From Bacillota bacterium (GTDB taxonomy: Bacteria > Bacillota > Dethiobacteria > DTU022 > PWGO01): DNA of 64,000 bases. The notes under the pieces are model-generated. The model was not told the DNA's origin, searched no databases, and saw only the letters and a program-made list of their open reading frames with translations. The stretch is taken from positions 1-64,000 of the forward strand of contig JAAYSV010000046.1 of NCBI GenBank assembly GCA_012518215.1, in the 5' to 3' direction. Position 1 is the stretch's first letter, and the number at the start of each line of letters is the position of its first letter. Shown in pieces: positions 1 to 64,000 of this stretch. The position numbers and the translations under genes were made by a program.

Positions 1-1303
1 CGTTCTGCATATCACGCAGGTCGCTATACCATCCATCAGCGAGGCGGTGTATTACATCGAGCTCATAGTTTAACTGTATATATACGCGATAAGCATCAAT
101 GGTCTCAGAAAGAGCTCTGGCTTGTGGTTTTAGATCTTTGGCTATCAGCTCTTCCGCACTGCTTTTCTGTTCTGTCAGCAGCGTAATCTCTGTTTGTAAT
201 TCCTGTATTTGTTGTTCGATATCTTTTTCTGCGCCAACAAGGTCGTTATATTGAGCAACTATCCTTGAAAGCTCGGAGCGGGCAGCCTCAATGTAGGATT
301 TCGTATTCTGCGTCGGGATTTTCCCGTTACAAAACGGGCAGGTAGAATCATGCGACACATGTTTCATAACGGTTTCGCCATCAACGATAAAGGAAAGCCG
401 CTTTATGTCTGCGCTGTACTGCGTTTTCAGTGCAGCGTAGCGTGATATAAGCATTTGGCATTCTGTCAGGCGCTCTTTCTTCGCTATCATGCTGTTGAGT
501 AACGACTGGCTGTTTGACATCGCGGCTGATATTTTTTCTTCGATATCAGATAATGCCTGAACTGCACTGTCAATTTCTTTTTGGACGTCCAACCCGTCAA
601 ATGCACCAATCATATCAAGGATACATTGTTTCCGGTCTGCAACTCCGGAAAGCTCTTTGTTGATATACTTTTCTACTGCTGCTTTTCGTATAGCACGTTC
701 TTTTTTGCTTTCGCGTTCATCAAAATCGGAGAAGTCATTGCCGTATATCAAAAACAATAGAGATGAGAGGAAAGCTGTGCGCCCCTGTATGCTTTTTGCA
801 CCGCCTTCAGGCATAAGGATAGAACTCTCACGTTCTATCTGACGTTCTTTTATTAGGATAATAGGCAGGATGGTGCGCCATGTCAGATGTTGTGGTCTAA
901 AATTTTCGTTGGCAATTATGTCATGGTCATCTTCTATACCAATTAAAGCAAGCCAAACCTTGCTGATAGATTCCATGGTTTTTGTCGCGCTTCTGGCTTT
1001 ATATGTACCGCTTTCGATTCTATCGTCAGAACTAACTACGTCAATGTTGTTTGATTCCAGTTTACGCGTAAATTGAATCGAGCCATTTTCCGTGCCGACA
1101 AAAAGCATAATAGTATCATAACCCGTGGTACTCGCAAACGGGAGATTATCACTACCAAAAATATAATCAATACAACGAAGGATTGTAGTTTTTCCTGTAT
1201 TTGAGGGACCCGATATAATCGTAAGCTCTCTGTCAAACTCTGCAACAGCATCCTTTTTATTTACACCCTCGACTACAAGCTTTTTAATATGAAAATCTGC
1301 CAA
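1..1303 (-). CDS. SMC/Rad50-like ABC ATPase of a candidate ABC-3C system (3' part cut off)
   Basis: Translation from a TTG start at 1303, five bases after a GGAGGAG site, stays open to the window edge (at least 434 codons). The N-terminus holds a Walker A motif, GPSNTGKT at residues 32-39, followed by a long charged coiled-coil stretch. A CPFC pair at residues 322-325, with NGK after it, sits at the position of a zinc hook. This is the build of SMC/Rad50-like ATPases; Walker B and the signature motif would be beyond base 1. It follows the middle gene by two bases, so the three genes form one operon. By known family context the ATPase would be the motor or sensor of a nucleoprotein conflict system. 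Function here is inferred. Confidence 0.8.
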   Translation of the reverse strand, partial: MADFHIKKLVVEGVNKKDAVAEFDRELTIISGPSNTGKTTILRCIDYIFGSDNLPFASTTGYDTIMLFVGTENGSIQFTRKLESNNIDVVSSDDRIESGTYKARSATKTMESISKVWLALIGIEDDHDIIANENFRPQHLTWRTILPIILIKERQIERESSILMPEGGAKSIQGRTAFLSSLLFLIYGNDFSDFDERESKKERAIRKAAVEKYINKELSGVADRKQCILDMIGAFDGLDVQKEIDSAVQALSDIEEKISAAMSNSQSLLNSMIAKKERLTECQMLISRYAALKTQYSADIKRLSFIVDGETVMKHVSHDSTCPFCNGKIPTQNTKSYIEAARSELSRIVAQYNDLVGAEKDIEQQIQELQTEITLLTEQKSSAEELIAKDLKPQARALSETIDAYRVYIQLNYELDVIHRLADGWYSDLRDMQN

Positions 1304-1305
1304 GT

Positions 1306-1749
1306 TCACTCCTCCTTTCCTTTAAGCGCTCTTTTATTAATTTCTGCGAGAATTTCAACTTCTGACTTGCTTTCAAAGTATTTGCAAACCGCTTGAGACA
1401 TGACAATATACTCTTCAGTATAGTCTGAAGTCAGCTCGTCACATATGTGCGCTCCTTGTGCTGTTATTTCGTATGTAAAGCCGCTTCGGTTTTGTACTGC
1501 CGATATGAGCCTATTAAGTACAAGCTGCTTAATTGCCTTGCCAACAAGCACTCTCTTTGACGCCACCTCACTAAAACTTAAGCTGTTGTCACCATTCAGG
1601 TTGTACGCGGCAAGGCCAAAATCACGAGAATAAATTGTCATAAAATCAGCGGCAGCAATTTTGTCCAATGTCATATTTTCTCCAAATACGCGAAGTGTCA
1701 GAAGAACGCGGAGCGAAGTTTCGAACGGGGTATTAAACAGCTCAGTCAT
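1306..1749 (-). CDS. Candidate ABC-3C middle component (small winged-helix-like protein)
   Basis: A 147-residue protein. The start chosen is the ATG at 1749, whose codon overlaps the end of the upstream gene by 8 bp; the longer reading frame adds only residues encoded inside that gene. The opening FNTPFETSLRVLLTL, then a predominantly helical body with a likely winged-helix segment, resembles the middle components described for ABC-three-component systems (helix, ATPase-binding adaptor). Its place between an SMC-like ATPase and a larger partner protein, all tightly coupled, is the main support. No catalytic motif is visible. Assignment rests on resemblance and gene order, not on a search. Confidence 0.6.
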   Translation of the reverse strand: MTELFNTPFETSLRVLLTLRVFGENMTLDKIAAADFMTIYSRDFGLAAYNLNGDNSLSFSEVASKRVLVGKAIKQLVLNRLISAVQNRSGFTYEITAQGAHICDELTSDYTEEYIVMSQAVCKYFESKSEVEILAEINKRALKGKEE

Positions 1750-2713
1750 TATCAAATACCCACTGGATTTTCCCGTCATTCACCAGCATATGGCAAATGC
1801 CTTTCTTTTCGCTGTTGTTTATAAGGTCTTTAATTTGCGTGAGAAAAGATTTTGTTAGCGTTATCTGCGATACCTGATTTAAAACAGCCAATAGGCGTTT
1901 AAACCCGTCATCAAAATCATTCCAACATACATCAATGATACCGTTGTAAGCATCTTCTTTTATCTTGCCGAATTCCACATCACCATTCTCGAATATTTCA
2001 CGCACTGAACGCTCTACCCGAACAGCATTATAATAGTTTTCACGCTGATCCGAGTAATTACGACGATATTTGGCATTAAGTGAAGGCAAATCATCTTTCG
2101 TTACACATGCCATTCCGGTAGCCTGTGCGTACGCAGCAAATAACGCCTTAATGTATGGCAATTCCTCTTGAGCAATATCTTCGGGCGGCGTTATTTTTTT
2201 ATGTAAGTTAAATACCTGACCGTTAATTGAGATTTTCCCATCCCTTACATATACAGTTGCTATTGGCACTCCTGTTGGTTTCTGTTTCTCATATGAAGCA
2301 ACACCAGCGGGGGTGTCTTTTCTTTTTGTTCGCCTCGCAGTTTCTGTCAAAATCAAAACAAAAAGCTTAGCGCATTTATCGGCCACATCATAGCCTTGAA
2401 TATCAATGTCCAGCCCCGTTAATTCCATTTCAAGATTTTCTGCAAGATCATCAGAAAGACAGTCATTTATATAAGCAGAGAAACGCATAGGGTCACTTAC
2501 ATCAAGGAGCTGTGCCGCAAGTGATATTGGAAACGGCTTCGCCCCATTATATATACGATTTTTATAATCTGCAGTTTTATCGGTCAAAGGGCTTCCTGTG
2601 AAGTTTGCATCATCCACAACAAAATTGCAGAGTAGGTCATCTAAATACTCTGCTGGCTGTTTGGCTTGTCCGATATACGGATACATCATTTTAAAATATT
2701 CATCCGGCTTCAC
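1742..2713 (-). CDS. Candidate ABC-3C partner/effector protein with C-terminal ABC-3C-type domain
   Basis: A 323-residue protein. I place the start at GTG 2713, six bases after AGGGGAG; an upstream GTG at 2731 lacks a site. The first ~150 residues are mostly helical and unrecognised. The last ~80 residues (GIIDVCWNDFDDGFKRLL onward, ending in GICHMLVNDGKIQWV) look like the conserved C-terminal domain seen in third components of ABC-3C systems. The effector activity would be expected in the N-terminal half, but I see no known nuclease or peptidase motif there. First gene of the minus-strand operon; a TATAAT-like box lies 87 bp upstream. Confidence 0.58.
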   Translation of the reverse strand: MKPDEYFKMMYPYIGQAKQPAEYLDDLLCNFVVDDANFTGSPLTDKTADYKNRIYNGAKPFPISLAAQLLDVSDPMRFSAYINDCLSDDLAENLEMELTGLDIDIQGYDVADKCAKLFVLILTETARRTKRKDTPAGVASYEKQKPTGVPIATVYVRDGKISINGQVFNLHKKITPPEDIAQEELPYIKALFAAYAQATGMACVTKDDLPSLNAKYRRNYSDQRENYYNAVRVERSVREIFENGDVEFGKIKEDAYNGIIDVCWNDFDDGFKRLLAVLNQVSQITLTKSFLTQIKDLINNSEKKGICHMLVNDGKIQWVFDND

Positions 2714-2799
2714 AAGCGTCTCCCCTTTCACTACATAAAATCCGAAATGGTCCGAACAAGTCCGTTGCGTTCCGTGGCGAAATCAGATTATCAAATACA

Positions 2800-2805
2800 A
2801 TTATA
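2800..2805 (-). promoter_or_regulatory. Candidate -10 box for the ABC-3C-like operon
   Basis: Read on the minus strand, this is a perfect TATAAT 87 bp upstream of the first gene of the cassette. The best -35 candidate (CTGACA) lies 19 bp further upstream, a long spacer, so the promoter is only tentative. It sits in the divergent gap between this operon and the prophage early operon. Confidence 0.35.
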
Positions 2806-2939
2806 TCGTCAGCAAGATAGTTCATGTCAGGACAAAAAAAACAATACGAGGCTTGTTACGACATTTGATGCAATAAACAAAGGTATTATATACCAGGACT
2901 TCGCAAATGTCAATAGTTAGTTCATCTTCGTAAACATAC

Positions 2940-3175
2940 TAAATGCAAAATTGAACGCTTTTTGCTGAACAAATAAATCTCAATGCCTGAGATGCGCATT
3001 AAGGCGGCGGGATACATAGGAAGTTCCAAGCACGGCAAACGCCGTCTTCGGAGCCTCAGATGTACCCACCGTGCCTTGTCATGCCCATTTTCAGGCATAA
3101 CGGTCGGTGTACATCGAAGCACCGGCTTTTTATGTGTCCTTGCTGCCCTGATCCGCACACAGGCGGAAAGGACAC
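2940..3175 (+). promoter_or_regulatory. Structured leader upstream of the early operon
   Basis: The gap 2714-3180 holds no convincing gene. Its second half is dense in inverted repeats: ACGGC/GCCGT near 3032-3045; GATGTAC near 3059 with GTACATC near 3109-3115, enclosing ATGCC/GGCAT; and GTGTCCT at 3134-3140 with AGGACAC at 3169-3175. The last 3' arm contains the ribosome-binding site of the gene at 3181 (AAAGGA), so folding could limit its translation. Nested stems suggest a real RNA structure. I do not recognise a named RNA family. Confidence 0.5.
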
Positions 3176-3180
3176 AACGC

Positions 3181-3567
3181 ATGAAAATTCAATGGAAATT
3201 TGCAGACGGAACCACATCAGAAGTTGAGGTCAACGAGGAAATCGGAAATTACATCACAGCATCACGACGCGAGGAAAGCAATCTCGCCCGCAAAGAACGT
3301 TACCACTGCTATTCGCTCGACGCTATCGATTACAAGGGACCCGAGTATGCGACAGGTACTACTCCCGAAACGGAGTTGATACGTGAAGAAGAAGCCGCCC
3401 GTATCAATACTGCACTGGACAAGCTTTCAGAAACGCAGAAGCGTCGCTTATTTATGTTATCGGATGGCTTGTCGGTTAATGAGATTGCCCGTATCGAAGA
3501 CGTCGCCCCAAACGCTGCGTGGAAATCAATTGAAGGCGCAAAGAAAAAATTTAAAAAGCATTTTTAG
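3181..3567 (+). CDS. Sigma-70 region 4-like phage regulator
   Basis: A 128-residue protein starting at ATG 3181, with AAAGGA about 8 bases upstream; the frame remains open further upstream, but that part is the structured leader. The C-terminal half (SETQKRRLFMLSDGLSVNEI, then a helix-turn-helix ending in KSIEGAKKKFKKHF) is a region 4-like DNA-binding fold common in small prophage sigma-like regulators. Residues 30-60 are charged. First gene of the early plus-strand block, so it likely governs early or early-to-late expression. A region 2 domain is absent, so it cannot be a full sigma factor by itself. Confidence 0.7.
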   Translation: MKIQWKFADGTTSEVEVNEEIGNYITASRREESNLARKERYHCYSLDAIDYKGPEYATGTTPETELIREEEAARINTALDKLSETQKRRLFMLSDGLSVNEIARIEDVAPNAAWKSIEGAKKKFKKHF

Positions 3568-3571
3568 AATT

Positions 3572-3610
3572 GGGTGTATAAAACACCCGCCTTTTCTCCG
3601 TATACCGAGG
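3572..3610 (+). repeat. 39-bp repeat, copy A (partner at 37577-37615)
   Basis: Identical at 34 of 39 positions to a segment 34 kb away. Both copies begin GGGTGTATAAAA and share CTTTTCTCCGTATA followed by CGAGG. Each copy lies directly upstream of the ribosome-binding site of a short protein gene (78 codons in both cases). In copy A the first part can fold as GGGTGT/ACACCC, but that pairing is lost in copy B. Confidence 0.75.
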
Positions 3611-3644
3611 GACACATCTGCAGCGTCCCTCGGAAAGGACGGAG
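3596..3644 (+). promoter_or_regulatory. RNA hairpin that could mask the next ribosome-binding site
   Basis: A 9-bp perfect stem, CCGAGGGAC (3605-3613) with GTCCCTCGG (3625-3633), is enclosed by CTCCGT (3596-3601) pairing with ACGGAG (3639-3644). The outer 3' arm overlaps the AAAGGACGGAG site that precedes ATG 3652. Folding would therefore hide the site. No T-run follows, so this is not a simple terminator. Confidence 0.6.
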
Positions 3645-3651
3645 ATAAATA

Positions 3652-3888
3652 ATGAAGCACAATTTAAAAATCAGTGTTTCGAAGAAGCCCCCTGAGGGCG
3701 GTGTCGTCAGATGTCGGCGTGTATCAATGCGCGAACGACTACTTCGACATTTCTTCGGTGAAAAGCGCCGTGTGATGGTAATCGTGCCAGGCGACAGCGT
3801 TGAGTGTGTGTCTATTACGGAAGTGCCGGGCGGGGGTGACATTGACGATGAGAAGCGACAATGCGCCAATGCTGACAATGCCAATTAA
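3652..3888 (+). CDS. Small basic prophage protein, function unknown
   Basis: A 78-residue protein starting MKHNLKISVSKKP. It is rich in Arg/Lys, with a central MRERLLRHFFGEKRRV segment and a following beta-rich stretch (VIVPGDSVECVSI). I know similar small proteins from clostridial prophages and integrated elements, usually near helicase or recombinase genes, but no function. Its ribosome-binding site lies in the 3' arm of a strong hairpin. The 3' end overlaps the helicase start, suggesting translational coupling. Confidence 0.65.
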   Translation: MKHNLKISVSKKPPEGGVVRCRRVSMRERLLRHFFGEKRRVMVIVPGDSVECVSITEVPGGGDIDDEKRQCANADNAN

Positions 3889-5302
3889 GGTAAAGCCTTA
3901 TACTCATCAGATCACAGCTTTCAACTTTGTTTTTAGGAAATTCGGACTTCTGCCGGAGGGCGCGTATTCGCCAGCTAGCTATGGAGCTGCGCTTCTCATG
4001 GAAATGGGTACCGGAAAAACTCTCACGGCGATAGCTGTCGAAGGCGCTTTGTATCAAGCCGGACGTATCCGCAGAGCGCTGGTTGTATCTCCGCTTTCAG
4101 TTACGGGCGTATGGAAAGATGAACACGATGCATACGCAGATTTTGATTACACGCTGGCTGTACTCAAAGGAAGTGGCGAAAAAAAGCTCGATACTCTCAG
4201 GCATATGACCGGTCAGCCGCTTCAGATTGTCGTTGTGAACTATGAATCGGCATGGCGGCTAGAACGCGAGCTTGCGGCATGGAAGCCTGACCTTATCATC
4301 GCCGACGAAGGACACAAAATCAAAACGCATAATATCGCCGCTTCAAAAGCAATGCACCGGTTAGGATTAGTTGCTAAATATCGGCTGCTCTTAACGGGAA
4401 CGCCTGTGACTAACAAGGCAATCGATGTATTCAGCCAGTACAAGTTTCTCGACCCACGTATCTTCGGTCAGAGTTTTTACAGCTTCAGAAACCACTTCTT
4501 TTTCATGACCGGTTACGGCAATCACACACCCGTTTTGAAAAAGAGCATGGAGGATGAACTCACTCGCCGTATGCACTCTATCGCGTTTCGTGCAACAAAA
4601 AAGGATTGCCTTGACCTGCCGGAAACGATCGACATTATCCGAAAAGTTGAACTGGAGCCGAAGTCACTGAAACTGTATCATGGCCTTGTCAAAGAAAGCT
4701 ATGCCGAGCTGGCTAATGGTGAGGTCACCATCACCAATGTTCTGACCAAGTTACTGCGACTCTCCCAACTTACAGGTGGTTTCATCGGCAGTGACGAGAG
4801 CAGCACCACTGAACAAGTCAGCACTGCAAAACTGGACGTGCTTGAGGATATCATCGATTCAGCTTTGGAGGAGAACCGTAAACTCGTCATTATCGCCCGA
4901 TTTGTGCCGGAACTGGATGCAATCTGCGCCATGCTTGAGAAAAAACGCATCAACTATTCGCTCATCAAAGGCGGTGTAAAAGACCGCGACGAACAGGTTG
5001 CAAGATTTCAGAATGACCTCGATGTACCTATCTTTGTAGGACAGGTGGCGACTGCGGGATTGGGCATCACACTCACAGCGGCAAGCACAATGGTGTTTTA
5101 TTCTTTAGATTATTCGATGTCTAATTTCGAACAATGCAAAGCCCGTATTCATCGCGCCGGTCAGCGTATGCCATGCACTTACATCTATCTCACCGCGCAG
5201 GGTACAGTCGACGAAAAAGTACTGAAAGCATTAAAGAACAAGGCAAACCTCGCCAAGGCGCTGGTTGATGATTATCGCTACGGGAATAACCCATTTGTTT
5301 AA
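3878..5302 (+). CDS. SNF2-family DNA helicase/translocase
   Basis: About 474 residues. ATG 3878 or 3869 are both possible; neither has a strong site, and both overlap the previous gene, which fits coupling. Domain 1 has Walker A EMGTGKT (residues 42-48), the DEGH box (143-146) and motif III LLTGTP. Domain 2 carries ATAGLGITLTAA and the SNF2 motif VI region ARIHRAGQ. These identify a superfamily 2 ATPase of the SNF2 type found in phage replication blocks, where it likely remodels protein-DNA or fork structures. It stands directly before the other replication genes. Confidence 0.9.
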   Translation: MPIKVKPYTHQITAFNFVFRKFGLLPEGAYSPASYGAALLMEMGTGKTLTAIAVEGALYQAGRIRRALVVSPLSVTGVWKDEHDAYADFDYTLAVLKGSGEKKLDTLRHMTGQPLQIVVVNYESAWRLERELAAWKPDLIIADEGHKIKTHNIAASKAMHRLGLVAKYRLLLTGTPVTNKAIDVFSQYKFLDPRIFGQSFYSFRNHFFFMTGYGNHTPVLKKSMEDELTRRMHSIAFRATKKDCLDLPETIDIIRKVELEPKSLKLYHGLVKESYAELANGEVTITNVLTKLLRLSQLTGGFIGSDESSTTEQVSTAKLDVLEDIIDSALEENRKLVIIARFVPELDAICAMLEKKRINYSLIKGGVKDRDEQVARFQNDLDVPIFVGQVATAGLGITLTAASTMVFYSLDYSMSNFEQCKARIHRAGQRMPCTYIYLTAQGTVDEKVLKALKNKANLAKALVDDYRYGNNPFV

Positions 5303-5319
5303 TGAAGGAGATTTTTATT

Positions 5320-5742
5320 ATGGACAATTCAGAAAAAATGTTTGAACTTGCAGATAAGCTTAAAGCTCTGCGCGATGAGAAAAAGGAAATTGAGCAAAAC
5401 CTCAAAGATATTAATGCTGAACTGGAGGAGGTCGACGCTGCACTGGCTCAGCTAATGACTGATACCGAGACGCAGAATTTCACCCGCTCAGGCACTATGT
5501 TCTGTCTTATGGGTACCACACGTGCATCAGCGATGGCCAACCGCAAAGAAGCTTTGTTCGAAGCGCTTCGTACCGAAGGGCATGGCGGGCTGATTTACGA
5601 AACCGTCAACGCCAACAGCTTATCGGCTTTTGTAAGAGAACAGATATCAATAAACAATGACGTTTTACCCGATTGGCTTAATGGTCTGGTCAATGTATTT
5701 GAAAAAACAACCGTGGGTGTCCGCAAAGCTACCCGCAATTAA
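5320..5742 (+). CDS. Coiled-coil phage protein, function unknown
   Basis: A 140-residue protein from ATG 5320 behind AAGGAG. Residues 1-50 form a heptad-rich helix (ALRDEKKEIEQNLKDINAEL), the remainder a small globular domain with NANSLSAFVREQI and ending VGVRKATRN. The layout (helical N-terminus, compact C-terminus) recurs in small proteins between phage helicase and recombination genes. I cannot give a reaction. Eighteen bases separate it from the helicase and the next gene also follows closely, so it belongs to the replication operon. Confidence 0.6.
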   Translation: MDNSEKMFELADKLKALRDEKKEIEQNLKDINAELEEVDAALAQLMTDTETQNFTRSGTMFCLMGTTRASAMANRKEALFEALRTEGHGGLIYETVNANSLSAFVREQISINNDVLPDWLNGLVNVFEKTTVGVRKATRN

Positions 5743-5760
5743 TGAAAGGATGAAAATATC

Positions 5761-6516
5761 ATGAAAAACAATGAAAATAGGACTCTTACCACCAAGAACA
5801 GTGCGTTTATGGCACTAAAGGACTTTGACTTAAACGATGCGCTCACTGAGGAGCTTTCCGGTTTATCAGGCAGCTTTGAGCGCATTAAAATTCCTGCAGC
5901 CGGTATGACGGTATTTGAAATTCCCGGTGAAAATCCCGACAGTCCCGAAACTGTTAAGGAGTTTTCGGCAGTTATCCTGCACCACCATCCGCTGTATGCC
6001 TATTATACTGACAAGTATACAGGTGGTTCAAATCCCCCTGATTGCGGCAGTTTTGACGGCATCACCGGTGTAGGTAACCCCGGCGGAGATTGCTCCAAGT
6101 GTCCGTTTAACAAATTCGGTTCAGGCGAGAACGGAGCGAAAGCCTGTAAAAACCGCCGCCGCATTTATCTGCTAAGGGAGGGCGAGATTTTTCCGATGAT
6201 CCTCTCCCTTCCAACCGGATCGCTTAAGGACTTTACCCGTTACATTATGCGTCTGCTCTCAAAAGGTAAAAAATCCAACGCGGTAGTCACTAAATTCACC
6301 CTAAAAAAGGCTACCAACAACAGCGGTATCGCATATTCCCAAGCGCAATTCTCAGTCGACCGTGATTTAACCAATGAGGAATTTGCGCTTATTTCAGGAC
6401 TTACCGAACAAGTCAAAGCTTTCTCCGTTCGTGTCGGCCACGACAACGAATCCTCCGTTGATGTAGCTGCAAACATTGACCCCGAAACAGGTGAAGTTAT
6501 AGAGCCGCTCGCTTAA
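5761..6516 (+). CDS. Candidate phage ssDNA-binding protein with Cys cluster
   Basis: A 251-residue acidic-ended protein. It has a four-cysteine cluster (CG, CSKCPF and a further Cys in ENGAKACKNRR, residues ~98-126) that could bind zinc, and a beta-rich middle. The C-terminus is acidic and flexible (DPETGEVIEPLA), a trait of replication ssDNA-binding proteins that recruit partners. It lies directly before the DNA polymerase gene. Family identity is not certain; the role is inferred from position and the acidic tail. Confidence 0.5.
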   Translation: MKNNENRTLTTKNSAFMALKDFDLNDALTEELSGLSGSFERIKIPAAGMTVFEIPGENPDSPETVKEFSAVILHHHPLYAYYTDKYTGGSNPPDCGSFDGITGVGNPGGDCSKCPFNKFGSGENGAKACKNRRRIYLLREGEIFPMILSLPTGSLKDFTRYIMRLLSKGKKSNAVVTKFTLKKATNNSGIAYSQAQFSVDRDLTNEEFALISGLTEQVKAFSVRVGHDNESSVDVAANIDPETGEVIEPLA

Positions 6517-6581
6517 AGAATAAAGCCGCAGGTCGGGTGGTCATGTGCTACCCGACCCCATGCGACAGATTGGAGCAATTT

Positions 6582-8510
6582 ATGGATTACAACATTATTT
6601 ATACAAATAAAGAGATACACGATTATATCAGCGGTGCGGGCATCGTTGCATTTGACTTTGAAACAGCGCCGGACGATGAATGGCGCGACGAGCCGAAGGC
6701 GGCACTGGATGCGCATAAGGCACATATTATTGGCATTAGCCTTTCAGTCAAAGAGGACAGCGCTGTGTACATACCCCTCTCACATAAGGTTGGAATTAAT
6801 GCCATTAACCCCACTGGAGTGGCGGAATACCTAAGAGAATCCCTGTTTGAAAATCCAAGAATAATCAAGGTGGCGCACAATCTCTCCTTTGAGGCAATGT
6901 TCCTATATGCGCTGGGTATCGTCGTATGCGAGCCTTGCTATGATACCATCGCGGCAGCGCAACTGACGCTTAAGAGTAAATTTGAGTTTCGCAACCTGTC
7001 GGACAGCGGTTTAAAGCTGCTTTCGACATCTTTATTCGGTGCAGATATGCCGTCCTTTGAAACGGTGACGGCGGGCAGGCATTTTGATGAGATGGACCCA
7101 GAAGATAAAGAAACCCTTCGCTATGCTTGTGCCGATAGTGACTACACCTTGCGGCTGTATCATAAATTCAACGAATGGTTTGCCAAAAACCTGCCGCATC
7201 ACAGAGAAATCGTGGAGCGCATTGAATCGCCTACTGCAGTTTATTGCGGCATTATGAAATATAACGGTGTTCCGATGGATGTTGATACAATGCTGAAAAG
7301 ACAGAAGGAAGCCGAGGAAAAGCTTACTGCCCTCCGTAATGAAATCGGCGAGATGACCGGTGGCGTAGACATCGGGGCAAACGCATCTACATCAGCGTTC
7401 AAAAAGTACCTCTTTAGTGACCTTAGTCTTCCGGTATTGAAAACAACAGAAAAACATCAGGAGGCGGCGGATGATTCGACAATGATAATGCTTGCCGAAT
7501 ATTGCAAAGACAAGCGTCCGGAGCTTGTTCGCCTGTTTGAACTGGTACAGGAATACCGTAAATGGGGCAAACTCAAAAGCACTTACATTGACGGGTACTT
7601 AACACATATCAATACGGCGACAGGGCGAATCCATCCTGACCTCATGCCCCTCGGTACAGAGACAGGGCGTTTTGCATCGCGTAACCCGAACTTGCAAAAC
7701 TGCCCGCGCAAGGATAACGACCCGATAGGTGTGCGAAACTTCATCGCAGCGCCAAAGGACAGCTTTATTGTCTCTTTAGATTTTTCCCAGATAGAATTAC
7801 GCGTCGGCGCTTTCTATTGTCGTGATGAACAAATGCTGCAAACCTATCGAGCCGGCGGTGATATTCATGCGTCCACGACTTCGGTCATATTTCATATTCC
7901 GTTCGAAACGGCGGCGGATAAAAATTCGCCACATTACAAGGAGCGCCGTACTATCGCAAAAAATTGTAATTTCGGAGTCTTTTACGGGTTATTTCCAAGT
8001 GGGCTTCAAAAAACGCTGAAATTCAAGGCGGGGCTCGATATGTCCAAGGAACAATGTGCAGGAATCATCGACAACTTAAAAAGCGGCTATCCGCGCTTGA
8101 CGCAGTGGCAGGATGAAACAAAAAAGCGAGCCGCCATTACGTTATATGCGGAAACATGGCTTGGCCGCCGAAGATACATCGTTAGCATCCTCTCGCCTGA
8201 CTGGGGCAAGCATTCTTTTGCCGAACGCTGCGCTATGAACACCCCGATTCAAGGTACTGCCGCCGATATAATCAAACTGGCAATGGGGCGCATAGTCCAA
8301 GGGATCAAGGCACGTCCGTGGCTCAAACCTTTTTTACAAATCCACGATGAGCTGGTATTTGAAATTCCAGCGGGCAAACTCGATGAAGCAGTCTCTTTCG
8401 TTAAAACTTGCATGGAAGAGACACCCTTTAGAGATTTCGACGTGCCGATCATTGCTGAGGCTGCATACGGCGCGAATTTCGGTAATCTGATTGAAATGGA
8501 GGGTGCGTGA
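6582..8510 (+). CDS. Family A DNA polymerase with 3'-5' exonuclease
   Basis: A 642-residue protein. I use ATG 6582, six bases after GGAG; an upstream in-frame start has no site. The N-terminal exonuclease shows VAFDFET (D25, E27) and a later YACADSDYTLRLY. The polymerase domain has motif A LDFSQIELR (D400) and motif C IHDELVFE (H588-E590), plus the O-helix region RRTIAKNCNFGVFYGL. A 5' nuclease domain is missing, as in most phage polymerases of this family. It replicates the phage DNA together with the primase-helicase encoded 0.4 kb downstream. Confidence 0.95.
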   Translation: MDYNIIYTNKEIHDYISGAGIVAFDFETAPDDEWRDEPKAALDAHKAHIIGISLSVKEDSAVYIPLSHKVGINAINPTGVAEYLRESLFENPRIIKVAHNLSFEAMFLYALGIVVCEPCYDTIAAAQLTLKSKFEFRNLSDSGLKLLSTSLFGADMPSFETVTAGRHFDEMDPEDKETLRYACADSDYTLRLYHKFNEWFAKNLPHHREIVERIESPTAVYCGIMKYNGVPMDVDTMLKRQKEAEEKLTALRNEIGEMTGGVDIGANASTSAFKKYLFSDLSLPVLKTTEKHQEAADDSTMIMLAEYCKDKRPELVRLFELVQEYRKWGKLKSTYIDGYLTHINTATGRIHPDLMPLGTETGRFASRNPNLQNCPRKDNDPIGVRNFIAAPKDSFIVSLDFSQIELRVGAFYCRDEQMLQTYRAGGDIHASTTSVIFHIPFETAADKNSPHYKERRTIAKNCNFGVFYGLFPSGLQKTLKFKAGLDMSKEQCAGIIDNLKSGYPRLTQWQDETKKRAAITLYAETWLGRRRYIVSILSPDWGKHSFAERCAMNTPIQGTAADIIKLAMGRIVQGIKARPWLKPFLQIHDELVFEIPAGKLDEAVSFVKTCMEETPFRDFDVPIIAEAAYGANFGNLIEMEGA

Positions 8511-8962
8511 TGTGGATAGATAAATGTAATTCTGAAGGTTATTATGACCCAACGGCATACAAGGCCATGCGAAAAATACTGCGCGATGAATTAGAACGCT
8601 GTTATGGTACGGGGCACCGCCCTCTTGTATTCATATGTTCGCCATTTGCCGGAGATATAAAAGCAAATACAGAGCGCACTAAAAACTATTGCCGCTTCGC
8701 TGTGGAGCAATATGCAATCCCTGTCGCACCCCACCTGCTATACCCGCAGTTTATGGATGAGCATGATCCGGATAGCCGTAGCCTTGGTCTATTCTTTGGT
8801 CGTGTTCTGCTTGGAAAATGCCAGGAACTTTGGATCTTTGGCGATAACGTATCCGAGGGCATGAGCTATGAAATACGCAAAGCACGGAAGAAAAATATAC
8901 CGATACGCTATTTTACGGAAGATTGTGAGGTGAAAGCGATATGCCCTACCCAAAAGAGCTGA
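8510..8962 (+). CDS. DUF4406-type protein (nucleoside 2-deoxyribosyltransferase-like fold)
   Basis: A 150-residue protein; ATG 8510 shares a base with the polymerase stop and has GGAGGG upstream. Recognisable are the N-terminal FICSPFAGD strand-loop, HLLYPQFMDE, and ELWIFGDNVSEGMSYEI, which together match the DUF4406 fold related to nucleoside deoxyribosyltransferases. Such proteins occur in many phage replication regions; their substrate is unknown. The end overlaps the primase gene by 22 bp. Confidence 0.75.
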   Translation: MWIDKCNSEGYYDPTAYKAMRKILRDELERCYGTGHRPLVFICSPFAGDIKANTERTKNYCRFAVEQYAIPVAPHLLYPQFMDEHDPDSRSLGLFFGRVLLGKCQELWIFGDNVSEGMSYEIRKARKKNIPIRYFTEDCEVKAICPTQKS

Positions 8963-11478
8963 TGGAACGAAAGCAATGGGTCAACTGGCGGCTTGTCCCT
9001 GATAAGGATGGCGGCAGGGATAAAAAAATGCCGTTTAATCCGGTGTCAGGCAAGGGTGCCGCATCCAATAACCCGGCGACATGGACAGATTATGCAACCG
9101 CTTTTGACGCAGTAGGTCGCTATGGTTTTACGGGTGTGGGCTTTATGTTCTCTCGTGACGATGATTTTGTAGGCGTAGACATTGATCACTGTTATGACCC
9201 TAAGACAAAGACATTTAACGATATGGCAAAGGCTATCATCGCAAGACAACCAACATACATGGAATTTTCGCCCTCAGGCACTGGCGTTCATCTTTTTTAT
9301 AAAGGCAAAATACCTGGTACCGGCAACAAGAATACTAAAACCGGCGTGGAAATGTACGAGCATACCCGCTACTTCACCATGACAGGTAATAAGCTTGACT
9401 GTGCTATTAATACCGTTGCTGAGGATTACGGAACGCTTAAATGGATTCACGAAACATATATCCGCCCCCCAAGAAGAAAAAATAAAAAGGCGCAAAGGAA
9501 TATATCCGTACAACTTACAGACAATGACCTTTTAGAGCTTGCAAAGAATGCCGAAAACGGCGAGGCATTTACGAAACTATGGGAAGGTGACTGGCAAGAA
9601 AACTATGCCAGTCAATCCGAAGCGGATATGGCACTCTGCTGCAAGCTGGCATTCTGGTCTGGCAAAAATAAGGAGCAGATGGATAGGCTCTTTCGGCAAA
9701 GCGGCCTGTTTCGTGAAAAATGGGATACACGGCATCATGCAAGCGGGGCAACCTATGGTGAAGAAACACTGTCAAAGGCCTGCGACATCACCGAAGATGT
9801 ATATGCTCTCGGCGGTGATGCACCTATATTTGAATATAAGGGACAATATTACCGCAAAAGAAACGATAACATCTACTTGCTTACAAACTTCGTGTTTGTG
9901 CCAGTTGAAATGATTGTTGCCGATGAGGAAACACAGCTTACTGCCGACCTTGTGACCATACGCGGCGAAAAACATCGGTTGACTTTCATGACAACGGATT
10001 TTGCCAACCAGCAGAAATTTAAAAATGCACTTAACAAGCGCACCATTGCTCTTAGCTACACCGGCTCTGATGGTGATTTGGAACTGCTCAAAGCATATAT
10101 CTCCGACTTAGATTGGCCGGTAAAAGTAGGCGTTAAGGCAATGGGCATCTACGAACGAGGAAAAGAGATGGTATTTGTTTCTATGGACGGTGCGGTTGAT
10201 GCAAGCGGCGCAGCAATCGATAACATCATTCAATTAGAAAAATACCGCAGCATTGACTCCGCTATACTCTCAGTAAAGCCCTTAACGGCACTCCAGCTTC
10301 AGAAATTAGGTGAAAGACTGATGTCTTACAATGAACCTGCAAAAACGATTTCTATATTAGCATGGATATGCGGTTGCTTCATAAAAGAACACCTACGAAA
10401 AAAGAACGTCAAGTTTCCTCATCTCATGCTCATCGGCGAAGCAGGCAGCGGTAAAAGCAATACACTGGAGCGGATCATTATGCCAGTGTTTTCAAGGACA
10501 AAAATCATCGCAGCCGGCCAGACAACGGCATTCACTCTAATGAAAGATGCGGCATCCTCTAATGTTATTCCGATGGCATTGGATGAATTCAAGCCGTCAA
10601 AGATTGATAAACATCGACTTGATGCGCTGCTAAACCATTTTCGTAATAGTTATGACGGGCAAGAAGGTATTCGTGGGCGTGCCGACCAAAGCATTGTAAG
10701 TTATGAGCTTCTTGCCCCGCTTGTGGTCGCCGGTGAGGAATCGGCTGATGAAGCGGCAATCAGGGAGCGCACCATCGAGCTTTTGTTTTCTAAGAGAGAT
10801 CTAAAACCCGTAGGATATCGTATGAATTTTCAGGAGTTATGCCGATGCGCCGATTTACTCGGCAGCTTCGGGCATAGTTTATTGAATATTGCACTGAAAA
10901 TAACTGCAAGCGAGTGCTATTCATGGTATAAAGAAGCGCTCGGATTCTTCAGCAATGAGCTTCCGTCGCGTATCGTTAATAACCTCGCCTGTATGCTAAC
11001 CGGTCTGCGGCTGCTCGAAAAGCTATGCAAGGCGCTCGGGCTTTCTTGGCATGAGGCACTCCCATATAGCATCGAACACTGCACAAGGTATGTCGAATTT
11101 GCGGCAAAGGAATATTTGCTAGATGGCGGCTTAAGCAATAAAAGTGTAGTTGAACAGACACTCGAAATTATGTCGCGCATGGGGCTGGACCCAAAAAGTG
11201 AATACACCCTCTGCGATGGTGACACCGTGCTGGCGCTTAGGCTCAACCCCGTATACGACAAATATACTAAATACCGCAAGGATTACGCCGTTGTCGGCGA
11301 AACACTGACCTACGCTCAGTTTAAAAAGCAGCTTGCTCACTCGGATTATTTTCTTGAAAGCAATGTGCAAAAACGCATCGGATCAGAAAATCGGCGTGTT
11401 TGGACACTCAATTATGAGCTGATGAAAGCTCGATGTGATGTATCCGGGTTTGAGATCACAGATATAGAACCGTTATGA
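8941..11478 (+). CDS. Primase-helicase: PrimPol-like domain plus P-loop ATPase
   Basis: An 845-residue protein. The N-terminus carries an archaeo-eukaryotic primase pattern: FVGVDIDHC with the DxD pair at 80-82, then SPSGTGVHLFY with H117. After a linker (around residues 165-330) comes a P-loop ATPase with GEAGSGKS at about 499-506 and MALDEFKPS as a likely Walker B. This two-domain build serves phage replication by priming and unwinding the origin. The start overlaps DUF4406 by 22 bp, so expression is coupled. The long gap of about 265 bp after it holds the GTTAC repeat cluster. Confidence 0.88.
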   Translation: MPYPKELMERKQWVNWRLVPDKDGGRDKKMPFNPVSGKGAASNNPATWTDYATAFDAVGRYGFTGVGFMFSRDDDFVGVDIDHCYDPKTKTFNDMAKAIIARQPTYMEFSPSGTGVHLFYKGKIPGTGNKNTKTGVEMYEHTRYFTMTGNKLDCAINTVAEDYGTLKWIHETYIRPPRRKNKKAQRNISVQLTDNDLLELAKNAENGEAFTKLWEGDWQENYASQSEADMALCCKLAFWSGKNKEQMDRLFRQSGLFREKWDTRHHASGATYGEETLSKACDITEDVYALGGDAPIFEYKGQYYRKRNDNIYLLTNFVFVPVEMIVADEETQLTADLVTIRGEKHRLTFMTTDFANQQKFKNALNKRTIALSYTGSDGDLELLKAYISDLDWPVKVGVKAMGIYERGKEMVFVSMDGAVDASGAAIDNIIQLEKYRSIDSAILSVKPLTALQLQKLGERLMSYNEPAKTISILAWICGCFIKEHLRKKNVKFPHLMLIGEAGSGKSNTLERIIMPVFSRTKIIAAGQTTAFTLMKDAASSNVIPMALDEFKPSKIDKHRLDALLNHFRNSYDGQEGIRGRADQSIVSYELLAPLVVAGEESADEAAIRERTIELLFSKRDLKPVGYRMNFQELCRCADLLGSFGHSLLNIALKITASECYSWYKEALGFFSNELPSRIVNNLACMLTGLRLLEKLCKALGLSWHEALPYSIEHCTRYVEFAAKEYLLDGGLSNKSVVEQTLEIMSRMGLDPKSEYTLCDGDTVLALRLNPVYDKYTKYRKDYAVVGETLTYAQFKKQLAHSDYFLESNVQKRIGSENRRVWTLNYELMKARCDVSGFEITDIEPL

Positions 11479-11487
11479 ACAATTTAA

Positions 11488-11733
11488 ATGTAACCTTACA
11501 GGCCAATACGCAACTTTCCGAAGAGGAAAAGTTACAAGAAAAGTTACGCCCAAAAACCGCTATATAAAAGCACAATTTGAGTTTTCTTATTTTTTGTAAC
11601 TTTGTAACTTCTAAAATTATGGGTATACACGCGAAAGCAACAATTCCCCATCGCGAGCGCGTATGTGCGTGTAAATATATGCACACCTATATATTTTCAA
11701 GTTACGAGGTTATTAGCTGCAAATAAGTTACAA
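11488..11733. repeat. Cluster of AAGTTAC-type short repeats (candidate iterons or operators)
   Basis: The gap between the primase and the VRR-NUC gene carries the word GTTAC or its complement GTAAC at about 11490, 11531, 11543, 11596, 11604, 11701 and 11728. Most sit within AAGTTAC/GTAACTT. Two pairs are closely spaced (12 and 8 bp). The region is AT-rich and does not code for a protein of length. Iteron-like sites beside a replication gene may mark an origin or a protein-binding operator. The last copy lies directly before the next ribosome-binding site. Confidence 0.5.
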
Positions 11734-11743
11734 GGAGGTTCCA

Positions 11744-12028
11744 ATGTCTGAAAAAGAAATTGCATCAAAAATCCTTCGTTATTTAAAAACCGTTCCGAAG
11801 TGCTTCGCTTGGAAGGAACACGGCGGTATTTATGGAACAGCCGGCATCCCGGATATCATCGCCTGCATCGACGGCAGGTTTTACGCCTTTGAAGTAAAAA
11901 CACCTATTGGCAAAACAACAAAACTTCAAGAAGCAACTATTCGTAAAATCCTCGCCTGTGGCGGCGCCGTTTCGGTCGTCCGTTCAGTTGACGAGGTGCG
12001 AGCTGTTATAAACGGCTCCCTGCAATGA
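11744..12028 (+). CDS. VRR-NUC domain nuclease
   Basis: A 94-residue protein after AAGGAGG. The whole length is one VRR-NUC fold: the GIPDIIACIDGRFYAFEVK signature gives the PD-(D/E)XK residues D and E-x-K, and the C-terminal VSVVRSVDEVRAVI is typical. Stand-alone VRR-NUC proteins are common in phage replication blocks, usually beside an SNF2 helicase, and resemble Holliday-junction or flap resolving nucleases. Here the SNF2 gene is six genes upstream in the same early block. Confidence 0.9.
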   Translation: MSEKEIASKILRYLKTVPKCFAWKEHGGIYGTAGIPDIIACIDGRFYAFEVKTPIGKTTKLQEATIRKILACGGAVSVVRSVDEVRAVINGSLQ

Positions 12029-12120
12029 TTTTGAAAATAATGCATCCGTGCTCTACGTATACAACGCCAACAATGCGGCAGCGCTTCTTTCAAGAATAAA
12101 AAATAAGGAGCGTGTCACAC

Positions 12121-12342
12121 ATGATTGACAATTATAATAATTTAGCTAACGCCATCATTCTTCAAGCTGTGAAGGATTATCGCAAGGAATTGCGTACCCT
12201 CTTTCGTCACCCCAACAACCGTTCAGCACAGTATGAGCGCAGGCGCATTGAACAATTCTTCCGTTCTGGCTGGTTTGGAGTGCTGACGAGCATCGACCCG
12301 GAAATGCTAATCACCAAGCTGAAAGCTGAGGTGATGTCATGA
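12121..12342 (+). CDS. Small phage protein, function unknown
   Basis: A 73-residue protein. ATG 12121 lies ten bases after AAGGAG; the GTG at 12112 is too close to that site. It has two predicted helices, a basic stretch RHPNNRSAQYERRRIEQFFRS and a final short helix. Proteins like this (with NRSAQYERRRIEQFF near the middle) recur in clostridial prophages between the early block and DUF1492 genes. The stop overlaps the next start by 4 bp. Confidence 0.55.
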   Translation: MIDNYNNLANAIILQAVKDYRKELRTLFRHPNNRSAQYERRRIEQFFRSGWFGVLTSIDPEMLITKLKAEVMS

Positions 12343-12755
12343 CTGTTAAAGCATATCTCAGGCAGGCATACAGGCTCGACCAGCGTATAAATTCCAAACT
12401 GGAGCAGATTGCTTCTCTAAATGAACTGGCGACAAAATGCACCTACACCCTAACGGGAATGCCCCGCAATCCAAATCGCAGTACATCAACGATAGCCGAT
12501 GCTGTGGCAAAGATTATCGACCTGCAAGCGGAAATCAATCGCGACATCGATAGGCTTGTCGACCTTAAGCGTGAAATTGTAAGGCTCATCAAAACCGTAG
12601 ATAACACAGAACATCAGACGCTTCTGGAGCTGCGCTACCTCTGCTTTAAAACTTGGGAGCAGATAGCTGTTGATATGGGCTATAATGTACGCCATGTATA
12701 CCGACTTCACGATGAGGCAATAAAAAATATTTCTGTTCCGCAAACTCAGCAGTAA
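12339..12755 (+). CDS. DUF1492/ArpU-like late transcription regulator
   Basis: A 138-residue protein. The N-terminal half is a long helix (residues ~7-85); the C-terminal TLLELRYLCFKTWEQIA, then DMGYNVRHVYRLHDEAI, is a sigma region 4-like helix-turn-helix. This family (DUF1492, related to ArpU) is known as a late-gene regulator in phages of Gram-positive bacteria. The position, last of the early operon and just upstream of a candidate promoter and the packaging genes, fits activation of late transcription. Confidence 0.85.
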   Translation: MTVKAYLRQAYRLDQRINSKLEQIASLNELATKCTYTLTGMPRNPNRSTSTIADAVAKIIDLQAEINRDIDRLVDLKREIVRLIKTVDNTEHQTLLELRYLCFKTWEQIAVDMGYNVRHVYRLHDEAIKNISVPQTQQ

Positions 12756-12765
12756 ATGTCACTGT

Positions 12766-12795
12766 TTGTCATGAACTCCTTTGTGATAGTATATA
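12766..12795 (+). promoter_or_regulatory. Candidate late promoter
   Basis: TTGTCA (12766-12771) and TATATA (12790-12795) are 18 bp apart, directly after the DUF1492 gene and before the HNH and terminase genes. TGTCAC, at 12757-12762, and GTGATA, at 12784-12789, form an inverted pair that may be a binding site. This is the natural target for the upstream regulator. Confidence 0.5.
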
Positions 12796-12818
12796 TTTAG
12801 GAACGCATAATAAACCAG

Positions 12819-12851
12819 AGCCTCGAGGGAAAATCCCCCGTGGCTTTTTTT
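12819..12851 (+). terminator. Candidate hairpin terminator or attenuator before the HNH gene
   Basis: AGCC (12819-12822) pairs with GGCT (12842-12845) and GGGA (12827-12830) with TCCC (12834-12837), followed by a run of seven T. It lies between the candidate late promoter and the HNH gene, so it could be an attenuator overcome by antitermination, or a terminator for early transcripts. Confidence 0.5.
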
Positions 12852-12871
12852 ATGCCCGAGGAGGTGACTCT

Positions 12872-13237
12872 ATGCCAAAGAAACCAAAGCGGCCGTGTCG
12901 ATACCCTGGTTGCCCAAAACTGACGGATGGTTTGTATTGTGTGGAACATCAACGGCAGGCAACTCGCCACTATAATCATTTCCAGCGCGAGCCTGAAACC
13001 AACAAAAAATATGGCCGTGCATGGAAACGCATACGCGACCGTTACATCAAGGCACACCCGCTATGTGAGGAGTGTAAAAAAGCTGATCGCTTAACCCCCG
13101 CAGAAGAGGTACACCATATTCTCCCGCTCAGTCGCGGAGGAACAAATGATGTGAGCAATCTTATGTCGCTTTGCAAATCGTGTCATTCACGCATTACTGC
13201 AGAGAGCGGCGACAGGTGGGGGCGGTCAAATCTCTAA
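12872..13237 (+). CDS. HNH endonuclease
   Basis: A 121-residue protein after GAGGAGG. An N-terminal zinc knuckle, CRYPGCPKLTDGLYCVEH, precedes the HNH core: CEECKK, then EVHHILPLSRGG and NLMSLCKSCHSRIT. HNH proteins next to terminase small subunits take part in DNA packaging cleavage in HK97-type phages. This one is first in the packaging block, in keeping with that role. Confidence 0.92.
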   Translation: MPKKPKRPCRYPGCPKLTDGLYCVEHQRQATRHYNHFQREPETNKKYGRAWKRIRDRYIKAHPLCEECKKADRLTPAEEVHHILPLSRGGTNDVSNLMSLCKSCHSRITAESGDRWGRSNL

Positions 13238-13330
13238 AACTATTTTTAGCGGACAGCGGCGTGGGGCTTCGCGTGTGAAATCGCGGTTTCAAACGGCGTA
13301 TATCCCCCACCATTAAGGAGTGTGTTGAAT

Positions 13331-13903
13331 ATGGCAAAAGACGGCACCAACAGGGGTGGTGCAAGAATCGGCTCAGGACAAAAAAAGAAAGCCCTCGCCG
13401 ACAAAATTTTAGACGGCAATCCCGGTAATCGAAAATTGACCATCATGGATTTTTCAAACACAGCGGATCTGACCGGAGACTCAATGCCAAAACCAAGAGG
13501 CTACCTTATAGCAAAACAAAAAGACGGTTCCACGACACTGGCGGCGGAAATTTTCAATAATACATGGCAATGGCTCAAGGAACGGGGTTGCGCGCAATTA
13601 GTAACCACCCAGCTTATAGAACAGTACGCTCAGAGTGTGGCTCGGTGGATTCAGTGCGAACAGGCAATCAGCGAGTTTGGCTTTCTTGCAAAGCACCCCA
13701 CCACCGGCAATGCTATTCCATCCCCCTATGTTTCGATGTCTCAAAACTTCATGAAGCAGGTCAACAACATCTGGTTCCAGATTTATCAAGTAGTGCGGGA
13801 AAACTGCACTACAGAATATCGCGGTGCAACGCCCCAAGACGATGTAATGGAAAAGCTGCTCAATGCCCGTCGGGGCACACTGTTAAAAACGGAGGAATTT
13901 TAA
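13331..13903 (+). CDS. Terminase small subunit, P27 family
   Basis: A 190-residue protein. ATG 13331 lies ten bases after AAGGAG; GTG and TTG codons just upstream are too close to it. Features are the basic N-terminus (GGARIGSGQKKK), the conserved helix-rich DNA-binding middle, and the C-terminal AllDDVMEKLL-type segment of the P27 family. It recognises phage DNA ends and hands them to the large subunit. Unusually, the large subunit gene is 5.3 kb downstream, with a methylation block in between. Confidence 0.88.
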   Translation: MAKDGTNRGGARIGSGQKKKALADKILDGNPGNRKLTIMDFSNTADLTGDSMPKPRGYLIAKQKDGSTTLAAEIFNNTWQWLKERGCAQLVTTQLIEQYAQSVARWIQCEQAISEFGFLAKHPTTGNAIPSPYVSMSQNFMKQVNNIWFQIYQVVRENCTTEYRGATPQDDVMEKLLNARRGTLLKTEEF

Positions 13904-15067
13904 ATGACAACTTACAAAACAGCGGAAAGTGTTTGTAAAGGCCATCCAGACAAACTTTGCGATCTAATCGCCGACAGCATCTTGGATGCCTGTCTTAGAA
14001 AGGATAGAGCATCTCGCGTGGCTTGCGAGGTAATGGCGACTAAGGGAAAAATCATCGTAGCGGGCGAAATCACCTGTAGCGAAAAAGTGAATATTCGTTT
14101 TATCGTGCGAGAAGTCCTGCGAAAGGCCGGATATAGTCCTTGGAAATTTATAGTGTTAGTATTCGTTCATCGACAGAGCGCTGACATCGCAGCCGGTGTT
14201 GATACTGCGCTCGAAGCACGAAACGGTACCTGCGATCCTTATGGCTCTATCGGCGCAGGTGATCAAGGCACAGTATACGGATATGCAACAAAGGAAACCC
14301 ATGAGTATTTGCCTTTACCATTGGTTCTTTCGCATCGTATTGCCAAGCGCATTGATGACTGCCGCGAAGGAAAGCTCATCAAGGGCATTTTACCAGACGG
14401 CAAGTGTCAGATCACGGTCGAATATGAAGATGGCAAGCCAAAACGTGTGAAAACCGTGGTTATTTCTGTCCAGCATGAGACGAACAAAACACAAGAGCAG
14501 CTGCGCACGGATATTATGAATAATGTCTTATGGCAATGCTTTGAAGATTTTCCACTAGACGATGATACCGAAATACTTATTAACCCCTCTGGCAGATTTG
14601 TCAAAGGCGGTCCCGCTGCCGATACGGGGCTAACGGGCAGAAAAATTATGGTAGATACTTATGGCGGGCTTGCGTCTCACGGTGGTGGTGCCCTCTGCGG
14701 CAAAGATCCGACGAAGGTTGACCGCAGCGGCGCATACATGGCACGGTACATCGCAAAGAATATTGTATGGAGCGACTTAGCTGAAAAATGCGAGGTCGCC
14801 CTTTCTTATGCCATCGGCAAAGCAAACCCCGTGGCGGTAGCAGTTACTTCATTTGGGACAAGCAGACTAACAGATGAACAACTTACCTCTATTGTACAGG
14901 AAGTCTTTAATTTGCGCCCTGCCGCCATCATCGAAAAACTGCGTTTGAGAACCGCCATATATGAAAACACTGCGGCATATGGGCATTTCAACTCATGTCT
15001 CTTTACATGGGAGAACTTGGATTGCCATAAGGAGTTAAGAAAGGCGGCTAAAGAATATGCTGATTGA
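13904..15067 (+). CDS. metK: Phage-encoded S-adenosylmethionine synthetase
   Basis: A 387-residue protein with the whole MetK fold: TAESVCKGHPDKLCDLIADS at the N-terminus, GAGDQG, PDGKCQITVEY, GGPAADTGLTGRKIMVDTYGG and the GGGALCGKDPTKVDRSGAYM active-site region. It makes SAM from methionine and ATP. The usual acidic residue before GHPDK (SEGHPDK) is Lys here. ATG 13904 follows the small-terminase stop directly, after GGAGG. It is followed by two SAM-using DNA methyltransferases, so it likely supplies them. The flanking terminase genes show it belongs to the prophage. Confidence 0.95.
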   Translation: MTTYKTAESVCKGHPDKLCDLIADSILDACLRKDRASRVACEVMATKGKIIVAGEITCSEKVNIRFIVREVLRKAGYSPWKFIVLVFVHRQSADIAAGVDTALEARNGTCDPYGSIGAGDQGTVYGYATKETHEYLPLPLVLSHRIAKRIDDCREGKLIKGILPDGKCQITVEYEDGKPKRVKTVVISVQHETNKTQEQLRTDIMNNVLWQCFEDFPLDDDTEILINPSGRFVKGGPAADTGLTGRKIMVDTYGGLASHGGGALCGKDPTKVDRSGAYMARYIAKNIVWSDLAEKCEVALSYAIGKANPVAVAVTSFGTSRLTDEQLTSIVQEVFNLRPAAIIEKLRLRTAIYENTAAYGHFNSCLFTWENLDCHKELRKAAKEYAD

Positions 15068-16355
15068 AAAAATACCCGCAATAAAACTTAATCCATCTGC
15101 ATATAACCCACGAAAAGATCTGAAGCCCGGCGACAAAGAATATGAAAAGCTCAAGCGCTCTATTGCGGAGTTTGGTTATGTGGAACCGGTCATCTGGAAT
15201 AAGGCTACTGGTAACGTGGTCGGCGGTCACCAACGGTTGAAAGTATTACTCGACCTTGGTGTATCAGAAATTGATTGCGTAGTCGTGGAGCTTGATGACA
15301 ACCGCGAAAAGGCACTCAACCTTGCTCTTAATAAAATACAAGGTGATTGGGATGAAACAAAGCTGGCCTCACTTATGGCGGAATTTGACGCGTCTACATT
15401 TGACGTATCCCTCACTGGCTTTGATGCCGACGAAGTTGATGCGCTTTTAAATAAATTTTACTCGAAAGAAGCCATACAGGATGACTTCGACGTAGACAAA
15501 GAAAGGGAAGCCATTGAGGCTGCTGGCGAAACACGAACTCATTCAGGCGATATATGGCTGCTTGGACAGCATCGGCTATTGTGCGGCGACAGCACAAGCG
15601 AGGTAGATTTTAACCGTCTGATGGACGGTGCTCATGCCCAATGCGCTGTTACCTCTCCTCCATATGGTGTCGGAAAAGAATATGAAAAGGCCGGGATTGA
15701 ACCTTGGTTTGAAACTATGCGACCCGCTATAAAAAACATCTGTAAAAACGCAGATATCGTCTGTTGGAATATAGGAGACCTATATGCAACGGGAACCCAG
15801 TTTATTGAACCAACCGAAATGTATAGCATTGGGCTATTTGGCGACAACGGCTTTCGTCCCATTTGGATTCGCATTTGGAAAAAGCAAGGCATGAATTTCG
15901 GCAACGCACCCTATCACCTTGTGACAAATAAACCGGTGCAGCAGTACGAATATATCACGGCACTGGCTGCGCAGGTAACCGAGGAGTACAACGACCAAGA
16001 GTTCGCCTGGGTTTCAGCTTTCGCCGGTCATTCATATAAGTTTGTAAAGCGGCTCACCAAAGATGAACGTAAAAAATGGGGCTATGCCGGTATTTGGGAA
16101 ATATCTACTGTGCGAGCCAATAAAGATCACCCTGCTATGTTTCCTGTAGAGCTTCCGTGGCGATGCATAAAAATGCACTCTGACCGGGGCGGTATTGTAT
16201 TAGAACCTTTTGCGGGCTGTGGAACGACTCTCATCGCCTGTGAACAGACTGAGCGCAGGTGCTATGCGATGGAGATATCACCGGTATATTGTGACCTCAT
16301 TATAAAGCGCTGGGAAACATTCACCGGTAAAACTGCCGTGAAGCTGGAGGTATGA
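15057..16355 (+). CDS. ParB-domain DNA methyltransferase (N4-cytosine or N6-adenine), copy 1
   Basis: A 432-residue fusion. Residues 1-95 are a ParB/Spo0J-like nuclease domain (LNPSAYNPRK, then GHQRLKVLLDLG). The C-terminal part is a beta-class amino-methyltransferase with TSPPYG as the catalytic motif and LEPFAGCGTTLIACE as the SAM motif. The SPPY form is typical of N4-cytosine enzymes but does not prove it. It overlaps the metK end by 11 bp. It is paralogous to the next gene, though the region between motifs is unrelated. Confidence 0.9.
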   Translation: MLIEKIPAIKLNPSAYNPRKDLKPGDKEYEKLKRSIAEFGYVEPVIWNKATGNVVGGHQRLKVLLDLGVSEIDCVVVELDDNREKALNLALNKIQGDWDETKLASLMAEFDASTFDVSLTGFDADEVDALLNKFYSKEAIQDDFDVDKEREAIEAAGETRTHSGDIWLLGQHRLLCGDSTSEVDFNRLMDGAHAQCAVTSPPYGVGKEYEKAGIEPWFETMRPAIKNICKNADIVCWNIGDLYATGTQFIEPTEMYSIGLFGDNGFRPIWIRIWKKQGMNFGNAPYHLVTNKPVQQYEYITALAAQVTEEYNDQEFAWVSAFAGHSYKFVKRLTKDERKKWGYAGIWEISTVRANKDHPAMFPVELPWRCIKMHSDRGGIVLEPFAGCGTTLIACEQTERRCYAMEISPVYCDLIIKRWETFTGKTAVKLEV

Positions 16356-16356
16356 T

Positions 16357-17586
16357 ATGGATATACAGAAATTACCAATAGAAAAATTAAACCCTGCGGC
16401 ATACAATCCGCGCAAAGACCTCAAACCCGGCGATGCTGAATATGAAAAGCTGCGCCGCTCCATCGAGGAATTCGGTTACGTTGAGCCTATTATCTGGAAT
16501 AAGCGCACGGGAAATATTGTTGGTGGCCATCAAAGATACAAAGTACTGGTGGCACTTGGGTATACGAATGCAGATTGCGTGGTGCTGGACATCGATGAGC
16601 AAAAGGAAAAGGCCTTAAATGTGGCGCTTAACAAGATATCCGGTGAGTTCGATATCCCGCTTTTGACCGACCTTTTGAAAGACATCGGTGCAAGCGGATT
16701 TGATGTATCTCTTACGGGCTTCGACGCTACAGAGATGGATGCGTTGTTCAGGGATAGTATAGTCGGAGGAATCAAAGAGGATGATTTTGACGAACCATTA
16801 CCCCAAACGTCCATTTCTAAGCAGGGAGACATCTGGCTGCTTGGACGGCATCGCCTAATCTGCGGCGATGCTACAAAAGCGGAAACATATAAAAATCTGC
16901 TGGACGGCCAGCAAGCAAATCTCGTGATTACAGATCCCCCATACAACGTGAATTATAAAGGCACTGCGGGAAAACTTAAGAATGACAATATGGAAAGCAC
17001 TAAATTTCATGACTTCCTGCTTTCAGCTTATCGGTATATGTATGATGCACTCGTAGACGGTGGCGGCATTTATGTTTTCCACGCCGATCGTGAGACCGTC
17101 AATTTCAGAACAGCATTTACCGAAGCAGGTTTCTTTTGTCACCAGACCTGTATATGGATAAAGAATACACCTGTCTTGGGGCGCTGTGATTATCAATACA
17201 ACCATGAACCTATTCTCGTTGGCTGGAAGCCAACAGCCGGTCATAACTGGTATGCCGACCGTAAACAGCGTACGACATGGAATTTTGACAGGCCGACTAA
17301 GAGCAAACATCATCCTACCATGAAACCGGTAGCTTTATGCGCATATCCGATTATAAACAGCTCACTGCCAAATAATATCGTGCTTGACCCCTTTGGCGGC
17401 AGCGGCAGTACTCTCATTGCCTGTCAGCAGACAAGGCGCATTTGCTATACGATTGAATTGGATGAGCGTTATGCCGACGTTATTGTAAAACGGTACATAG
17501 AGCAAAAAAGCTCGGATACCGACGTTTACCTAATGCGTGATACACAAAAAACTGCATATAGAGATATCGAAAAACCTGTGAAATAA
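16357..17586 (+). CDS. ParB-domain DNA N6-adenine methyltransferase, copy 2
   Basis: A 409-residue paralogue of the upstream gene. The ParB-like domain (residues 1-95) matches the first copy closely, but the catalytic motif here is ITDPPYN and the SAM motif LDPFGGSGSTLIACQ, the classic pattern of N6-adenine enzymes. The difference suggests the pair modifies two distinct sites. It starts two bases after the upstream stop. The C-terminal tail has an extra 20-residue segment. Confidence 0.92.
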   Translation: MDIQKLPIEKLNPAAYNPRKDLKPGDAEYEKLRRSIEEFGYVEPIIWNKRTGNIVGGHQRYKVLVALGYTNADCVVLDIDEQKEKALNVALNKISGEFDIPLLTDLLKDIGASGFDVSLTGFDATEMDALFRDSIVGGIKEDDFDEPLPQTSISKQGDIWLLGRHRLICGDATKAETYKNLLDGQQANLVITDPPYNVNYKGTAGKLKNDNMESTKFHDFLLSAYRYMYDALVDGGGIYVFHADRETVNFRTAFTEAGFFCHQTCIWIKNTPVLGRCDYQYNHEPILVGWKPTAGHNWYADRKQRTTWNFDRPTKSKHHPTMKPVALCAYPIINSSLPNNIVLDPFGGSGSTLIACQQTRRICYTIELDERYADVIVKRYIEQKSSDTDVYLMRDTQKTAYRDIEKPVK

Positions 17587-17654
17587 TGCTTGCCATTCTA
17601 CAGATTTTATGGCTCTATATGATCTGCGTATAACGCAGAAAGGTGGCAAATGCA

Positions 17655-18344
17655 ATGGAACAAAACACATTTGAAGTCCGGTTTAATGTTACCGGCGATG
17701 AGCGTAAGCGTCTCGTCCGGGCAATGGGCGACATTTTGCAAGCTGCACCAAAATACTTGGGTGCTCCGAGCTTCGCTTACGAGATTGATTATTTCACTGT
17801 TGATAAAAATGGCACCGTTGTTTTTAATAACCGCAGTGATAGTTTGGAAATCGAAAAGCTCATAGAGAAGCTGCATGAATTGGGCTTTGAAGCAGAAAAG
17901 AACGGCGGTGACTCTAATGATGGCGACAAGCTTGTTATTGAGATGCCGCTGGCGGGGTTCACTCCTGAAAAGCTTGAGAACCTTGCTAAACTGGTCACCG
18001 CAAAGGGATCGCTTCTCAAGGCAGCATTAGATGCTGAAGATTTGCCTATTCAGCAGACAGAAAACACTATACGCTTCCCATGGTTCAAAGGAAGCTTAGA
18101 CAGCAATTCGGTTCACGCCTATACTACACTAATAACGAAACTCTGTGAAACGGCAAAAGAAAAGCTGCGAGTCAATGCCAAAGAACGTGAGGTTGATAAT
18201 CCAAAGTACGCCATGCGCTGCTGGCTCCTCTCCCTCGGCTTTATTGGTGACGAATACAAGGTTAGCAGAAAAATCCTGCTGAAAAACCTCTCCGGCAGCA
18301 GCGCATTCAAATCTCCGAAAGGTGATGCAGGCGATGAACAATAG
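17655..18344 (+). CDS. Conserved prophage protein, function unknown
   Basis: A 229-residue protein. I use ATG 17655, about nine bases after AGAAAGGTGG; the upstream GTG overlaps that site. The N-terminal half is a small alpha/beta domain and the C-terminal half (after SLDSNSVHAYTTLITKLC) is helical, ending with a GDEYKVSRKILLKNL helix pair. Similar proteins in clostridial prophages are often labelled virulence-related without evidence. It lies after the methyltransferases and before DUF4314. Confidence 0.7.
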   Translation: MEQNTFEVRFNVTGDERKRLVRAMGDILQAAPKYLGAPSFAYEIDYFTVDKNGTVVFNNRSDSLEIEKLIEKLHELGFEAEKNGGDSNDGDKLVIEMPLAGFTPEKLENLAKLVTAKGSLLKAALDAEDLPIQQTENTIRFPWFKGSLDSNSVHAYTTLITKLCETAKEKLRVNAKEREVDNPKYAMRCWLLSLGFIGDEYKVSRKILLKNLSGSSAFKSPKGDAGDEQ

Positions 18345-18564
18345 ATTTCCTTCAAGAGAAATCATCGAACGTATTCGCGCTCAATATCCCGTCGGATGTC
18401 GCGTAGAGCTGGTAAAAATGGATGACTTGCAGGCTCCTCCTATTGGCACAAAAGGCACTGTCACGGGTGTGGACGACATTGGAAGCATAATGGTTTTGTG
18501 GGATAACGGCAGCTCGCTTCATGTCGTATATGGCGAGGATAGTTGCAGAAAAATTTTACTATAG
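18334..18564 (+). CDS. DUF4314 protein
   Basis: A 76-residue protein, start ATG 18334 overlapping the upstream stop, after GAAAGGTG. It opens IIERIRAQYPVGCRVELVKM and continues with GTKGTVTGVDDIGSIMVLWDNGSSL, the DUF4314 pattern (an SH3-like beta barrel). It is common beside terminase genes in prophages of Clostridia. Function unknown. Confidence 0.85.
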   Translation: MNNRFPSREIIERIRAQYPVGCRVELVKMDDLQAPPIGTKGTVTGVDDIGSIMVLWDNGSSLHVVYGEDSCRKILL

Positions 18565-18567
18565 AAT

Positions 18568-18606
18568 ACACAATTACTGCTGCTTTATTAACAGCAAAAA
18601 TTGTGT
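18568..18606 (+). terminator. Long inverted repeat after DUF4314
   Basis: ACACAATT (18568-18575) pairs with AATTGTGT (18599-18606), and inside it TGCTG (18578-18582) with CAGCA (18592-18596). The two stems nest. No T-run follows, so it may be an operator or RNA structure instead of a terminator. The rest of the gap to 18710 shows nothing else. Confidence 0.4.
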
Positions 18607-18710
18607 AGTATATGCCGATTTATATCGTGTGATCGTCTTGCTATGCTGTGTTTTCTATGGCTATATGTAACCTACCGAAAGGGAAAACACACTATAAGGA
18701 GGCCAACAAC

Positions 18711-18923
18711 ATGACAAACCAACTTCACCTGAACCAGACAGTTCGCAATCTCGGCGTCCTCGCCAAGATTATCGGTTTCCATGAAGTCACAGGCGACCCA
18801 ATACTTCGCCCGCTTTGGAATGACGGTACCAAATGGCTTGCAAGCGCAGCCATGTGCGAACCGGCCGATGTGAATCCCGCCAAGATTTCACGACACAAAA
18901 GCGGGTTTATAAACCTCGATTAG
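18711..18923 (+). CDS. Small prophage protein, function unknown
   Basis: A 70-residue protein starting at ATG 18711 after AAGGAGG. Its opening is MTNQLHLNQTVRNLGVLAK and its C-terminus is SRHKSGFINLD. A beta-rich small domain is expected. The gene lies in a run of short genes between DUF4314 and the large terminase. Confidence 0.6.
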   Translation: MTNQLHLNQTVRNLGVLAKIIGFHEVTGDPILRPLWNDGTKWLASAAMCEPADVNPAKISRHKSGFINLD

Positions 18924-18936
18924 AAAGGAGAAAAAC

Positions 18937-19101
18937 ATGGACTACCGAAAACTTATCAGCGAGCAGCTTGGCGGCGGATACACTTTTGTTAAGGTATACA
19001 ACGCTTTTGAAAACGGAGAATTAAGAATTATCGCCAAAGATACGCAAGATTACGAACACCGCTACATTCTAGTAGATGGCAAACTAATGGAAAAACCTTA
19101 A
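18937..19101 (+). CDS. Short prophage protein (54 aa), function unknown
   Basis: ATG 18937 follows AGAAAGGAG closely and opens 54 codons (MDYRKLISEQLGGGYTFVKV, ending LMEKP). It lies 13 bases after the preceding gene and has a good ribosome-binding site, which supports real expression. The content is a likely single beta-rich domain. It is near the short genes common before large terminases in clostridial prophages. Confidence 0.65.
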   Translation: MDYRKLISEQLGGGYTFVKVYNAFENGELRIIAKDTQDYEHRYILVDGKLMEKP

Positions 19102-19119
19102 CCTAAAATCTTAAACATT

Positions 19120-19192
19120 CGAGAACACCCCGAAAGGGGTTGTCTCTCGTACAAACGGTTTTAGAAGGCTTGCCTATGGCAGGTCGTTTTTT
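19120..19192 (+). terminator. Paired hairpins before the large terminase gene
   Basis: The first stem, CGAGA/TCTCG around ACCCC-GAAA-GGGGT (19120-19149), has a GNRA-type tetraloop. The second, GCTTGCC/GGCAGGT (19168-19184), is followed by CG and six T. Together they look like a terminator or an attenuator that limits read-through from the small genes into the packaging and head operon. Confidence 0.5.
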
Positions 19193-19219
19193 ATACTATT
19201 TTTAAAGGAGGCGGCTGGT

Positions 19220-20821
19220 ATACGAAAGCTCAAGAAATACACTCCAACCCGTTTTATGGCTAAGGATTCCGTTTACTGTAAGGAAGCCGCCGATTATGCT
19301 GTCGCTTTCATTCAGGCCTTGCGCCATACCAGCGGCATATGGGACGGTCGGCCTTTTGAGCTTATAGATTGGCAGGAACAGATCATTCGAGATGTATTTG
19401 GTATTCTGAAGCCAAACGGCTACCGTCAGTTTAATACAGCATATATAGAAATACCAAAAAAGAATGGAAAGTCAGAGCTTGCTGCAGCAGTTGCACTTTT
19501 ATTGACGTGTGGCGATGGCGAACAGCGCGCAAAGGTGTATAGCTGTGCTTCGGATAAAAACCAAGCAAAGATTGTGTTTGATGTCGCTATGGCGATGGTG
19601 CGAAAATCACCGGCATTGTCTAAGCGTGTCAAGATCACTGAATCGACAAAGACCCTTATATATTTGCCTACGGAAAGTACTTATCAGGTGCTCTCGGCTG
19701 ACGTGGCAAATAAGCATGGCTTCAATACACATGGCGTTATATTCGACGAGCTGCATGCGCAGCCTAATAGAAAGCTCTTTGATGTAATGACCAAGGGCAG
19801 CGGAGATGCCCGTATGCAGCCACTGTATTTTTTAATAACCACTGCTGGTGACAATTCGAGCTCTATTTGTTATGAAGTGCATCAAAAAGCAATGGATATT
19901 CTATCAGGGCGAAAGACAGATAAAACATTTTATCCTGTCATCTTTGGAGCCGCAGAAACGGACGACTGGACGGATCCAAAGGTATGGAAGAAAGCAAATC
20001 CTTCCCTTGGTATCACAATAGGATTGGACAAGGTGAAGACAGCTTGTGAAAGTGCAATGCAAAACCCTGCCGAGGAGAATAGTTTCAGGCAGCTAAGGCT
20101 TAATCAATGGGTAAAGCAGGCTGTACGCTGGATGCCCATGGATAAGTGGGATACCTGCGCTTTTGCGGTTGACTCAGAAGCTTTAAAAGGGCGGGTCTGT
20201 TATGGCGGCCTTGACCTCTCCTCTTCCACCGATATAACGGCATTTGTGCTCGTCTTTCCACCATTGGATGAGGATGATAAATACACTGTTATGCCCTTCT
20301 TTTGGATACCGGAAGATAATGTTGACCTCCGCGTCCGAAGGGATCATGTAAATTATGATTTGTGGCAGAAACAAGGTTTCCTTAAAACCACTGAAGGCAA
20401 TGTGGTGCATTATGGCTTTATAGAAACTTTTATTGAGGAGCTTGGAATTAAGTATAACATTCGGGAAATTGCCTTTGACCGTTGGGGAGCCGTCCAAATG
20501 GTGCAAAACCTCGAGGGCCTGGGCTTTACTGTGGTCCCTTTTGGCCAGGGCTTTAAAGATATGTCCCCGCCAACTAAAGAACTGATGAAATTGACCCTTG
20601 AGCAAAAAATCGCTCACGGAGGACATCCGGTACTACGCTGGATGATGGATAATATCTTTATCCGCACGGACCCTGCCGGAAACATCAAGCCTGATAAAGA
20701 GAAATCGACGGAGAAGATTGACGGTGCGGTCGCAACTATCATGGCTCTTGACCGGGCTATAAGGTGCGGGAACGACAACAGCGAAAGTATTTATGACAAA
20801 CGGGGTATGCTAATTTTTTAG
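19220..20821 (+). CDS. Terminase large subunit
   Basis: The likely start is an ATA codon at 19220, eight bases after AGGAGG; the first ATG (19256) lies about 45 bases after that site, and the 12 codons in between (reading RKLKKYTPTRF) fit the family's N-terminus. The 533-residue product has an ATPase with PKKNGKSE as Walker A and GVIFDELH as Walker B, then a nuclease domain with GGLDLSSSTD and ending near EKIDGAVATIMALDRA. It drives genome packaging and cuts the DNA. It is 5.3 kb from the small subunit gene. Confidence 0.92.
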   Translation: MRKLKKYTPTRFMAKDSVYCKEAADYAVAFIQALRHTSGIWDGRPFELIDWQEQIIRDVFGILKPNGYRQFNTAYIEIPKKNGKSELAAAVALLLTCGDGEQRAKVYSCASDKNQAKIVFDVAMAMVRKSPALSKRVKITESTKTLIYLPTESTYQVLSADVANKHGFNTHGVIFDELHAQPNRKLFDVMTKGSGDARMQPLYFLITTAGDNSSSICYEVHQKAMDILSGRKTDKTFYPVIFGAAETDDWTDPKVWKKANPSLGITIGLDKVKTACESAMQNPAEENSFRQLRLNQWVKQAVRWMPMDKWDTCAFAVDSEALKGRVCYGGLDLSSSTDITAFVLVFPPLDEDDKYTVMPFFWIPEDNVDLRVRRDHVNYDLWQKQGFLKTTEGNVVHYGFIETFIEELGIKYNIREIAFDRWGAVQMVQNLEGLGFTVVPFGQGFKDMSPPTKELMKLTLEQKIAHGGHPVLRWMMDNIFIRTDPAGNIKPDKEKSTEKIDGAVATIMALDRAIRCGNDNSESIYDKRGMLIF

Positions 20822-20838
20822 AAAAGGAGGTTGATATT

Positions 20839-22146
20839 ATGGGATTTTTGCATGGAATCTTCAAGGCTCGTGATAAGCCTAAGGATGCTATTGGCGGCGG
20901 CCGCTACAGTTTCCTATTTGGAGCAACATCTGCAGGAAAAGCAGTAAACGAATACACAGCTATGCAAATGACAGCAGTATATTCATGCGTGAGAATACTG
21001 TCTGAAACATTAGCCGGACTACCGCTTCATGTATACAGATATAACGATTCGGGCGGAAAAGAAAAATACCTTAATCATCCGCTCTATAAATTAATCCATG
21101 ATGAGCCGAACCCAGAGATGACTTCCTTCGCGTTTCGTGAAACGCTGATGAGTCATCTTTTATTATGGGGAAATGCATACGCACAGATAATTAGAAATGC
21201 GCGGGGTGAAGTGATAGCTCTCTATCCCCTCATGCCAAATAAAATGACGGTTGACCGGGATAGTAAAGGGCGGCTTTTTTATCTTTATTCCAGATCAAGC
21301 GAGGATGTGCCTACCCTTGGCAGTGACAGCCAGATATACCTTGCGCCTTCCGATGTTTTGCATATCCCGGGCCTTGGTTTTGACGGGCTTATTGGCTATT
21401 CCCCTATTGCTATGGCTAAAAACGCAGTGGGGCTTGCCATTGCCACCGAAGAATACGGAGCTAAATTTTTCGCAAACGGCGCCGCTCCAGGGGGCGTTCT
21501 CGAGCATCCCGGAACTATCAAGGACCCGCAAAAGGTAAAAGAAAGCTGGAACGCTGCATACCAAGGGTCGCAAAACTCCCATCGCGTGGCAGTTTTAGAG
21601 GAAGGAATGAAGTACCAGCCCATCGGCATATCTCCGGAACAGGCTCAATTTCTTGAAACAAGGAAGTTTCAGATTAATGAGATAGCCCGTATTTTTAGGG
21701 TGCCTCCCCATATGCTGGCAGACCTCGAGAAATCAAGCTTCAGCAACATCGAGCAGCAGAGTCTTGAGTTTGTGAAATATACGCTTGACCCATGGGTGGT
21801 CCGGTGGGAACAGTCCATGTGCCGTTCTTTGCTTTCGGAGAGCGAGAAACCTATAGTCTTTATTAAATTTAATGTAGACGGCCTTCTTCGAGGTGATTAT
21901 GCAAGCCGCATGAACGGATATGCAACCGCAAGACAAAACGGCTGGATGAGTGCAAATGATATTAGGGAACTTGAGAACCTTAACAGGATTCCGGCTGAAC
22001 TCGGCGGCGACCTTTATCTCGTGAACGGGGCGATGACAAAACTACAGGATGCCGGGGCGTTTTCAAAACAAACTGGCTCTACGGCTAACAAAGCAAGAAA
22101 GGAGGAAATTTCAGATGAAACTACCACAGCAAGCAGAACTGTCTAA
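20839..22146 (+). CDS. Portal protein, HK97 family
   Basis: A 435-residue protein after AGGAGG. N-terminal AMQMTAVYSCVRILSETLAG, LYKLIHDEPNPEMTSFAFRE and the C-terminal-half NIEQQSLEFVKYTLDPW and IRELENL segments are hallmarks of HK97-type portals. It forms the dodecameric ring through which DNA enters the head. The last ~30 codons overlap the ClpP gene start (22115), as in many such clusters. Confidence 0.95.
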   Translation: MGFLHGIFKARDKPKDAIGGGRYSFLFGATSAGKAVNEYTAMQMTAVYSCVRILSETLAGLPLHVYRYNDSGGKEKYLNHPLYKLIHDEPNPEMTSFAFRETLMSHLLLWGNAYAQIIRNARGEVIALYPLMPNKMTVDRDSKGRLFYLYSRSSEDVPTLGSDSQIYLAPSDVLHIPGLGFDGLIGYSPIAMAKNAVGLAIATEEYGAKFFANGAAPGGVLEHPGTIKDPQKVKESWNAAYQGSQNSHRVAVLEEGMKYQPIGISPEQAQFLETRKFQINEIARIFRVPPHMLADLEKSSFSNIEQQSLEFVKYTLDPWVVRWEQSMCRSLLSESEKPIVFIKFNVDGLLRGDYASRMNGYATARQNGWMSANDIRELENLNRIPAELGGDLYLVNGAMTKLQDAGAFSKQTGSTANKARKEEISDETTTASRTV

Positions 22147-22876
22147 ACCTACACAAGGCAATACAACTTCGGCTGCTTCACGCAAATTTTGGAGATGGGC
22201 AAAAGATGAGGAAACCGGAATGCGCACTCTTTATATTGACGGCGTAATAGCAGAAGAATCATGGTTTGACGATGATATCACGCCGAAAGCTTTTAAAGCT
22301 GAATTAAATGCCGGAGATGGCGATATCGTAATATGGCTTAATTCGCCCGGCGGAGACTGTATCGCGGCAAGCCAGATTTACGCAATGCTCATAGATTACA
22401 AAGGCAAAGTAACGGTCAAGATCGACGGCATTGCGGCCTCGGCGGCAAGCGTCGTCGCTATGGCGGGAACAGAAGTGTTAATGGCCCCCACTGCACTTAT
22501 GATGGTGCACAATCCACTGACGGTTGCTATAGGTGACAGTGAGGAAATGCAAAAAGCAATCGCCATGCTTGACGAGGTCAAAGAAAGCATCATCAATGCT
22601 TATGAAATCAAGACGGGGCAATCCCGCGCGAAACTATCTCACCTCATGGATGCGGAAACATGGTTAAACGCCAACAAAGCAATTGAATTAGGGTTTGCCG
22701 ATGGAACTTTGGAGGATGAGAAAAAGAGAGTACAACCGGACGGTGTAACTTATGCTTTCAGCCGCAGAGCGGTAACGAACTCGCTGCTAAATAAGGTCAA
22801 GCCCAAGATACCTAAACAGAACAAAGGTACACCCATTGAGTCGCTTGAAAAGCGGCTTTCTTTAATTTCACACTAA
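22115..22876 (+). CDS. ClpP-like head maturation protease
   Basis: A 253-residue protein. ATG 22115 is nine bases after GGAGG; the frame extends upstream within the portal gene but without a start site. The fold shows WLNSPGGDC, IDGIAASAASVVAMAG with the nucleophile Ser, and MMVHNPL with His, the ClpP serine-protease pattern. In HK97-like phages it removes the capsid scaffold domain. Position between portal and capsid fits. Confidence 0.95.
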   Translation: MKLPQQAELSKPTQGNTTSAASRKFWRWAKDEETGMRTLYIDGVIAEESWFDDDITPKAFKAELNAGDGDIVIWLNSPGGDCIAASQIYAMLIDYKGKVTVKIDGIAASAASVVAMAGTEVLMAPTALMMVHNPLTVAIGDSEEMQKAIAMLDEVKESIINAYEIKTGQSRAKLSHLMDAETWLNANKAIELGFADGTLEDEKKRVQPDGVTYAFSRRAVTNSLLNKVKPKIPKQNKGTPIESLEKRLSLISH

Positions 22877-22895
22877 AATTTAGGAGGATATCAAT

Positions 22896-24095
22896 ATGAA
22901 TAAAATTCTTGAACTGCGTGAAAAACGTGCGAAGGCATGGGAGGCGGCAAAGGCCTTTCTTGACAGTAAACGCGGCACGGACGGAATTGTTTCCGCCGAT
23001 GACACCGCCACCTATGAGAAAATGGAGGCTGATGTCGTAGCACTCGGAAAAGAAATAGACAGACTTGAAAGACAGGAGGCCCTGGACCGCGAAATGTCAA
23101 AGCCTCTTAACGCCCCTCTTACAGGGAAGCCTTCACTTCCCGGCTCAGATATGAAAACAGGAAGGGCTTCAGATGAATATAAAAGAGCCTTTTGGAATGC
23201 GATGCGCAATAAAAATATGCATTATGATCTGCAAAACGCTCTTCAAGTCGGCACTGACAGTGAAGGCGGTTTTCTCGTACCCGATGAGTTTGAGCGTACC
23301 CTCGTACAGGCCCTTGAGGAGGAGAACATTTTCAGGAGCCTTGCTAAAATCATCCAAACGTCAAGCGGGGACCGCAAAATACCCGTAGTTACAACCCATG
23401 GTTCGGCTTCATGGCTCGATGAAGAGGAACTTTACCCCGAAAGCGATGAAGCATTCGGCCAGACCTCCATCGGGGCGTATAAACTCGGCACCTTCATAAA
23501 GGTTTCCGATGAGCTTTTAAACGATTCGGTATTCGACCTTCAAAACTATATAAGCACCGAGTTTGCCAGAAGAATAGGTTCTAAGGAAGAAGAGGCTTTC
23601 TTTATTGGCGACGGTTCGGGTAAACCCACAGGGATATTTGCCGCAACCGGCGGTGCGCAGATCGGGGTCACAGCTGCCAGTTCAACTGCCATTACAATAG
23701 ACGAAGTCATGGATCTTTTCTATTCGCTTAAATCTCCTTACCGCAAAAAAGCGGTATTTGTTATGAACGATTCCACAGTAAAGGCAATCAGGAAGTTAAA
23801 AGACGGACAGGGCCAATATTTGTGGCAGCCCTCGCTGACAGCAGGCACGCCCGATACTATCCTGAACCGCCCCGTTTATACTTCCTCTTTCGTTCCGACA
23901 ATAGCGGCAGGCGCAAAATCCATGGCCTTCGGGGATTTCGGGTACTACTGGATTGCGGACAGGCAAGGCAGATCTTTTAAAAGATTAAACGAGCTCTTTG
24001 CCACCACCGGTCAGGTTGGATTTATGGCGACTCAGCGGGTTGACGGAAAATTAATTCTACCGGAGGCTATAAAGGTTCTCCAGCAAAAAGCGTAA
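22896..24095 (+). CDS. Major capsid protein, HK97 fold
   Basis: A 399-residue protein. Residues 1-100 form the helical delta/scaffold region (LRVAKRAKAWEAAK-like, coiled). The mature part has GGFLVPDEFERTLVQALEE and later GDGSGKPTGIFAATGG and AFGDFGYYWIADRQG, typical of HK97 capsids. It follows the protease that would cleave the scaffold region. Confidence 0.95.
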   Translation: MNKILELREKRAKAWEAAKAFLDSKRGTDGIVSADDTATYEKMEADVVALGKEIDRLERQEALDREMSKPLNAPLTGKPSLPGSDMKTGRASDEYKRAFWNAMRNKNMHYDLQNALQVGTDSEGGFLVPDEFERTLVQALEEENIFRSLAKIIQTSSGDRKIPVVTTHGSASWLDEEELYPESDEAFGQTSIGAYKLGTFIKVSDELLNDSVFDLQNYISTEFARRIGSKEEEAFFIGDGSGKPTGIFAATGGAQIGVTAASSTAITIDEVMDLFYSLKSPYRKKAVFVMNDSTVKAIRKLKDGQGQYLWQPSLTAGTPDTILNRPVYTSSFVPTIAAGAKSMAFGDFGYYWIADRQGRSFKRLNELFATTGQVGFMATQRVDGKLILPEAIKVLQQKA

Positions 24096-24108
24096 GGAGG
24101 TCAAAACT

Positions 24109-24462
24109 GTGGGATATAACACGAAAAACCATATGGAACAAGGCGGCGAAAAATGGACTATCGGCGGTACTCTGGAAGTTCTCCCCGGAGCCTCCGTAAC
24201 GGGGCTGTCCGCTGATCCCCTTTTGCCTGCTGCCGCAAACGCCCTCGGCGGCATAAAGGCGGCTGAAAAAACAAAAACCGATACCGTCCCGGCCAAAATA
24301 GGCGAAGACAATATTCTCTATGTCCCTGCCTATCCGGAGATCCCTGTTGCGGAAAATCAAGCGGAAAGTACAGCCGAGGACGCGGGAGGCCTTGCCGCAG
24401 ATTTTAACTTACTGCTTGCCAAACTAAAGGCAGCCGGGATAATGGCCAAAGACGGAGAATGA
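24109..24462 (+). CDS. Phage head fiber-type protein
   Basis: A 117-residue protein with a GTG start after AAGGAGG. It has the opening WTIGGTLEVLPGASVTGL and the Ala/Gly-rich LPAAANALGGIKAA segment typical of head fiber proteins that decorate capsids. The C-terminal ADFNLLLAKLKAAG helix is also usual. Located directly after the capsid gene. Confidence 0.8.
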   Translation: MGYNTKNHMEQGGEKWTIGGTLEVLPGASVTGLSADPLLPAAANALGGIKAAEKTKTDTVPAKIGEDNILYVPAYPEIPVAENQAESTAEDAGGLAADFNLLLAKLKAAGIMAKDGE

Positions 24463-24481
24463 TTAAAAGGAGGCGGCAGCT

Positions 24482-24799
24482 ATGTCAACTAACGATCTTC
24501 TTCCAAAAGTAAAGGCAAACCTCATTCTCACCCATGGCGAGGACGACAACCTGCTTTCGCAATATATAGGGGCTGCCGTCTCCTATGCGGAAAGCTACCA
24601 GCATATCGCTCAGGGATATTACAAAGAAAACATAATGCCGCCTACCACTGAACAGGCTGTAATCATGCTGTCGAGCCATTTCTATGAAAGCCGGGATGGC
24701 TCGACGGCAGGTTTTTACTCTGATAACGTACAGGCGGGTCAGCAGGTCTGGAGCACTGTGAATTTGCTGCTCCGGCTTGACCGGGACTGGAAGGTGTAA
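24482..24799 (+). CDS. Head-tail connector protein (gp6-like)
   Basis: A 105-residue all-helical protein (LPKVKANLILTHGEDDNLL, then AAVSYAESYQH and QAVIMLSSHFYESRDG). It matches the HK97 gp6/SPP1 gp15-like adaptor family that forms the ring under the portal. The gene lies between fiber and adaptor genes as expected. Confidence 0.85.
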   Translation: MSTNDLLPKVKANLILTHGEDDNLLSQYIGAAVSYAESYQHIAQGYYKENIMPPTTEQAVIMLSSHFYESRDGSTAGFYSDNVQAGQQVWSTVNLLLRLDRDWKV

Positions 24800-24801
24800 A
24801 T

Positions 24802-25137
24802 ATGAGTTTTGGAAAAATGAATACCTTTATAGATATTGTGGCCACGTCTCCCATTAAGGACCCGGAAGGCTTTGCCGGGACTGGCGAAGTTGTTCTTGCT
24901 TCCACCAGGGCCTACAAGGAAGATAAGCACGGTTCCGAGCGTTGGGCAAATATGGCCGTATTTTCCGAAGCATCGGCATTATTTCGTTTTCGCAAAATAC
25001 CCGGAGTTGACGTTAGCGCGGCGCATATCATAACCTGCTCCGCCGGCAGGTACCGCGTTATTTCATCCGAGGATGTGCGCGGCCGCGGTATGTATGTGGA
25101 ATGTGTCTGCGAAAAGTTTGAAGGGAGCGTAAAATAA
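24802..25137 (+). CDS. Head-tail adaptor (gp7/SPP1 gp16-like)
   Basis: A 111-residue beta-rich protein (LASTRAYKEDKHGSERWANM, ending MYVECVCEKFEGSV) like the head-closure proteins of siphoviruses. It follows the connector by two bases and its stop overlaps the next start by one base. Confidence 0.8.
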   Translation: MSFGKMNTFIDIVATSPIKDPEGFAGTGEVVLASTRAYKEDKHGSERWANMAVFSEASALFRFRKIPGVDVSAAHIITCSAGRYRVISSEDVRGRGMYVECVCEKFEGSVK

Positions 25138-25571
25138 TGGCTAAGGTTGAATTCAAACTACCTGATGAATTTGAAATGCGTCTCTCTCGCCTTAACGAAA
25201 AGACTGACGAGATAATACAAAAAGTGCTTGAAACGGGCGGCGAAGTGGTGCTTGCCAAAGTTAAAAGCAATCTTTCCTCCGTGATTGGCAAAGACACAAA
25301 AAGAGAAAGCCGCTCGACGGGAGAACTTGAAAGATCCCTGGGCCTTTCCCCTGCCATGCAAAAGCGGGACGGTACGGGCTGGGATATCAAGATTGGCTTT
25401 AAAGAGCCGAGAAGCGACGGGGATTCCAATGCCAAGATTGCAAATATATTAGAATACGGCAGACATGGGCAACCGGCAAAGCCGTTTTTAAAACCAGCTA
25501 AGACTTCAAGTAAAAACGCCGCCATTGAAGCCATGAAAATGAGATTCGAATCGGAGGTCAATGATATATGA
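25137..25571 (+). CDS. HK97 gp10-like head-tail joining protein
   Basis: A 144-residue protein. The early helix (LSRLNEKTDEIIQKVLE), GELERSLGLSPA and the C-terminal ANILEYGRHGQPAKPFLKPA match the HK97 gp10 family, which joins head and tail. It overlaps its neighbours on both sides. Confidence 0.88.
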   Translation: MAKVEFKLPDEFEMRLSRLNEKTDEIIQKVLETGGEVVLAKVKSNLSSVIGKDTKRESRSTGELERSLGLSPAMQKRDGTGWDIKIGFKEPRSDGDSNAKIANILEYGRHGQPAKPFLKPAKTSSKNAAIEAMKMRFESEVNDI

Positions 25572-25906
25572 GCATACTGACCGAATTAAATACGATCTTG
25601 GCGCCCGTCCTTCCTGTTGAAACGGGCGTTTTTAGTGGTGTTCCTCCGGACGAGTATCTTGTTTTAACGCCTATGACCGACGAATTTGCGCTCTTTTGCG
25701 ACAATGAACCGGCTATAGATGTTTCGGAGGTGCGGATCTCACTTTTTTCAAAAGGCAATTACCAGCAAATAAAGCAAAGGCTCATAGGCATCCTTTTAAA
25801 TGCAGGCTTCACAATTACGGACCGCCGCTATATCGGCCACGAGGATGACAGCGGCTATCATCACTTTGCCATAGACGTGGCAAAATTTTATGAATTGGAG
25901 GAATAA
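25568..25906 (+). CDS. Tail terminator/completion protein
   Basis: A 112-residue protein with an alpha/beta build (VLTPMTDEFALFCDNEP, VRISLFSKGNYQQIKQ, IGHEDDSGYHHFAIDVAKFY), as in small tail-completion proteins such as DUF3168 relatives. It sits just before the major tail protein. Confidence 0.75.
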   Translation: MSILTELNTILAPVLPVETGVFSGVPPDEYLVLTPMTDEFALFCDNEPAIDVSEVRISLFSKGNYQQIKQRLIGILLNAGFTITDRRYIGHEDDSGYHHFAIDVAKFYELEE

Positions 25907-25908
25907 AT

Positions 25909-26505
25909 ATGGCTACAATCGGACTTGACAAACTTTACTACGCCCCTATAACCGAAGAGCCTTTGACAGGTGCTGAGACCTACGGGACCCCTATGATGCT
26001 TGCAAAAGCCATAAGCGCAGAGCTTTCGGTTGAATTGGCGGAGGCCACTCTATACGCCGACGATGGTGCGGCGGAAGTTGTAAAAGAATTTAAAAGCGGA
26101 AAGCTGACCCTCGGAGTGGACAGCATAGGAAGAAGTGTGGCGGCGGCGCTGACGGGTTCTAAGGTTGATGAAAACGGCGTGTTGATCTCCGCTTCGGAGG
26201 ATGGCGGAGCACCTGTCGCCATAGGATTTAGGGCTAAGAAAGCAAACGGCCGCTACCGTTACTTTTGGCTCTACAGGGTAAAATTCGGTGTTCCAAGCAC
26301 TAATCTTGCTACAAAGGGCGACAGCATCACTTTTTCTACCCCGACCATTGAAGGAACGGTGCTAAGGAGAAATAAAGCGGCGGACGGAAATGATAACCTG
26401 CATCCCTGGAAAGCCGAAGTAGACGAAGACGACACCGATATCAGTGAAAATGTGATAAGCGGTTGGTATACGAGCGTATATGAGCCGACATTCTCACAGG
26501 ATTAA
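25909..26505 (+). CDS. Major tail tube protein, phi13 type
   Basis: A 198-residue protein. It starts ATIGLDKLYYAPITEEP and has AKAISAELSVELAEATLYAD, YRYFWLYRVKFGVPST and ending GWYTSVYEP, the pattern of phi13-type tail tube proteins. It builds the tail tube. It is followed by the tail assembly chaperones. Confidence 0.92.
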   Translation: MATIGLDKLYYAPITEEPLTGAETYGTPMMLAKAISAELSVELAEATLYADDGAAEVVKEFKSGKLTLGVDSIGRSVAAALTGSKVDENGVLISASEDGGAPVAIGFRAKKANGRYRYFWLYRVKFGVPSTNLATKGDSITFSTPTIEGTVLRRNKAADGNDNLHPWKAEVDEDDTDISENVISGWYTSVYEPTFSQD

Positions 26506-26519
26506 GGAGGCAAATCTCT

Positions 26520-26894
26520 ATGGATGGCGATAGAAGTGCAAAAATCCGCATAGGCGGTTCAGAGTACGAACTGATCCTGACAACGCGGGCTACCAAGGAA
26601 ATAGCCAGACGCTACGGCGGACTTGAAAACCTTGGCGAGAAATTATTAAAGGCTGAAAATTTTGAGCTCGCACTGGATGAAATAATCTGGCTTATAACCC
26701 TCCTTGCCAATCAGTCTATATTGATTTACAACCTTAAAAGCAAAGAGGAGCCAAAAGCGCTTTTGACGGAGGACGAAGTTGAGCTGCTAACCTCGCCGCT
26801 GGAGCTGTCAACCTACAAGGCGGCGATTACGGAAGCTATGTTTAAGGGAACCGCCAGGAACATAGAAAGCGAAGAAGAACCAAAAAACGCATGA
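26520..26894 (+). CDS. Tail assembly chaperone (G-type product)
   Basis: A 124-residue helical protein (TRATKEIARRYGGLENLGEKL, then the helical tail). It sits between the tail tube and tape measure genes and ends just before a slippery heptamer, matching the G chaperone of siphoviruses. The frameshift product is described separately. Confidence 0.88.
   Translation: MDGDRSAKIRIGGSEYELILTTRATKEIARRYGGLENLGEKLLKAENFELALDEIIWLITLLANQSILIYNLKSKEEPKALLTEDEVELLTSPLELSTYKAAITEAMFKGTARNIESEEEPKNA
26882..26888 (+). promoter_or_regulatory. Slippery heptamer for -1 frameshift in the tail chaperone
   Basis: A AAA AAC in the zero frame (codons CCA AAA AAC) is a canonical X XXY YYZ site. After a -1 shift the reading frame enters the next gene directly (CGC ATG AAT), giving a ~191-residue fusion. 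This is the position where siphoviruses make the GT-type chaperone. Confidence 0.85.
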
Positions 26895-27094
26895 ATCGGG
26901 TAACGGACGCTGAAGTCTTTACCCGACTTTTATATTTTGGAACTGTTCATTTAAACCGCACCGAGGAGGAGACATGGCTTACTCCGGTAGGATTTTTACT
27001 TGATCTGTGGGAGTGCCACAGACAGTTCCTCAGATTGGCAAAACCCAAAAGAGAGCTTTTTGTCGATGAAATTATACCAAGCGACCTAATTTAG
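26891..27094 (+). CDS. C-terminal extension of the tail chaperone (GT-type) via -1 frameshift
   Basis: A 67-residue frame in the -1 register relative to the chaperone (RVTDAEVFTRLLYFGTVHL and so on). It starts at an ATG overlapping the chaperone stop, but no good ribosome-binding site is seen, which fits expression mainly as the frameshift fusion. A typical T domain would bind the tape measure. Confidence 0.8.
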   Translation: MNRVTDAEVFTRLLYFGTVHLNRTEEETWLTPVGFLLDLWECHRQFLRLAKPKRELFVDEIIPSDLI

Positions 27095-27105
27095 GAGGTG
27101 ATGTC

Positions 27106-29655
27106 GTGGCTGACAATTTTGGACTAAAAATAGGACTTGAAGGGGAAAAAGAGTTTAAAAGCGCCCTGCGCGACATCAATCAATCCTTTAAGGTTTTAGG
27201 ATCTGAGATGAAACTCGTCTCCTCCGAGTTCGATAAAAATGACAAAAGCGTTCAGGCAATAACCGCGCGCAACGAGGTATTAAACAAGGCCATAGATGCG
27301 CAAAAGAGTAAAATCGAAACCCTCGAGGCAGCCCTTAAAAACGCCTCGGAAAATTTCGGAGAAAACGACAAGCGCACGCAAAGCTGGGCAATACAATTAA
27401 ACAATGCCAAGGCTGAATTAAACGGGATGGAGCGGGAGTTAAACGATAACAATAAAACTCTCGAAGAAGGAGCAGAGGAATTTGATGAGGCCGGCAAAGA
27501 AGCTAAAGATTTCGGCAAGGAAATAACCGAATCCTCAAAAGACGCGGATGCCGCCGGGGGAAAATTTGAAAAGCTCGGCTCGGTAGTCAAAGGCGTAGGT
27601 ATCGCCATCGGCGCCGCCATGACTGCGATTGGGACCGCCGCTGTCGCTGCCGGAAAAAAACTGTATGACATGGCAACTGATACGGCGGCGGCAGGCGATC
27701 GAGTCGATAAGGATTCCCAAAGGCTCGGGATGTCGGCAAAGGCGTACCAGGAGTGGGATTATGTTATTTCCCAAGCGGGGGGCAGCATAGATAGTCTCGG
27801 GGTCGGAATGAAAACCCTTCAAAAAACGATGGCGGGCCTTACGGAAGATGGCGACAGTTCAGTCAAAGCATTTAAAGCTATAGGCATCTCCTTTGACGAT
27901 ATAAAAGGCAAATCCCCAGAGGAAGCTTTTGATATGACAGTCAAGGCATTGCAGAATATGCCAGCAGGGGCTGAAAAAACCGCGGCCGCCCTTAAACTGT
28001 TCGGCAAACAGGGGCAGGAACTTATGCCCCTTTTAAATTCAACGGCCGAAAGCACAGACGCGCTAAAACAAAAGGCCCATGATCTTGGAATGATTTTAGA
28101 TGATGAAGCCGTAAAAGCGTCGGTGGATTTCACTGACTCTATGGACACATTGAAAAGAACCTTTGCAGGCGTTAAAGACTCCATAAGCTCTCAGCTCCTG
28201 CCGGGGCTAACACAGCTTACGACCGGATTTTCCGAGCTTTTAAGCGGGAATGAAAATGCCGCAAAATCTATAAAGGAAGGCGCAAAAAGCATTGTTGATT
28301 CTATCTCTAAAATACTCCCCGGTCTGATAGATACGGTAAAAGCAATTATAAGCACTGTCGCAGATATCGCCCCCGACCTTATAAGCGCCCTTATATCCGG
28401 CATTACGAGCAACCTTTCATCCATAATAGATGCCGCGACCACCCTTGTAATGTCGCTTGTAAAAGGTATCGTTAAAGCTTTGCCTGAACTGACTAAAGGG
28501 GCTCTGCAGCTTGTGCTTGCACTTACAGACGGAATATTAAAGAACCTTCCTGCCGTTTTAAGCGCCGCGGCTGAAGTGATAACTACCCTTGTTAAAGGCA
28601 TTGCCGATGCCATGCCAAATCTGGTGCCGGCGGCAGTAAATGCGTTAATGACGATAGTGCAGGGACTAATTGATAATCTTCCCATGCTCCTTGACGCAGC
28701 TCTAAAGTTAATACTCGGTCTGGCGCAGGGGCTTTTAAATGCCCTGCCACAATTAATAGCGGCTCTGCCGGCAATTATAAACGGCATCATAGCCTTTATA
28801 ATAGGCTCAATTCCCCAAATTATAGACGCGGGTATTCAGCTTTTAGTGTCTCTTGTTCAGGCCCTGCCGGAGATTATTTCTGCAATCGTTGAGGCTATAC
28901 CTCAAATTATAGAGGGCCTTGTAACAGCTATTCTCGGTTCAATCCCGCAGCTTATTGACGCCGGAATTAAACTGCTTGTTTCCCTTGTGGAAAATTTGCC
29001 GCTCATTATCACAACTATCGTCGCGGCAATACCACAGATCATCGCTTCTTTGATAAAAGCGGTGATAGGCTCTATTCCGCAGCTTGTCAAAGCCGGCATA
29101 GAACTCTTTGTTTCCCTTATAAAGAATCTGCCCGCAATCATAGTAGAAATCGTTAAAGCGGTTCCCCAGATAATTTCGGCGCTTGTTAAGGGCTTCACCG
29201 GCAGCATAGGGCAGATTGTCCAAGTGGGCGGTAATCTGATTAAAGGCCTTTGGCAGGGCATATCAGACGCAGGAGCTTGGCTCTGGAACAAAATCAGCGG
29301 TTTCTTCGGCGGCGTGGTTGACAAGATAAAGGGCTTTTTCGGTATACATTCTCCATCTGCCCTCTTTGCCGGCCTTGGAGACAATATGGCTGAAGGTTTA
29401 GGTGTCGGTTTTGAAAAAACTATGGCGCAGGTCAGCGAGGATATGCAAAACGCTGTGCCAACCGCTTTTGACGTTCCCGGAATCAAAGCCGACGGTTTTG
29501 GGGCGGCAAACTCCGCCTCAAGCTCTTGGCCTTCCCTTATTACCATACAGCAGATGATAGTCCGGAGCGAAGACGATATCCGCAAAATCTCGCAAGAGCT
29601 CTACAATCTGATGCAGACAGGTTCCAGAGCACAGGGAAGATTCAATCCTGCTTAA
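27106..29655 (+). CDS. Tail tape measure protein
   Basis: An 849-residue protein with a GTG start after AGGAGG. The N-terminal 150 residues are a coiled coil, then an Ala/Gly-rich hydrophobic segment (SVVKGVGIAIGAAM), a long helical body, and from residue ~450 to ~710 strongly hydrophobic repeats with a 44-residue period. The C-terminal end has FFGIHSPSALFAGLG, common in such proteins. It sets tail length and lies between chaperone and Dit genes. Confidence 0.95.
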   Translation: MADNFGLKIGLEGEKEFKSALRDINQSFKVLGSEMKLVSSEFDKNDKSVQAITARNEVLNKAIDAQKSKIETLEAALKNASENFGENDKRTQSWAIQLNNAKAELNGMERELNDNNKTLEEGAEEFDEAGKEAKDFGKEITESSKDADAAGGKFEKLGSVVKGVGIAIGAAMTAIGTAAVAAGKKLYDMATDTAAAGDRVDKDSQRLGMSAKAYQEWDYVISQAGGSIDSLGVGMKTLQKTMAGLTEDGDSSVKAFKAIGISFDDIKGKSPEEAFDMTVKALQNMPAGAEKTAAALKLFGKQGQELMPLLNSTAESTDALKQKAHDLGMILDDEAVKASVDFTDSMDTLKRTFAGVKDSISSQLLPGLTQLTTGFSELLSGNENAAKSIKEGAKSIVDSISKILPGLIDTVKAIISTVADIAPDLISALISGITSNLSSIIDAATTLVMSLVKGIVKALPELTKGALQLVLALTDGILKNLPAVLSAAAEVITTLVKGIADAMPNLVPAAVNALMTIVQGLIDNLPMLLDAALKLILGLAQGLLNALPQLIAALPAIINGIIAFIIGSIPQIIDAGIQLLVSLVQALPEIISAIVEAIPQIIEGLVTAILGSIPQLIDAGIKLLVSLVENLPLIITTIVAAIPQIIASLIKAVIGSIPQLVKAGIELFVSLIKNLPAIIVEIVKAVPQIISALVKGFTGSIGQIVQVGGNLIKGLWQGISDAGAWLWNKISGFFGGVVDKIKGFFGIHSPSALFAGLGDNMAEGLGVGFEKTMAQVSEDMQNAVPTAFDVPGIKADGFGAANSASSSWPSLITIQQMIVRSEDDIRKISQELYNLMQTGSRAQGRFNPA
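28804..29199 (+). repeat. Three tandem 132-bp coding repeats inside the tape measure gene
   Basis: Units begin at 28804, 28936 and 29068, and the start of a fourth appears at 29200; the period is exactly 132 bp (44 codons). Each codes for GSIPQ, then an amphipathic Ile/Leu-rich helix pair and PQII. The bases have drifted, but the frame and protein pattern are kept. Confidence 0.8.
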
Positions 29656-29669
29656 TGGGAGGTTAAATT

Positions 29670-30443
29670 ATGGGTTTTATTTTTAACGGAACGCCATCTC
29701 AAGATATGGGGATGAAAGCGCGGCTTGAAAAATGGATTGCCGTGCCAAACCTTAGAAATTCGTTTTTACAGATACCCGGTAAAGCCGGAGTAGCCGATTT
29801 CGGGAGTGATGGTGCGGAGCGTATAATCACTATAAAGTGCAACATATATCCAAGGCTTGTATTCTCCTCCCTTGTATCTGTTCTCGACGGCATCGCAGAA
29901 TGGCTTAACCCTGATAATGGTTTAAGACAACTTATTTTAGACGATGTGCCTGACCGCTATTTTATGGCCCGGCTTTCAGACGCTTTGGACTGTGAAAGGC
30001 TCGTTTTATCAGCTGGCGCCTTTGACCTTAACTTTGTGTGCCCTGATCCTTACGGATATTCCATTGCAGACGAAACTTTCGATATAACCGCTGCAGGCAA
30101 ATCAACTTTAACAAGGGTAAAGGGCAACACAGATTCTCTGCCTGTCTACCGTCTTAAGGCGAATATCCCTTCGGGAAATTCAACCTATGTTTCTATTGCC
30201 ATAAACGGCGCTGAATTAAAGGTCACTGGCCCACTTGGAGCCGATGAAACCCTCATAATAGACAGTGCTCTTATGACGGCCAAGGTTGTGGACGATTCCG
30301 GCGAAACTTTAAGAAACGGCCTGCCTCTGCTTTTGGAATTGAGTTTTCCCGTGTTTAGAAAAGGTGCAAATGAAGTTGTAATTTCGGAAAAAGACGCTAC
30401 CTTTTCGCAGCTATCCATCCAGGCAAAGAGCAGATGGAGGTAA
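29670..30443 (+). CDS. Distal tail protein (Dit)
   Basis: A 257-residue protein. MGFIFNGTPSQDMGMKARLE opens it; PDRYFMARLSDALDCERL and FVCPDPYGYSI follow, which are marks of Dit family proteins of siphoviruses. It forms the hub at the tail end, between the tape measure and the tail spike. Confidence 0.88.
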   Translation: MGFIFNGTPSQDMGMKARLEKWIAVPNLRNSFLQIPGKAGVADFGSDGAERIITIKCNIYPRLVFSSLVSVLDGIAEWLNPDNGLRQLILDDVPDRYFMARLSDALDCERLVLSAGAFDLNFVCPDPYGYSIADETFDITAAGKSTLTRVKGNTDSLPVYRLKANIPSGNSTYVSIAINGAELKVTGPLGADETLIIDSALMTAKVVDDSGETLRNGLPLLLELSFPVFRKGANEVVISEKDATFSQLSIQAKSRWR

Positions 30444-30519
30444 GCTTTGAACAGGCTTCAGCAGTTTACGGGCCTATTTTATTTTATACCAAATTACACG
30501 GTGAACAGGAGGTGGCAAA

Positions 30520-33039
30520 ATGGCGTTAAAATCTATTCTGACTCTGCAAACCGACTTTACCGGTGAAATTCCCGTAACACCAAAAACCTCTGCCATTTGG
30601 AGGTTCAACGAAACCGTGCCTGACAGCGAGCTGCGCCTTGCCGACTCCTCCGGAAACGGCAGACATTTTACTATTTCAGGCTGGAGCGGAACGACCGCCT
30701 CTCTCGTAAACGGCAGGCACGGGCGGTATTTCAAGCAGAATTTAAATAATCCCACATCGGAGAAAACATACTTAACCGCGAAAAACGACGGCTCATTCTT
30801 CTCCCATCTTGGTGAAAAAATAGCAGTCGGCGGATGGATCAACCCGACAACCTATTCCGTCGGCCAGACATACAGCCCTATTTTTAACACAAGACAGGGT
30901 CCGGGACAGCCCCTCATATATATATCCCTCTATCAGGGCAGGCCCCGCATGATGCTTTATAACTCAGCAGGCACGCTTGTCCTTGATGCGAGCGAAACGC
31001 CGCCGTTTACTCTCGTAAATAACGGTTGGTATTTTATAGGCGGTATAATCAACGTCAAAAGCGGCACTTCCCAAATGGTAGTATGTAACCGTTCAGACGG
31101 AACGGTTTGGTACGCACCTGTCCGTACGTTGACAGGCACCTTGAACCAATCATGCGTTGCCGATATAGTGATGGGAATGCTTGCAGATACTTATTATTAC
31201 GCAGGGGGTTTTGACGACTGGTTTTTCGAAACCGACACCGATCTGACCGTGGAGGATCTCGGCAGGTATTTTAAAATGGCGATGATGGCAAATGGCGGTG
31301 ATACCGCCGGGCAGGTGGATGCCGTTTCCGTCCGGGGCGCAGTCGTTCTCCGTAAAGATTCGTCGGGCAATTATCCGCTAAGCGGGCAGCTTGTGACAAT
31401 AGCCGCAGAATGTTCCCTTTCGGGCAACGGGCGGGTATCCGTAACAAGCGAGTATACGGCGGGCGTCACATCGGTAAGCCTTATTGAGACTTCAACATCG
31501 GACGACTTAGGCGACTGGTCGGTATGGCAGTCCGTAGGTTCAAACGGTGAGCTTGCATCGCCTAACCGCAAATATATAAGGTACCGTGTGACTTTGTCTA
31601 CAAACAACCCATCCTATACCCCGAAGCTCCTTGATATTTCGCTAAACGATATCCCGATTGCCCCTTATAAAAAACTTGGGTTTGCTCGGCCAGTGGTTTT
31701 AGATAAAACCGGCGCCTGGGAGGTAGTGCTTGAAAACGCCTATGATGTCGTAGTAACAGGCGAGGTCAACGGGGCTGACACATTGGAATTTAAACTGCCA
31801 TACTCGGATGCAAAGCGTATGGTGCTGGACAACGAAAAACAGGTCCAAATAGCGGGTGAAATTTATCGGGTGCGAACTCTTACTGATGAAAAAGGATCTG
31901 ATATCGACGGGGTAGTCACAACAGTTTATGCTGAGGCGGCATTTTATGACCTTACCTTTTCGCAGGAGAAAGAACAAAAGGAATTTAATGCGGCTTTACC
32001 CAATGAGGCTATGGAGTACGCCCTTGAAGGCACTGACTGGAAAGTCGGAAGGATAAACGTTTCAACGCTTCGGTCGTGGAGCTGTCAGGAGAAAAACTCT
32101 CTTGCCATATTACGAAAAGTCCAACAGATCCACGGAGGCGATCTCGTTTTTAGAAACGATAGCCGTACCGTTGATCTTTTGACGTTCAGCGGCAGTGACA
32201 GCGGCGCGCTTTTTTCATACAGGAAAAATCTAACCGGCATAAAGCGCGTTGTCGATACCAGGAGCCTTGTAACGAGGCTTTATGCCGTAGGCAAGGACGG
32301 CATGACATTTGCATCAATAAACGGTGGGAAAAATTATGTGGAGGACTATTCCTATTCAAATGAGGTCAGAGTTTCCACTCTCGATTGCTCATCGTTCACC
32401 AACCCGTACCAAATGCTCGAATACGCCAATTTACGCCTTGCGGAATATGCAAAGCCGAGGCTCTCTTATGTTTTAACGGCCATGGATCTGTCCGTTCTGA
32501 CAGGGTATGAACATGAACATTGGGATTTAGGCGATATTGTGACTGTGAACGATAATGACCTTGATCTGACTGTAAAGACGCGGGTGATAAGACGGGCATA
32601 TAACCTGCAGGAGCCTTGGAAAACGGTAATCGAACTTTCGACTAAGCTTAGGGAATTGGGAGATTCATCATCCGATGTGACTGCCGATCAGTTTGGTCAG
32701 TCAAGCCTTATGGGACAGGAAATCAAAGACATGGTCCCTTTTAACCTGCTTCGGAATTCCCGTGCCGACGACGGCTTTGCATATTGGCAAAACAGCGGTT
32801 TTGAAATAGATACAGAAAGCGGCGTTACAGGAGAGGCTTCTTTTAAAGCGTCGGGAGCTTTGGGAGTTACTAAATCTATGGCGCAGACGGTGGTTCCGGC
32901 ATCACGCAAAAGCTTTACGTTATCAGCGCAGATAGGTTCGGATAATCTTAAAAAAGGTGAAAACGGGCAGGTAGGTATTGAGGTCGTTTTCGAATATGAC
33001 GACGGGAGCACGGAAACCCGATTTATTGACTTATTTTAA
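30520..33039 (+). CDS. Tail spike/Tal-like protein with LamG domain, apparently cut by an in-frame stop
   Basis: An 839-residue protein from ATG 30520 after AGGAGG. Residues ~20-260 form a LamG-like jelly roll (WRFNETVPDSELRLADSSG). The middle (~390-720) is the prophage tail-protein family region with RTLTDEKGSDIDG and HWDLGDIVTV. The end, ~730-839, is a carbohydrate-binding-type domain that stops in the middle. The TAA at 33037-33039 is in the same frame as the following 64-codon reading frame, which carries the missing rest of the domain, so the stop looks like a nonsense change or a read-through point. Confidence 0.85.
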   Translation: MALKSILTLQTDFTGEIPVTPKTSAIWRFNETVPDSELRLADSSGNGRHFTISGWSGTTASLVNGRHGRYFKQNLNNPTSEKTYLTAKNDGSFFSHLGEKIAVGGWINPTTYSVGQTYSPIFNTRQGPGQPLIYISLYQGRPRMMLYNSAGTLVLDASETPPFTLVNNGWYFIGGIINVKSGTSQMVVCNRSDGTVWYAPVRTLTGTLNQSCVADIVMGMLADTYYYAGGFDDWFFETDTDLTVEDLGRYFKMAMMANGGDTAGQVDAVSVRGAVVLRKDSSGNYPLSGQLVTIAAECSLSGNGRVSVTSEYTAGVTSVSLIETSTSDDLGDWSVWQSVGSNGELASPNRKYIRYRVTLSTNNPSYTPKLLDISLNDIPIAPYKKLGFARPVVLDKTGAWEVVLENAYDVVVTGEVNGADTLEFKLPYSDAKRMVLDNEKQVQIAGEIYRVRTLTDEKGSDIDGVVTTVYAEAAFYDLTFSQEKEQKEFNAALPNEAMEYALEGTDWKVGRINVSTLRSWSCQEKNSLAILRKVQQIHGGDLVFRNDSRTVDLLTFSGSDSGALFSYRKNLTGIKRVVDTRSLVTRLYAVGKDGMTFASINGGKNYVEDYSYSNEVRVSTLDCSSFTNPYQMLEYANLRLAEYAKPRLSYVLTAMDLSVLTGYEHEHWDLGDIVTVNDNDLDLTVKTRVIRRAYNLQEPWKTVIELSTKLRELGDSSSDVTADQFGQSSLMGQEIKDMVPFNLLRNSRADDGFAYWQNSGFEIDTESGVTGEASFKASGALGVTKSMAQTVVPASRKSFTLSAQIGSDNLKKGENGQVGIEVVFEYDDGSTETRFIDLF

Positions 33040-33051
33040 GGGGGTTATGAT

Positions 33052-33246
33052 GTGGCAGTATTTCAGTTGGTCGTAAGGGACGCATCCCCGAAAAGCTTTG
33101 AAAGGGTCGTGGGTATTACCATCCGTCCTCTGATACATGATTGCACAGGGGATGTATGGTTTACGGATTTTATGCTCCAGGCGGGCCAGATCGCAACAGG
33201 CTGGATCGGAAACGTCTCAGAAATACAATGGACGGAGGATGGATAG
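33052..33246 (+). CDS. In-frame continuation of the tail spike after a stop codon
   Basis: A 64-codon frame beginning GTG at 33052, in the same register as the tail spike. Its sequence (VRDASPKSFERVVGITIRPL, DCTGDVWFTDFMLQAG, then an IQWTEDG end) completes the split carbohydrate-binding domain. AAGGGGG at about 33040 could give re-initiation at GTG, so a separate C-terminal piece is possible. The same IRPLI, DCTG and FTD motifs reappear in the next gene. Confidence 0.6.
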   Translation: MAVFQLVVRDASPKSFERVVGITIRPLIHDCTGDVWFTDFMLQAGQIATGWIGNVSEIQWTEDG

Positions 33247-33250
33247 ATCT

Positions 33251-33817
33251 ATGAAAATTAATAATTTTATCCGCTTTGCTGATATCATAAGGCTAAAATC
33301 GGACAAACGCATAACGGCTGCGACGATTCGTCCTCTTATTGCCGATTGCACCGGTGAAATTTATTTCACCGATATCCAGCTCCAGGAAGGAGATAAACTC
33401 ACAGGGTACACCGTATGCGCCTCCTCAATGTTAAAAAAAGCCGGCAATCCGCCCCGGTACCAGAACGGCGTGGTCCGCGGGGAGGAGACTGTTATACTTT
33501 TTAACACAGGCGAAACCTCAGCCGGTCTTGATATATTTATTTATCCAAAGGAAAACATGGCAGAAAATATGATTGAAGTCTCCCAGGGCATGGGTTCGCA
33601 TAGCTGTCGATTTTTGACGAGCGTCAACGCAGGCGATGTGCTTGCGCTTAAAGCCTCTACCCGGGAGTCCTTAAAAAACGGTTTATTGACCCATAAAAAG
33701 GGATTTTTCCAGTATACCGCCGCCTATGACAGCAAGCATCATATAAAGGTTGAGGATAAAAAATCCGCACGGGTCTATCTTGAATATGCTGAAATGCTCA
33801 AAGGGCAGGTGCTGTAA
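33251..33817 (+). CDS. Tail-associated protein, function unknown
   Basis: A 188-residue protein, start ATG 33251 after GGAGGAT. The N-terminus (DKRITAATIRPL, DCTGEIYFTDIQLQEG) repeats the motif of the preceding frame, as if the block were duplicated. The remainder carries KSARVYLEYAEML near the end. Proteins of this kind lie between tail spike and lytic tail genes in clostridial prophages. Function unknown. Confidence 0.7.
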   Translation: MKINNFIRFADIIRLKSDKRITAATIRPLIADCTGEIYFTDIQLQEGDKLTGYTVCASSMLKKAGNPPRYQNGVVRGEETVILFNTGETSAGLDIFIYPKENMAENMIEVSQGMGSHSCRFLTSVNAGDVLALKASTRESLKNGLLTHKKGFFQYTAAYDSKHHIKVEDKKSARVYLEYAEMLKGQVL

Positions 33818-36288
33818 TGTATTTCGATTACCTTAAAGGCAAGAAAAACATGGTATGGACTTTCATGGGCAATACCCGCATGTATGACGCCATAAATGAC
33901 TACGGGGACAGAATAGGCACCGTAGGAATGTTCTCTTTTAACATAAATTTAGACGGCACTATAAATGAAACGGGGGTCCCTGTTTCGAGCCTTTCAGCCT
34001 ATCGCGCGAAATGGCCCCATATAAAATGGCTCTGTACGTGCATGAATAACGGCGATGCGGCTATTTTCACTGCCCTTCGCAATAACACAAACGGAGCGAG
34101 GGATACCTTTCTTTCGGAACTGATCAGGATAATGCAAAAATATCCGTGGTGCGCGGGGATTGATATAGACCTTGAGCGCGGCGGCGGATATGAAAACAAG
34201 GATGCAGCAAATCAGCTCTTCTCCCTTATTTATTCCACAGTTAAAGGCTACAGCGCCGCAAAGCAGGTCAACATCTGTCTTCCCGGCATGACGGGCGTGG
34301 AAGGTTCGGTAGGCGGCGAAAACTGGTGCGTATATGCTGACCTTGATGCTTATTGTGATACTGCGGCAATTATGTCATACGGCATGGCATGGGCAGGCTC
34401 GGCTCCCGGTCCTGTTTCTCCACGTGACTGGCTTGAAGGCATTTATAACTATGCGGTAAAGGCAATGGATCCAAAGAAAATCTTCATGGGCCTTCCGGGA
34501 TACGGCTGGGAGTGGCAAATATATGCGCTACCTTCTGACCTTGGAAAAGAATACCGCGGCGTATCAGTGACCTACTATGCAGCTAAGCTCTGGGCTGAGG
34601 GCGGCTATAATTTTACCGGCAATGAGCCCCCGGAACCTTTTATACCATGGCTTGCCTATTGGGATGATTACAACAAAGTGCCATATATGTTCCCACACAT
34701 ATACGATTATGCCGAAGGCGGCGATGCATCATCGAAAGAACCGCCAATCATTAGCGACACCTATAATCGGCGCCGTTATCTTACCTGCTACGGCAAGGAA
34801 CAAAAAGCGGAGTTCGGTACAGTTTTCATTGACAGAGATGGGACTCCGGATGATTATACGGACGGTATCATCGTAGGCAGCGGTATGGTTACATTGTCCG
34901 CAAAAGACGGTGCAGCCACATATAATTTTAATATTGAACAGGCAGGAATTTACGATATTGCCGTAAAACTATGTTTCCCTTTCTGGGACAGAAACGAGAT
35001 AACGATAGAGCTTGACGGGATATCCCGCACCTTCACAGAAAACCGGCTGTGGTGGCCGTACTTTAGAAAAAATTTCTGGGCACCGCATTCCACCGGCGTT
35101 GAGCTTTCCGAAGGAGCGCACACCTTAACCATAAAAGGCGGCGCTTATGGCACCCAGTTCTATGGGTTCAGGGTCTGCTCCGCATTCTCTGAGAAGCCTT
35201 TTTCGGGTTCAGCGTCTTTTGCGCTCTCGCCTCGAAGCTTCAAAGATGTTGATGGAAACGTGGCTGTGCCTGACAAGGGATTTAAACTGACTACCGAAGT
35301 TCTTAGACGAAAACCTGATTCGGCGCTTATTTGGTACGAGGATTTCCGTGACCCTGTAACACTTCAGAACACCTACTGGAAAGTTATCTCGGGTTCATGG
35401 GCCGTATGGAGAAGCGATCAACATTCACAGGATCGTGTGTATTCCCAGCTTGAAGGAAGCGGCCAGCTTGCATGGAACTATGAGGGTTTTTCTGACGTTC
35501 ATATAAGGGCAAGAATAGCGTTTCCTCAAAACGGGGGCGGCAAAGCGGGTGTATTCCTTGGCGATATATACTGCGCCATAAATATAGACAACCAGAGAAT
35601 AGAGCTTTACCAAGGCGCATCTTTACTTGGCTCATGGCAAGGTTCATATTCTAAAACACCGGATAAGGATATCCATGATGAACCTAATATGTATCTGTTT
35701 GAGATGCGAAAACGCGGTAATAAAGTGCGGGTTTATTCCGGGAACAGCAACACTCTCAGGTTTACTGCCCAGGTCTCACCTTCAAGCGGCTATAGCGGAC
35801 TTAAATCCGACGGACAGATTAAATGCGAACTTCTGCGCTTAGGGGACGCCTGGACGTACGAACCGTATGAAGCCTTCGATGTAAAAATGCCGGATGGCTC
35901 TACTGAAAGCTATGGCAGGATAGACCGTGCGAATGTTCTATGGGATAGCGAATTTCAGGTATTTACTTTACAAAATGACGTTGAAGAATCCGCTACCCGA
36001 AGCGAAGACATTTCAATGGACTACGATTTCGTACATTCGCCCATGCTTTCTATTCCATGCAATGCAGATTATACCGCTGTGTTTATCCCGCGGGATATAA
36101 ATGTGTGGTGCTCAAGGCTTTTTCTCGGGGATGCGGACGGCTTTGGCATCGTTTATTACCAGGACGTAGACAGTCTTGTCTACTGGGCGAACGAGGCTGC
36201 GTACCGCTGGGGCCTGCGCGGCTTTGCACTATGGTCCCTGGGGCAGGAGGATCTGCGGCTTTGGGCAGCCCTTCCCAAACAAACTTAG
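33817..36288 (+). CDS. Tail protein with GH18-like glycosidase domain
   Basis: An 823-residue protein. The first ~300 residues are a TIM-barrel of glycoside hydrolase family 18: AGIDIDLERGG holds the DxDxE catalytic pattern and IMSYGMAW is the usual later motif. After a linker, a carbohydrate-binding-like domain (residues ~330-460), a LamG-like domain (~510-660) and a C-terminal extension follow. Such phage proteins cut cell-wall or capsule sugars at infection. ATG shares a base with the upstream stop. Confidence 0.85.
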   Translation: MYFDYLKGKKNMVWTFMGNTRMYDAINDYGDRIGTVGMFSFNINLDGTINETGVPVSSLSAYRAKWPHIKWLCTCMNNGDAAIFTALRNNTNGARDTFLSELIRIMQKYPWCAGIDIDLERGGGYENKDAANQLFSLIYSTVKGYSAAKQVNICLPGMTGVEGSVGGENWCVYADLDAYCDTAAIMSYGMAWAGSAPGPVSPRDWLEGIYNYAVKAMDPKKIFMGLPGYGWEWQIYALPSDLGKEYRGVSVTYYAAKLWAEGGYNFTGNEPPEPFIPWLAYWDDYNKVPYMFPHIYDYAEGGDASSKEPPIISDTYNRRRYLTCYGKEQKAEFGTVFIDRDGTPDDYTDGIIVGSGMVTLSAKDGAATYNFNIEQAGIYDIAVKLCFPFWDRNEITIELDGISRTFTENRLWWPYFRKNFWAPHSTGVELSEGAHTLTIKGGAYGTQFYGFRVCSAFSEKPFSGSASFALSPRSFKDVDGNVAVPDKGFKLTTEVLRRKPDSALIWYEDFRDPVTLQNTYWKVISGSWAVWRSDQHSQDRVYSQLEGSGQLAWNYEGFSDVHIRARIAFPQNGGGKAGVFLGDIYCAINIDNQRIELYQGASLLGSWQGSYSKTPDKDIHDEPNMYLFEMRKRGNKVRVYSGNSNTLRFTAQVSPSSGYSGLKSDGQIKCELLRLGDAWTYEPYEAFDVKMPDGSTESYGRIDRANVLWDSEFQVFTLQNDVEESATRSEDISMDYDFVHSPMLSIPCNADYTAVFIPRDINVWCSRLFLGDADGFGIVYYQDVDSLVYWANEAAYRWGLRGFALWSLGQEDLRLWAALPKQT

Positions 36289-36316
36289 CCAAGCAACCAT
36301 ATTTATTTAAACATTC

Positions 36317-36350
36317 AGCACGCCTTTAATATAACAGGGTGTGCTTTTTT
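36317..36350 (+). terminator. Terminator after the tail operon
   Basis: AGCACGCC (36317-36324) pairs with GGTGTGCT (36338-36345), with one G-T pair, followed by TTTTTT. It separates the tail genes from holin and lysin, which may have their own start further on. Confidence 0.75.
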
Positions 36351-36384
36351 ATATACAAATTTTACGAAACGGAGGTATTACCTA

Positions 36385-36792
36385 ATGAAAACGATCTGGT
36401 TATGGACACAAACAGCCATTGCGGGCGTAGGCGGTATACTGGGCTGGTATTTCGGGGGTGTTGACGGTTTTCTTTATGCCCTCATAGCCTTTGTGGTTGT
36501 CGATTACATCACGGGCGTACTGCGCGCCATCGTCGAAAGGAAATTATCAAGCCGAATCGGCGCTCAAGGAATTGCAAAAAAAGTGGCTCTTTTCCTTGTG
36601 GTAGGCATCGGGCACCTGATTGACGCCTATCTTTTAGGCGGTGAAGGCGCACCGCTTCGGACCGCGGTTATTTTCTTCTATATTGCAAACGAGGGCGTAA
36701 GCCTTTTGGAAAATGCCGCTGCCATAGGGCTGCCTGTGCCGGATAAGTTAAAAGATGTGTTGGCGCAACTTCATGGAAAGGATGGCGAATAA
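36385..36792 (+). CDS. Holin, family 4 (TcdE-like)
   Basis: A 135-residue membrane protein. Three hydrophobic segments (residues ~10-30, ~32-50, ~70-90) and FVVVDYITGVLRAIVERKL and AQGIAKKVALFLVVGI are features of holin family 4. It punctures the membrane so that the amidase can reach the wall. The next gene is the lysin. Confidence 0.9.
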   Translation: MKTIWLWTQTAIAGVGGILGWYFGGVDGFLYALIAFVVVDYITGVLRAIVERKLSSRIGAQGIAKKVALFLVVGIGHLIDAYLLGGEGAPLRTAVIFFYIANEGVSLLENAAAIGLPVPDKLKDVLAQLHGKDGE

Positions 36793-36793
36793 A

Positions 36794-37522
36794 ATGAATC
36801 TTCATAAACTTATTTTAACGAACAATGCCTGCTATAAGGCGGGCAAACCTCTAACGCCAAAGGGCGTCATGGTCCATTCAACGGGAGCGAACAACCCAAA
36901 TTTGAAACGCTATGTAGGACCTGATGATGGACTGCTTGGCAAAAACCAATACGGCAACCATTGGAACCAAGATAAACCGGACGGCAGACAAGTCTGCGTG
37001 CACGCGTTTATTGGCAAGCTGGCCGATGGCTCGATTGCCACCTATCAGACCTTGCCCTGGAATATGCGGGGCTGGCACTGCGCTTCAGGTCCTAAAGGTT
37101 CGGGAAACGATACCCATATAGGGTTTGAAATATGCGAAGACGGTCTGGCAGACCCGGTTTATTTTAACGCCGTATACAAAGAGGCAAGCGAGCTTTGCGC
37201 ATACCTTTGCAAAGAATATAGCCTCGATCCTTTAAAAGATGGAGTCTTAATCTGCCACTCTGAAGGCTATACCCGGGGCATTGCCAGTAACCATTCCGAT
37301 GTGATGCACTGGTTCCCCAAACACGGCAAGAATATGGATACCTTTAGGTCAGATGTTAAAAAGCTGCTTGACGCGGCTATTGTAAAGCCAGAGCCCCCTG
37401 CGCCTTCCGGCAAGCTCTATCGTGTCCAGATTGGCGCCTTTGCCGTTAAAGAAAACGCCGATGCCATGCTTCAAAAAGCGAAGGCGGCGGGATTTACCGA
37501 TGCCTTCATTAAATATTCGTAA
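36794..37522 (+). CDS. Endolysin: N-acetylmuramoyl-L-alanine amidase with SPOR domain
   Basis: A 242-residue protein; ATG 36794 fits GGAAAGGA about 12 bases upstream better than the earlier ATG at 36782, which overlaps that site. The amidase_2 domain shows MVHSTGANN, GWHCASG and ICHSEGYTRGI plus HSDVMHW. The C-terminal ~45 residues (LYRVQIGAFAVKENADAML) are a SPOR peptidoglycan-binding repeat. It cleaves the bond between muramic acid and the peptide stem. Confidence 0.93.
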   Translation: MNLHKLILTNNACYKAGKPLTPKGVMVHSTGANNPNLKRYVGPDDGLLGKNQYGNHWNQDKPDGRQVCVHAFIGKLADGSIATYQTLPWNMRGWHCASGPKGSGNDTHIGFEICEDGLADPVYFNAVYKEASELCAYLCKEYSLDPLKDGVLICHSEGYTRGIASNHSDVMHWFPKHGKNMDTFRSDVKKLLDAAIVKPEPPAPSGKLYRVQIGAFAVKENADAMLQKAKAAGFTDAFIKYS

Positions 37523-37535
37523 TAGATATTGTAAG

Positions 37536-37570
37536 GCCCGCAGAGTATAAAACCTCTGCGGGCTTTTTTT
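37536..37570 (+). terminator. Strong terminator after the endolysin
   Basis: A 10-bp perfect stem GCCCGCAGAG/CTCTGCGGGC (37536-37545, 37554-37563) followed by seven T. It ends the lysis transcript before the recombinase block. Confidence 0.95.
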
Positions 37571-37576
37571 ATTTAT

Positions 37577-37615
37577 GGGTGTATAAAATACTCCGCTTTT
37601 CTCCGTATAGCGAGG
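37577..37615 (+). repeat. 39-bp repeat, copy B (partner at 3572-3610)
   Basis: Matches copy A at 34 of 39 bases. It lies directly before the GAGGAGGGAG site of the next short gene, just as copy A lies before the short gene at 3652. It may be a shared leader or regulatory element that joined both operons in the element. Confidence 0.75.
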
Positions 37616-37626
37616 AGGGAGTTTTT

Positions 37627-37863
37627 ATGATCAATGATCAAAATAATAATCTATTGGAAAACAGGCAACAAATTGCTGGCGAAAAAAGCACTATCCCGCA
37701 TGAACAATTACAGCGCGAAGTTGATTATATACGGGCCCAGAGTATACTCGATTCCATGCTTCAAAATGGGCTTATCTCTTTGTACGAATTTAACAGGATA
37801 ACTGCACTAAACCGCAAATCCTTCTCCCCCGCACTGGCGCAGATAATGCCTGAAAGGCGTTGA
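37627..37863 (+). CDS. Small protein preceding the recombinases (SHOCT-like)
   Basis: A 78-residue protein, ATG 37627 after AGGAGG. The second half (IRAQSILDSMLQNGLISLYEFNRI) is like the short SHOCT module that often occurs beside serine recombinases in clostridial elements. No enzyme motif. Its leader is the 39-bp repeat. It probably belongs to the recombinase operon. Confidence 0.65.
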   Translation: MINDQNNNLLENRQQIAGEKSTIPHEQLQREVDYIRAQSILDSMLQNGLISLYEFNRITALNRKSFSPALAQIMPERR

Positions 37864-37914
37864 TATTACTGAGCAGCAGAGGTAATATGTGACACTAACC
37901 AAGGAGGTGAGGAT

Positions 37915-39477
37915 TTGAAAAAAGTAACAAAAATTGATCCAAATACAGCTGAAACAGCGGAGAATCCAAGGCTAAAAGTTGCGGCATACTGCCGCGTTTC
38001 CACTGACAGCAGCGAACAGATAGAAAGTCTTGATACTCAGATTAAGCACTATGAATCCTATATCAAGGCAAATCCTGATTGGGAATTTGCCGGAATCTAT
38101 TTTGACGAAGGTATTACAGGCACAAAAAAGGAAAAGCGAGCAGGACTACTTCAAATGGTCTCCGACGGCGAAAGCGGGAAATTCAATCTTATTGTAACGA
38201 AATCAATCAGCCGGTTTGCAAGGAATACAACGGACTGTTTGGAACTTGTCAGAAAACTGCTTGACCTCGGCATTTTTATCTATTTTGAGAAGGAAAACAT
38301 AAACACGGGGTCAATGGAAAGCGAACTCATGCTGTCAATCCTATCTGGGCTGGCCGAAAGTGAATCGGTTTCTATTGCGGAAAACAGTAAATGGTCTGTA
38401 ATACGCAGATTTCAAAACGGGACATACAAAATATCTTGCCCGCCCTACGGATATGATACCGTAGATGGAAAGCTTGTAATAAATGAACCCCAAGCAGAAA
38501 TCGTCCGCCATATTTTCACCGAAATTCTATCCGGCAAAGGTACGCAAAAAATTGCGAATGCATTAAATCAGCGGGGCATTCCCTCTAAGAAAGGCGGCCA
38601 CTGGACGGCGACTACCATTCGCGGGATAGCCGGTAATGAAAAATATACCGGGGACGCCATTTTTCAAAAGACCTATACCGACGCACACTTCAGCCGCCAT
38701 TACAATTACGGCGAAAAAGACCAGTACTTGATTAAAAGCCACCACGATGCGATTGTCAGCCATGAAGATTTCGAAGCTGCGCAGATGATTATAGAGCAGC
38801 GTGGTAAGGAAAAAGGATTGGAAAAACAGGATAAAAAGTATCAGAACCGTTACCCCTTTTCCGGCAAAATAATTTGCGGTGAGTGCGGCGGCAAGTTTAA
38901 GCGCCGAATACATTCTACCGGCAGACATAATATCGCATGGTGCTGCTTAACACATATCTTGGATATTGAAAGGTGCTCAATGAAATACATTCCGGAGACG
39001 GATTTTGAATATGCGTTTGTAACTATGATGAACAAGCTCATCTTTGGGCATCAGATTATTTTAAAGCCGCTACTCATGAGTCTGCGGGGTATCAAATCCG
39101 AAGATAGCATAGAAAAGCTTCACGACCTTGATGAGAAGCTTAAAGAAAATGAAAAACAACGGCAGGTGCTGATTGCTCTGCAGACCCGTGGTTATCTTGA
39201 CCCTGCCGTATACAATAGAAGCAATAATGAGCTTATACAAGAAGCCGAGCGTATACAACGCCAAAAAGAATCCTTATCCCGCTTCATAAACAGCGACAAT
39301 ACAAACCTGCATGAAGTCAGCGAACTTTTGCAGTACGCTACGAAGTCGGAAATGTTGGATACCTTTGACGGCAAGCTGTTCACCCGCTTCGTAGAGCGAA
39401 TTATTGTGTATTCCCGGGCGGAAATCGGGTTTGAATTAAAATGCGGCTTAACGCTAAAAGAAAGGTTGATAAGATAA
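37915..39477 (+). CDS. Large serine recombinase 1
   Basis: A 520-residue protein with a TTG start following AAGGAGGTGAGGA. The resolvase domain has AAYCRVSTD with Ser29 as the likely nucleophile and KSISRFARN, the recombinase domain follows from ~residue 165, then a zinc ribbon (IICGECGGKF, then WCC and RC) and a long coiled coil at the end. It can act as the phage integrase. First of three genes. Confidence 0.95.
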   Translation: MKKVTKIDPNTAETAENPRLKVAAYCRVSTDSSEQIESLDTQIKHYESYIKANPDWEFAGIYFDEGITGTKKEKRAGLLQMVSDGESGKFNLIVTKSISRFARNTTDCLELVRKLLDLGIFIYFEKENINTGSMESELMLSILSGLAESESVSIAENSKWSVIRRFQNGTYKISCPPYGYDTVDGKLVINEPQAEIVRHIFTEILSGKGTQKIANALNQRGIPSKKGGHWTATTIRGIAGNEKYTGDAIFQKTYTDAHFSRHYNYGEKDQYLIKSHHDAIVSHEDFEAAQMIIEQRGKEKGLEKQDKKYQNRYPFSGKIICGECGGKFKRRIHSTGRHNIAWCCLTHILDIERCSMKYIPETDFEYAFVTMMNKLIFGHQIILKPLLMSLRGIKSEDSIEKLHDLDEKLKENEKQRQVLIALQTRGYLDPAVYNRSNNELIQEAERIQRQKESLSRFINSDNTNLHEVSELLQYATKSEMLDTFDGKLFTRFVERIIVYSRAEIGFELKCGLTLKERLIR

Positions 39478-39894
39478 ATGAGCCATATCCCATACGGATA
39501 TCTAATTGAAAATGGAAAAGCCGTTGTTGATGAACAAGCTGCTAAGAAAATAAAAACATTATTTCAATCTTATCTGAGCGGCGATTCGTTAACCTCGGCC
39601 GCAAAGAAGGCAGATATTAAGGCCTTCCACGCAGGAATCGGCAGGATGCTCAGAAATAAATACTATTTCGGTGATGGTTATTATCCGGCAATTATTGAAC
39701 CCGACACTTTTGAAGCCGCTGAAGCAGAACGCATCAGGCGGGCAGAAAAACTCGGCCGAATCCATGAATCAGAAATAAAGAAGGAAATCGTCTACCCCTC
39801 TACATTCCGCATCGTCCAGGGTACAGAGCAATTTGATGATCCGTTCCAGCAGGCGGAATATGCCTACAGCTTGATAGAAAGTGAGGACCCGTAA
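39478..39894 (+). CDS. Recombinase-domain protein without catalytic domain
   Basis: A 138-residue protein that starts right after the first recombinase stop. Its content ([20 protein letters not shown], then [20 protein letters not shown]) matches only the recombinase domain that follows the catalytic part in large serine recombinases. No resolvase catalytic serine motif is present. It is a natural candidate for an accessory or DNA-binding partner. Such middle members are known from recombinase trios in Firmicutes elements. Confidence 0.85.
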
Positions 39895-39896
39895 AA

Positions 39897-41468
39897 ATGG
39901 AAGAAAAAATGACTGTAACGCTGCTTCCGGCAAGGAAAAAAGCGTGTTCAGTAAAAAATGATGAAGAAAACCCAAAACTTCGCGTAGCTGCTTACTGCCG
40001 CGTTTCCACCGATAGCGACGAACAGGAAACCAGTTATGACGCACAAATTACGCATTATACTGCTTATATAAACGGGCATCCGGATTGGGAGCTGGCCGGT
40101 ATTTATGCCGACGATGGTATTTCGGGCACCAACACCAAAAAGCGCGAGGAATTCAACCGCATGATTGAGGACTGCATGGCAGGCAAAATAGATAAGGTAA
40201 TCACCAAATCAATAAGCCGCTTTGCAAGGAATACAGTGGATTGCTTGAACTACATTAGACAATTAAAAGACAAGAACATACCCGTATATTTTGAGAAAGA
40301 AAATATCGATAGCATGGATTCCAAGGGCGAAATTATGCTCACCATCATGGCATCCCTTGCCCAGCAGGAAAGCCAATCGTTAAGCCAGAACGTAAAGCTT
40401 GGGCTGCAGTACCGCTACCAGCAGGGTGAAATTCAAATAAACTGTGCACGGTTCCTTGGTTATACCAAGAATGAAAACAAGAAGCTAATCATTGTTCCGG
40501 AAGAAGCTGAGGTTGTAAAACGAATATACCGAGAATATCTTGAGGGCGCAAGTATGCTAAAAATTGCCCGCGGCCTTGAGGCCGATGGTATTCTAAACGG
40601 TGCAGGGAGGAAAAAATGGCACACCAGCAACATCAACCAGATTTTGCGGAATGAAAAATATATAGGCGATGCCCTTTTGCAAAAGACATATACTACTGAT
40701 TTTCTAACGAAAAAACGAGTGAAAAACCATGGCATTGTCCCTCAGTATTATGTAGAGAACAGCCATGAGGCCATCATCCCGCGAGAAATTTTCATGCAGG
40801 TGCAAGAAGAACTTATCCGCCGCCGCATCGTCCACACCAGCCCAAATGGTAAGAAGAGGACCTTCAGCAGTACGCACTGCTTTTCAAATATGATTATCTG
40901 CGGTGGCTGTGGAGAATTTTTCCGCAGAATTCATTGGAATAATCGAGGGAAAAAGTCCATCGTTTGGCGCTGCATCAGCAGGCTCGAAAACACCGGCCAG
41001 TTCTGCAATGCCCGCACGGTACCGGAAGGCACCATTGAGCAGGTGCTGGTCAATGCAATCAACCAAACGCTATGCGATAAGGATTCCTTCCTCTCTGTTC
41101 TTAAAAATAATATTGAGACCGTCATAAGTCATGAAAACGATACAAAACTTGCCGGCATCGACAAACGGCTGGAGGAGCTTCAAACAGAGCTTGTGAAACT
41201 GGCCAACTCCAAAGCAGACTACGATAAAGTGGGCGAGGAAATTTACCGCCTGCGTGACGAAAAGCAAAAAGTACAGCTTGAGGTAATCGGGCGGGACGAA
41301 CTGAAAAAACACATTGACGATATGAGTGAATTCCTAAAAGGGCAGCCCACAGCGATTACCGAATATGATGAGTCACTTGTCCGGCGGCTGGTTGAAAAAA
41401 TCACCGTCTACGAGGATAAATTCACCGTGGAATTCAAGTCTGGCGTGACGGCGGATGTGAGAGAATAA
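39897..41468 (+). CDS. Large serine recombinase 2
   Basis: A 523-residue protein, ATG two bases after the previous stop. AAYCRVSTD (Ser37), [10 protein letters not shown] and a zinc ribbon ([25 protein letters not shown]) make it a complete large serine recombinase, related to but distinct from the first copy. Ends with a coiled coil. The three genes form one operon that closes the element on the right. Confidence 0.95.
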
Positions 41469-41482
41469 GGCTGAAAGAGAGC

Positions 41483-41519
41483 AAGGCACCCTACGAATTA
41501 TAACGTAGGGTGCCTTTTA
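41483..41519 (+). terminator. Terminator between recombinases and the 584-aa gene
   Basis: A 13-bp stem AAGGCACCCTACG/CGTAGGGTGCCTT (41483-41495, 41504-41516) followed by TTTTAT on the plus strand. It ends the recombinase transcript; the stop of the minus-strand gene lies in its 3' arm. Confidence 0.92.
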
Positions 41520-43271
41520 TATGGTTAATGAAAGTGAGGCATCGTTACCATGCAATTCCACATCGTCTGTATTGTAGGAAATCCCCAGTGTTTCGAGCTT
41601 TTGACATAAACATTTTTTACTATACAAGGGCGAATGATTTGTATTTTTTGCTTCAAGTAAAACAACTTGTTTTTCTTTGCGCATTGGAAAAATAATAATC
41701 CCATCAAATTCACATAATTTATGTCCAGGCTGATTTTTTTTATAAACGAGGATGCTTGCTGGTATTGTAATAGTAGTATCATTTTTTGCATCTTCACTTA
41801 ATATGTAGCATAGATGATCCGCCTCATGGCGCTCATCTACGGTTCCAATCTTATTTTTTAGAAGTGCTTGTACTGCATCAATTCTTTGTTTTTTCCCTCT
41901 ATTACATAGAACACAAATATTTTGATCAATAGTAGGTTTAATTAATATAGGGTATTCATTGAAAAAATATCGAAGAAAGAACTTGCTTGACAAGAGAAAA
42001 CGAACATCATTAATGTTTATATTGGGAACAGCCCTCAAATAGATAATAACAGTTCGTAAAATATTGAGTGCTACATGCGTTTTGTCTTCACAATGCTTTT
42101 TTATTGACACCAGTATGGTTCTCTCACCTTGATGCCTATCATAATAACCTACACGGGATTTATTGATTCTTTCTAATGATTGAAATAGTTTTTTAGACAA
42201 CCCGTTGTCAATAGCATCAAATGTCAGCTTTAATATGCCATCTTTGCAAAAATCCTTCTTTTGTGGATACGATATGTTAAAAGGGCTATTGTTATTTAAC
42301 CAAAAATCCTCATAATATTTTTTCGGATTCTTTTGTGGGGTTAGAACCTTTTTTATAATTTTCTTGGAAATAGCATAATAGCAAATAGCATTTGAGATTT
42401 CATTATAAACAGTATCATTTAACATTTTACTAATTGAATTTAATAATTGCTCAGTTGAACTGTTATTATTATAAATCGATAACAATTCCCGAAACAGTAT
42501 CAGAATTGTCTTGTCTTCGCATAAATCAATAGTAATCGGTGTTTTTGCTATTTGTAAATCGTAAGAAATATAAGAAACACTCCGGACAGAACGGAAAAGT
42601 TTGAAAATATAACTTAATTTTTTTTCATCATTGAATACTTTGTCATTTATATATGCATATATAAGTTCTTCGGCAAGAACTACAGATTGCTTGCTATGAT
42701 CACATCGTTCGAGAACTAACAGCGAATTTAATAAGTGAAATCTCTGATAGTTATTATCCCTCAAAATTTTTTCAGCTTCAGCATGGAAGCGTTCATTATC
42801 CGAACTATAAACAATCATTTTATGAAAATCTGCTTTTTGGTCTGCAAGTAATACCGCTGAACGAGACGCGACGAAGGTGTTATAAAAATGACCTATATTA
42901 TATACTATTGTTAAAATTTGAAGCAGATCTCCAATAGTAGGTATTTTACACCCGTTAGGATATTGTAAGTTCGTATAAAATTCTGATGATTTGACTGGAT
43001 TATTATATGTATATTTTAATTGATCTTGTAATTCCCTTTTTATTAATTGATGAAAATACAATTGTAAAAATACATAATCATATCTACTTTTCAATAATTT
43101 ATTTTCGACCCTTATAACACCTAATTGAGGAACAGCCTTCATGCGTTCAATTATTCCGATTGAATCTAACTCTTCATAGAGTTCCGTTGCATATGCATAT
43201 AAATCAACCTTAACTTTTCCCGTATTTCTTCTACGCTTTTTTTTCCTGAGCAAGTCATTCACTATAATCAT
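41517..43271 (-). CDS. AT-rich protein with C-terminal PD-(D/E)XK-like signature, candidate defence gene
   Basis: A 584-residue protein; I use ATG 43271 after AAGGTGAAG (a GTG at 43280 is embedded in the site). Base composition is clearly more AT-rich than both prophage and host. Most of the length is helical and unrecognised. A CVLC pair lies about residue 448-451. Near the C-terminus, CEFDGIIIFPMRKEKQ with D523 is followed by LLEAKN with E540 and K542, the D...E-x-K pattern of restriction-type nucleases. It stands alone at the prophage/host border and is transcribed against the recombinases. Confidence 0.7.
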   Translation of the reverse strand: MIIVNDLLRKKKRRRNTGKVKVDLYAYATELYEELDSIGIIERMKAVPQLGVIRVENKLLKSRYDYVFLQLYFHQLIKRELQDQLKYTYNNPVKSSEFYTNLQYPNGCKIPTIGDLLQILTIVYNIGHFYNTFVASRSAVLLADQKADFHKMIVYSSDNERFHAEAEKILRDNNYQRFHLLNSLLVLERCDHSKQSVVLAEELIYAYINDKVFNDEKKLSYIFKLFRSVRSVSYISYDLQIAKTPITIDLCEDKTILILFRELLSIYNNNSSTEQLLNSISKMLNDTVYNEISNAICYYAISKKIIKKVLTPQKNPKKYYEDFWLNNNSPFNISYPQKKDFCKDGILKLTFDAIDNGLSKKLFQSLERINKSRVGYYDRHQGERTILVSIKKHCEDKTHVALNILRTVIIYLRAVPNININDVRFLLSSKFFLRYFFNEYPILIKPTIDQNICVLCNRGKKQRIDAVQALLKNKIGTVDERHEADHLCYILSEDAKNDTTITIPASILVYKKNQPGHKLCEFDGIIIFPMRKEKQVVLLEAKNTNHSPLYSKKCLCQKLETLGISYNTDDVELHGNDASLSLTI

Positions 43272-43368
43272 TATCTTCACCTTGCCTTAATAATACTTTA
43301 AATGTATAATAATGAATTACCAATTCTACATCCATCCTGACCACACAACCTCGCCATTTTCAAAAAAA

Positions 43369-43450
43369 CATCTAAATTGACCACTCGCAAACCCATGTTA
43401 TCTAAATCGACCACTGGTTAAACACTGACATCTAAATCGACCACTCGCAA
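43369..43450. repeat. Three 30-bp-spaced repeats, IS21-type transposon end remnant
   Basis: TCTAAATTGACCACTCGC (43371), TCTAAATCGACCACTGG (43401) and TCTAAATCGACCACTCGC (43431) are exactly 30 bp apart. Several copies of a TGGTCGATTTAGA-type word (the complement) at the end is a known trait of IS21-family transposons. No istA or istB gene is here, so it would be a remnant. Confidence 0.55.
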
Positions 43451-43530
43451 GCATTTGATCCTGTTTTGACATGTTCCCGCAAAGCAAAAAATTCACATTT
43501 CCCCCCAATAAATTTTAGACTTAAATTTAC

Positions 43531-43557
43531 GAAAAAGGCTTGTATCAAGCCTTTTTC
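43531..43557. terminator. Strong bidirectional hairpin
   Basis: GAAAAAGGCTTG (43531-43542) pairs perfectly with CAAGCCTTTTTC (43546-43557), loop TAT. T-runs on both strands. It could end the metallophosphoesterase transcript on the minus strand. Confidence 0.85.
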
Positions 43558-43569
43558 ACGAGCCATGTC

Positions 43570-43617
43570 TTAGGCCCTTGACATCAATACTACCGTCTCA
43601 ACATGCGTTGAAGCGTC
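43570..43617 (-). pseudogene. C-terminal scrap of a gene, resembling an RlmD/TrmA-type end
   Basis: On the minus strand a frame of about 15 codons ends DASTHVETVVLMSRA followed by TAA; a stop lies only a few codons upstream. The HVETVVLMSR pattern is like the C-terminus of TrmA/RlmD-type RNA m5U methyltransferases. It has no start and no rest of the gene nearby. Identification rests on about ten residues, so it is weak. Confidence 0.3.
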
Positions 43618-43666
43618 ACCGATATGGAACACATGTCAGGTGGCAACCCCTCCGACATCCCGCAGG

Positions 43667-44392
43667 TCATTCCTGCCCGGCACGATCCCCTATACCGGTG
43701 ACAATTGGCGTCGGTACAAACCCAAGATGATCGGCGGCGACAAAAATATAACGTGTCCCGCCCAGTTTCCCTTCAAAGGCAAGCTTCCTGGCTTCGGCAT
43801 GCAAGTGGCCATATATACAGATCTTGACCCCGTAAGCATCCAGCAGCTCCGTGAATCCCGAAGGCTCTCTCTTGACATTGAAGGGGGGAAAGTGTAACGA
43901 CGCTATTATCTGCCGATATCCGCGATCATGAGCACTCTTCAACGACAACTCCAGCCTTTGCGTCTCGCGAAGATATATTTTCTGGTCTTCTTCGGGGTCA
44001 AAACGTGAATCCCCCGGGCAGATCCATCCCCTCGTTCCACAGATTGCCCACCCTTGAAAGTAATAATGATCGTTCTGTATGGCCCACATTCCAGACGGAA
44101 GGGCAGCCCGCACCCTGGAAATCGATTTCCACCAGTAGTCATGATTGCCCCGCACCAGTATCTTCTGACCCGGGAGAGCTGCAATCCAGTTCAGATCACC
44201 CCGGGCACCCTCGAGGTGCATGGCCCAGGAAATATCCCCGGGAATGATAACCAGATCATGATCTTTGATGTTGGACTGCCAGCCTTGCATGATCCTGTCC
44301 GGATGATCTTCCCACTCCGGTCCGAATATGTCCATCGGTTTGTTATCTTCTCCGGGGAGATGAAGATCGGCCAATGCCCATATCGTTGTCAT
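43667..44392 (-). CDS. Metallophosphoesterase (calcineurin-like)
   Basis: A 241-residue protein with the complete metal-binding set: ALADLHL, IPGDISW, VRGNHDYWW, ASLHFPP and IYGHLHA. These are the D-x-H, GD, GNHD and GH-L-H motifs of calcineurin-type phosphoesterases. It hydrolyses an unknown phosphoester in the cytoplasm. It is the first host gene after the junction and is intact. Confidence 0.9.
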   Translation of the reverse strand: MTTIWALADLHLPGEDNKPMDIFGPEWEDHPDRIMQGWQSNIKDHDLVIIPGDISWAMHLEGARGDLNWIAALPGQKILVRGNHDYWWKSISRVRAALPSGMWAIQNDHYYFQGWAICGTRGWICPGDSRFDPEEDQKIYLRETQRLELSLKSAHDRGYRQIIASLHFPPFNVKREPSGFTELLDAYGVKICIYGHLHAEARKLAFEGKLGGTRYIFVAADHLGFVPTPIVTGIGDRAGQE

Positions 44393-44435
44393 TTTTCACC
44401 ACTCCATATATAAATAATTTTTTTTATTTCAATAG

Positions 44436-44464
44436 TTCACATTTTCTGAAAAGTGTGATACAAT
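44436..44464 (+). promoter_or_regulatory. Promoter of the tetR gene with overlapping palindromic operator
   Basis: TTCACA (44436-44441) and TACAAT (44459-44464) are 17 bp apart. The spacer region 44437-44458 is an inverted repeat with half-sites TCACA-N-TTT and AAA-N-TGTGA (8 of 11 pairs). A repressor bound here would block the polymerase, so autoregulation by the TetR product is likely. Confidence 0.7.
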
Positions 44465-44603
44465 GAACAAAACTTCCCTTTCATAATCTTGGTAATGGCA
44501 TCAATATACATATTATATACTTTTTGTACGGAATTATTGCAACAACGGTGAATGCATTCCGCTCCAGCTGAATCCGACAAAGGGAAAAAAGGAGGTTTCC
44601 ACC

Positions 44604-45248
44604 TTGAGAGGAAAAGTTTATAAAAAAAGACCCTACCTTAGAAGCCGCATCACCCAGCAACTGATCATCGAGACCGCAGAGAAAGTATTTCTGGAATACG
44701 GGTACCACAAAGCCACAATAACCAGAATCAGTCAGGAGGCAAATGTGGGATACGGTACTGTTTACAGCCATTTTCGCGGAAAAGAAGATCTCATGAACAG
44801 GGTTGTTGATCGGGCCATGGAAAATTTCAACAGCTTGCTCAACATTGACAAGCCCATCAACAATCTGGAAGACCTGAAAGAAACTTTCCGGGATAAAATC
44901 CACGCCACCCTGGTCATGGCCGATGCCCGGCGCCCCCTTTTCAAAGTGCTGCAGAAATCACTGGGGCAATCCGATGCCGTATTTGAACACTGGGACAAAA
45001 TCATCGATCACTTCATCGCTCGCATCAAGAGGGACCTTGAAAAAGGGAGGGAAATTGGCCTGGTATCCCGCAACCTGGACCTGCAATTGTCAGCCAAGGC
45101 AATTATCCTGATGCTGGAAAGTTTCCTGTGGGAGATTGTACATGACCGGGAATCCGAACTGGACCCGCTGACCGATACCCTGACAGAGCTGTTTATCCAG
45201 GGGCTGTCTGAACGGGAGAAATCGCCCCTGTTCAAGATATTGAGTTAG
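44604..45248 (+). CDS. TetR-family transcriptional regulator
   Basis: A 214-residue protein with a TTG start eight bases after GGAGG. The N-terminal helix-turn-helix (residues ~15-60) shows IIETAEKVFLEYGYHKATIT, TVYSHFRGKEDLM. The C-terminal ligand-binding domain (FRDKIHATLVMADARRPLFK) is of the common all-helical type. No target gene is coded beside it, except that it diverges from the metallophosphoesterase. Its promoter holds a palindrome. Confidence 0.93.
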   Translation: MRGKVYKKRPYLRSRITQQLIIETAEKVFLEYGYHKATITRISQEANVGYGTVYSHFRGKEDLMNRVVDRAMENFNSLLNIDKPINNLEDLKETFRDKIHATLVMADARRPLFKVLQKSLGQSDAVFEHWDKIIDHFIARIKRDLEKGREIGLVSRNLDLQLSAKAIILMLESFLWEIVHDRESELDPLTDTLTELFIQGLSEREKSPLFKILS

Positions 45249-45820
45249 AAAGAGAGTACCCTTTCCTCGGTGACGATGGCGTCAACACGGCGATCCCAGG
45301 GATCCACCGGTACCTGTTCCACTATCTGGTGATCAAAAACCGTGGCCACGAGTGGGGTGTTTTCCTGCAGCCGCTCAAAAAATCGATCATAGTAACCGCC
45401 CCCGTAACCGAGCCTGTTCCCTGACAGGTCAAAAGCCACCCCGGGTACAATTACCATATCGATCAAACGGGGTTCCACAGGGCGCAATTTTTCGGGCGGG
45501 GGCTCGGGGATCCCGTATTCCCCGGGAACAAGATCATCATCCCAATTCAACAAAAGGGATGGAATAAGTTCTCTTTTTTCTTTTATGGTTCGCGGCACCA
45601 GTACCTTTTTGTGCAATTCCATACTTCTTTCCGCCAGATAACGGGTGTCCACTTCATTCCTGAAGGGAACGAAGAACATGATCGTCTCTGCTTTTCGGTA
45701 AGCCTCCAGTCCTACAAAATTTTCGGTGATGGCCAGACTTTTTTCCCTGATCTCGGCAGCCGTGAATAGATCCCTGATTTTCAGAATTTTGCGTCGCAAT
45801 TGCTTCTTTTCCTGCGGCAA
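45245..45820 (-). CDS. 5-formyltetrahydrofolate cyclo-ligase
   Basis: A 191-residue protein; I choose TTG 45820 after AAAGGAG because the longer frame has no site and runs into the upstream gap. It shows LRRKILKIRD at the start, then VPRTI, VPGVAFDLSGNRLGYGGGYYDRFF and DPWDRRVDAIVTEERV, the usual fold and substrate-binding loops. It converts 5-formyl-THF to methenyl-THF in C1 metabolism. The stop overlaps the tetR stop region by 4 bp (convergent). Confidence 0.93.
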   Translation of the reverse strand: MPQEKKQLRRKILKIRDLFTAAEIREKSLAITENFVGLEAYRKAETIMFFVPFRNEVDTRYLAERSMELHKKVLVPRTIKEKRELIPSLLLNWDDDLVPGEYGIPEPPPEKLRPVEPRLIDMVIVPGVAFDLSGNRLGYGGGYYDRFFERLQENTPLVATVFDHQIVEQVPVDPWDRRVDAIVTEERVLSF

Positions 45821-46006
45821 CGGTTCCACTCCTTTCCTGGATAAAGACAATATACCATATTTTATCTTGTCGGCTTCCATGGGCAACCTTGGTTGCCCTG
45901 TTGTTCGTAAAGTTACAAATTGTCAACCCCGGCAATGGTATGCTTTGAATTCGCGTAGCCGGAACCCGACCCTTGCTGCATGAAGAGGGCGATGGCAAGG
46001 ACCGGA

Positions 46007-47467
46007 TCAGTAGGAACGCGCAAAATAAACCCGGTAACGCGCTTCCTCCCCGCAACAGAGGCAGGTGCGAGGTCCATCCCCGTTGTCCTGTTCGGCAATG
46101 ATACACCTGATCGTCGCCCCGGTCTCTTCCTTGATACACTCCTCGCATGATTCCTTGCCGCACCATCCGCTCAGGACGAACCCCCTGCTGTCTGCCATAT
46201 GGGTCTGGAATTGTTCATAATCGTCCATGGTAACCGTATGCTCGGAAAGGAAAGCCCGGGCCCGGCGGTACATATCGCCCTGTATTTCTTTCAGAAGTTC
46301 CGGCACCCTGGCGGGAACATCTTCGAAAGGAATTTCTTCCCGCCCGCCCGTGTCCCTGCGTACGGCAATCACCCTCCCATTCCTGATGTCCCGGGGACCG
46401 AGTTCAATGCGCAAGGGAACCCCCTTCATCTCCCATTCGTTGAATTTCCACCCGGGGGAATAACCTTCGCGGTCATCCACCTTGAGGCGCACGATATTTT
46501 CCAGCTTTGCCGCAATATTGCCGACTTCCGCCAGGACTGTTTCCCGATCCTTTTTGGTGATGATGGGGATGATCACGGCCTGCAGCGGGGCAATCGCCGG
46601 GGGAAGAACCAGTCCCCGGTCATCTCCATGGACCATGATCACGGCACCGATGAGCCGCGTCGACACCCCCCATGAAGTCTGCCAGACATATTTGAGCTGA
46701 TCATCCATATCCATGAAAGTGATGTCAAATACACGTGCAAAATGCTGGCCCAGATTGTGCGAGGTTCCGGCCTGCAGCGCTTTGCCATCGCTCATCAGTG
46801 CTTCCACCGTGTAAGTATGCAGGGCGCCGGCAAATTTTTCCTTCTCCGTTTTCTGGCCGGTGTACACGGGAATGGCCAGTTCATCTTCGATGAATTCACG
46901 GTAAACATCCAACATCTTCAAGGCTTCGTCTTCTGCTTCCTCTTCCGCGCGGTGACAGGTATGACCCTCCTGCCACAAGAACTCGGATGTGCGCAAGAAG
47001 GGACGGGTTGATTTTTCCCAGCGGACGACATTGCACCACTGGTTGATCAGGACCGGCAGATCCCGCCATGACTGGATCCACCGGGAATACATGTTACAGA
47101 TGATTGCTTCGGAAGTCGGCCTGATAAAAAGCGGTTCGGCGAGTTCCTCGTCCCCGCCCCGGGTTACCCAGGCCACCTCGGGGGCAAAGCCCTCGACATG
47201 ATCGGCCTCCTTCTGCAGGAGATTCCGGGGTATGAACAGGGGAAAATAGGCATTTTCGTGCCCGGTGTCCTTGATACGCCGATCGAGCAACCTCTGGATA
47301 TTCTCCCAGATTGCATAGCCGTAAGGACGGATGACCATGCATCCCTTCACCGGTGCATAATCCATCAACTCGGCCTTGAGGATAATATCAACATACCACT
47401 GGGAGTAATCCTCGGACTGCGAGGTGATTTCTTTTACAAATTCCTTCTCTACGTTTTTGTCAACCAT
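46007..47467 (-). CDS. proS: Prolyl-tRNA synthetase, short archaeal/eukaryotic type
   Basis: A 486-residue class II synthetase. RPTSEAIICNMYSRWI is motif 2-like, RPFLRTSEFLWQEGHTCH the pair of motifs around the active site, and VMVHGDDRGLVLPPAIAPLQ the motif 3 region. The C-terminus holds a zinc-binding stretch (CGKESCEECIKEE, then CLCCGEE). The length and lack of an editing insertion define the short ProS type found in many bacteria. It charges tRNA-Pro. GGAGG precedes ATG 47467. Confidence 0.95.
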   Translation of the reverse strand: MVDKNVEKEFVKEITSQSEDYSQWYVDIILKAELMDYAPVKGCMVIRPYGYAIWENIQRLLDRRIKDTGHENAYFPLFIPRNLLQKEADHVEGFAPEVAWVTRGGDEELAEPLFIRPTSEAIICNMYSRWIQSWRDLPVLINQWCNVVRWEKSTRPFLRTSEFLWQEGHTCHRAEEEAEDEALKMLDVYREFIEDELAIPVYTGQKTEKEKFAGALHTYTVEALMSDGKALQAGTSHNLGQHFARVFDITFMDMDDQLKYVWQTSWGVSTRLIGAVIMVHGDDRGLVLPPAIAPLQAVIIPIITKKDRETVLAEVGNIAAKLENIVRLKVDDREGYSPGWKFNEWEMKGVPLRIELGPRDIRNGRVIAVRRDTGGREEIPFEDVPARVPELLKEIQGDMYRRARAFLSEHTVTMDDYEQFQTHMADSRGFVLSGWCGKESCEECIKEETGATIRCIIAEQDNGDGPRTCLCCGEEARYRVYFARSY

Positions 47468-47567
47468 CACTCTTCCTCCCCATCGCCCCGCCGCCCTTTC
47501 GTTGAACGGCGGTCTGCAATTTTTTCAAATTGAAGGCTTAACGGGCAGACCACCCGCTTCGGTTCCG

Positions 47568-48872
47568 TTATTCTATCTTTTCTATTATGGAAACGGCATG
47601 GTTTTCATCGCGGAGGTGTTCGCGGAGGCATCTGTTGGCTTCTTCCGCCGTTACCTCCTTCAACAGTTCCGGATAGGCAAAGAAATCCAACCCCCTGAAA
47701 CGATATGCCAGGAAGTTGTTGGCGATATATTCAAGAGAATTGAAACGGCGCATGAAATTGCCCAGCTTGGCCCTTGCCAGCCGTTCCACCTGTTCACGGC
47801 CAAAGCCTTCTGCCTTCGTCTTCTCTATCCCTTCCATGATGCGGCTGTAAAGCAGTTCGGGATCCCTGGTTTCAGCACTGATTATCGTGTAAGCATAGTT
47901 TTTGTCCATCACGTACCCCGCTTCGAACTGGTCATTGATAAGGCCTTCCTCGTAAAGCTCGTTGTAAAAGGGCTCGCTTTCGGCAAAGATTATATCCATG
48001 ACCAGATCGTTGACGATCTCATGTTTCAACGCCTCTCTTGCCGGTAGAGACTCCGGGGATCTGTCCTTGAAGCCGATATTGATAAGCGGCTCGGCCACGA
48101 CCATGGATTGCACCACCCGGCGCCTGTTGATTTCCGACGGTTCCCGCGGATAACTGCGTCTGATCTTGCCGAGCGGGCTGTAATCACGGGCCATGTAATT
48201 GCGAGCTACCTGCCGCCCGATCTCATCGGGATCGATCCCCCCGCCGACAACGAAAAGGGCCATGTTTTCGGGATGGTAAAATGTGTGGTAACAACGGTAA
48301 AGAACTTCCGGTGTGATGCGGCTGATACTTTCCACCGTGCCGGCGATATCTATCTTGACCGGATGTTCACGGTAGAGCGCATCCAGAAGGTTGAAGAAAA
48401 TACGCCACTGGGGATTGTCATCGTACATACGTATTTCCTGCGCAATAATCCCCTGTTCTTTCCGGACCGACTCTTCGGTAAAATAAGGGTCCTGAACAAA
48501 GTCCAACAGCAATTCAAGGCTGTCAGCAAAGTTCTGGGTGCTGGAGAACAGATACGCCGTCTGTGTAAAAGAGGTGAAGGCGTTGGCCTGCGCCCCCAGT
48601 GCCGCAAATCGATGAAAGACATCACCCCGGTCATCCTCGAACAATTTATGTTCCAGGAAGTGTGCCACGCCATCGGGAATTTCGACGTATTCATCCCTCC
48701 CGTTGACCATGAAGCGATGATCGATGGAACCGAAAGAGGTGGCCAGAACAGCATAACCCTTTTGGTACCCCTTCTTGGGCAGAATATACAGGTTCAGGCC
48801 GGGAGGAACCTCCCCGTGGTAAACCTGTTCCTTGAGCAGATCGTTGCGTAAAATGGTCCAATCAGGAATCAT
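47568..48872 (-). CDS. M16-family zinc peptidase (YmfH-like, active half)
   Basis: A 434-residue protein. ATG 48872 follows GGAGG; the longer frame overlaps the upstream gene. VAHFLEHKLFED gives the inverted HxxEH zinc motif, with a downstream Glu region (QGIIAQEIRMYDDNP). It has the M16B fold. It follows the other M16 gene with an 11-bp overlap; the two are a YmfF/YmfH-like pair in Firmicutes. Confidence 0.92.
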   Translation of the reverse strand: MIPDWTILRNDLLKEQVYHGEVPPGLNLYILPKKGYQKGYAVLATSFGSIDHRFMVNGRDEYVEIPDGVAHFLEHKLFEDDRGDVFHRFAALGAQANAFTSFTQTAYLFSSTQNFADSLELLLDFVQDPYFTEESVRKEQGIIAQEIRMYDDNPQWRIFFNLLDALYREHPVKIDIAGTVESISRITPEVLYRCYHTFYHPENMALFVVGGGIDPDEIGRQVARNYMARDYSPLGKIRRSYPREPSEINRRRVVQSMVVAEPLINIGFKDRSPESLPAREALKHEIVNDLVMDIIFAESEPFYNELYEEGLINDQFEAGYVMDKNYAYTIISAETRDPELLYSRIMEGIEKTKAEGFGREQVERLARAKLGNFMRRFNSLEYIANNFLAYRFRGLDFFAYPELLKEVTAEEANRCLREHLRDENHAVSIIEKIE

Positions 48873-50160
48873 GGCCTTTCTCCTCCCCTCCGTCACCGTG
48901 CAAGAAGTAGACGGTGTCCAACCTAACTCTTCGGGCCGCGGCGACGACTTCTTCCATTGTAACCTGTTGTATTTTTTCGATCACTTCATCAAGCCCCCGG
49001 TGCCGCCCACCTATATCGGCATCAAGATGGAAATTGATGATATTGCCCGGATGGTCGGCCTGGGATCGCAGCTGGTTTATAAAACCGATGCGCGTATTCT
49101 CCATCTCATCCCGGGTGATTTCACCATCGGCAATGGCTTCAGTCTGTGCCTGTATAATCTCCAGGGACTTGCAGTAGTGCACAGGATCTATACCGGCGGC
49201 AATGATCATGATCCCTTTGTGCTTCTCCAATCGCGAGAAAACAAAATAGGCCAGGCTTGCTTTTTCCCTTACGTTCTGAAACAGCTTCGAGTGGGGGAAA
49301 ACGCCAAGGATGCCGTTGTAAAAAGCCAGGGGATAGTAAAGTTCATGGTCAAGGGTAATGTTGGTACGATAGCCAAGAACGAGCTGGGCCTGATTTACAG
49401 GCATCAACTCCTCCCTGACAAGAACCTCCCGGCCATTGCCCGAAATCTCCGTGGGAGGCAATTCCCTGGGTGTCGTTTCCCGGGCAAATGAAAAGGTGTC
49501 GGCAACTATTTCCTCGATCTTCTCCCGGTCGCGTAGCCCAACCATGTAAAGATCAATCGGGTTCTCAACGAGTAATTCGCGGGAATAGCGATAAAGGCCC
49601 CGGGGTTCAATCGACGTCAATCCCCCCACGTAGCCCAGTTTGTATATTCCAAACCGCTCATGACTGCACATCTCCTGGATACAGCGTTCCAGCGCATAGG
49701 CAGTTTTGTTGTTGATCAGGCTTTTGATCTCCTGTCCCAGTTGGACCTTCTCCTGCTCGACATATGCAGACCGGAACCCGCCCTCTTCAACCAGCGGTTC
49801 ACTCAGGATGCTTCTTAATATGTCCAGCCCCCTTCGCAAATGATTGTCCTCTTCCAGATAACCGGGGTGAACCATATCCAGCGAAATCTCCACCAGCTGG
49901 CGTTCCCCCTTCTTTCCCACACTGGTGGAAAGTTCAGCCCCGTACAGGTTCTCAAGCTCCCGCTGCAGGCAGATTGTCTCGGGATACCTTTGTGTTCCCC
50001 TTTTCAATACCGATGGCAACAGGGCAGTCCCGGTGGCCAGTTCCTTCCTGAGTTCCTGATGAATGTACATCTTCATGGTCACCGTTTTGAATTTGTCGGT
50101 GGGCAACCAGAAGAAACGTATGCCGTTGGCAAGTTCATTGACGATCGGCTTTCCAAACAA
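48862..50160 (-). CDS. M16-family peptidase homologue (YmfF-like, lacks HxxEH)
   Basis: A 432-residue protein of the M16 fold (VLKRGTQRYPETICLQRELE, YPLAFYNGILGVFPHSKLFQ). The zinc motif is absent, so it is likely the non-catalytic partner of the next peptidase, as is known for this pair. It overlaps the next gene and lies downstream of the membrane protein with about 100 bp in between. Confidence 0.88.
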   Translation of the reverse strand: MFGKPIVNELANGIRFFWLPTDKFKTVTMKMYIHQELRKELATGTALLPSVLKRGTQRYPETICLQRELENLYGAELSTSVGKKGERQLVEISLDMVHPGYLEEDNHLRRGLDILRSILSEPLVEEGGFRSAYVEQEKVQLGQEIKSLINNKTAYALERCIQEMCSHERFGIYKLGYVGGLTSIEPRGLYRYSRELLVENPIDLYMVGLRDREKIEEIVADTFSFARETTPRELPPTEISGNGREVLVREELMPVNQAQLVLGYRTNITLDHELYYPLAFYNGILGVFPHSKLFQNVREKASLAYFVFSRLEKHKGIMIIAAGIDPVHYCKSLEIIQAQTEAIADGEITRDEMENTRIGFINQLRSQADHPGNIINFHLDADIGGRHRGLDEVIEKIQQVTMEEVVAAARRVRLDTVYFLHGDGGEEKGHDS

Positions 50161-50260
50161 GTCTACACCCTCCCCACTGCTTTCAGTCAGTTTATAATGA
50201 TACCAAGGATCTTAATTTCCATAAACAGTACCATATTTCCTGCTTGTACCTCCTTTTCTC

Positions 50261-52597
50261 TCAATCTGGAACCGGGCTTTCATCTATTTCTTCCCCCCGA
50301 CAGTTGCCGATATCCAGATAATACACCAGCAACGGCGGCACGCCAAAAAGAAGGGTCATCGCGGCAGCCACCACCCCGGAATCATTGAACAGAAGGGCAG
50401 CCATGCTGCCGGCAACGATGGCCATGATCCCTGTAAAAAGATAACGGTTTCTTTCTTTCAATATCTTTATCCTTCCTACAGGATAATAGAAAAGGAGCGC
50501 CATCAGGCCCATGAAAGCAACCAGCGCATAGGACCAGACAGAATAACGGAACAACCTCATGTTCATGGCCAGTTTGCGGCCCAGAATCCCCTGTATCCCG
50601 GCCAGGTTTCCGCGGCTCCACATTTCACAGAATGACTGCATGTGCCAATGCAGACCCGGCCCCCGGAGGTAGTTGAAAACCCAGAACAAAATGATAGTCA
50701 GGGCGGAAATGGCGACAAGGAAAACCGGACTTGCTTTGAATTTCCCGGTCTTGCCGATAATGCCGCTGACAGCCAGGGCGAAAGCAACCGCCGCAGCCAG
50801 GGTGCCTCCCACATTGGCACCGTACGACGGGGAGGCCAGCAGGAAGATGATTCCGATGTAATAGAGGGTCACGGGGATGATGATGGGAGATACAACCGGG
50901 ACCCCCCGGATTCGCGGTTCTTCGCCACTTCCTTTTTCTGCAGGGGATCTCTTCCCCATGCCGGTTGCCATTGAGCGGGACTTCAAGATTTCGAGCAGGG
51001 CCATGGTTCCCAGTATGGTCGACCCGATCATGGCGCCCATGTATTCATTTCCTATCCCGTAGAAGCGGGCCCCGGCAACAGGGTCGTAGCCCAGAAAAGA
51101 ATATTGTTGCCAGGTAGCCCCACCGATCAGGTCGGCAACGAGTAGCAATGATGTGCAGGAACCCAGTACCGCCCAGAAAACATATTTTCCGGAAGGCAGC
51201 ATTTTCAACAGGTTTGCCAATCCCAGAAGGATCCCGTTGCAGGCAATGACCAGCATGGCCGTCGTCCATACGGAACCGGGGGGAAACCCCCGGAATGCCG
51301 CCAGCAGAAGCAGGGTCACGGGAAAGATCATTGCCCCCTCGACAAGGACAACGATTGCTTTTTTGAATTTCATCACAAAACCGGAGATCAGGGCCAGGGC
51401 ACCGGCAAGGAGAGTCAATGTAAGATAGACGAGATACCCCTTCAGCAGCGCCTGCCTCTGTTCGTATACAGGTGCTATGCGTTCGGCCATCATGATCATG
51501 TGTTCGCGTGGCTGCATATGGGAGATGCTGTGTAGAGGAAACCCGGCGATATGGGGCGGGATTTCCTTTATGCCGAGATGTTCCAGTATTGTAGCCGGAA
51601 TGTCAATGTTGGCCACCAACCCCCCGCGTCTGGTCGTGGGACCGGTCAACACCCCGGGATCAAATCTCCCCCCGGCAACTATCAGGGGGGTCAGCTGCCG
51701 CCCCCCGTTGAGGTACTGCAGCGGAGGCGAGGGGGAAACCATCATAACAAGAAAATCGGGACCGACCCGGTCCATGTAATTGCCCAGGAATCTGTCCAGT
51801 TCCGTGAAAGCCAGATGCATCAGATCCTGCACACGTGCCGGCAAATAGTTGTTTCTATCTTCGTCTATCCTGGTCATGTCTCCCCAGTCCACAACTACCA
51901 GGGAAACATCCTCAAGAGAGGATGTGACTGCTCTGGCAAGGGCCTCCACATCGGTACGGCGGCCGTACGGGAATGCGGGATCCTCGATGAGCATTCTTTC
52001 ACTTACATCGCCGACCGCTACCAGGCCACGTCGGTCCATGGCCGCGAGAACTCCCGGCCTCCGTACAATATCCGTGTCGGCATTGCCGAAAACGGCAATT
52101 TTCTTTCCGTGGCATGCCATCACATCGCCCAGGGCGCCCGGAACCACTTCATACCCCCTCGCTTCATTGGCCTTTCCAAGCTCCGGCAGGGAAAGGGTGA
52201 ACACTTCTGCGGAGGGTTCCTCGCCCATGTAACGATAATACACGGTGGAAGCCGGTTGCCCGTTGAACTCCTCACCTCCGGTGAAAGAAAGCCTGGCGCT
52301 GCTGCCAGCCACCGCCCTGTTGCCGGTACCGATGCTCAGGTAGCCGCTTTCACTGCCGACACGCCCACCCTTGACATTGAGAAGCCCCAGCCCACCCCGA
52401 TCAATCAGTTCATTCAGCGCCGGGCCCGCATGATCGATGAGGTCTTCCACCGTCAGACGATCCACGATCAGCAGCAGCACTTTTTGCTCGTGATCCCTGT
52501 CTTGAGCATGGCCGGAAGCGGGCGAAGCCACGAGGATGGTGAAAATAATCAACAGCGATGAGATGAGATATTGCGCAAGTTTTGACATGGTTTTCAT
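50261..52597 (-). CDS. Membrane protein with alkaline-phosphatase-like extracellular domain
   Basis: A 778-residue protein. Residues 5-25 are a signal/anchor segment. Residues ~40-365 have a phosphatase-superfamily look (KVLLLIVDRLTVEDL and ESGYLSIGTGNRA at the nucleophile position), though several metal ligands are not clear. From ~390 there are about ten hydrophobic helices. It starts inside the glycosyltransferase stop (ATGA overlap), so it may act in envelope sugar or lipid work. Substrate unknown. Confidence 0.75.
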   Translation of the reverse strand: MKTMSKLAQYLISSLLIIFTILVASPASGHAQDRDHEQKVLLLIVDRLTVEDLIDHAGPALNELIDRGGLGLLNVKGGRVGSESGYLSIGTGNRAVAGSSARLSFTGGEEFNGQPASTVYYRYMGEEPSAEVFTLSLPELGKANEARGYEVVPGALGDVMACHGKKIAVFGNADTDIVRRPGVLAAMDRRGLVAVGDVSERMLIEDPAFPYGRRTDVEALARAVTSSLEDVSLVVVDWGDMTRIDEDRNNYLPARVQDLMHLAFTELDRFLGNYMDRVGPDFLVMMVSPSPPLQYLNGGRQLTPLIVAGGRFDPGVLTGPTTRRGGLVANIDIPATILEHLGIKEIPPHIAGFPLHSISHMQPREHMIMMAERIAPVYEQRQALLKGYLVYLTLTLLAGALALISGFVMKFKKAIVVLVEGAMIFPVTLLLLAAFRGFPPGSVWTTAMLVIACNGILLGLANLLKMLPSGKYVFWAVLGSCTSLLLVADLIGGATWQQYSFLGYDPVAGARFYGIGNEYMGAMIGSTILGTMALLEILKSRSMATGMGKRSPAEKGSGEEPRIRGVPVVSPIIIPVTLYYIGIIFLLASPSYGANVGGTLAAAVAFALAVSGIIGKTGKFKASPVFLVAISALTIILFWVFNYLRGPGLHWHMQSFCEMWSRGNLAGIQGILGRKLAMNMRLFRYSVWSYALVAFMGLMALLFYYPVGRIKILKERNRYLFTGIMAIVAGSMAALLFNDSGVVAAAMTLLFGVPPLLVYYLDIGNCRGEEIDESPVPD

Positions 52598-53760
52598 CTG
52601 ACGTCACTCACCTCCGTCAATGCGGGTGTATCCATGAATTTCCGGTACAATCTACCGGTACGCCTGAACATTTCTTCCCTGGAAAAAAGGGCTTTCACCC
52701 TGGCCTGTCCCCTCGCAGCCATCTCCCCGGCCCTGTCCGGGTCGGATATCAGTTCTTCGATAGCGCGGGCCAGGGCCTGGCTGTCACCGGGCGGTACCAA
52801 TTTTCCGGTCCGGTCATGGGTAATTATCTCCGGAATTCCTCCCGTTCGGCTGGCCACCACCGGCCGTGAAGCAGCCAACGCTTCGAGTACCGTCAGGGAA
52901 AGCCCCTCGCTACAGGAAGGCAGAACAAAAATATCCAGCATCGGCATCAGCAAGGGCACGTCTTCCATCTGCCCGGTAAAGAAGACCTTCCCTTGCATTC
53001 CCAGTCTCTGCGCCAGGTCTTCGAGGTAGCCGCGCATCGGCCCGTCACCGATGATCACGAAGCGCAGATGGGGATGCCTTCCGCTCAGGATAGCCGCTGC
53101 CCGGATCAGATGCCGGATTCCTTTCTGGGGGACAAGCCGGGCCACGGTGCCCACGAGGGTGGTACCTTCTTTCTTGATAAAATCAAGGCATGTTTTGGCG
53201 GCAGGCATATCAGTTTGCAGCGCCTGTTCGAAGGGAGCTGTATTTATCCCGTTATGGATGATTTCAATTTTTTCCTCATCTATGGCCGTATTCTTCAGAA
53301 GATACCCTGCAAGGGCTTCCGATACCGTGATATATCTGCAAGCCCAATGGCCATGGGCATTTTCAATAGTACGGAAGAGGCGGGGCAGGACGAAGCCGCG
53401 GACGGGGTAAGCCGGATAGTTGTGAACGGTAACAACCACGGGTATGTCCATGATACGCCCGGCAAGGCGCCCCCACACCCCTGCCTTGAAACCGTGCACA
53501 TGCAGCAGCCGGGGGCGTTCCCGGCGCAAGATGACCAGGAGTTGCCTCAGAGTGTAGAGATCCCTCAACGGGGAAATATTTTCCGAGAGGGGTAACTCAT
53601 GAACATCGATGCCCAGCTGGCGCGCTTTTTTGACCAGCAGATTTCCCCTCGGAGCAACCAGAATCAGCCGGTAGGATTGCCGAAAATGACCGAGGAGTTC
53701 ATCCACATGTTTCTGCATCCCCCCGCTACAGGGCCTTATCAGGTAACAGATTGTGCCCAT
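52594..53760 (-). CDS. Glycosyltransferase, GT4 family
   Basis: A 388-residue GT-B enzyme. LIRPCSGGMQKHVDELLGHF is the N-terminal glycine-rich start, HVHGFKAGVWGRLAG follows, and PSCSEGLSLTVLEALAASRP is the C-terminal E-x7-E sugar-nucleotide region. It joins a sugar to a lipid or polymer in the cytoplasm. It overlaps the membrane protein by 4 bp, suggesting a shared task in the envelope. Confidence 0.92.
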   Translation of the reverse strand: MGTICYLIRPCSGGMQKHVDELLGHFRQSYRLILVAPRGNLLVKKARQLGIDVHELPLSENISPLRDLYTLRQLLVILRRERPRLLHVHGFKAGVWGRLAGRIMDIPVVVTVHNYPAYPVRGFVLPRLFRTIENAHGHWACRYITVSEALAGYLLKNTAIDEEKIEIIHNGINTAPFEQALQTDMPAAKTCLDFIKKEGTTLVGTVARLVPQKGIRHLIRAAAILSGRHPHLRFVIIGDGPMRGYLEDLAQRLGMQGKVFFTGQMEDVPLLMPMLDIFVLPSCSEGLSLTVLEALAASRPVVASRTGGIPEIITHDRTGKLVPPGDSQALARAIEELISDPDRAGEMAARGQARVKALFSREEMFRRTGRLYRKFMDTPALTEVSDVR

Positions 53761-54030
53761 TTTATGCCTTTCCCTCCTTTTTCAAGTTATTCTTCCCCTT
53801 TATCCCCGATTAATAAACAGGGAAAGGCACTTTCTCATCGCTGGCTTCGGACCGCCCGCGAACATGGCCTGGCGGCCCCCCATCCGCAAAATTTTTTCCC
53901 GGTCATGAGTGGCAAATCCGCGCTGAAAAAAAGAATCCCCGGGGCATTCAAAAACCGATGGGGGAAGGCCGTTGAAAATTGACTTAAGGATGGCCCCATG
54001 TTAAGATAATGATGTGATTTTTGAAGCTGT

Positions 54031-54105
54031 GCGCCCGTGGTGAAAGGGATATCACGCAGGCCTCCGGAGCCTGAAGTCGGGGTTCGAATCCCTGCGGGCG
54101 TACCA
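54031..54105 (+). tRNA. tRNA-Arg (anticodon CCG)
   Basis: A full cloverleaf. Acceptor GCGCCCG pairs with CGGGCGT, D stem GTGA/TCAC, anticodon stem CAGGC/GCCTG with loop CTCCGGA (anticodon CCG), T stem CGGGG/CCCTG with loop TTCGAAT, and an encoded CCA end. It reads the CGG codon for Arg. It stands alone between two minus-strand genes. Confidence 0.95.
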
Positions 54106-54202
54106 TTTTTTACATGATGTTACTGTTTGGAATGCTTCGCAGACAGGATGATGCGTGAATGCAGGTCATGGTCATGAAATGAAACGGGGGTTTTCCGGCA
54201 TT

Positions 54203-54240
54203 GGTGGAACACGGTGGCGGTGTTTTCCACCTTTTCCTTT
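54203..54240 (+). terminator. Candidate terminator downstream of tRNA-Arg
   Basis: GGTGGAA-CAC pairs with GTG-TTTTCCACC with a bulge, followed by CTTTTCCTTTT. The rest of 54106-54281 shows no gene. Could end the tRNA transcript. Confidence 0.5.
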
Positions 54241-54281
54241 TCACCGCATCCTGGAACAGATCATTTCCCGGCCGTCCAGAA

Positions 54282-56213
54282 CTATTGTAACTCGGCCCTG
54301 ACCGTGTAGACTCCGCCTTCCAACCTCTTCTTTACCTTGAAACCCACTTTTTCGATCAGACGCATGACAGCGGCATTGTTGTGCAGCACATCAGCCGTGA
54401 AACCCATCAAGCCCTGTTTCTGCGCCACCTGTATGATATAAAATAGCAACGCGCTGCCGATACCCTGGTTCTGATGATCATCCCTGACGACGATGGAGAC
54501 GTCGGCATCCAGAGTTCCTTCGATGATCCGGTACTGGGCCAGCCCGACGATCAGCTCGATTCCGTCCTTCTCCATCACGGCCAGAAGAACCATCCCTCTG
54601 GTATAATCGATAACGACGAAGGATTTCTGAAGTTCCTGGTGGGAGATGTCCCTGCGCACGGAAAGAAAGCGTTTGTACATGGTATCATCCGAGAGCGAGT
54701 AGAAAAAGTTTTTGATCAGAGGTTCATCGCTGATCTTGACAGGACGGAACATGATCGCCCTGTTATCTTTCGTGGTTCTGTATGTCTCCAGTTCATGCGG
54801 GTATTCCCCTTCCTTCCCGGTAATGAACGCCTGGTCCCTGTAGATAAGATTTCTTTTTTTGGCTTCTTCGATCAGCCATGGGCGAAACCGGGGATGGGCA
54901 ATGGCGATAAGCGACATGGCCCGCTCGCGTATGTTCTTTCCATGCAGATAGGCGATCCCGTATTCGGTTACCACATAATGGATATCCCCCCTGGTCAGGG
55001 TAATACCCGCCCCCTCCTGTATGCAAGGAGTGATCCGCGAGACCTTGCCGTCAGTGGTTGTGGATTGCAGAACCAGAACCGCCTTGCCTCCGGGGGCAAG
55101 GGCAGCGCCGCGCATGAAATTTGATTGGCCGCCAATACCGCTGTAAAATGAGTCGCCGATTGATTCGGCGGTACTCTGACCGGTAAGATCGATCTCCAGC
55201 GCACTGTTGATGGCGATCATCCGGTTATGCCGGGCAATCACCAGCGGGTTGTTCGTATAGTCGATGGTCCTGAATTCAATACCGGGGTTGTCGTGGATAT
55301 AATCATAGGTTGACCTGCTGCCCATGCAGAAGGAAGCAATCGTCTTGCCACGATTGAGCGTCTTCAGGGTGTTATTGACAACCCCCTTTTTCATCAGGGC
55401 AACGATCCCGTCACCGAGCATCTCCGTATGGATGCCCAGGTTTTTTTTGCCATCAAGGCACGAGAGGATGCCATTGGGGATGCTGCCATAACCTACCTGT
55501 ATGGTGTCCCCGTCTTCTATGATGCGGCTGACGTTCTGGCCGATCCTCTGCACGATATCTTCCGGGGCGAAGGTGTTGTATTCAAGTAGTTCCTCGTCAT
55601 GCAAGACCGCATAATCGATGTCGTCAACATGGATAAAGGTGTCGCCGTGAACCCTGGGCATGCGTGTATTGATCTGCGCGATAACCAGCGATGCTTTTTC
55701 CAGGGCGGCTTTGACGGTGTCCGCACTCACACCCAGACTCATGTAGCCATGGTCATCGGGAGGTGATGTCTGGATCAGGGCCACATCCACCGTTACCAGG
55801 CCGCGCCTGAACAGCGCCGGCACATCGGAAAGGAATATGGGTGTATAGTCGGCATCTCCCCGGTTTACCGCATCCCTGGTATTGTGACCGATGAAGAAAG
55901 AATTGTGCCTGAAATTGTGCTTGAACTTGTCATAGGTGTACGGAGCCACCCCCAGGGTCCAGACATGGATGATCTCCGTATCATAAAATGCCTTGGGGTT
56001 TTCCTCGACATAGGCGGCCAGTTTCTTGACCAGATACTGGGGCTCACCACAACCGGTGCCGATGAAAATCCGGTCTCCGGCATGTATATGGCTGAAGATC
56101 GTCTCTTCGGAAACGATCTTGTGTTCATAACTGTTCCTGTTTCTGGTGTTGCTGCTCCCGGGATTTTTTCCGGTGTTGGTATATTTCAAATCCTTCCGCC
56201 CCCTGTTATTCAT
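54282..56213 (-). CDS. Acetyl-CoA hydrolase/CoA-transferase fused to a GNAT domain
   Basis: A 643-residue fusion. Residues ~35-460 are a family I-like CoA-transferase (4-hydroxybutyrate CoA-transferase/acetyl-CoA hydrolase group): GCGEPQYLVKKL, HDEELLEYNTFAPEDI, IGGQSNFMRGAALAPGGKA. Residues ~490-640 are a GNAT acetyltransferase (VRDDHQNQGIGSALLFYII). The tandem is a known architecture in anaerobes and may tie CoA-transfer to acylation control. Standing alone on the minus strand, with 160 bp to the tRNA. Confidence 0.88.
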   Translation of the reverse strand: MNNRGRKDLKYTNTGKNPGSSNTRNRNSYEHKIVSEETIFSHIHAGDRIFIGTGCGEPQYLVKKLAAYVEENPKAFYDTEIIHVWTLGVAPYTYDKFKHNFRHNSFFIGHNTRDAVNRGDADYTPIFLSDVPALFRRGLVTVDVALIQTSPPDDHGYMSLGVSADTVKAALEKASLVIAQINTRMPRVHGDTFIHVDDIDYAVLHDEELLEYNTFAPEDIVQRIGQNVSRIIEDGDTIQVGYGSIPNGILSCLDGKKNLGIHTEMLGDGIVALMKKGVVNNTLKTLNRGKTIASFCMGSRSTYDYIHDNPGIEFRTIDYTNNPLVIARHNRMIAINSALEIDLTGQSTAESIGDSFYSGIGGQSNFMRGAALAPGGKAVLVLQSTTTDGKVSRITPCIQEGAGITLTRGDIHYVVTEYGIAYLHGKNIRERAMSLIAIAHPRFRPWLIEEAKKRNLIYRDQAFITGKEGEYPHELETYRTTKDNRAIMFRPVKISDEPLIKNFFYSLSDDTMYKRFLSVRRDISHQELQKSFVVIDYTRGMVLLAVMEKDGIELIVGLAQYRIIEGTLDADVSIVVRDDHQNQGIGSALLFYIIQVAQKQGLMGFTADVLHNNAAVMRLIEKVGFKVKKRLEGGVYTVRAELQ

Positions 56214-56328
56214 GTTGCCAGATCCAATATACCAGATACCATCGCGTCAATTCAAGACCAACGGGAAGGAGGCAAGCGGGATAGCGGGGTTACAAATGAA
56301 CAACCCGGCGATTTTTTCTGCCGGCCGA

Positions 56329-57747
56329 TCATCCAACATGTATTGCCCGGCGGTAGCCCCTGAACTCCTCTGCAATGATTTCACCCAGCTTGAAGATGGC
56401 GTCCTCATTGCCGACGCGGCTGATGATCTGCAACCCGATGGGCAAGCCATCCTCGTTTTCGGCAACCGGAACCACCAGGGCCGGAAGGCCCCAGGTGTTG
56501 GCATAGGCAACGAAGGGTATATAACGGCGATAAGTCATCAATAGCGAAAAAAGTTCCCGGAAAACCCGGCCATGAGGAGCAGCAGGGGTATGATAAACGG
56601 GCAGAACCAGCAGTCGGTGATCGAGGTAGGCCATCACTTTCGGGTCACCCTCGGCAATTATCTGCCCGATCTTTTTTGTTTTTTGCGGGCCCGGTCCAAC
56701 AAGGCCGGCACCACAGAGCGCCCAGGTGAAATACCAGTGCAGATCCGATGAGCGGAATATTTTCTCCTTCAGGTACTCCATCATCGGCCGGATGGGGCGT
56801 TCTTCAAAAGCAGGCCTGGCATAGCCATGTGCCTTGTTGATGGACATGATCAGTTGCCACAGAACTGCAGATTGATGATAATAGGGAGGTTGCTCGTCAA
56901 TCGTTTCAAAATTGCTTTTCAGGAACTCATTGACGGTGGCCAACGCCTTCAACGTGGCCCGATCAGCCGGATAAAAGAGTTGCCGGAGAGGCATGGTCAA
57001 GGTGAATGCATCCAGCTCACGTCTTGCCGGCTGCCGCAGAGCGATGATTTCATCGATCAGGCGCGCATCACGTACCGATCTGGCCAGAGCACCGATGCCC
57101 TGCATCCTTCTTTGCAGGGGATGATCTTCCCCGGGGAAAAAACCGTTGGAGGAGACCTGCCCGTTGCCGCTTCTGAAGCCGATCACCCCGTTGAAATGGC
57201 TGGGGAAACGGATCGACCCGCCGATGTCCGACCCGACCCCCACCGCTGCCCCGCCCGCGGCGATCAGCGCACCCTCACCACCGCTGGAACCACCGGCCGT
57301 CCGTTCCAGATTCCATGGGTTGTTGGTCCGGCCAAAGAGCTTGTTTTCGGTCTCCTGGCAGAAACAGAGCACAGGTGTATTCGTCTTGCCGAGGATGATC
57401 GCCCCTTCTTTTTTCAAGGAGGCAACCACGTCAGCATCCCTGTCGGCAACGAGGTTGCGCCGGTGGAGGAGCCCACCGGATGTCACCATTCCCGCTACAT
57501 CAAATGATTCTTTCATGCTGATTGGCACACCGTACAATCGCCCTCCGGGAGTTCCTTCTTTCAACTGCGCATCAATTTCTTTCGCCTCGTTTCGCGCCTG
57601 TTCAAAACGGTTTTCCACCATGCAGTTCAAGTCGGGATTGACCTTTTTCAGCTGTTTGACATAAATATTGACCGCTTCCAGTGAAGACAATTCACGGGTG
57701 GCAATCTTCGCGGCCATCGCGGTGGCATCCAGATCCAGCACCTCCAT
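56329..57747 (-). CDS. Amidase signature-family enzyme
   Basis: A 472-residue protein; ATG 57747 gives the conserved start (EVLDLDATAMAAKIATREL). The catalytic triad is in place: PISMKESF (Lys) and GGSSGGEGALIA with the Ser in SDIGGSIRFPS. The family includes GatA and various amide hydrolases; the C-terminus does not settle which. It is not next to gatB or gatC, so a stand-alone amidase is more likely. The amide substrate is unknown. Confidence 0.85.
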   Translation of the reverse strand: MEVLDLDATAMAAKIATRELSSLEAVNIYVKQLKKVNPDLNCMVENRFEQARNEAKEIDAQLKEGTPGGRLYGVPISMKESFDVAGMVTSGGLLHRRNLVADRDADVVASLKKEGAIILGKTNTPVLCFCQETENKLFGRTNNPWNLERTAGGSSGGEGALIAAGGAAVGVGSDIGGSIRFPSHFNGVIGFRSGNGQVSSNGFFPGEDHPLQRRMQGIGALARSVRDARLIDEIIALRQPARRELDAFTLTMPLRQLFYPADRATLKALATVNEFLKSNFETIDEQPPYYHQSAVLWQLIMSINKAHGYARPAFEERPIRPMMEYLKEKIFRSSDLHWYFTWALCGAGLVGPGPQKTKKIGQIIAEGDPKVMAYLDHRLLVLPVYHTPAAPHGRVFRELFSLLMTYRRYIPFVAYANTWGLPALVVPVAENEDGLPIGLQIISRVGNEDAIFKLGEIIAEEFRGYRRAIHVG

Positions 57748-57944
57748 GGAAACACCCCTCTCCTTCATTTTAACAGCAAATTGCCCGATTACCATCTTTT
57801 TACAAGCCTATCGCAGGAGGTCAAGTTCTGTCAACAAGGGATAGAGATGAAAACCTCTACATGCTCAAGCGGTGCTACACGGGGGCTGAAGAAAAAATCC
57901 TACCGCGGCGGAAAGGTGGAATTCCCCTGCCGGGTGTCAACAGG

Positions 57945-58640
57945 TCACGAATCAGCATGCATTCCGCGAAAATCCTGCCATCTTTCCCGGGCCATCCTGA
58001 CATAATGCGGCGCAGTATCCTTGTATTGTGTGGTCAACAGGTCAAACCAGCGTATCGCTTCGCGGCCCCTGCCGAGACGCATGTGCAGTTCTCCGATGAG
58101 GTAGACCATGCGGGGTACTTGATGGGTGAGATCGCGATCCGTTTCATAAGCTTCAACATAATATTTCAAAGCATTTTCAAGGTTGATTCTCTCTTCATCC
58201 TCTTCATCGGCAAAACGATGGGTCCATGCCAGTTGCAAATAAAGTCCCGCCCTGATAACCGCTCTCTCCCGGTTCAAGACAGAACAGACGATAGCCCGTT
58301 GAAAGGAAAGAATGGCCAATTCAGGTGTGCGTTCCCCGCTGAAATCTTCCCCGCTGGGAAGTAGAACCGACCTGAGCTTTCTGTGCGTAGCCGAAGATGG
58401 CATGGTAAAATTCTTGGTGGAACTGTAGCCGCAGACAGGGCATACACTGACCGTATAATAGATCGGGTTGGGGCCATCGCAATGAGTAGCAAAATCTGTA
58501 TCGACCCTGATAATCCGCTGCCTGCTTTTTTTGATGCGATATTCCCTGAATTTGTTCCGGCAGATCGGGCATACAAATGTTTTTCTGAAGAAGACCGATC
58601 GATTGATCCTCATCACCCCGGCTTTCGATTGCAGTTTCAA
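57945..58640 (-). CDS. DUF2225 protein
   Basis: Up to 231 residues. It has two Cys pairs ([10 protein letters not shown] near residue 24 and VCPVCGYSS near 68), then a helical TPR-like body ([31 protein letters not shown]). It matches the DUF2225 family of Firmicutes, function unknown. The start is unsettled: TTG 58640 overlaps the hisG stop, while ATG 58613 is inside; neither has a clear site. Confidence 0.8.
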
Positions 58641-59509
58641 GGTATAATCTTGTTCAATGGATATTCGAAAATGCCTTCGGCCCCGGCTTCCTTCAAACGG
58701 CAGATCAGTTCCTTGACCTCCTTCTCTTCAGCAACAGTCTCCACCGCATACCATTCCTCCTGGAACAGGTTGGAAATGGTAGGCTTGCGCAGAGCGGGCA
58801 ACAGTTCCATCACCCTTGACAGATTGTCAGCGCTGACATTCATTTTCAAGGCCACCTTCTGCTCGGCCAACAGCGCCCCCTCAAGCAACATGACCATGTT
58901 TTCTATTTTTTTTCTCTTCCACGGGTCTTCCCAGCTCTTCCGGTTGGCGACCAGCCGCGGCGTGGAAACAAGGATCGTCTCCAGAATACGCAGGTTGTTG
59001 GCTTTGAGTGAGCGCCCCGTTTCGGTGAGCTCGGCGATTGCATCGGCCAGAACAGGCGGTTTTACTTCCGTGGCTCCCCAGGAGAAGACGATGGTGGCAG
59101 CAATTCCTTTCTCTTTCAAATAACGACGCGTGGTCTCCACCAGTTCCGTGGCAATCTTCTTCCCCCCGAGGTCACCGATGGTGTTGATCTCCGAATCCTG
59201 CGGAACAGCAAGAACGAGCCGTACCGGTCTCAGGCCTGTCTTGGCAAATACCAGTTCGGCTACTTCCATGACATCCGCACCCGTTTCGGTAATCCAATCT
59301 TTCCCGGTCAGGCCAACATCCATGACCCCTTCCTGTACATAATCGGGTATCTCCTGGGCGCGAATCAAGATACAATCAATTTCTTCATCATCTATATACG
59401 GGAAATAAGATCTTTCCGTAAGGGTAATGTTGTAACCGGCTTTCTTGAATATTTCCAACGTGGAATTCTGAAGGCTGCCGGCGGGAAGGCCCAATTTCAA
59501 TTTGTTCAT
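58637..59509 (-). CDS. hisG: ATP phosphoribosyltransferase, long form
   Basis: A 290-residue protein; ATG 59509 lies about ten bases after GGGGGA. It has the fold with [29 protein letters not shown] and [13 protein letters not shown], and a C-terminal ACT-like regulatory domain ([20 protein letters not shown]), so it is the long HisG that needs no HisZ. It starts histidine synthesis from ATP and PRPP. No other his gene is near; the next gene downstream is DUF2225. Confidence 0.95.
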
Positions 59510-59678
59510 GTGCATTTTTCCCCCAAACTTTGAAGAAATATTAACACGATATTATGGCAATTGTCAAACAAAAAAAGGTTATTCCACCTGCAAAATAACG
59601 GGAAAAAGGATATGGCTGCCCCGCTTCCCGGTATGAATCGATCCCTATTGGCAGGAAATTGTCCCCGAACAGCGAATC

Positions 59679-59684
59679 TATAAT
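59679..59684 (+). promoter_or_regulatory. Candidate -10 box for the dehydratase gene pair
   Basis: A perfect TATAAT lies 63 bp upstream of the start at 59747, in the divergent gap with hisG. No strong -35 box sits at the right distance, so it may rely on an activator. The rest of 59510-59746 shows no gene. Confidence 0.4.
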
Positions 59685-59746
59685 AGATGTCCCAAATATC
59701 CAAATATACTGTCTATATCACATAACGTATACTTAGGAGGTTTTAT

Positions 59747-61072
59747 ATGACTGTCAGTGAAATGAAACGCGCCAAAAGACACTTGCAGACGACCAGGAAA
59801 ATCAAAGAACTTCTGCCTCGCTTTTTCATGAGAATGATGGCCAGAAAAGATGAAAACGAGCCTCTGGCCTGGTGTATGGTGGGAATCCCCCCGGAACTTC
59901 TGAAGGTTTTCGACCTGCTCTGGGAATGGCCCGAAAATTTTGGGACGATGTGCGCAGCATCCATGATCGCACTCGACTTCATCAAAACAGCAGAGGGGGA
60001 AGGGTATTCGCCGGAGCTGTGCTCGTATGTCACCAACACTCTCGGTTACTGTAAAAAATACGTTGACACGGGGGAGGTTCCGGAGGCACCCCTCGGTGGG
60101 ATGGGCCATCCTACCATGCTGCTGGGTTCCGGTTTTGCCTGTGAACCCCGCTGGAAGTGGTTCCAGACCATCGCCACCAGGTACATAGATGTACCGGTTT
60201 ACAGTTCGGACCCGCTGGCTCCCCCATGGGATGTTGACGTCGATGATCCCCGCATAATCGAGCATTACAAGGAACAACTGCGCAGAGATCTTTACGGCCA
60301 GATAGAATTTCTGGAAAAACAAACCGGCAAAAAACTTGACCTGGACCTGCTGCGGGAGTTGCTCAAAATGTCACATGAAGCCTTGAAATACTGGCGGGAA
60401 GTGGTATACCTGCGCAGGGCAAAACCCTGCCCGATGGGATCTACCGATTATTTCAGCGCCATCATCCCCCAGATGTACATGATCGGTGAACCGGAAGCGG
60501 TGGAGTTCTACAAGGAGATGTACGAGGAAGTCAAGCACCGTGTTGACAACAAGATCGGTGTCCTGGAGGAAGAAAAATACCGGCTGATCTGGTTCGGTCT
60601 TCCCCCCTGGTACAATCTTGGCATGTTCAACTATCTGGAATCCCTGGGGGCAGTTGTGGCCTTCGAGTCCCCGTACAATATCACCGAATGGATGGAATAC
60701 GATATCAGCGACCCGATTGAAGCACTGGTGGAAAGAACCTGGTCACGGGCAAGGATGATCCATGCCTTCGGCACCGAGACAATGCCGGAAATATGCAACC
60801 CCGCCGTATTCGGGGGTATAACCGGTGGGAACTTGCTCAAACACCTTGTCGATGAATTCAGCCTGGACGGGGCCATCATGCATCTGACCCGTTCATGCCG
60901 GGTAATGTCCTTCGGACAGATTCATTCCAAAAATCGCCTGGCTGAACTGGGGATACCATCGCTGGTTTTCGAGAGCGACATGGCTGACCCCAGGCACTGG
61001 TCGGATGCCCAGATCAAGAACAGGGTGCAAGCATTCATGGAAACATTGGAGAAATCAAAAAAAAGTAAATAA
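59747..61072 (+). CDS. 2-hydroxyacyl-CoA dehydratase/benzoyl-CoA reductase-type subunit 1
   Basis: A 441-residue protein after AGGAGG. LAWCMVGIPPELLKVF, FGTMCAASMIALDF and the C-terminal HLTRSCRVMSFGQIHSKNRL, GIPSLVFESDMADPR match the iron-sulfur subunits of the 2-hydroxyglutaryl-CoA dehydratase / benzoyl-CoA reductase family. Several cysteines (near residues 43, 68, 92, 101) can bind a [4Fe-4S] cluster. It acts with the next gene as a pair. No activating ATPase gene is in the window. The true substrate cannot be told. Confidence 0.85.
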   Translation: MTVSEMKRAKRHLQTTRKIKELLPRFFMRMMARKDENEPLAWCMVGIPPELLKVFDLLWEWPENFGTMCAASMIALDFIKTAEGEGYSPELCSYVTNTLGYCKKYVDTGEVPEAPLGGMGHPTMLLGSGFACEPRWKWFQTIATRYIDVPVYSSDPLAPPWDVDVDDPRIIEHYKEQLRRDLYGQIEFLEKQTGKKLDLDLLRELLKMSHEALKYWREVVYLRRAKPCPMGSTDYFSAIIPQMYMIGEPEAVEFYKEMYEEVKHRVDNKIGVLEEEKYRLIWFGLPPWYNLGMFNYLESLGAVVAFESPYNITEWMEYDISDPIEALVERTWSRARMIHAFGTETMPEICNPAVFGGITGGNLLKHLVDEFSLDGAIMHLTRSCRVMSFGQIHSKNRLAELGIPSLVFESDMADPRHWSDAQIKNRVQAFMETLEKSKKSK

Positions 61073-61147
61073 TACTTTTTTCCCGTGTAGTTGCTTCGGT
61101 TCGGTCAACGCGCAGTATTATTTACAGTAAAAAAGGAGCGATGGAAT

Positions 61148-62275
61148 ATGTCTGAACTCAAGGGCCTGGCCCGCGTAGCAGAGCTTTCCCGCAATCGCAG
61201 CAAAAGGGCCGAGGAACTTAAAAAAGAAGGTAAAAAAATATTTGGCTATATCTGTTGCTTTGCTCCGCCGGAGATAATTCATGCGGCAGGAATAGTGCCC
61301 TACCGGATCACCGGGATCCCGGGAGATACAACTTCCGAAGTTGACTCTCACCTGGAACCATACGGTTGCAGTTACGTCCGCAACTGTTATGCACAGGAAA
61401 TGAAAGGGCGCCTGGAGTTCCTGGATGGGCTGGTTGTCTCACATAGTTGTGATATGGTCCAGAGGCTCTACGGCATATGGACCTACTACCGGCCGCTCGA
61501 TTATTCACGTCTGGTAAATTATCCCCACCAGCTCTTCAGCTGGTCACAGGATTTTTACAGGCGGGAACTTGTTTTTTTCAAGGAAAGCCTGGAAGAGTAT
61601 ACTGGAAAAAAGATAAGCGAGGATATGATCAGGGAGTCAATAGCTGTATTCAATCGCAACCGCGCCCTGATCAGGGAACTTTACCGGATGCGCGGTGGCG
61701 ACAACCCCACACTGCTCAGCAGTGAACTCATGGATATACTGGTCCTCGGCGGGGTTCTGCCCGCCGAGGAATTCGGGGAACTTCTGGAAGAGGTTATTGA
61801 AGAAGTAAAAAATCGCCCCGTGAAGGAGCCCCCACGGGCAAGGATCATGGTCTGGGGCTGTATCATCGATGATCCCACTTTTTATCGATTCATCGAAGAG
61901 GCGGGTGCCCAGGTGGTTTCCGACGACACGTGCATCGGAACACGGACCTGGAATCAGGATGTGCCCGACCTGGAGGATCCCTACCAGGCCTTGAAAGAGC
62001 ATTATCTGGTCAATTTTGAATGTCCGCGCACCGACCGCGGCCCGGGCTGCAAACGTTTCGATTATATCGTCGATCTGGCCAGAAAATTCAAGGCGGACGG
62101 GGTAATCGGCTACACCATCGCCTTCTGTGATCCACACCAACTTGATTACCCCGACTTGCGGGATTACCTCAAGGAAAAGGGCCTGCCCATGTTGCATATT
62201 GATGATAATTACAGTTTCCAGCCGGAAGGAGCAATCAAAACCCGGATCCAGGCCTTTGTCGAACTGCTGGAGTAG
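61148..62275 (+). CDS. 2-hydroxyacyl-CoA dehydratase/benzoyl-CoA reductase-type subunit 2
   Basis: A 375-residue protein; ATG 61148 fits GGAG at 61135. CCFAPPEIIHAAGIVPYRI, SHSCDMVQRLYGI and FCDPHQLDYPDL, MLHIDDNYSF are the D-component marks of the family. It pairs with the upstream subunit (75 bp gap). A dehydratase or reductase for an acyl-CoA in amino-acid or aromatic fermentation is likely. No activase or CoA-transferase follows on the same strand. Confidence 0.85.
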   Translation: MSELKGLARVAELSRNRSKRAEELKKEGKKIFGYICCFAPPEIIHAAGIVPYRITGIPGDTTSEVDSHLEPYGCSYVRNCYAQEMKGRLEFLDGLVVSHSCDMVQRLYGIWTYYRPLDYSRLVNYPHQLFSWSQDFYRRELVFFKESLEEYTGKKISEDMIRESIAVFNRNRALIRELYRMRGGDNPTLLSSELMDILVLGGVLPAEEFGELLEEVIEEVKNRPVKEPPRARIMVWGCIIDDPTFYRFIEEAGAQVVSDDTCIGTRTWNQDVPDLEDPYQALKEHYLVNFECPRTDRGPGCKRFDYIVDLARKFKADGVIGYTIAFCDPHQLDYPDLRDYLKEKGLPMLHIDDNYSFQPEGAIKTRIQAFVELLE

Positions 62276-62322
62276 AAAGAAAAAGGGTAAAAAAAAGGGG
62301 CCGCAATTCACTAACAAAAATA

Positions 62323-62358
62323 AACGGGCCTGTACCAGCTACCAGGTACAGGCCCGTT
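62323..62358 (-). terminator. Terminator of the 4Fe-4S gene (minus strand)
   Basis: A 14-bp stem, AACGGGCCTGTACC/GGTACAGGCCCGTT (62323-62336, 62345-62358). On the minus strand TTTATTTTTG follows, a fair T-run. It could also stop the dehydratase transcript from the other side. Confidence 0.85.
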
Positions 62359-62371
62359 GCTATCCGCCTCT

Positions 62372-63160
62372 TTACTGACCGGCTGCCGGTTGTTTCTTGG
62401 AATCTGATTTGTTGGCCCAGAGTGCCAACGCCAGAGCTGCAACCAGAACCATTCTTACCGGCTTGAAGACATAGTCCCAGATATAAGCCGCGAAAGGAAC
62501 CCGCGGATTGGTCGGCAAGCCGTACTTGGCTTCCGCATTATCCTTGCCTTCTTTCAGGATATAGAGCATTCCGGTTCCTCCCACTTCCTCAAGGCCATAA
62601 ATGTCGGCTTTGGGGAAACTACCCTCCCGGAGTTCTTTCCTTCTTTTCTTGGCCAGACTGATAATCTCCTTGCGATCACCGAAGGTCAATGCACCGGTGG
62701 GACAGGTTTTTGCGCAGGCCGGAATCTCACCGTTCGAGAGACGGTCATGGCAGAAGGTACACTTGCGCGCAACGTTGGCAACCCGGTCAAACCCCACCAC
62801 GTTGAAAGTACAGTTGGCAACGCAGTAGTTGCAACCGATGCATTTTTTATCATCGATAACCACCGTGCCAAAATCGGTATGACTGATCGCACCCGCCGGG
62901 CAAGCTTTTATGCAGGCAGCATCCGTACAGTGCATGCAGCCAAGTTTGGTAAATATCCATTGATCCTTGTCAAGTTCCTCGTTGTAGTATTCCCTGAATC
63001 CAATCTTGGTCCAGGTGTTGGCAGAAAAAGCAGGTGGGTTTTCATAGGTTCCTCTGAATTCTGTCTGCTCTGCCGGCAGCTGATTCCATTGTTTGCAAGC
63101 TACCTGGCAAGCACGGCATCCCGTGCATTTGGATGTATCGAATAACATGGCTTTTTTCAT
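62372..63160 (-). CDS. Membrane-anchored 4Fe-4S ferredoxin-type subunit (FdnH/HybA/DmsB-like)
   Basis: A 262-residue protein with cysteine groups for four [4Fe-4S] clusters: CTGCRACQVAC, CMHCTDAACIKAC, CIGCNYCVANC, and CTFCHDRL with CAKTCPTGAL. The last ~30 residues hold one helix (RMVLVAALALALW) that anchors it in the membrane. Such proteins pass electrons between a dehydrogenase or hydrogenase and a membrane partner. It lies downstream of rnfD on the same strand with a gap of 154 bp, after GGGAGG at its start. Confidence 0.9.
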   Translation of the reverse strand: MKKAMLFDTSKCTGCRACQVACKQWNQLPAEQTEFRGTYENPPAFSANTWTKIGFREYYNEELDKDQWIFTKLGCMHCTDAACIKACPAGAISHTDFGTVVIDDKKCIGCNYCVANCTFNVVGFDRVANVARKCTFCHDRLSNGEIPACAKTCPTGALTFGDRKEIISLAKKRRKELREGSFPKADIYGLEEVGGTGMLYILKEGKDNAEAKYGLPTNPRVPFAAYIWDYVFKPVRMVLVAALALALWANKSDSKKQPAAGQ

Positions 63161-63314
63161 GTTCTACACCTCCCTATCGATCCGGAACAGAAATGCCTTC
63201 TAGCGGGCGCTTCCCCGGTCAGTTTCATTATCATGCAAAGTGTGATTTCCATAACAGCAACCCCACCCCCTGTAATTTGCCCTTGCTTGCTTTTGATATT
63301 TATGATAGCAATCG

Positions 63315-64000
63315 TTAACTACTCTTCTCCACCGGCTTGGCGGGAACGACCGTTGCCCCGCCCTCCTTGACCTCACCAAACTTGAGCCTTCTCGTGTAAC
63401 GATCAATAAGCGGAACAAAAGCGTTCATGATCAGGATCGAAAAAGCCGTCCCTTCGGTGGGGGCAAGCCATAACCGGAAAATCATCAGTAACAGACCGAT
63501 ACCGATACCAAAAATGATTTTCCCTTTGGTGGTGATCGGGCTGGTAACCCAATCGGTAGCCATGAACAGAGCACCGAGCAGAACACCACCGGTCAGAACA
63601 TGGTAAAAAGGCCCTTCCCAACCCAAGGTGGGAATTGTAGCCAGGCCAATGATGAATACGGTGGCCACGATGGAGATTGGAATATGCAAGGAAATATGTC
63701 CTTTGCGCAGCAAATAAAGCCCGCCCAGGATTACAAAAAGCGCTGTCGTCTCACCCAGTGCCCCGCCCGGATGTGCGATAAGGACCTTAAGAAGACTCGG
63801 CATTCCTTCGCCTTGAGCAAGAAGTGCAAGGGGAGTAGCTTGGGTCAGGGTATCGATACTGCCCAGATACGGTTTCAGGGGAGCAAAGCCCGATGTAACC
63901 AGCTGGAACAGGGGAACTATCAGGATGACCGAAACCCTACCGAACAGAGCCGGATTGTAACGGTTCCATCCCAACCCCCCCATCAATTCCTTGGCCAGCC
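63315..64000 (-). CDS. rnfD: RnfD/NqrB-type membrane subunit (5' part cut off by the window)
   Basis: The frame runs off the right edge (at least 228 codons). It has hydrophobic helices, GLGWNRYNPALFGR at the visible start, and DTLTQATPLALL as the likely flavin-attachment region (Thr of QAT), plus HVLTGGVLLGALFMATDW and FSILIMNAFVPLIDRYT. This is the membrane subunit with covalent FMN in the Rnf/Nqr complexes, which move electrons between ferredoxin and NAD with ion pumping. RnfG is not found directly downstream. Confidence 0.88.
   Translation of the reverse strand, partial: LAKELMGGLGWNRYNPALFGRVSVILIVPLFQLVTSGFAPLKPYLGSIDTLTQATPLALLAQGEGMPSLLKVLIAHPGGALGETTALFVILGGLYLLRKGHISLHIPISIVATVFIIGLATIPTLGWEGPFYHVLTGGVLLGALFMATDWVTSPITTKGKIIFGIGIGLLLMIFRLWLAPTEGTAFSILIMNAFVPLIDRYTRRLKFGEVKEGGATVVPAKPVEKSS

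Follow-up and report, generated by a model that had tools for sequence, protein, structure and literature searches.

A candidate sensor-nuclease at a prophage edge joins a SAMHD1-like module with a lost metal site to a PD-(D/E)XK-like domain

Our analysis suggests that the 584-residue protein encoded at 41517..43271 (stop codon included, minus strand) of the window, by which we mean the whole stretch of 64,000 nucleotides analysed from contig JAAYSV010000046.1 of a Bacillota bacterium, is probably a new kind of anti-phage sensor-nuclease. A two-domain architecture, a SAMHD1-like module followed by a PD-(D/E)XK-like nuclease domain, is well supported. Each half is of a known kind, and what is new is their combination, with an HD site that is consistently inactivated. 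Judging from sequence and gene context, an anti-phage role of the gene family is likely. For the protein itself, we give about equal weight to being right and to being wrong in proposing that it acts in defence on its own, with a dead dNTPase-like module that detects a nucleotide, or a related ligand, altered by infection and thereby unleashes the nuclease.

The original prediction described an AT-rich protein of 584 residues lying outside recombinases that face it, and this description held. The open frame spans 41517-43280 on the minus strand and yields 584 residues when read from the ATG at 43271, which is the likely start because the N-termini of relatives (M-x-x-I-x-H-N-L-L) align there. 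The GC content of the gene is 30.8%, against 48.5% in the 8 kb on either side, and the base-composition scan proposed earlier showed that the dip is limited to this gene, the sliding-window GC falling to about 0.31 at 41517-43271 only. Three serine-recombinase-type ORFs on the plus strand (37915..41468, made up of 37915-39477, 39478-39894 and 39897-41468) lie in convergent orientation to the gene, which is outside them. A terminator hairpin with a 13-bp stem (41483..41516, minus strand) directly 3' of the stop codon separates it from the convergent recombinase, so that the gene looks like its own transcription unit, and the window ORF list contains no partner ORF adjoining it.

A Lamassu system (1..2731, minus strand, recognised by Pfam and PADLOC) occupies the opposite prophage end and consists of LmuB (1-1309, cut by the contig start), the ABC-3C middle component MC2 (1306-1779) and LmuA (1742-2731). 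Together with the 584-aa gene, this system places defence-type genes at both ends of the prophage. In IMG/VR, the gene sits at the end of its viral record. The comparison of the two prophage ends for att repeats returned just two matches of 12-13 bp, about the number expected by chance, in a contig that starts at window base 1. Between the 584-aa gene and the host gene at 43667, we observed three copies of ATCTAAAT(C/T)GACCACT at an exact 30-bp spacing (43370-43445). The genome has no further copy of this repeat, and none of 149 relatives has it as a pair; it is possibly a transposon end or an operator.

About 520 residues of the protein had initially been left unrecognised. This remains true for sequence databases, as the single protein has no match in Pfam, PADLOC (0 models), PHROGs or NCBIfam at E<=10 or among PDB sequences, and a profile of the 12-row alignment found no PDB sequence either, but it does not hold for structure, where about 450 residues appear SAMHD1/dNTPase-like with the metal site lost. 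The AlphaFold model of the full protein, built from 12 rows, has a pLDDT of 88.8 and a pTM of 0.84. Its N-terminal part comprises a predicted helical HD/SAMHD1-like core at residues ~20-340 (42252..43214, minus strand), assigned by AlphaFold and Foldseek to SAMHD1 and by hhalign to HD dNTPases, and an alpha/beta lobe at residues ~341-450 (41922..42251, minus strand), delimited from the secondary structure of the model, by which this core is separated from the nuclease domain. Foldseek of the full model returned SAMHD1 as the top solved match (9ec2_B, E=1.3e-3, prob 1.00), a loose structural match with TM scores of 0.38/0.49 and an rmsd of 9.3 A. The second match was the dNTPase PA1124 (prob 0.69), the remainder being noise, and a BFVD structure search found no viral structural match.

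Profile comparison, which is independent of structure, points in the same direction. Using ten canonical HD dNTPases from related genomes as reference (A7), hhalign aligned the QLG, RxxH and HDxGH segments of these enzymes with the family, R-x-x-H falling on R63-Y-D-Y66 and HD-x-G-H on Y124-N125-I-G-H128. The match to the HD dNTPase profile had P=1.2e-3 for the family and 6.5e-5 for its divergent branch, in which 'NQLGALTDSLHGAHYTRYEYI' closely resembles the dNTPase 'RQLGLTEMVYPGAVHTRFEHS', and the N-terminal region alone scored 39.4, compared with a maximum of 27.6 in 100 column shuffles. Model and profiles together make residues ~20-450 appear to have a SAMHD1/dNTPase-like fold.

The metal ligands of SAMHD1 are H167, H206, D207 and D311, its H210 contacts phosphate, and a feature common to HD phosphohydrolases is an Arg that precedes the first His by three residues and lies close to the phosphate of the substrate (PMC8177086). 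Every member of the family has a Tyr in place of H167 (Y66, 43074..43076, minus strand), a Tyr or Ala in place of H206 (position 124) and an Asn in place of D207 (N125). In the window protein, the motif H206-D207-x-G-H210 has thus become Y124-N125-I-G-H128 (42888..42902, minus strand), in which the last His alone is kept. R63 (43083..43085, minus strand), the counterpart by position of SAMHD1 R164, the phosphate-binding Arg found three residues ahead of the first HD-motif His, and H128, the H210 equivalent, are invariant across the family. The D311 equivalent has two alternative placements, R230 according to motif spacing or the 215-217 region according to hhalign. Because the first three of the H...HD...D ligands are replaced in all members, the family is not an HD hydrolase by the ligand criterion.

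Losing the HD pair alone need not stop nucleotide binding, since the SAMHD1 HD206/207RN protein was crystallised with dGTP (PMC4592219). As the metal centre is lost but the phosphate-contacting residues are kept, the module is predicted to bind without hydrolysing, and we infer that a pseudo-enzyme keeping nucleotide binding is the simplest reading of the conservation. Unusual, non-canonical ligands are tolerated at HD sites across the superfamily, which makes residual activity possible in the family (PMC8177086). This tolerance and the invariance of polar residues near the site (N125, H128, T132, S136, R230 and D238) would fit a bifunctional enzyme, whose HD-like site still hydrolyses (deoxy)nucleotides through non-canonical ligands and whose nuclease is a second effector. 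We find such an enzyme improbable, because three of the four metal ligands are altered in every member, including a His to Tyr change, and alanine at the corresponding SAMHD1 positions abolishes restriction (PMC4592219).

The C-terminal end had been singled out for a nuclease signature, D523...E540-x-K542, and these three residues are indeed found at those positions. All 11 sequences that extend over these positions have the three residues unchanged, even at 21% identity, and the motif is therefore not a product of chance. The PD-(D/E)XK-like domain extends over residues ~455-584 (41520..41909, minus strand), with E483 on its first helix (41823..41825), D523, the predicted metal-binding Asp of the nuclease motif, in the sequence E-F-D-G (41703..41705), and E540-A-K542 as the (D/E)XK element (41646..41654), all on the minus strand. 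Wherever they are covered, E483, S506, E521-F-D523-G, P529, E540-x-K542-N and L555 are invariant. AlphaFold modelled the C-terminal 139 residues with a pLDDT of 93.4 and in the order helix (with E483), strands, EFDG strand, E-x-K strand, helix, strand; this model and that of the full protein (pLDDT 88.8) have the same alpha-beta-beta-beta-alpha-beta order, with the motif on strands 2 and 3.

Further indications came from a profile of NERD domains from 17 genome loci, with which the family aligned as 'EFDGIIIFP...VVLLEAKN' against 'QIDHVIVS..GVFVVETKN' (P=3.7e-5), with a score of 33.1 where 100 column shuffles reached a maximum of 20.9. Mrr was considered as a nuclease relative and set aside, its match (P=0.41) falling inside the shuffled range. 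The Pfam NERD model gives no match in the window protein (E<=10) or in any other member; the similarity being of the profile-profile kind only, we do not file the domain in NERD. Foldseek of the isolated C-terminal domain against the PDB had a best E of 0.95 and retrieved no nuclease, in a search that often misses short divergent domains. The nuclease core that had been foreseen is supported by a confident model, the PD-(D/E)XK element order and the NERD profile match, although Foldseek found no solved nuclease, and membership of the C-terminal domain in the PD-(D/E)XK superfamily, as judged from sequence and model, is highly likely but not proven.

The family is rare, with about 12 further loci whose full-length members are 21-59% identical, mostly Clostridia-like and in some cases on predicted viral contigs. 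A first scan of genome contigs with the single window protein found no relatives. Whole-genome searches recovered relatives in G102 (36%), G459, G211 and G073 and a remnant in G412, and an alignment-based scan recovered eight genome loci (L019-L026) and three viral contigs (L027, L028 and L029). L022 is the G459 locus (L010) again, L027 is the prophage studied here and L029 is the L019 locus again. Searching phage and plasmid records by tblastn gave no match, whether the query was the window protein or a divergent member, and neither did viral scans with divergent members alone. A weak match of one member to the PADLOC model PDC-M38B was absent from five members rescanned and was dropped. The L019 contig (QKJV01000098.1) is labelled Desulfobulbaceae and its family member is 56% identical to the window protein, the other relatives being mostly Clostridia-like; this placement reflects either horizontal transfer or a misbinned contig.

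With the genome of the window counted, matches occur in 3 of 200 relatives and in 6 of 398 genomes of the phylum, the class sample contributing just G073, in which the gene is split by an IS66-type element (L003/L004). The copy in L024 is frame-disrupted and that in L011 is a fragment; the pieces of relatives broken by the IS66 insertion or by frameshifts were entered separately. All copies measured are more AT-rich than their surroundings. This distribution is that of a mobile, frequently lost gene rather than of a fixed host gene, in keeping with what the original prediction expected. An ordinary fixed host gene whose function is simply unassigned could explain why the gene sits outside the recombinases, at a place where the contig start at window base 1 prevents the two sides of the integration site from being compared. 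This explanation is largely refuted by the sporadic distribution, on which we rejected it, and is further opposed by the alien composition, the viral-contig matches and the broken copies, so that we regard it as very improbable.

Homologues recur beside defence genes, namely in L028, L024, L025, L015, L004 and L019, the neighbours being restriction systems of types I, IIG and II, McrBC and SIR2-HerA. In L028, the genes of an MTase_II protein and of a type IIG enzyme that combines T5orf172, ResIII and Eco57I domains stop 124 bp upstream of the family member, and in L024, a ResIII enzyme homologous to that of L028 and an Eco57I methylase start 160 bp downstream. The regions L028:4851-9868 and L024:3276-8542 are homologous restriction systems with T5orf172 (GIY-YIG-like), ResIII and Eco57I parts, fused in L028 and split in L024. 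Just upstream of the L023 member lies a 93-aa remnant that is 53% identical to the L028 methylase. The L025 member is near hsdM, hsdS (identified by position), hsdR and a resolvase, and that of L015 is flanked on one side by a specificity subunit and an N6-methylase/HSDR_N_2 protein and on the other by a tyrosine recombinase. In L004, a helicase-type Z1-like gene, a cytosine methylase, a type II restriction enzyme and Vsr precede the family member, and SIR2 and HerA follow it. The L004 region (G073, 1721-18226) is a dense defence island that holds the IS66-split member. An AbrB/RelE-like pair, recognised by reading alone, lies close to the L005 member, and the examined flanks of L021 and L020 contain no recognised defence gene. 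Of the 9 usable loci, 3 had N6_Mtase no more than 10 kb away, the expectation being 1.6% per locus (P about 3e-4, a rough guide because this test was picked after the neighbourhoods were seen).

A search for homologues beside recombinase trios or in defence islands had been suggested, and L019 has both: HsdR-like, EVE-AAA, McrC, macro and VWA genes precede the family member, and a recombinase trio lies about 5 kb further. Identity between the large members of this trio and the two large recombinases of the window is 38% and 47%. The two trios (L019:17013-21752 and window 37915-41468) are homologous, and their short middle member seems to be without a catalytic domain. Since recombinases adjoin the family member in the window, L019, L015, L025 and L017, the protein might be an accessory nuclease that aids the integration, transfer or competition of a recombinase-bearing element and not the defence of the cell. 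We consider this doubtful at best, because the recombinases are of different kinds (serine trio, tyrosine recombinase, small resolvase), the gene has no recombinase at all in the flanks of L021, L023 and L005, and the neighbours in common are defence genes.

Single-stranded nucleic acid binding has been reported for SAMHD1-type proteins. Such binding, together with restriction-modification systems lying 124-160 bp away in L028 and L024 and McrBC in L019, would suit a type IV-like restriction enzyme, in which the N-terminal module, instead of sensing a free nucleotide, directly reads foreign DNA that is modified or structured and the PD-(D/E)XK domain cuts it, so that the enzyme would complement the restriction-modification systems travelling with it. 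Among the alternatives weighed here this one deserves some attention, but we still hold it to be unlikely, as Pfam recognised no known modified-base reader domain in any member, the partner systems vary between loci, and the conserved residues concentrate in the dNTP pocket motifs.

Our preferred reading is that the gene would be a single-gene sensor-nuclease carried as defence cargo at the prophage edge, which agrees with the original prediction on nuclease, cargo and defence and adds the SAMHD1-like half. Its module may bind a dNTP or related nucleotide whose level shifts in infection, or a nucleic-acid end, whereupon the C-terminal PD-(D/E)XK domain would be released or brought into alignment, a gating that would probably operate through an oligomer, as in other dNTPases. 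This domain could then cut DNA, either that of the invader or that of the host as abortive infection. That the protein binds a ligand, that such binding gates the nuclease, that DNA is what it cuts and that it acts against phages are inferences. In its narrowest form, the proposal is that a dead SAMHD1-like domain serves as a sensor of the dNTP pool or of a nucleotide signal and is wired to a PD-(D/E)XK nuclease in one polypeptide, which we put forward tentatively, as somewhat more likely to be wrong than right.

SAMHD1 and bacterial dNTPases counter viruses by destroying dNTPs. If our reading is true, evolution has turned the antiviral dNTPase fold from an effector into a receptor, and the protein would provide a single-gene, directly testable link from phage-caused nucleotide changes to DNA cleavage. 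None of the family and defence databases searched contains this family, which is carried on prophages, occurs next to restriction systems and is compact enough for cloning as a single gene. No model for a SAMHD1-like/nuclease fusion was found in these databases and no paper on one in the open-licence literature, where absence is weak evidence.

Several known systems have features in common with the family. SAMHD1 and the bacterial HD dNTP triphosphohydrolases (EF1143- and YwfO-like; Pfam HD_assoc_2) are alike in the overall fold of residues ~20-450 and have in common with it the QLG, the Arg before the first His position and the GH motif, but the family has the equivalents of H167, H206 and D207 replaced, an extra C-terminal nuclease and no Pfam match. 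NERD nucleases have the motif (E/Q)(F/I)D-x-(I/V)-(I/V)...P...(V/I)-E-(A/T)-K-N that aligns with the family, which differs from them by a longer spacing from the D to E-x-K, the SAMHD1-like fusion and the lack of a Pfam NERD match. The divergent, inactive HD domains of the RelA type are a precedent for an HD hydrolase domain losing its activity (PMC8177086), although RelA is a ppGpp synthetase without a nuclease domain. Finally, CloA of Clover, a dGTPase that senses phage-raised dTTP, is a defence protein with a dNTPase fold for which the reading of a nucleotide pool altered by phage, proposed here for the family, is established (PMC12265719). The dGTPase of CloA is active, its HD motif is intact and an NTase, CloB, is its partner, whereas in the family described here the HD motif is lost, no partner ORF lies beside the window gene and the effector would be a nuclease.
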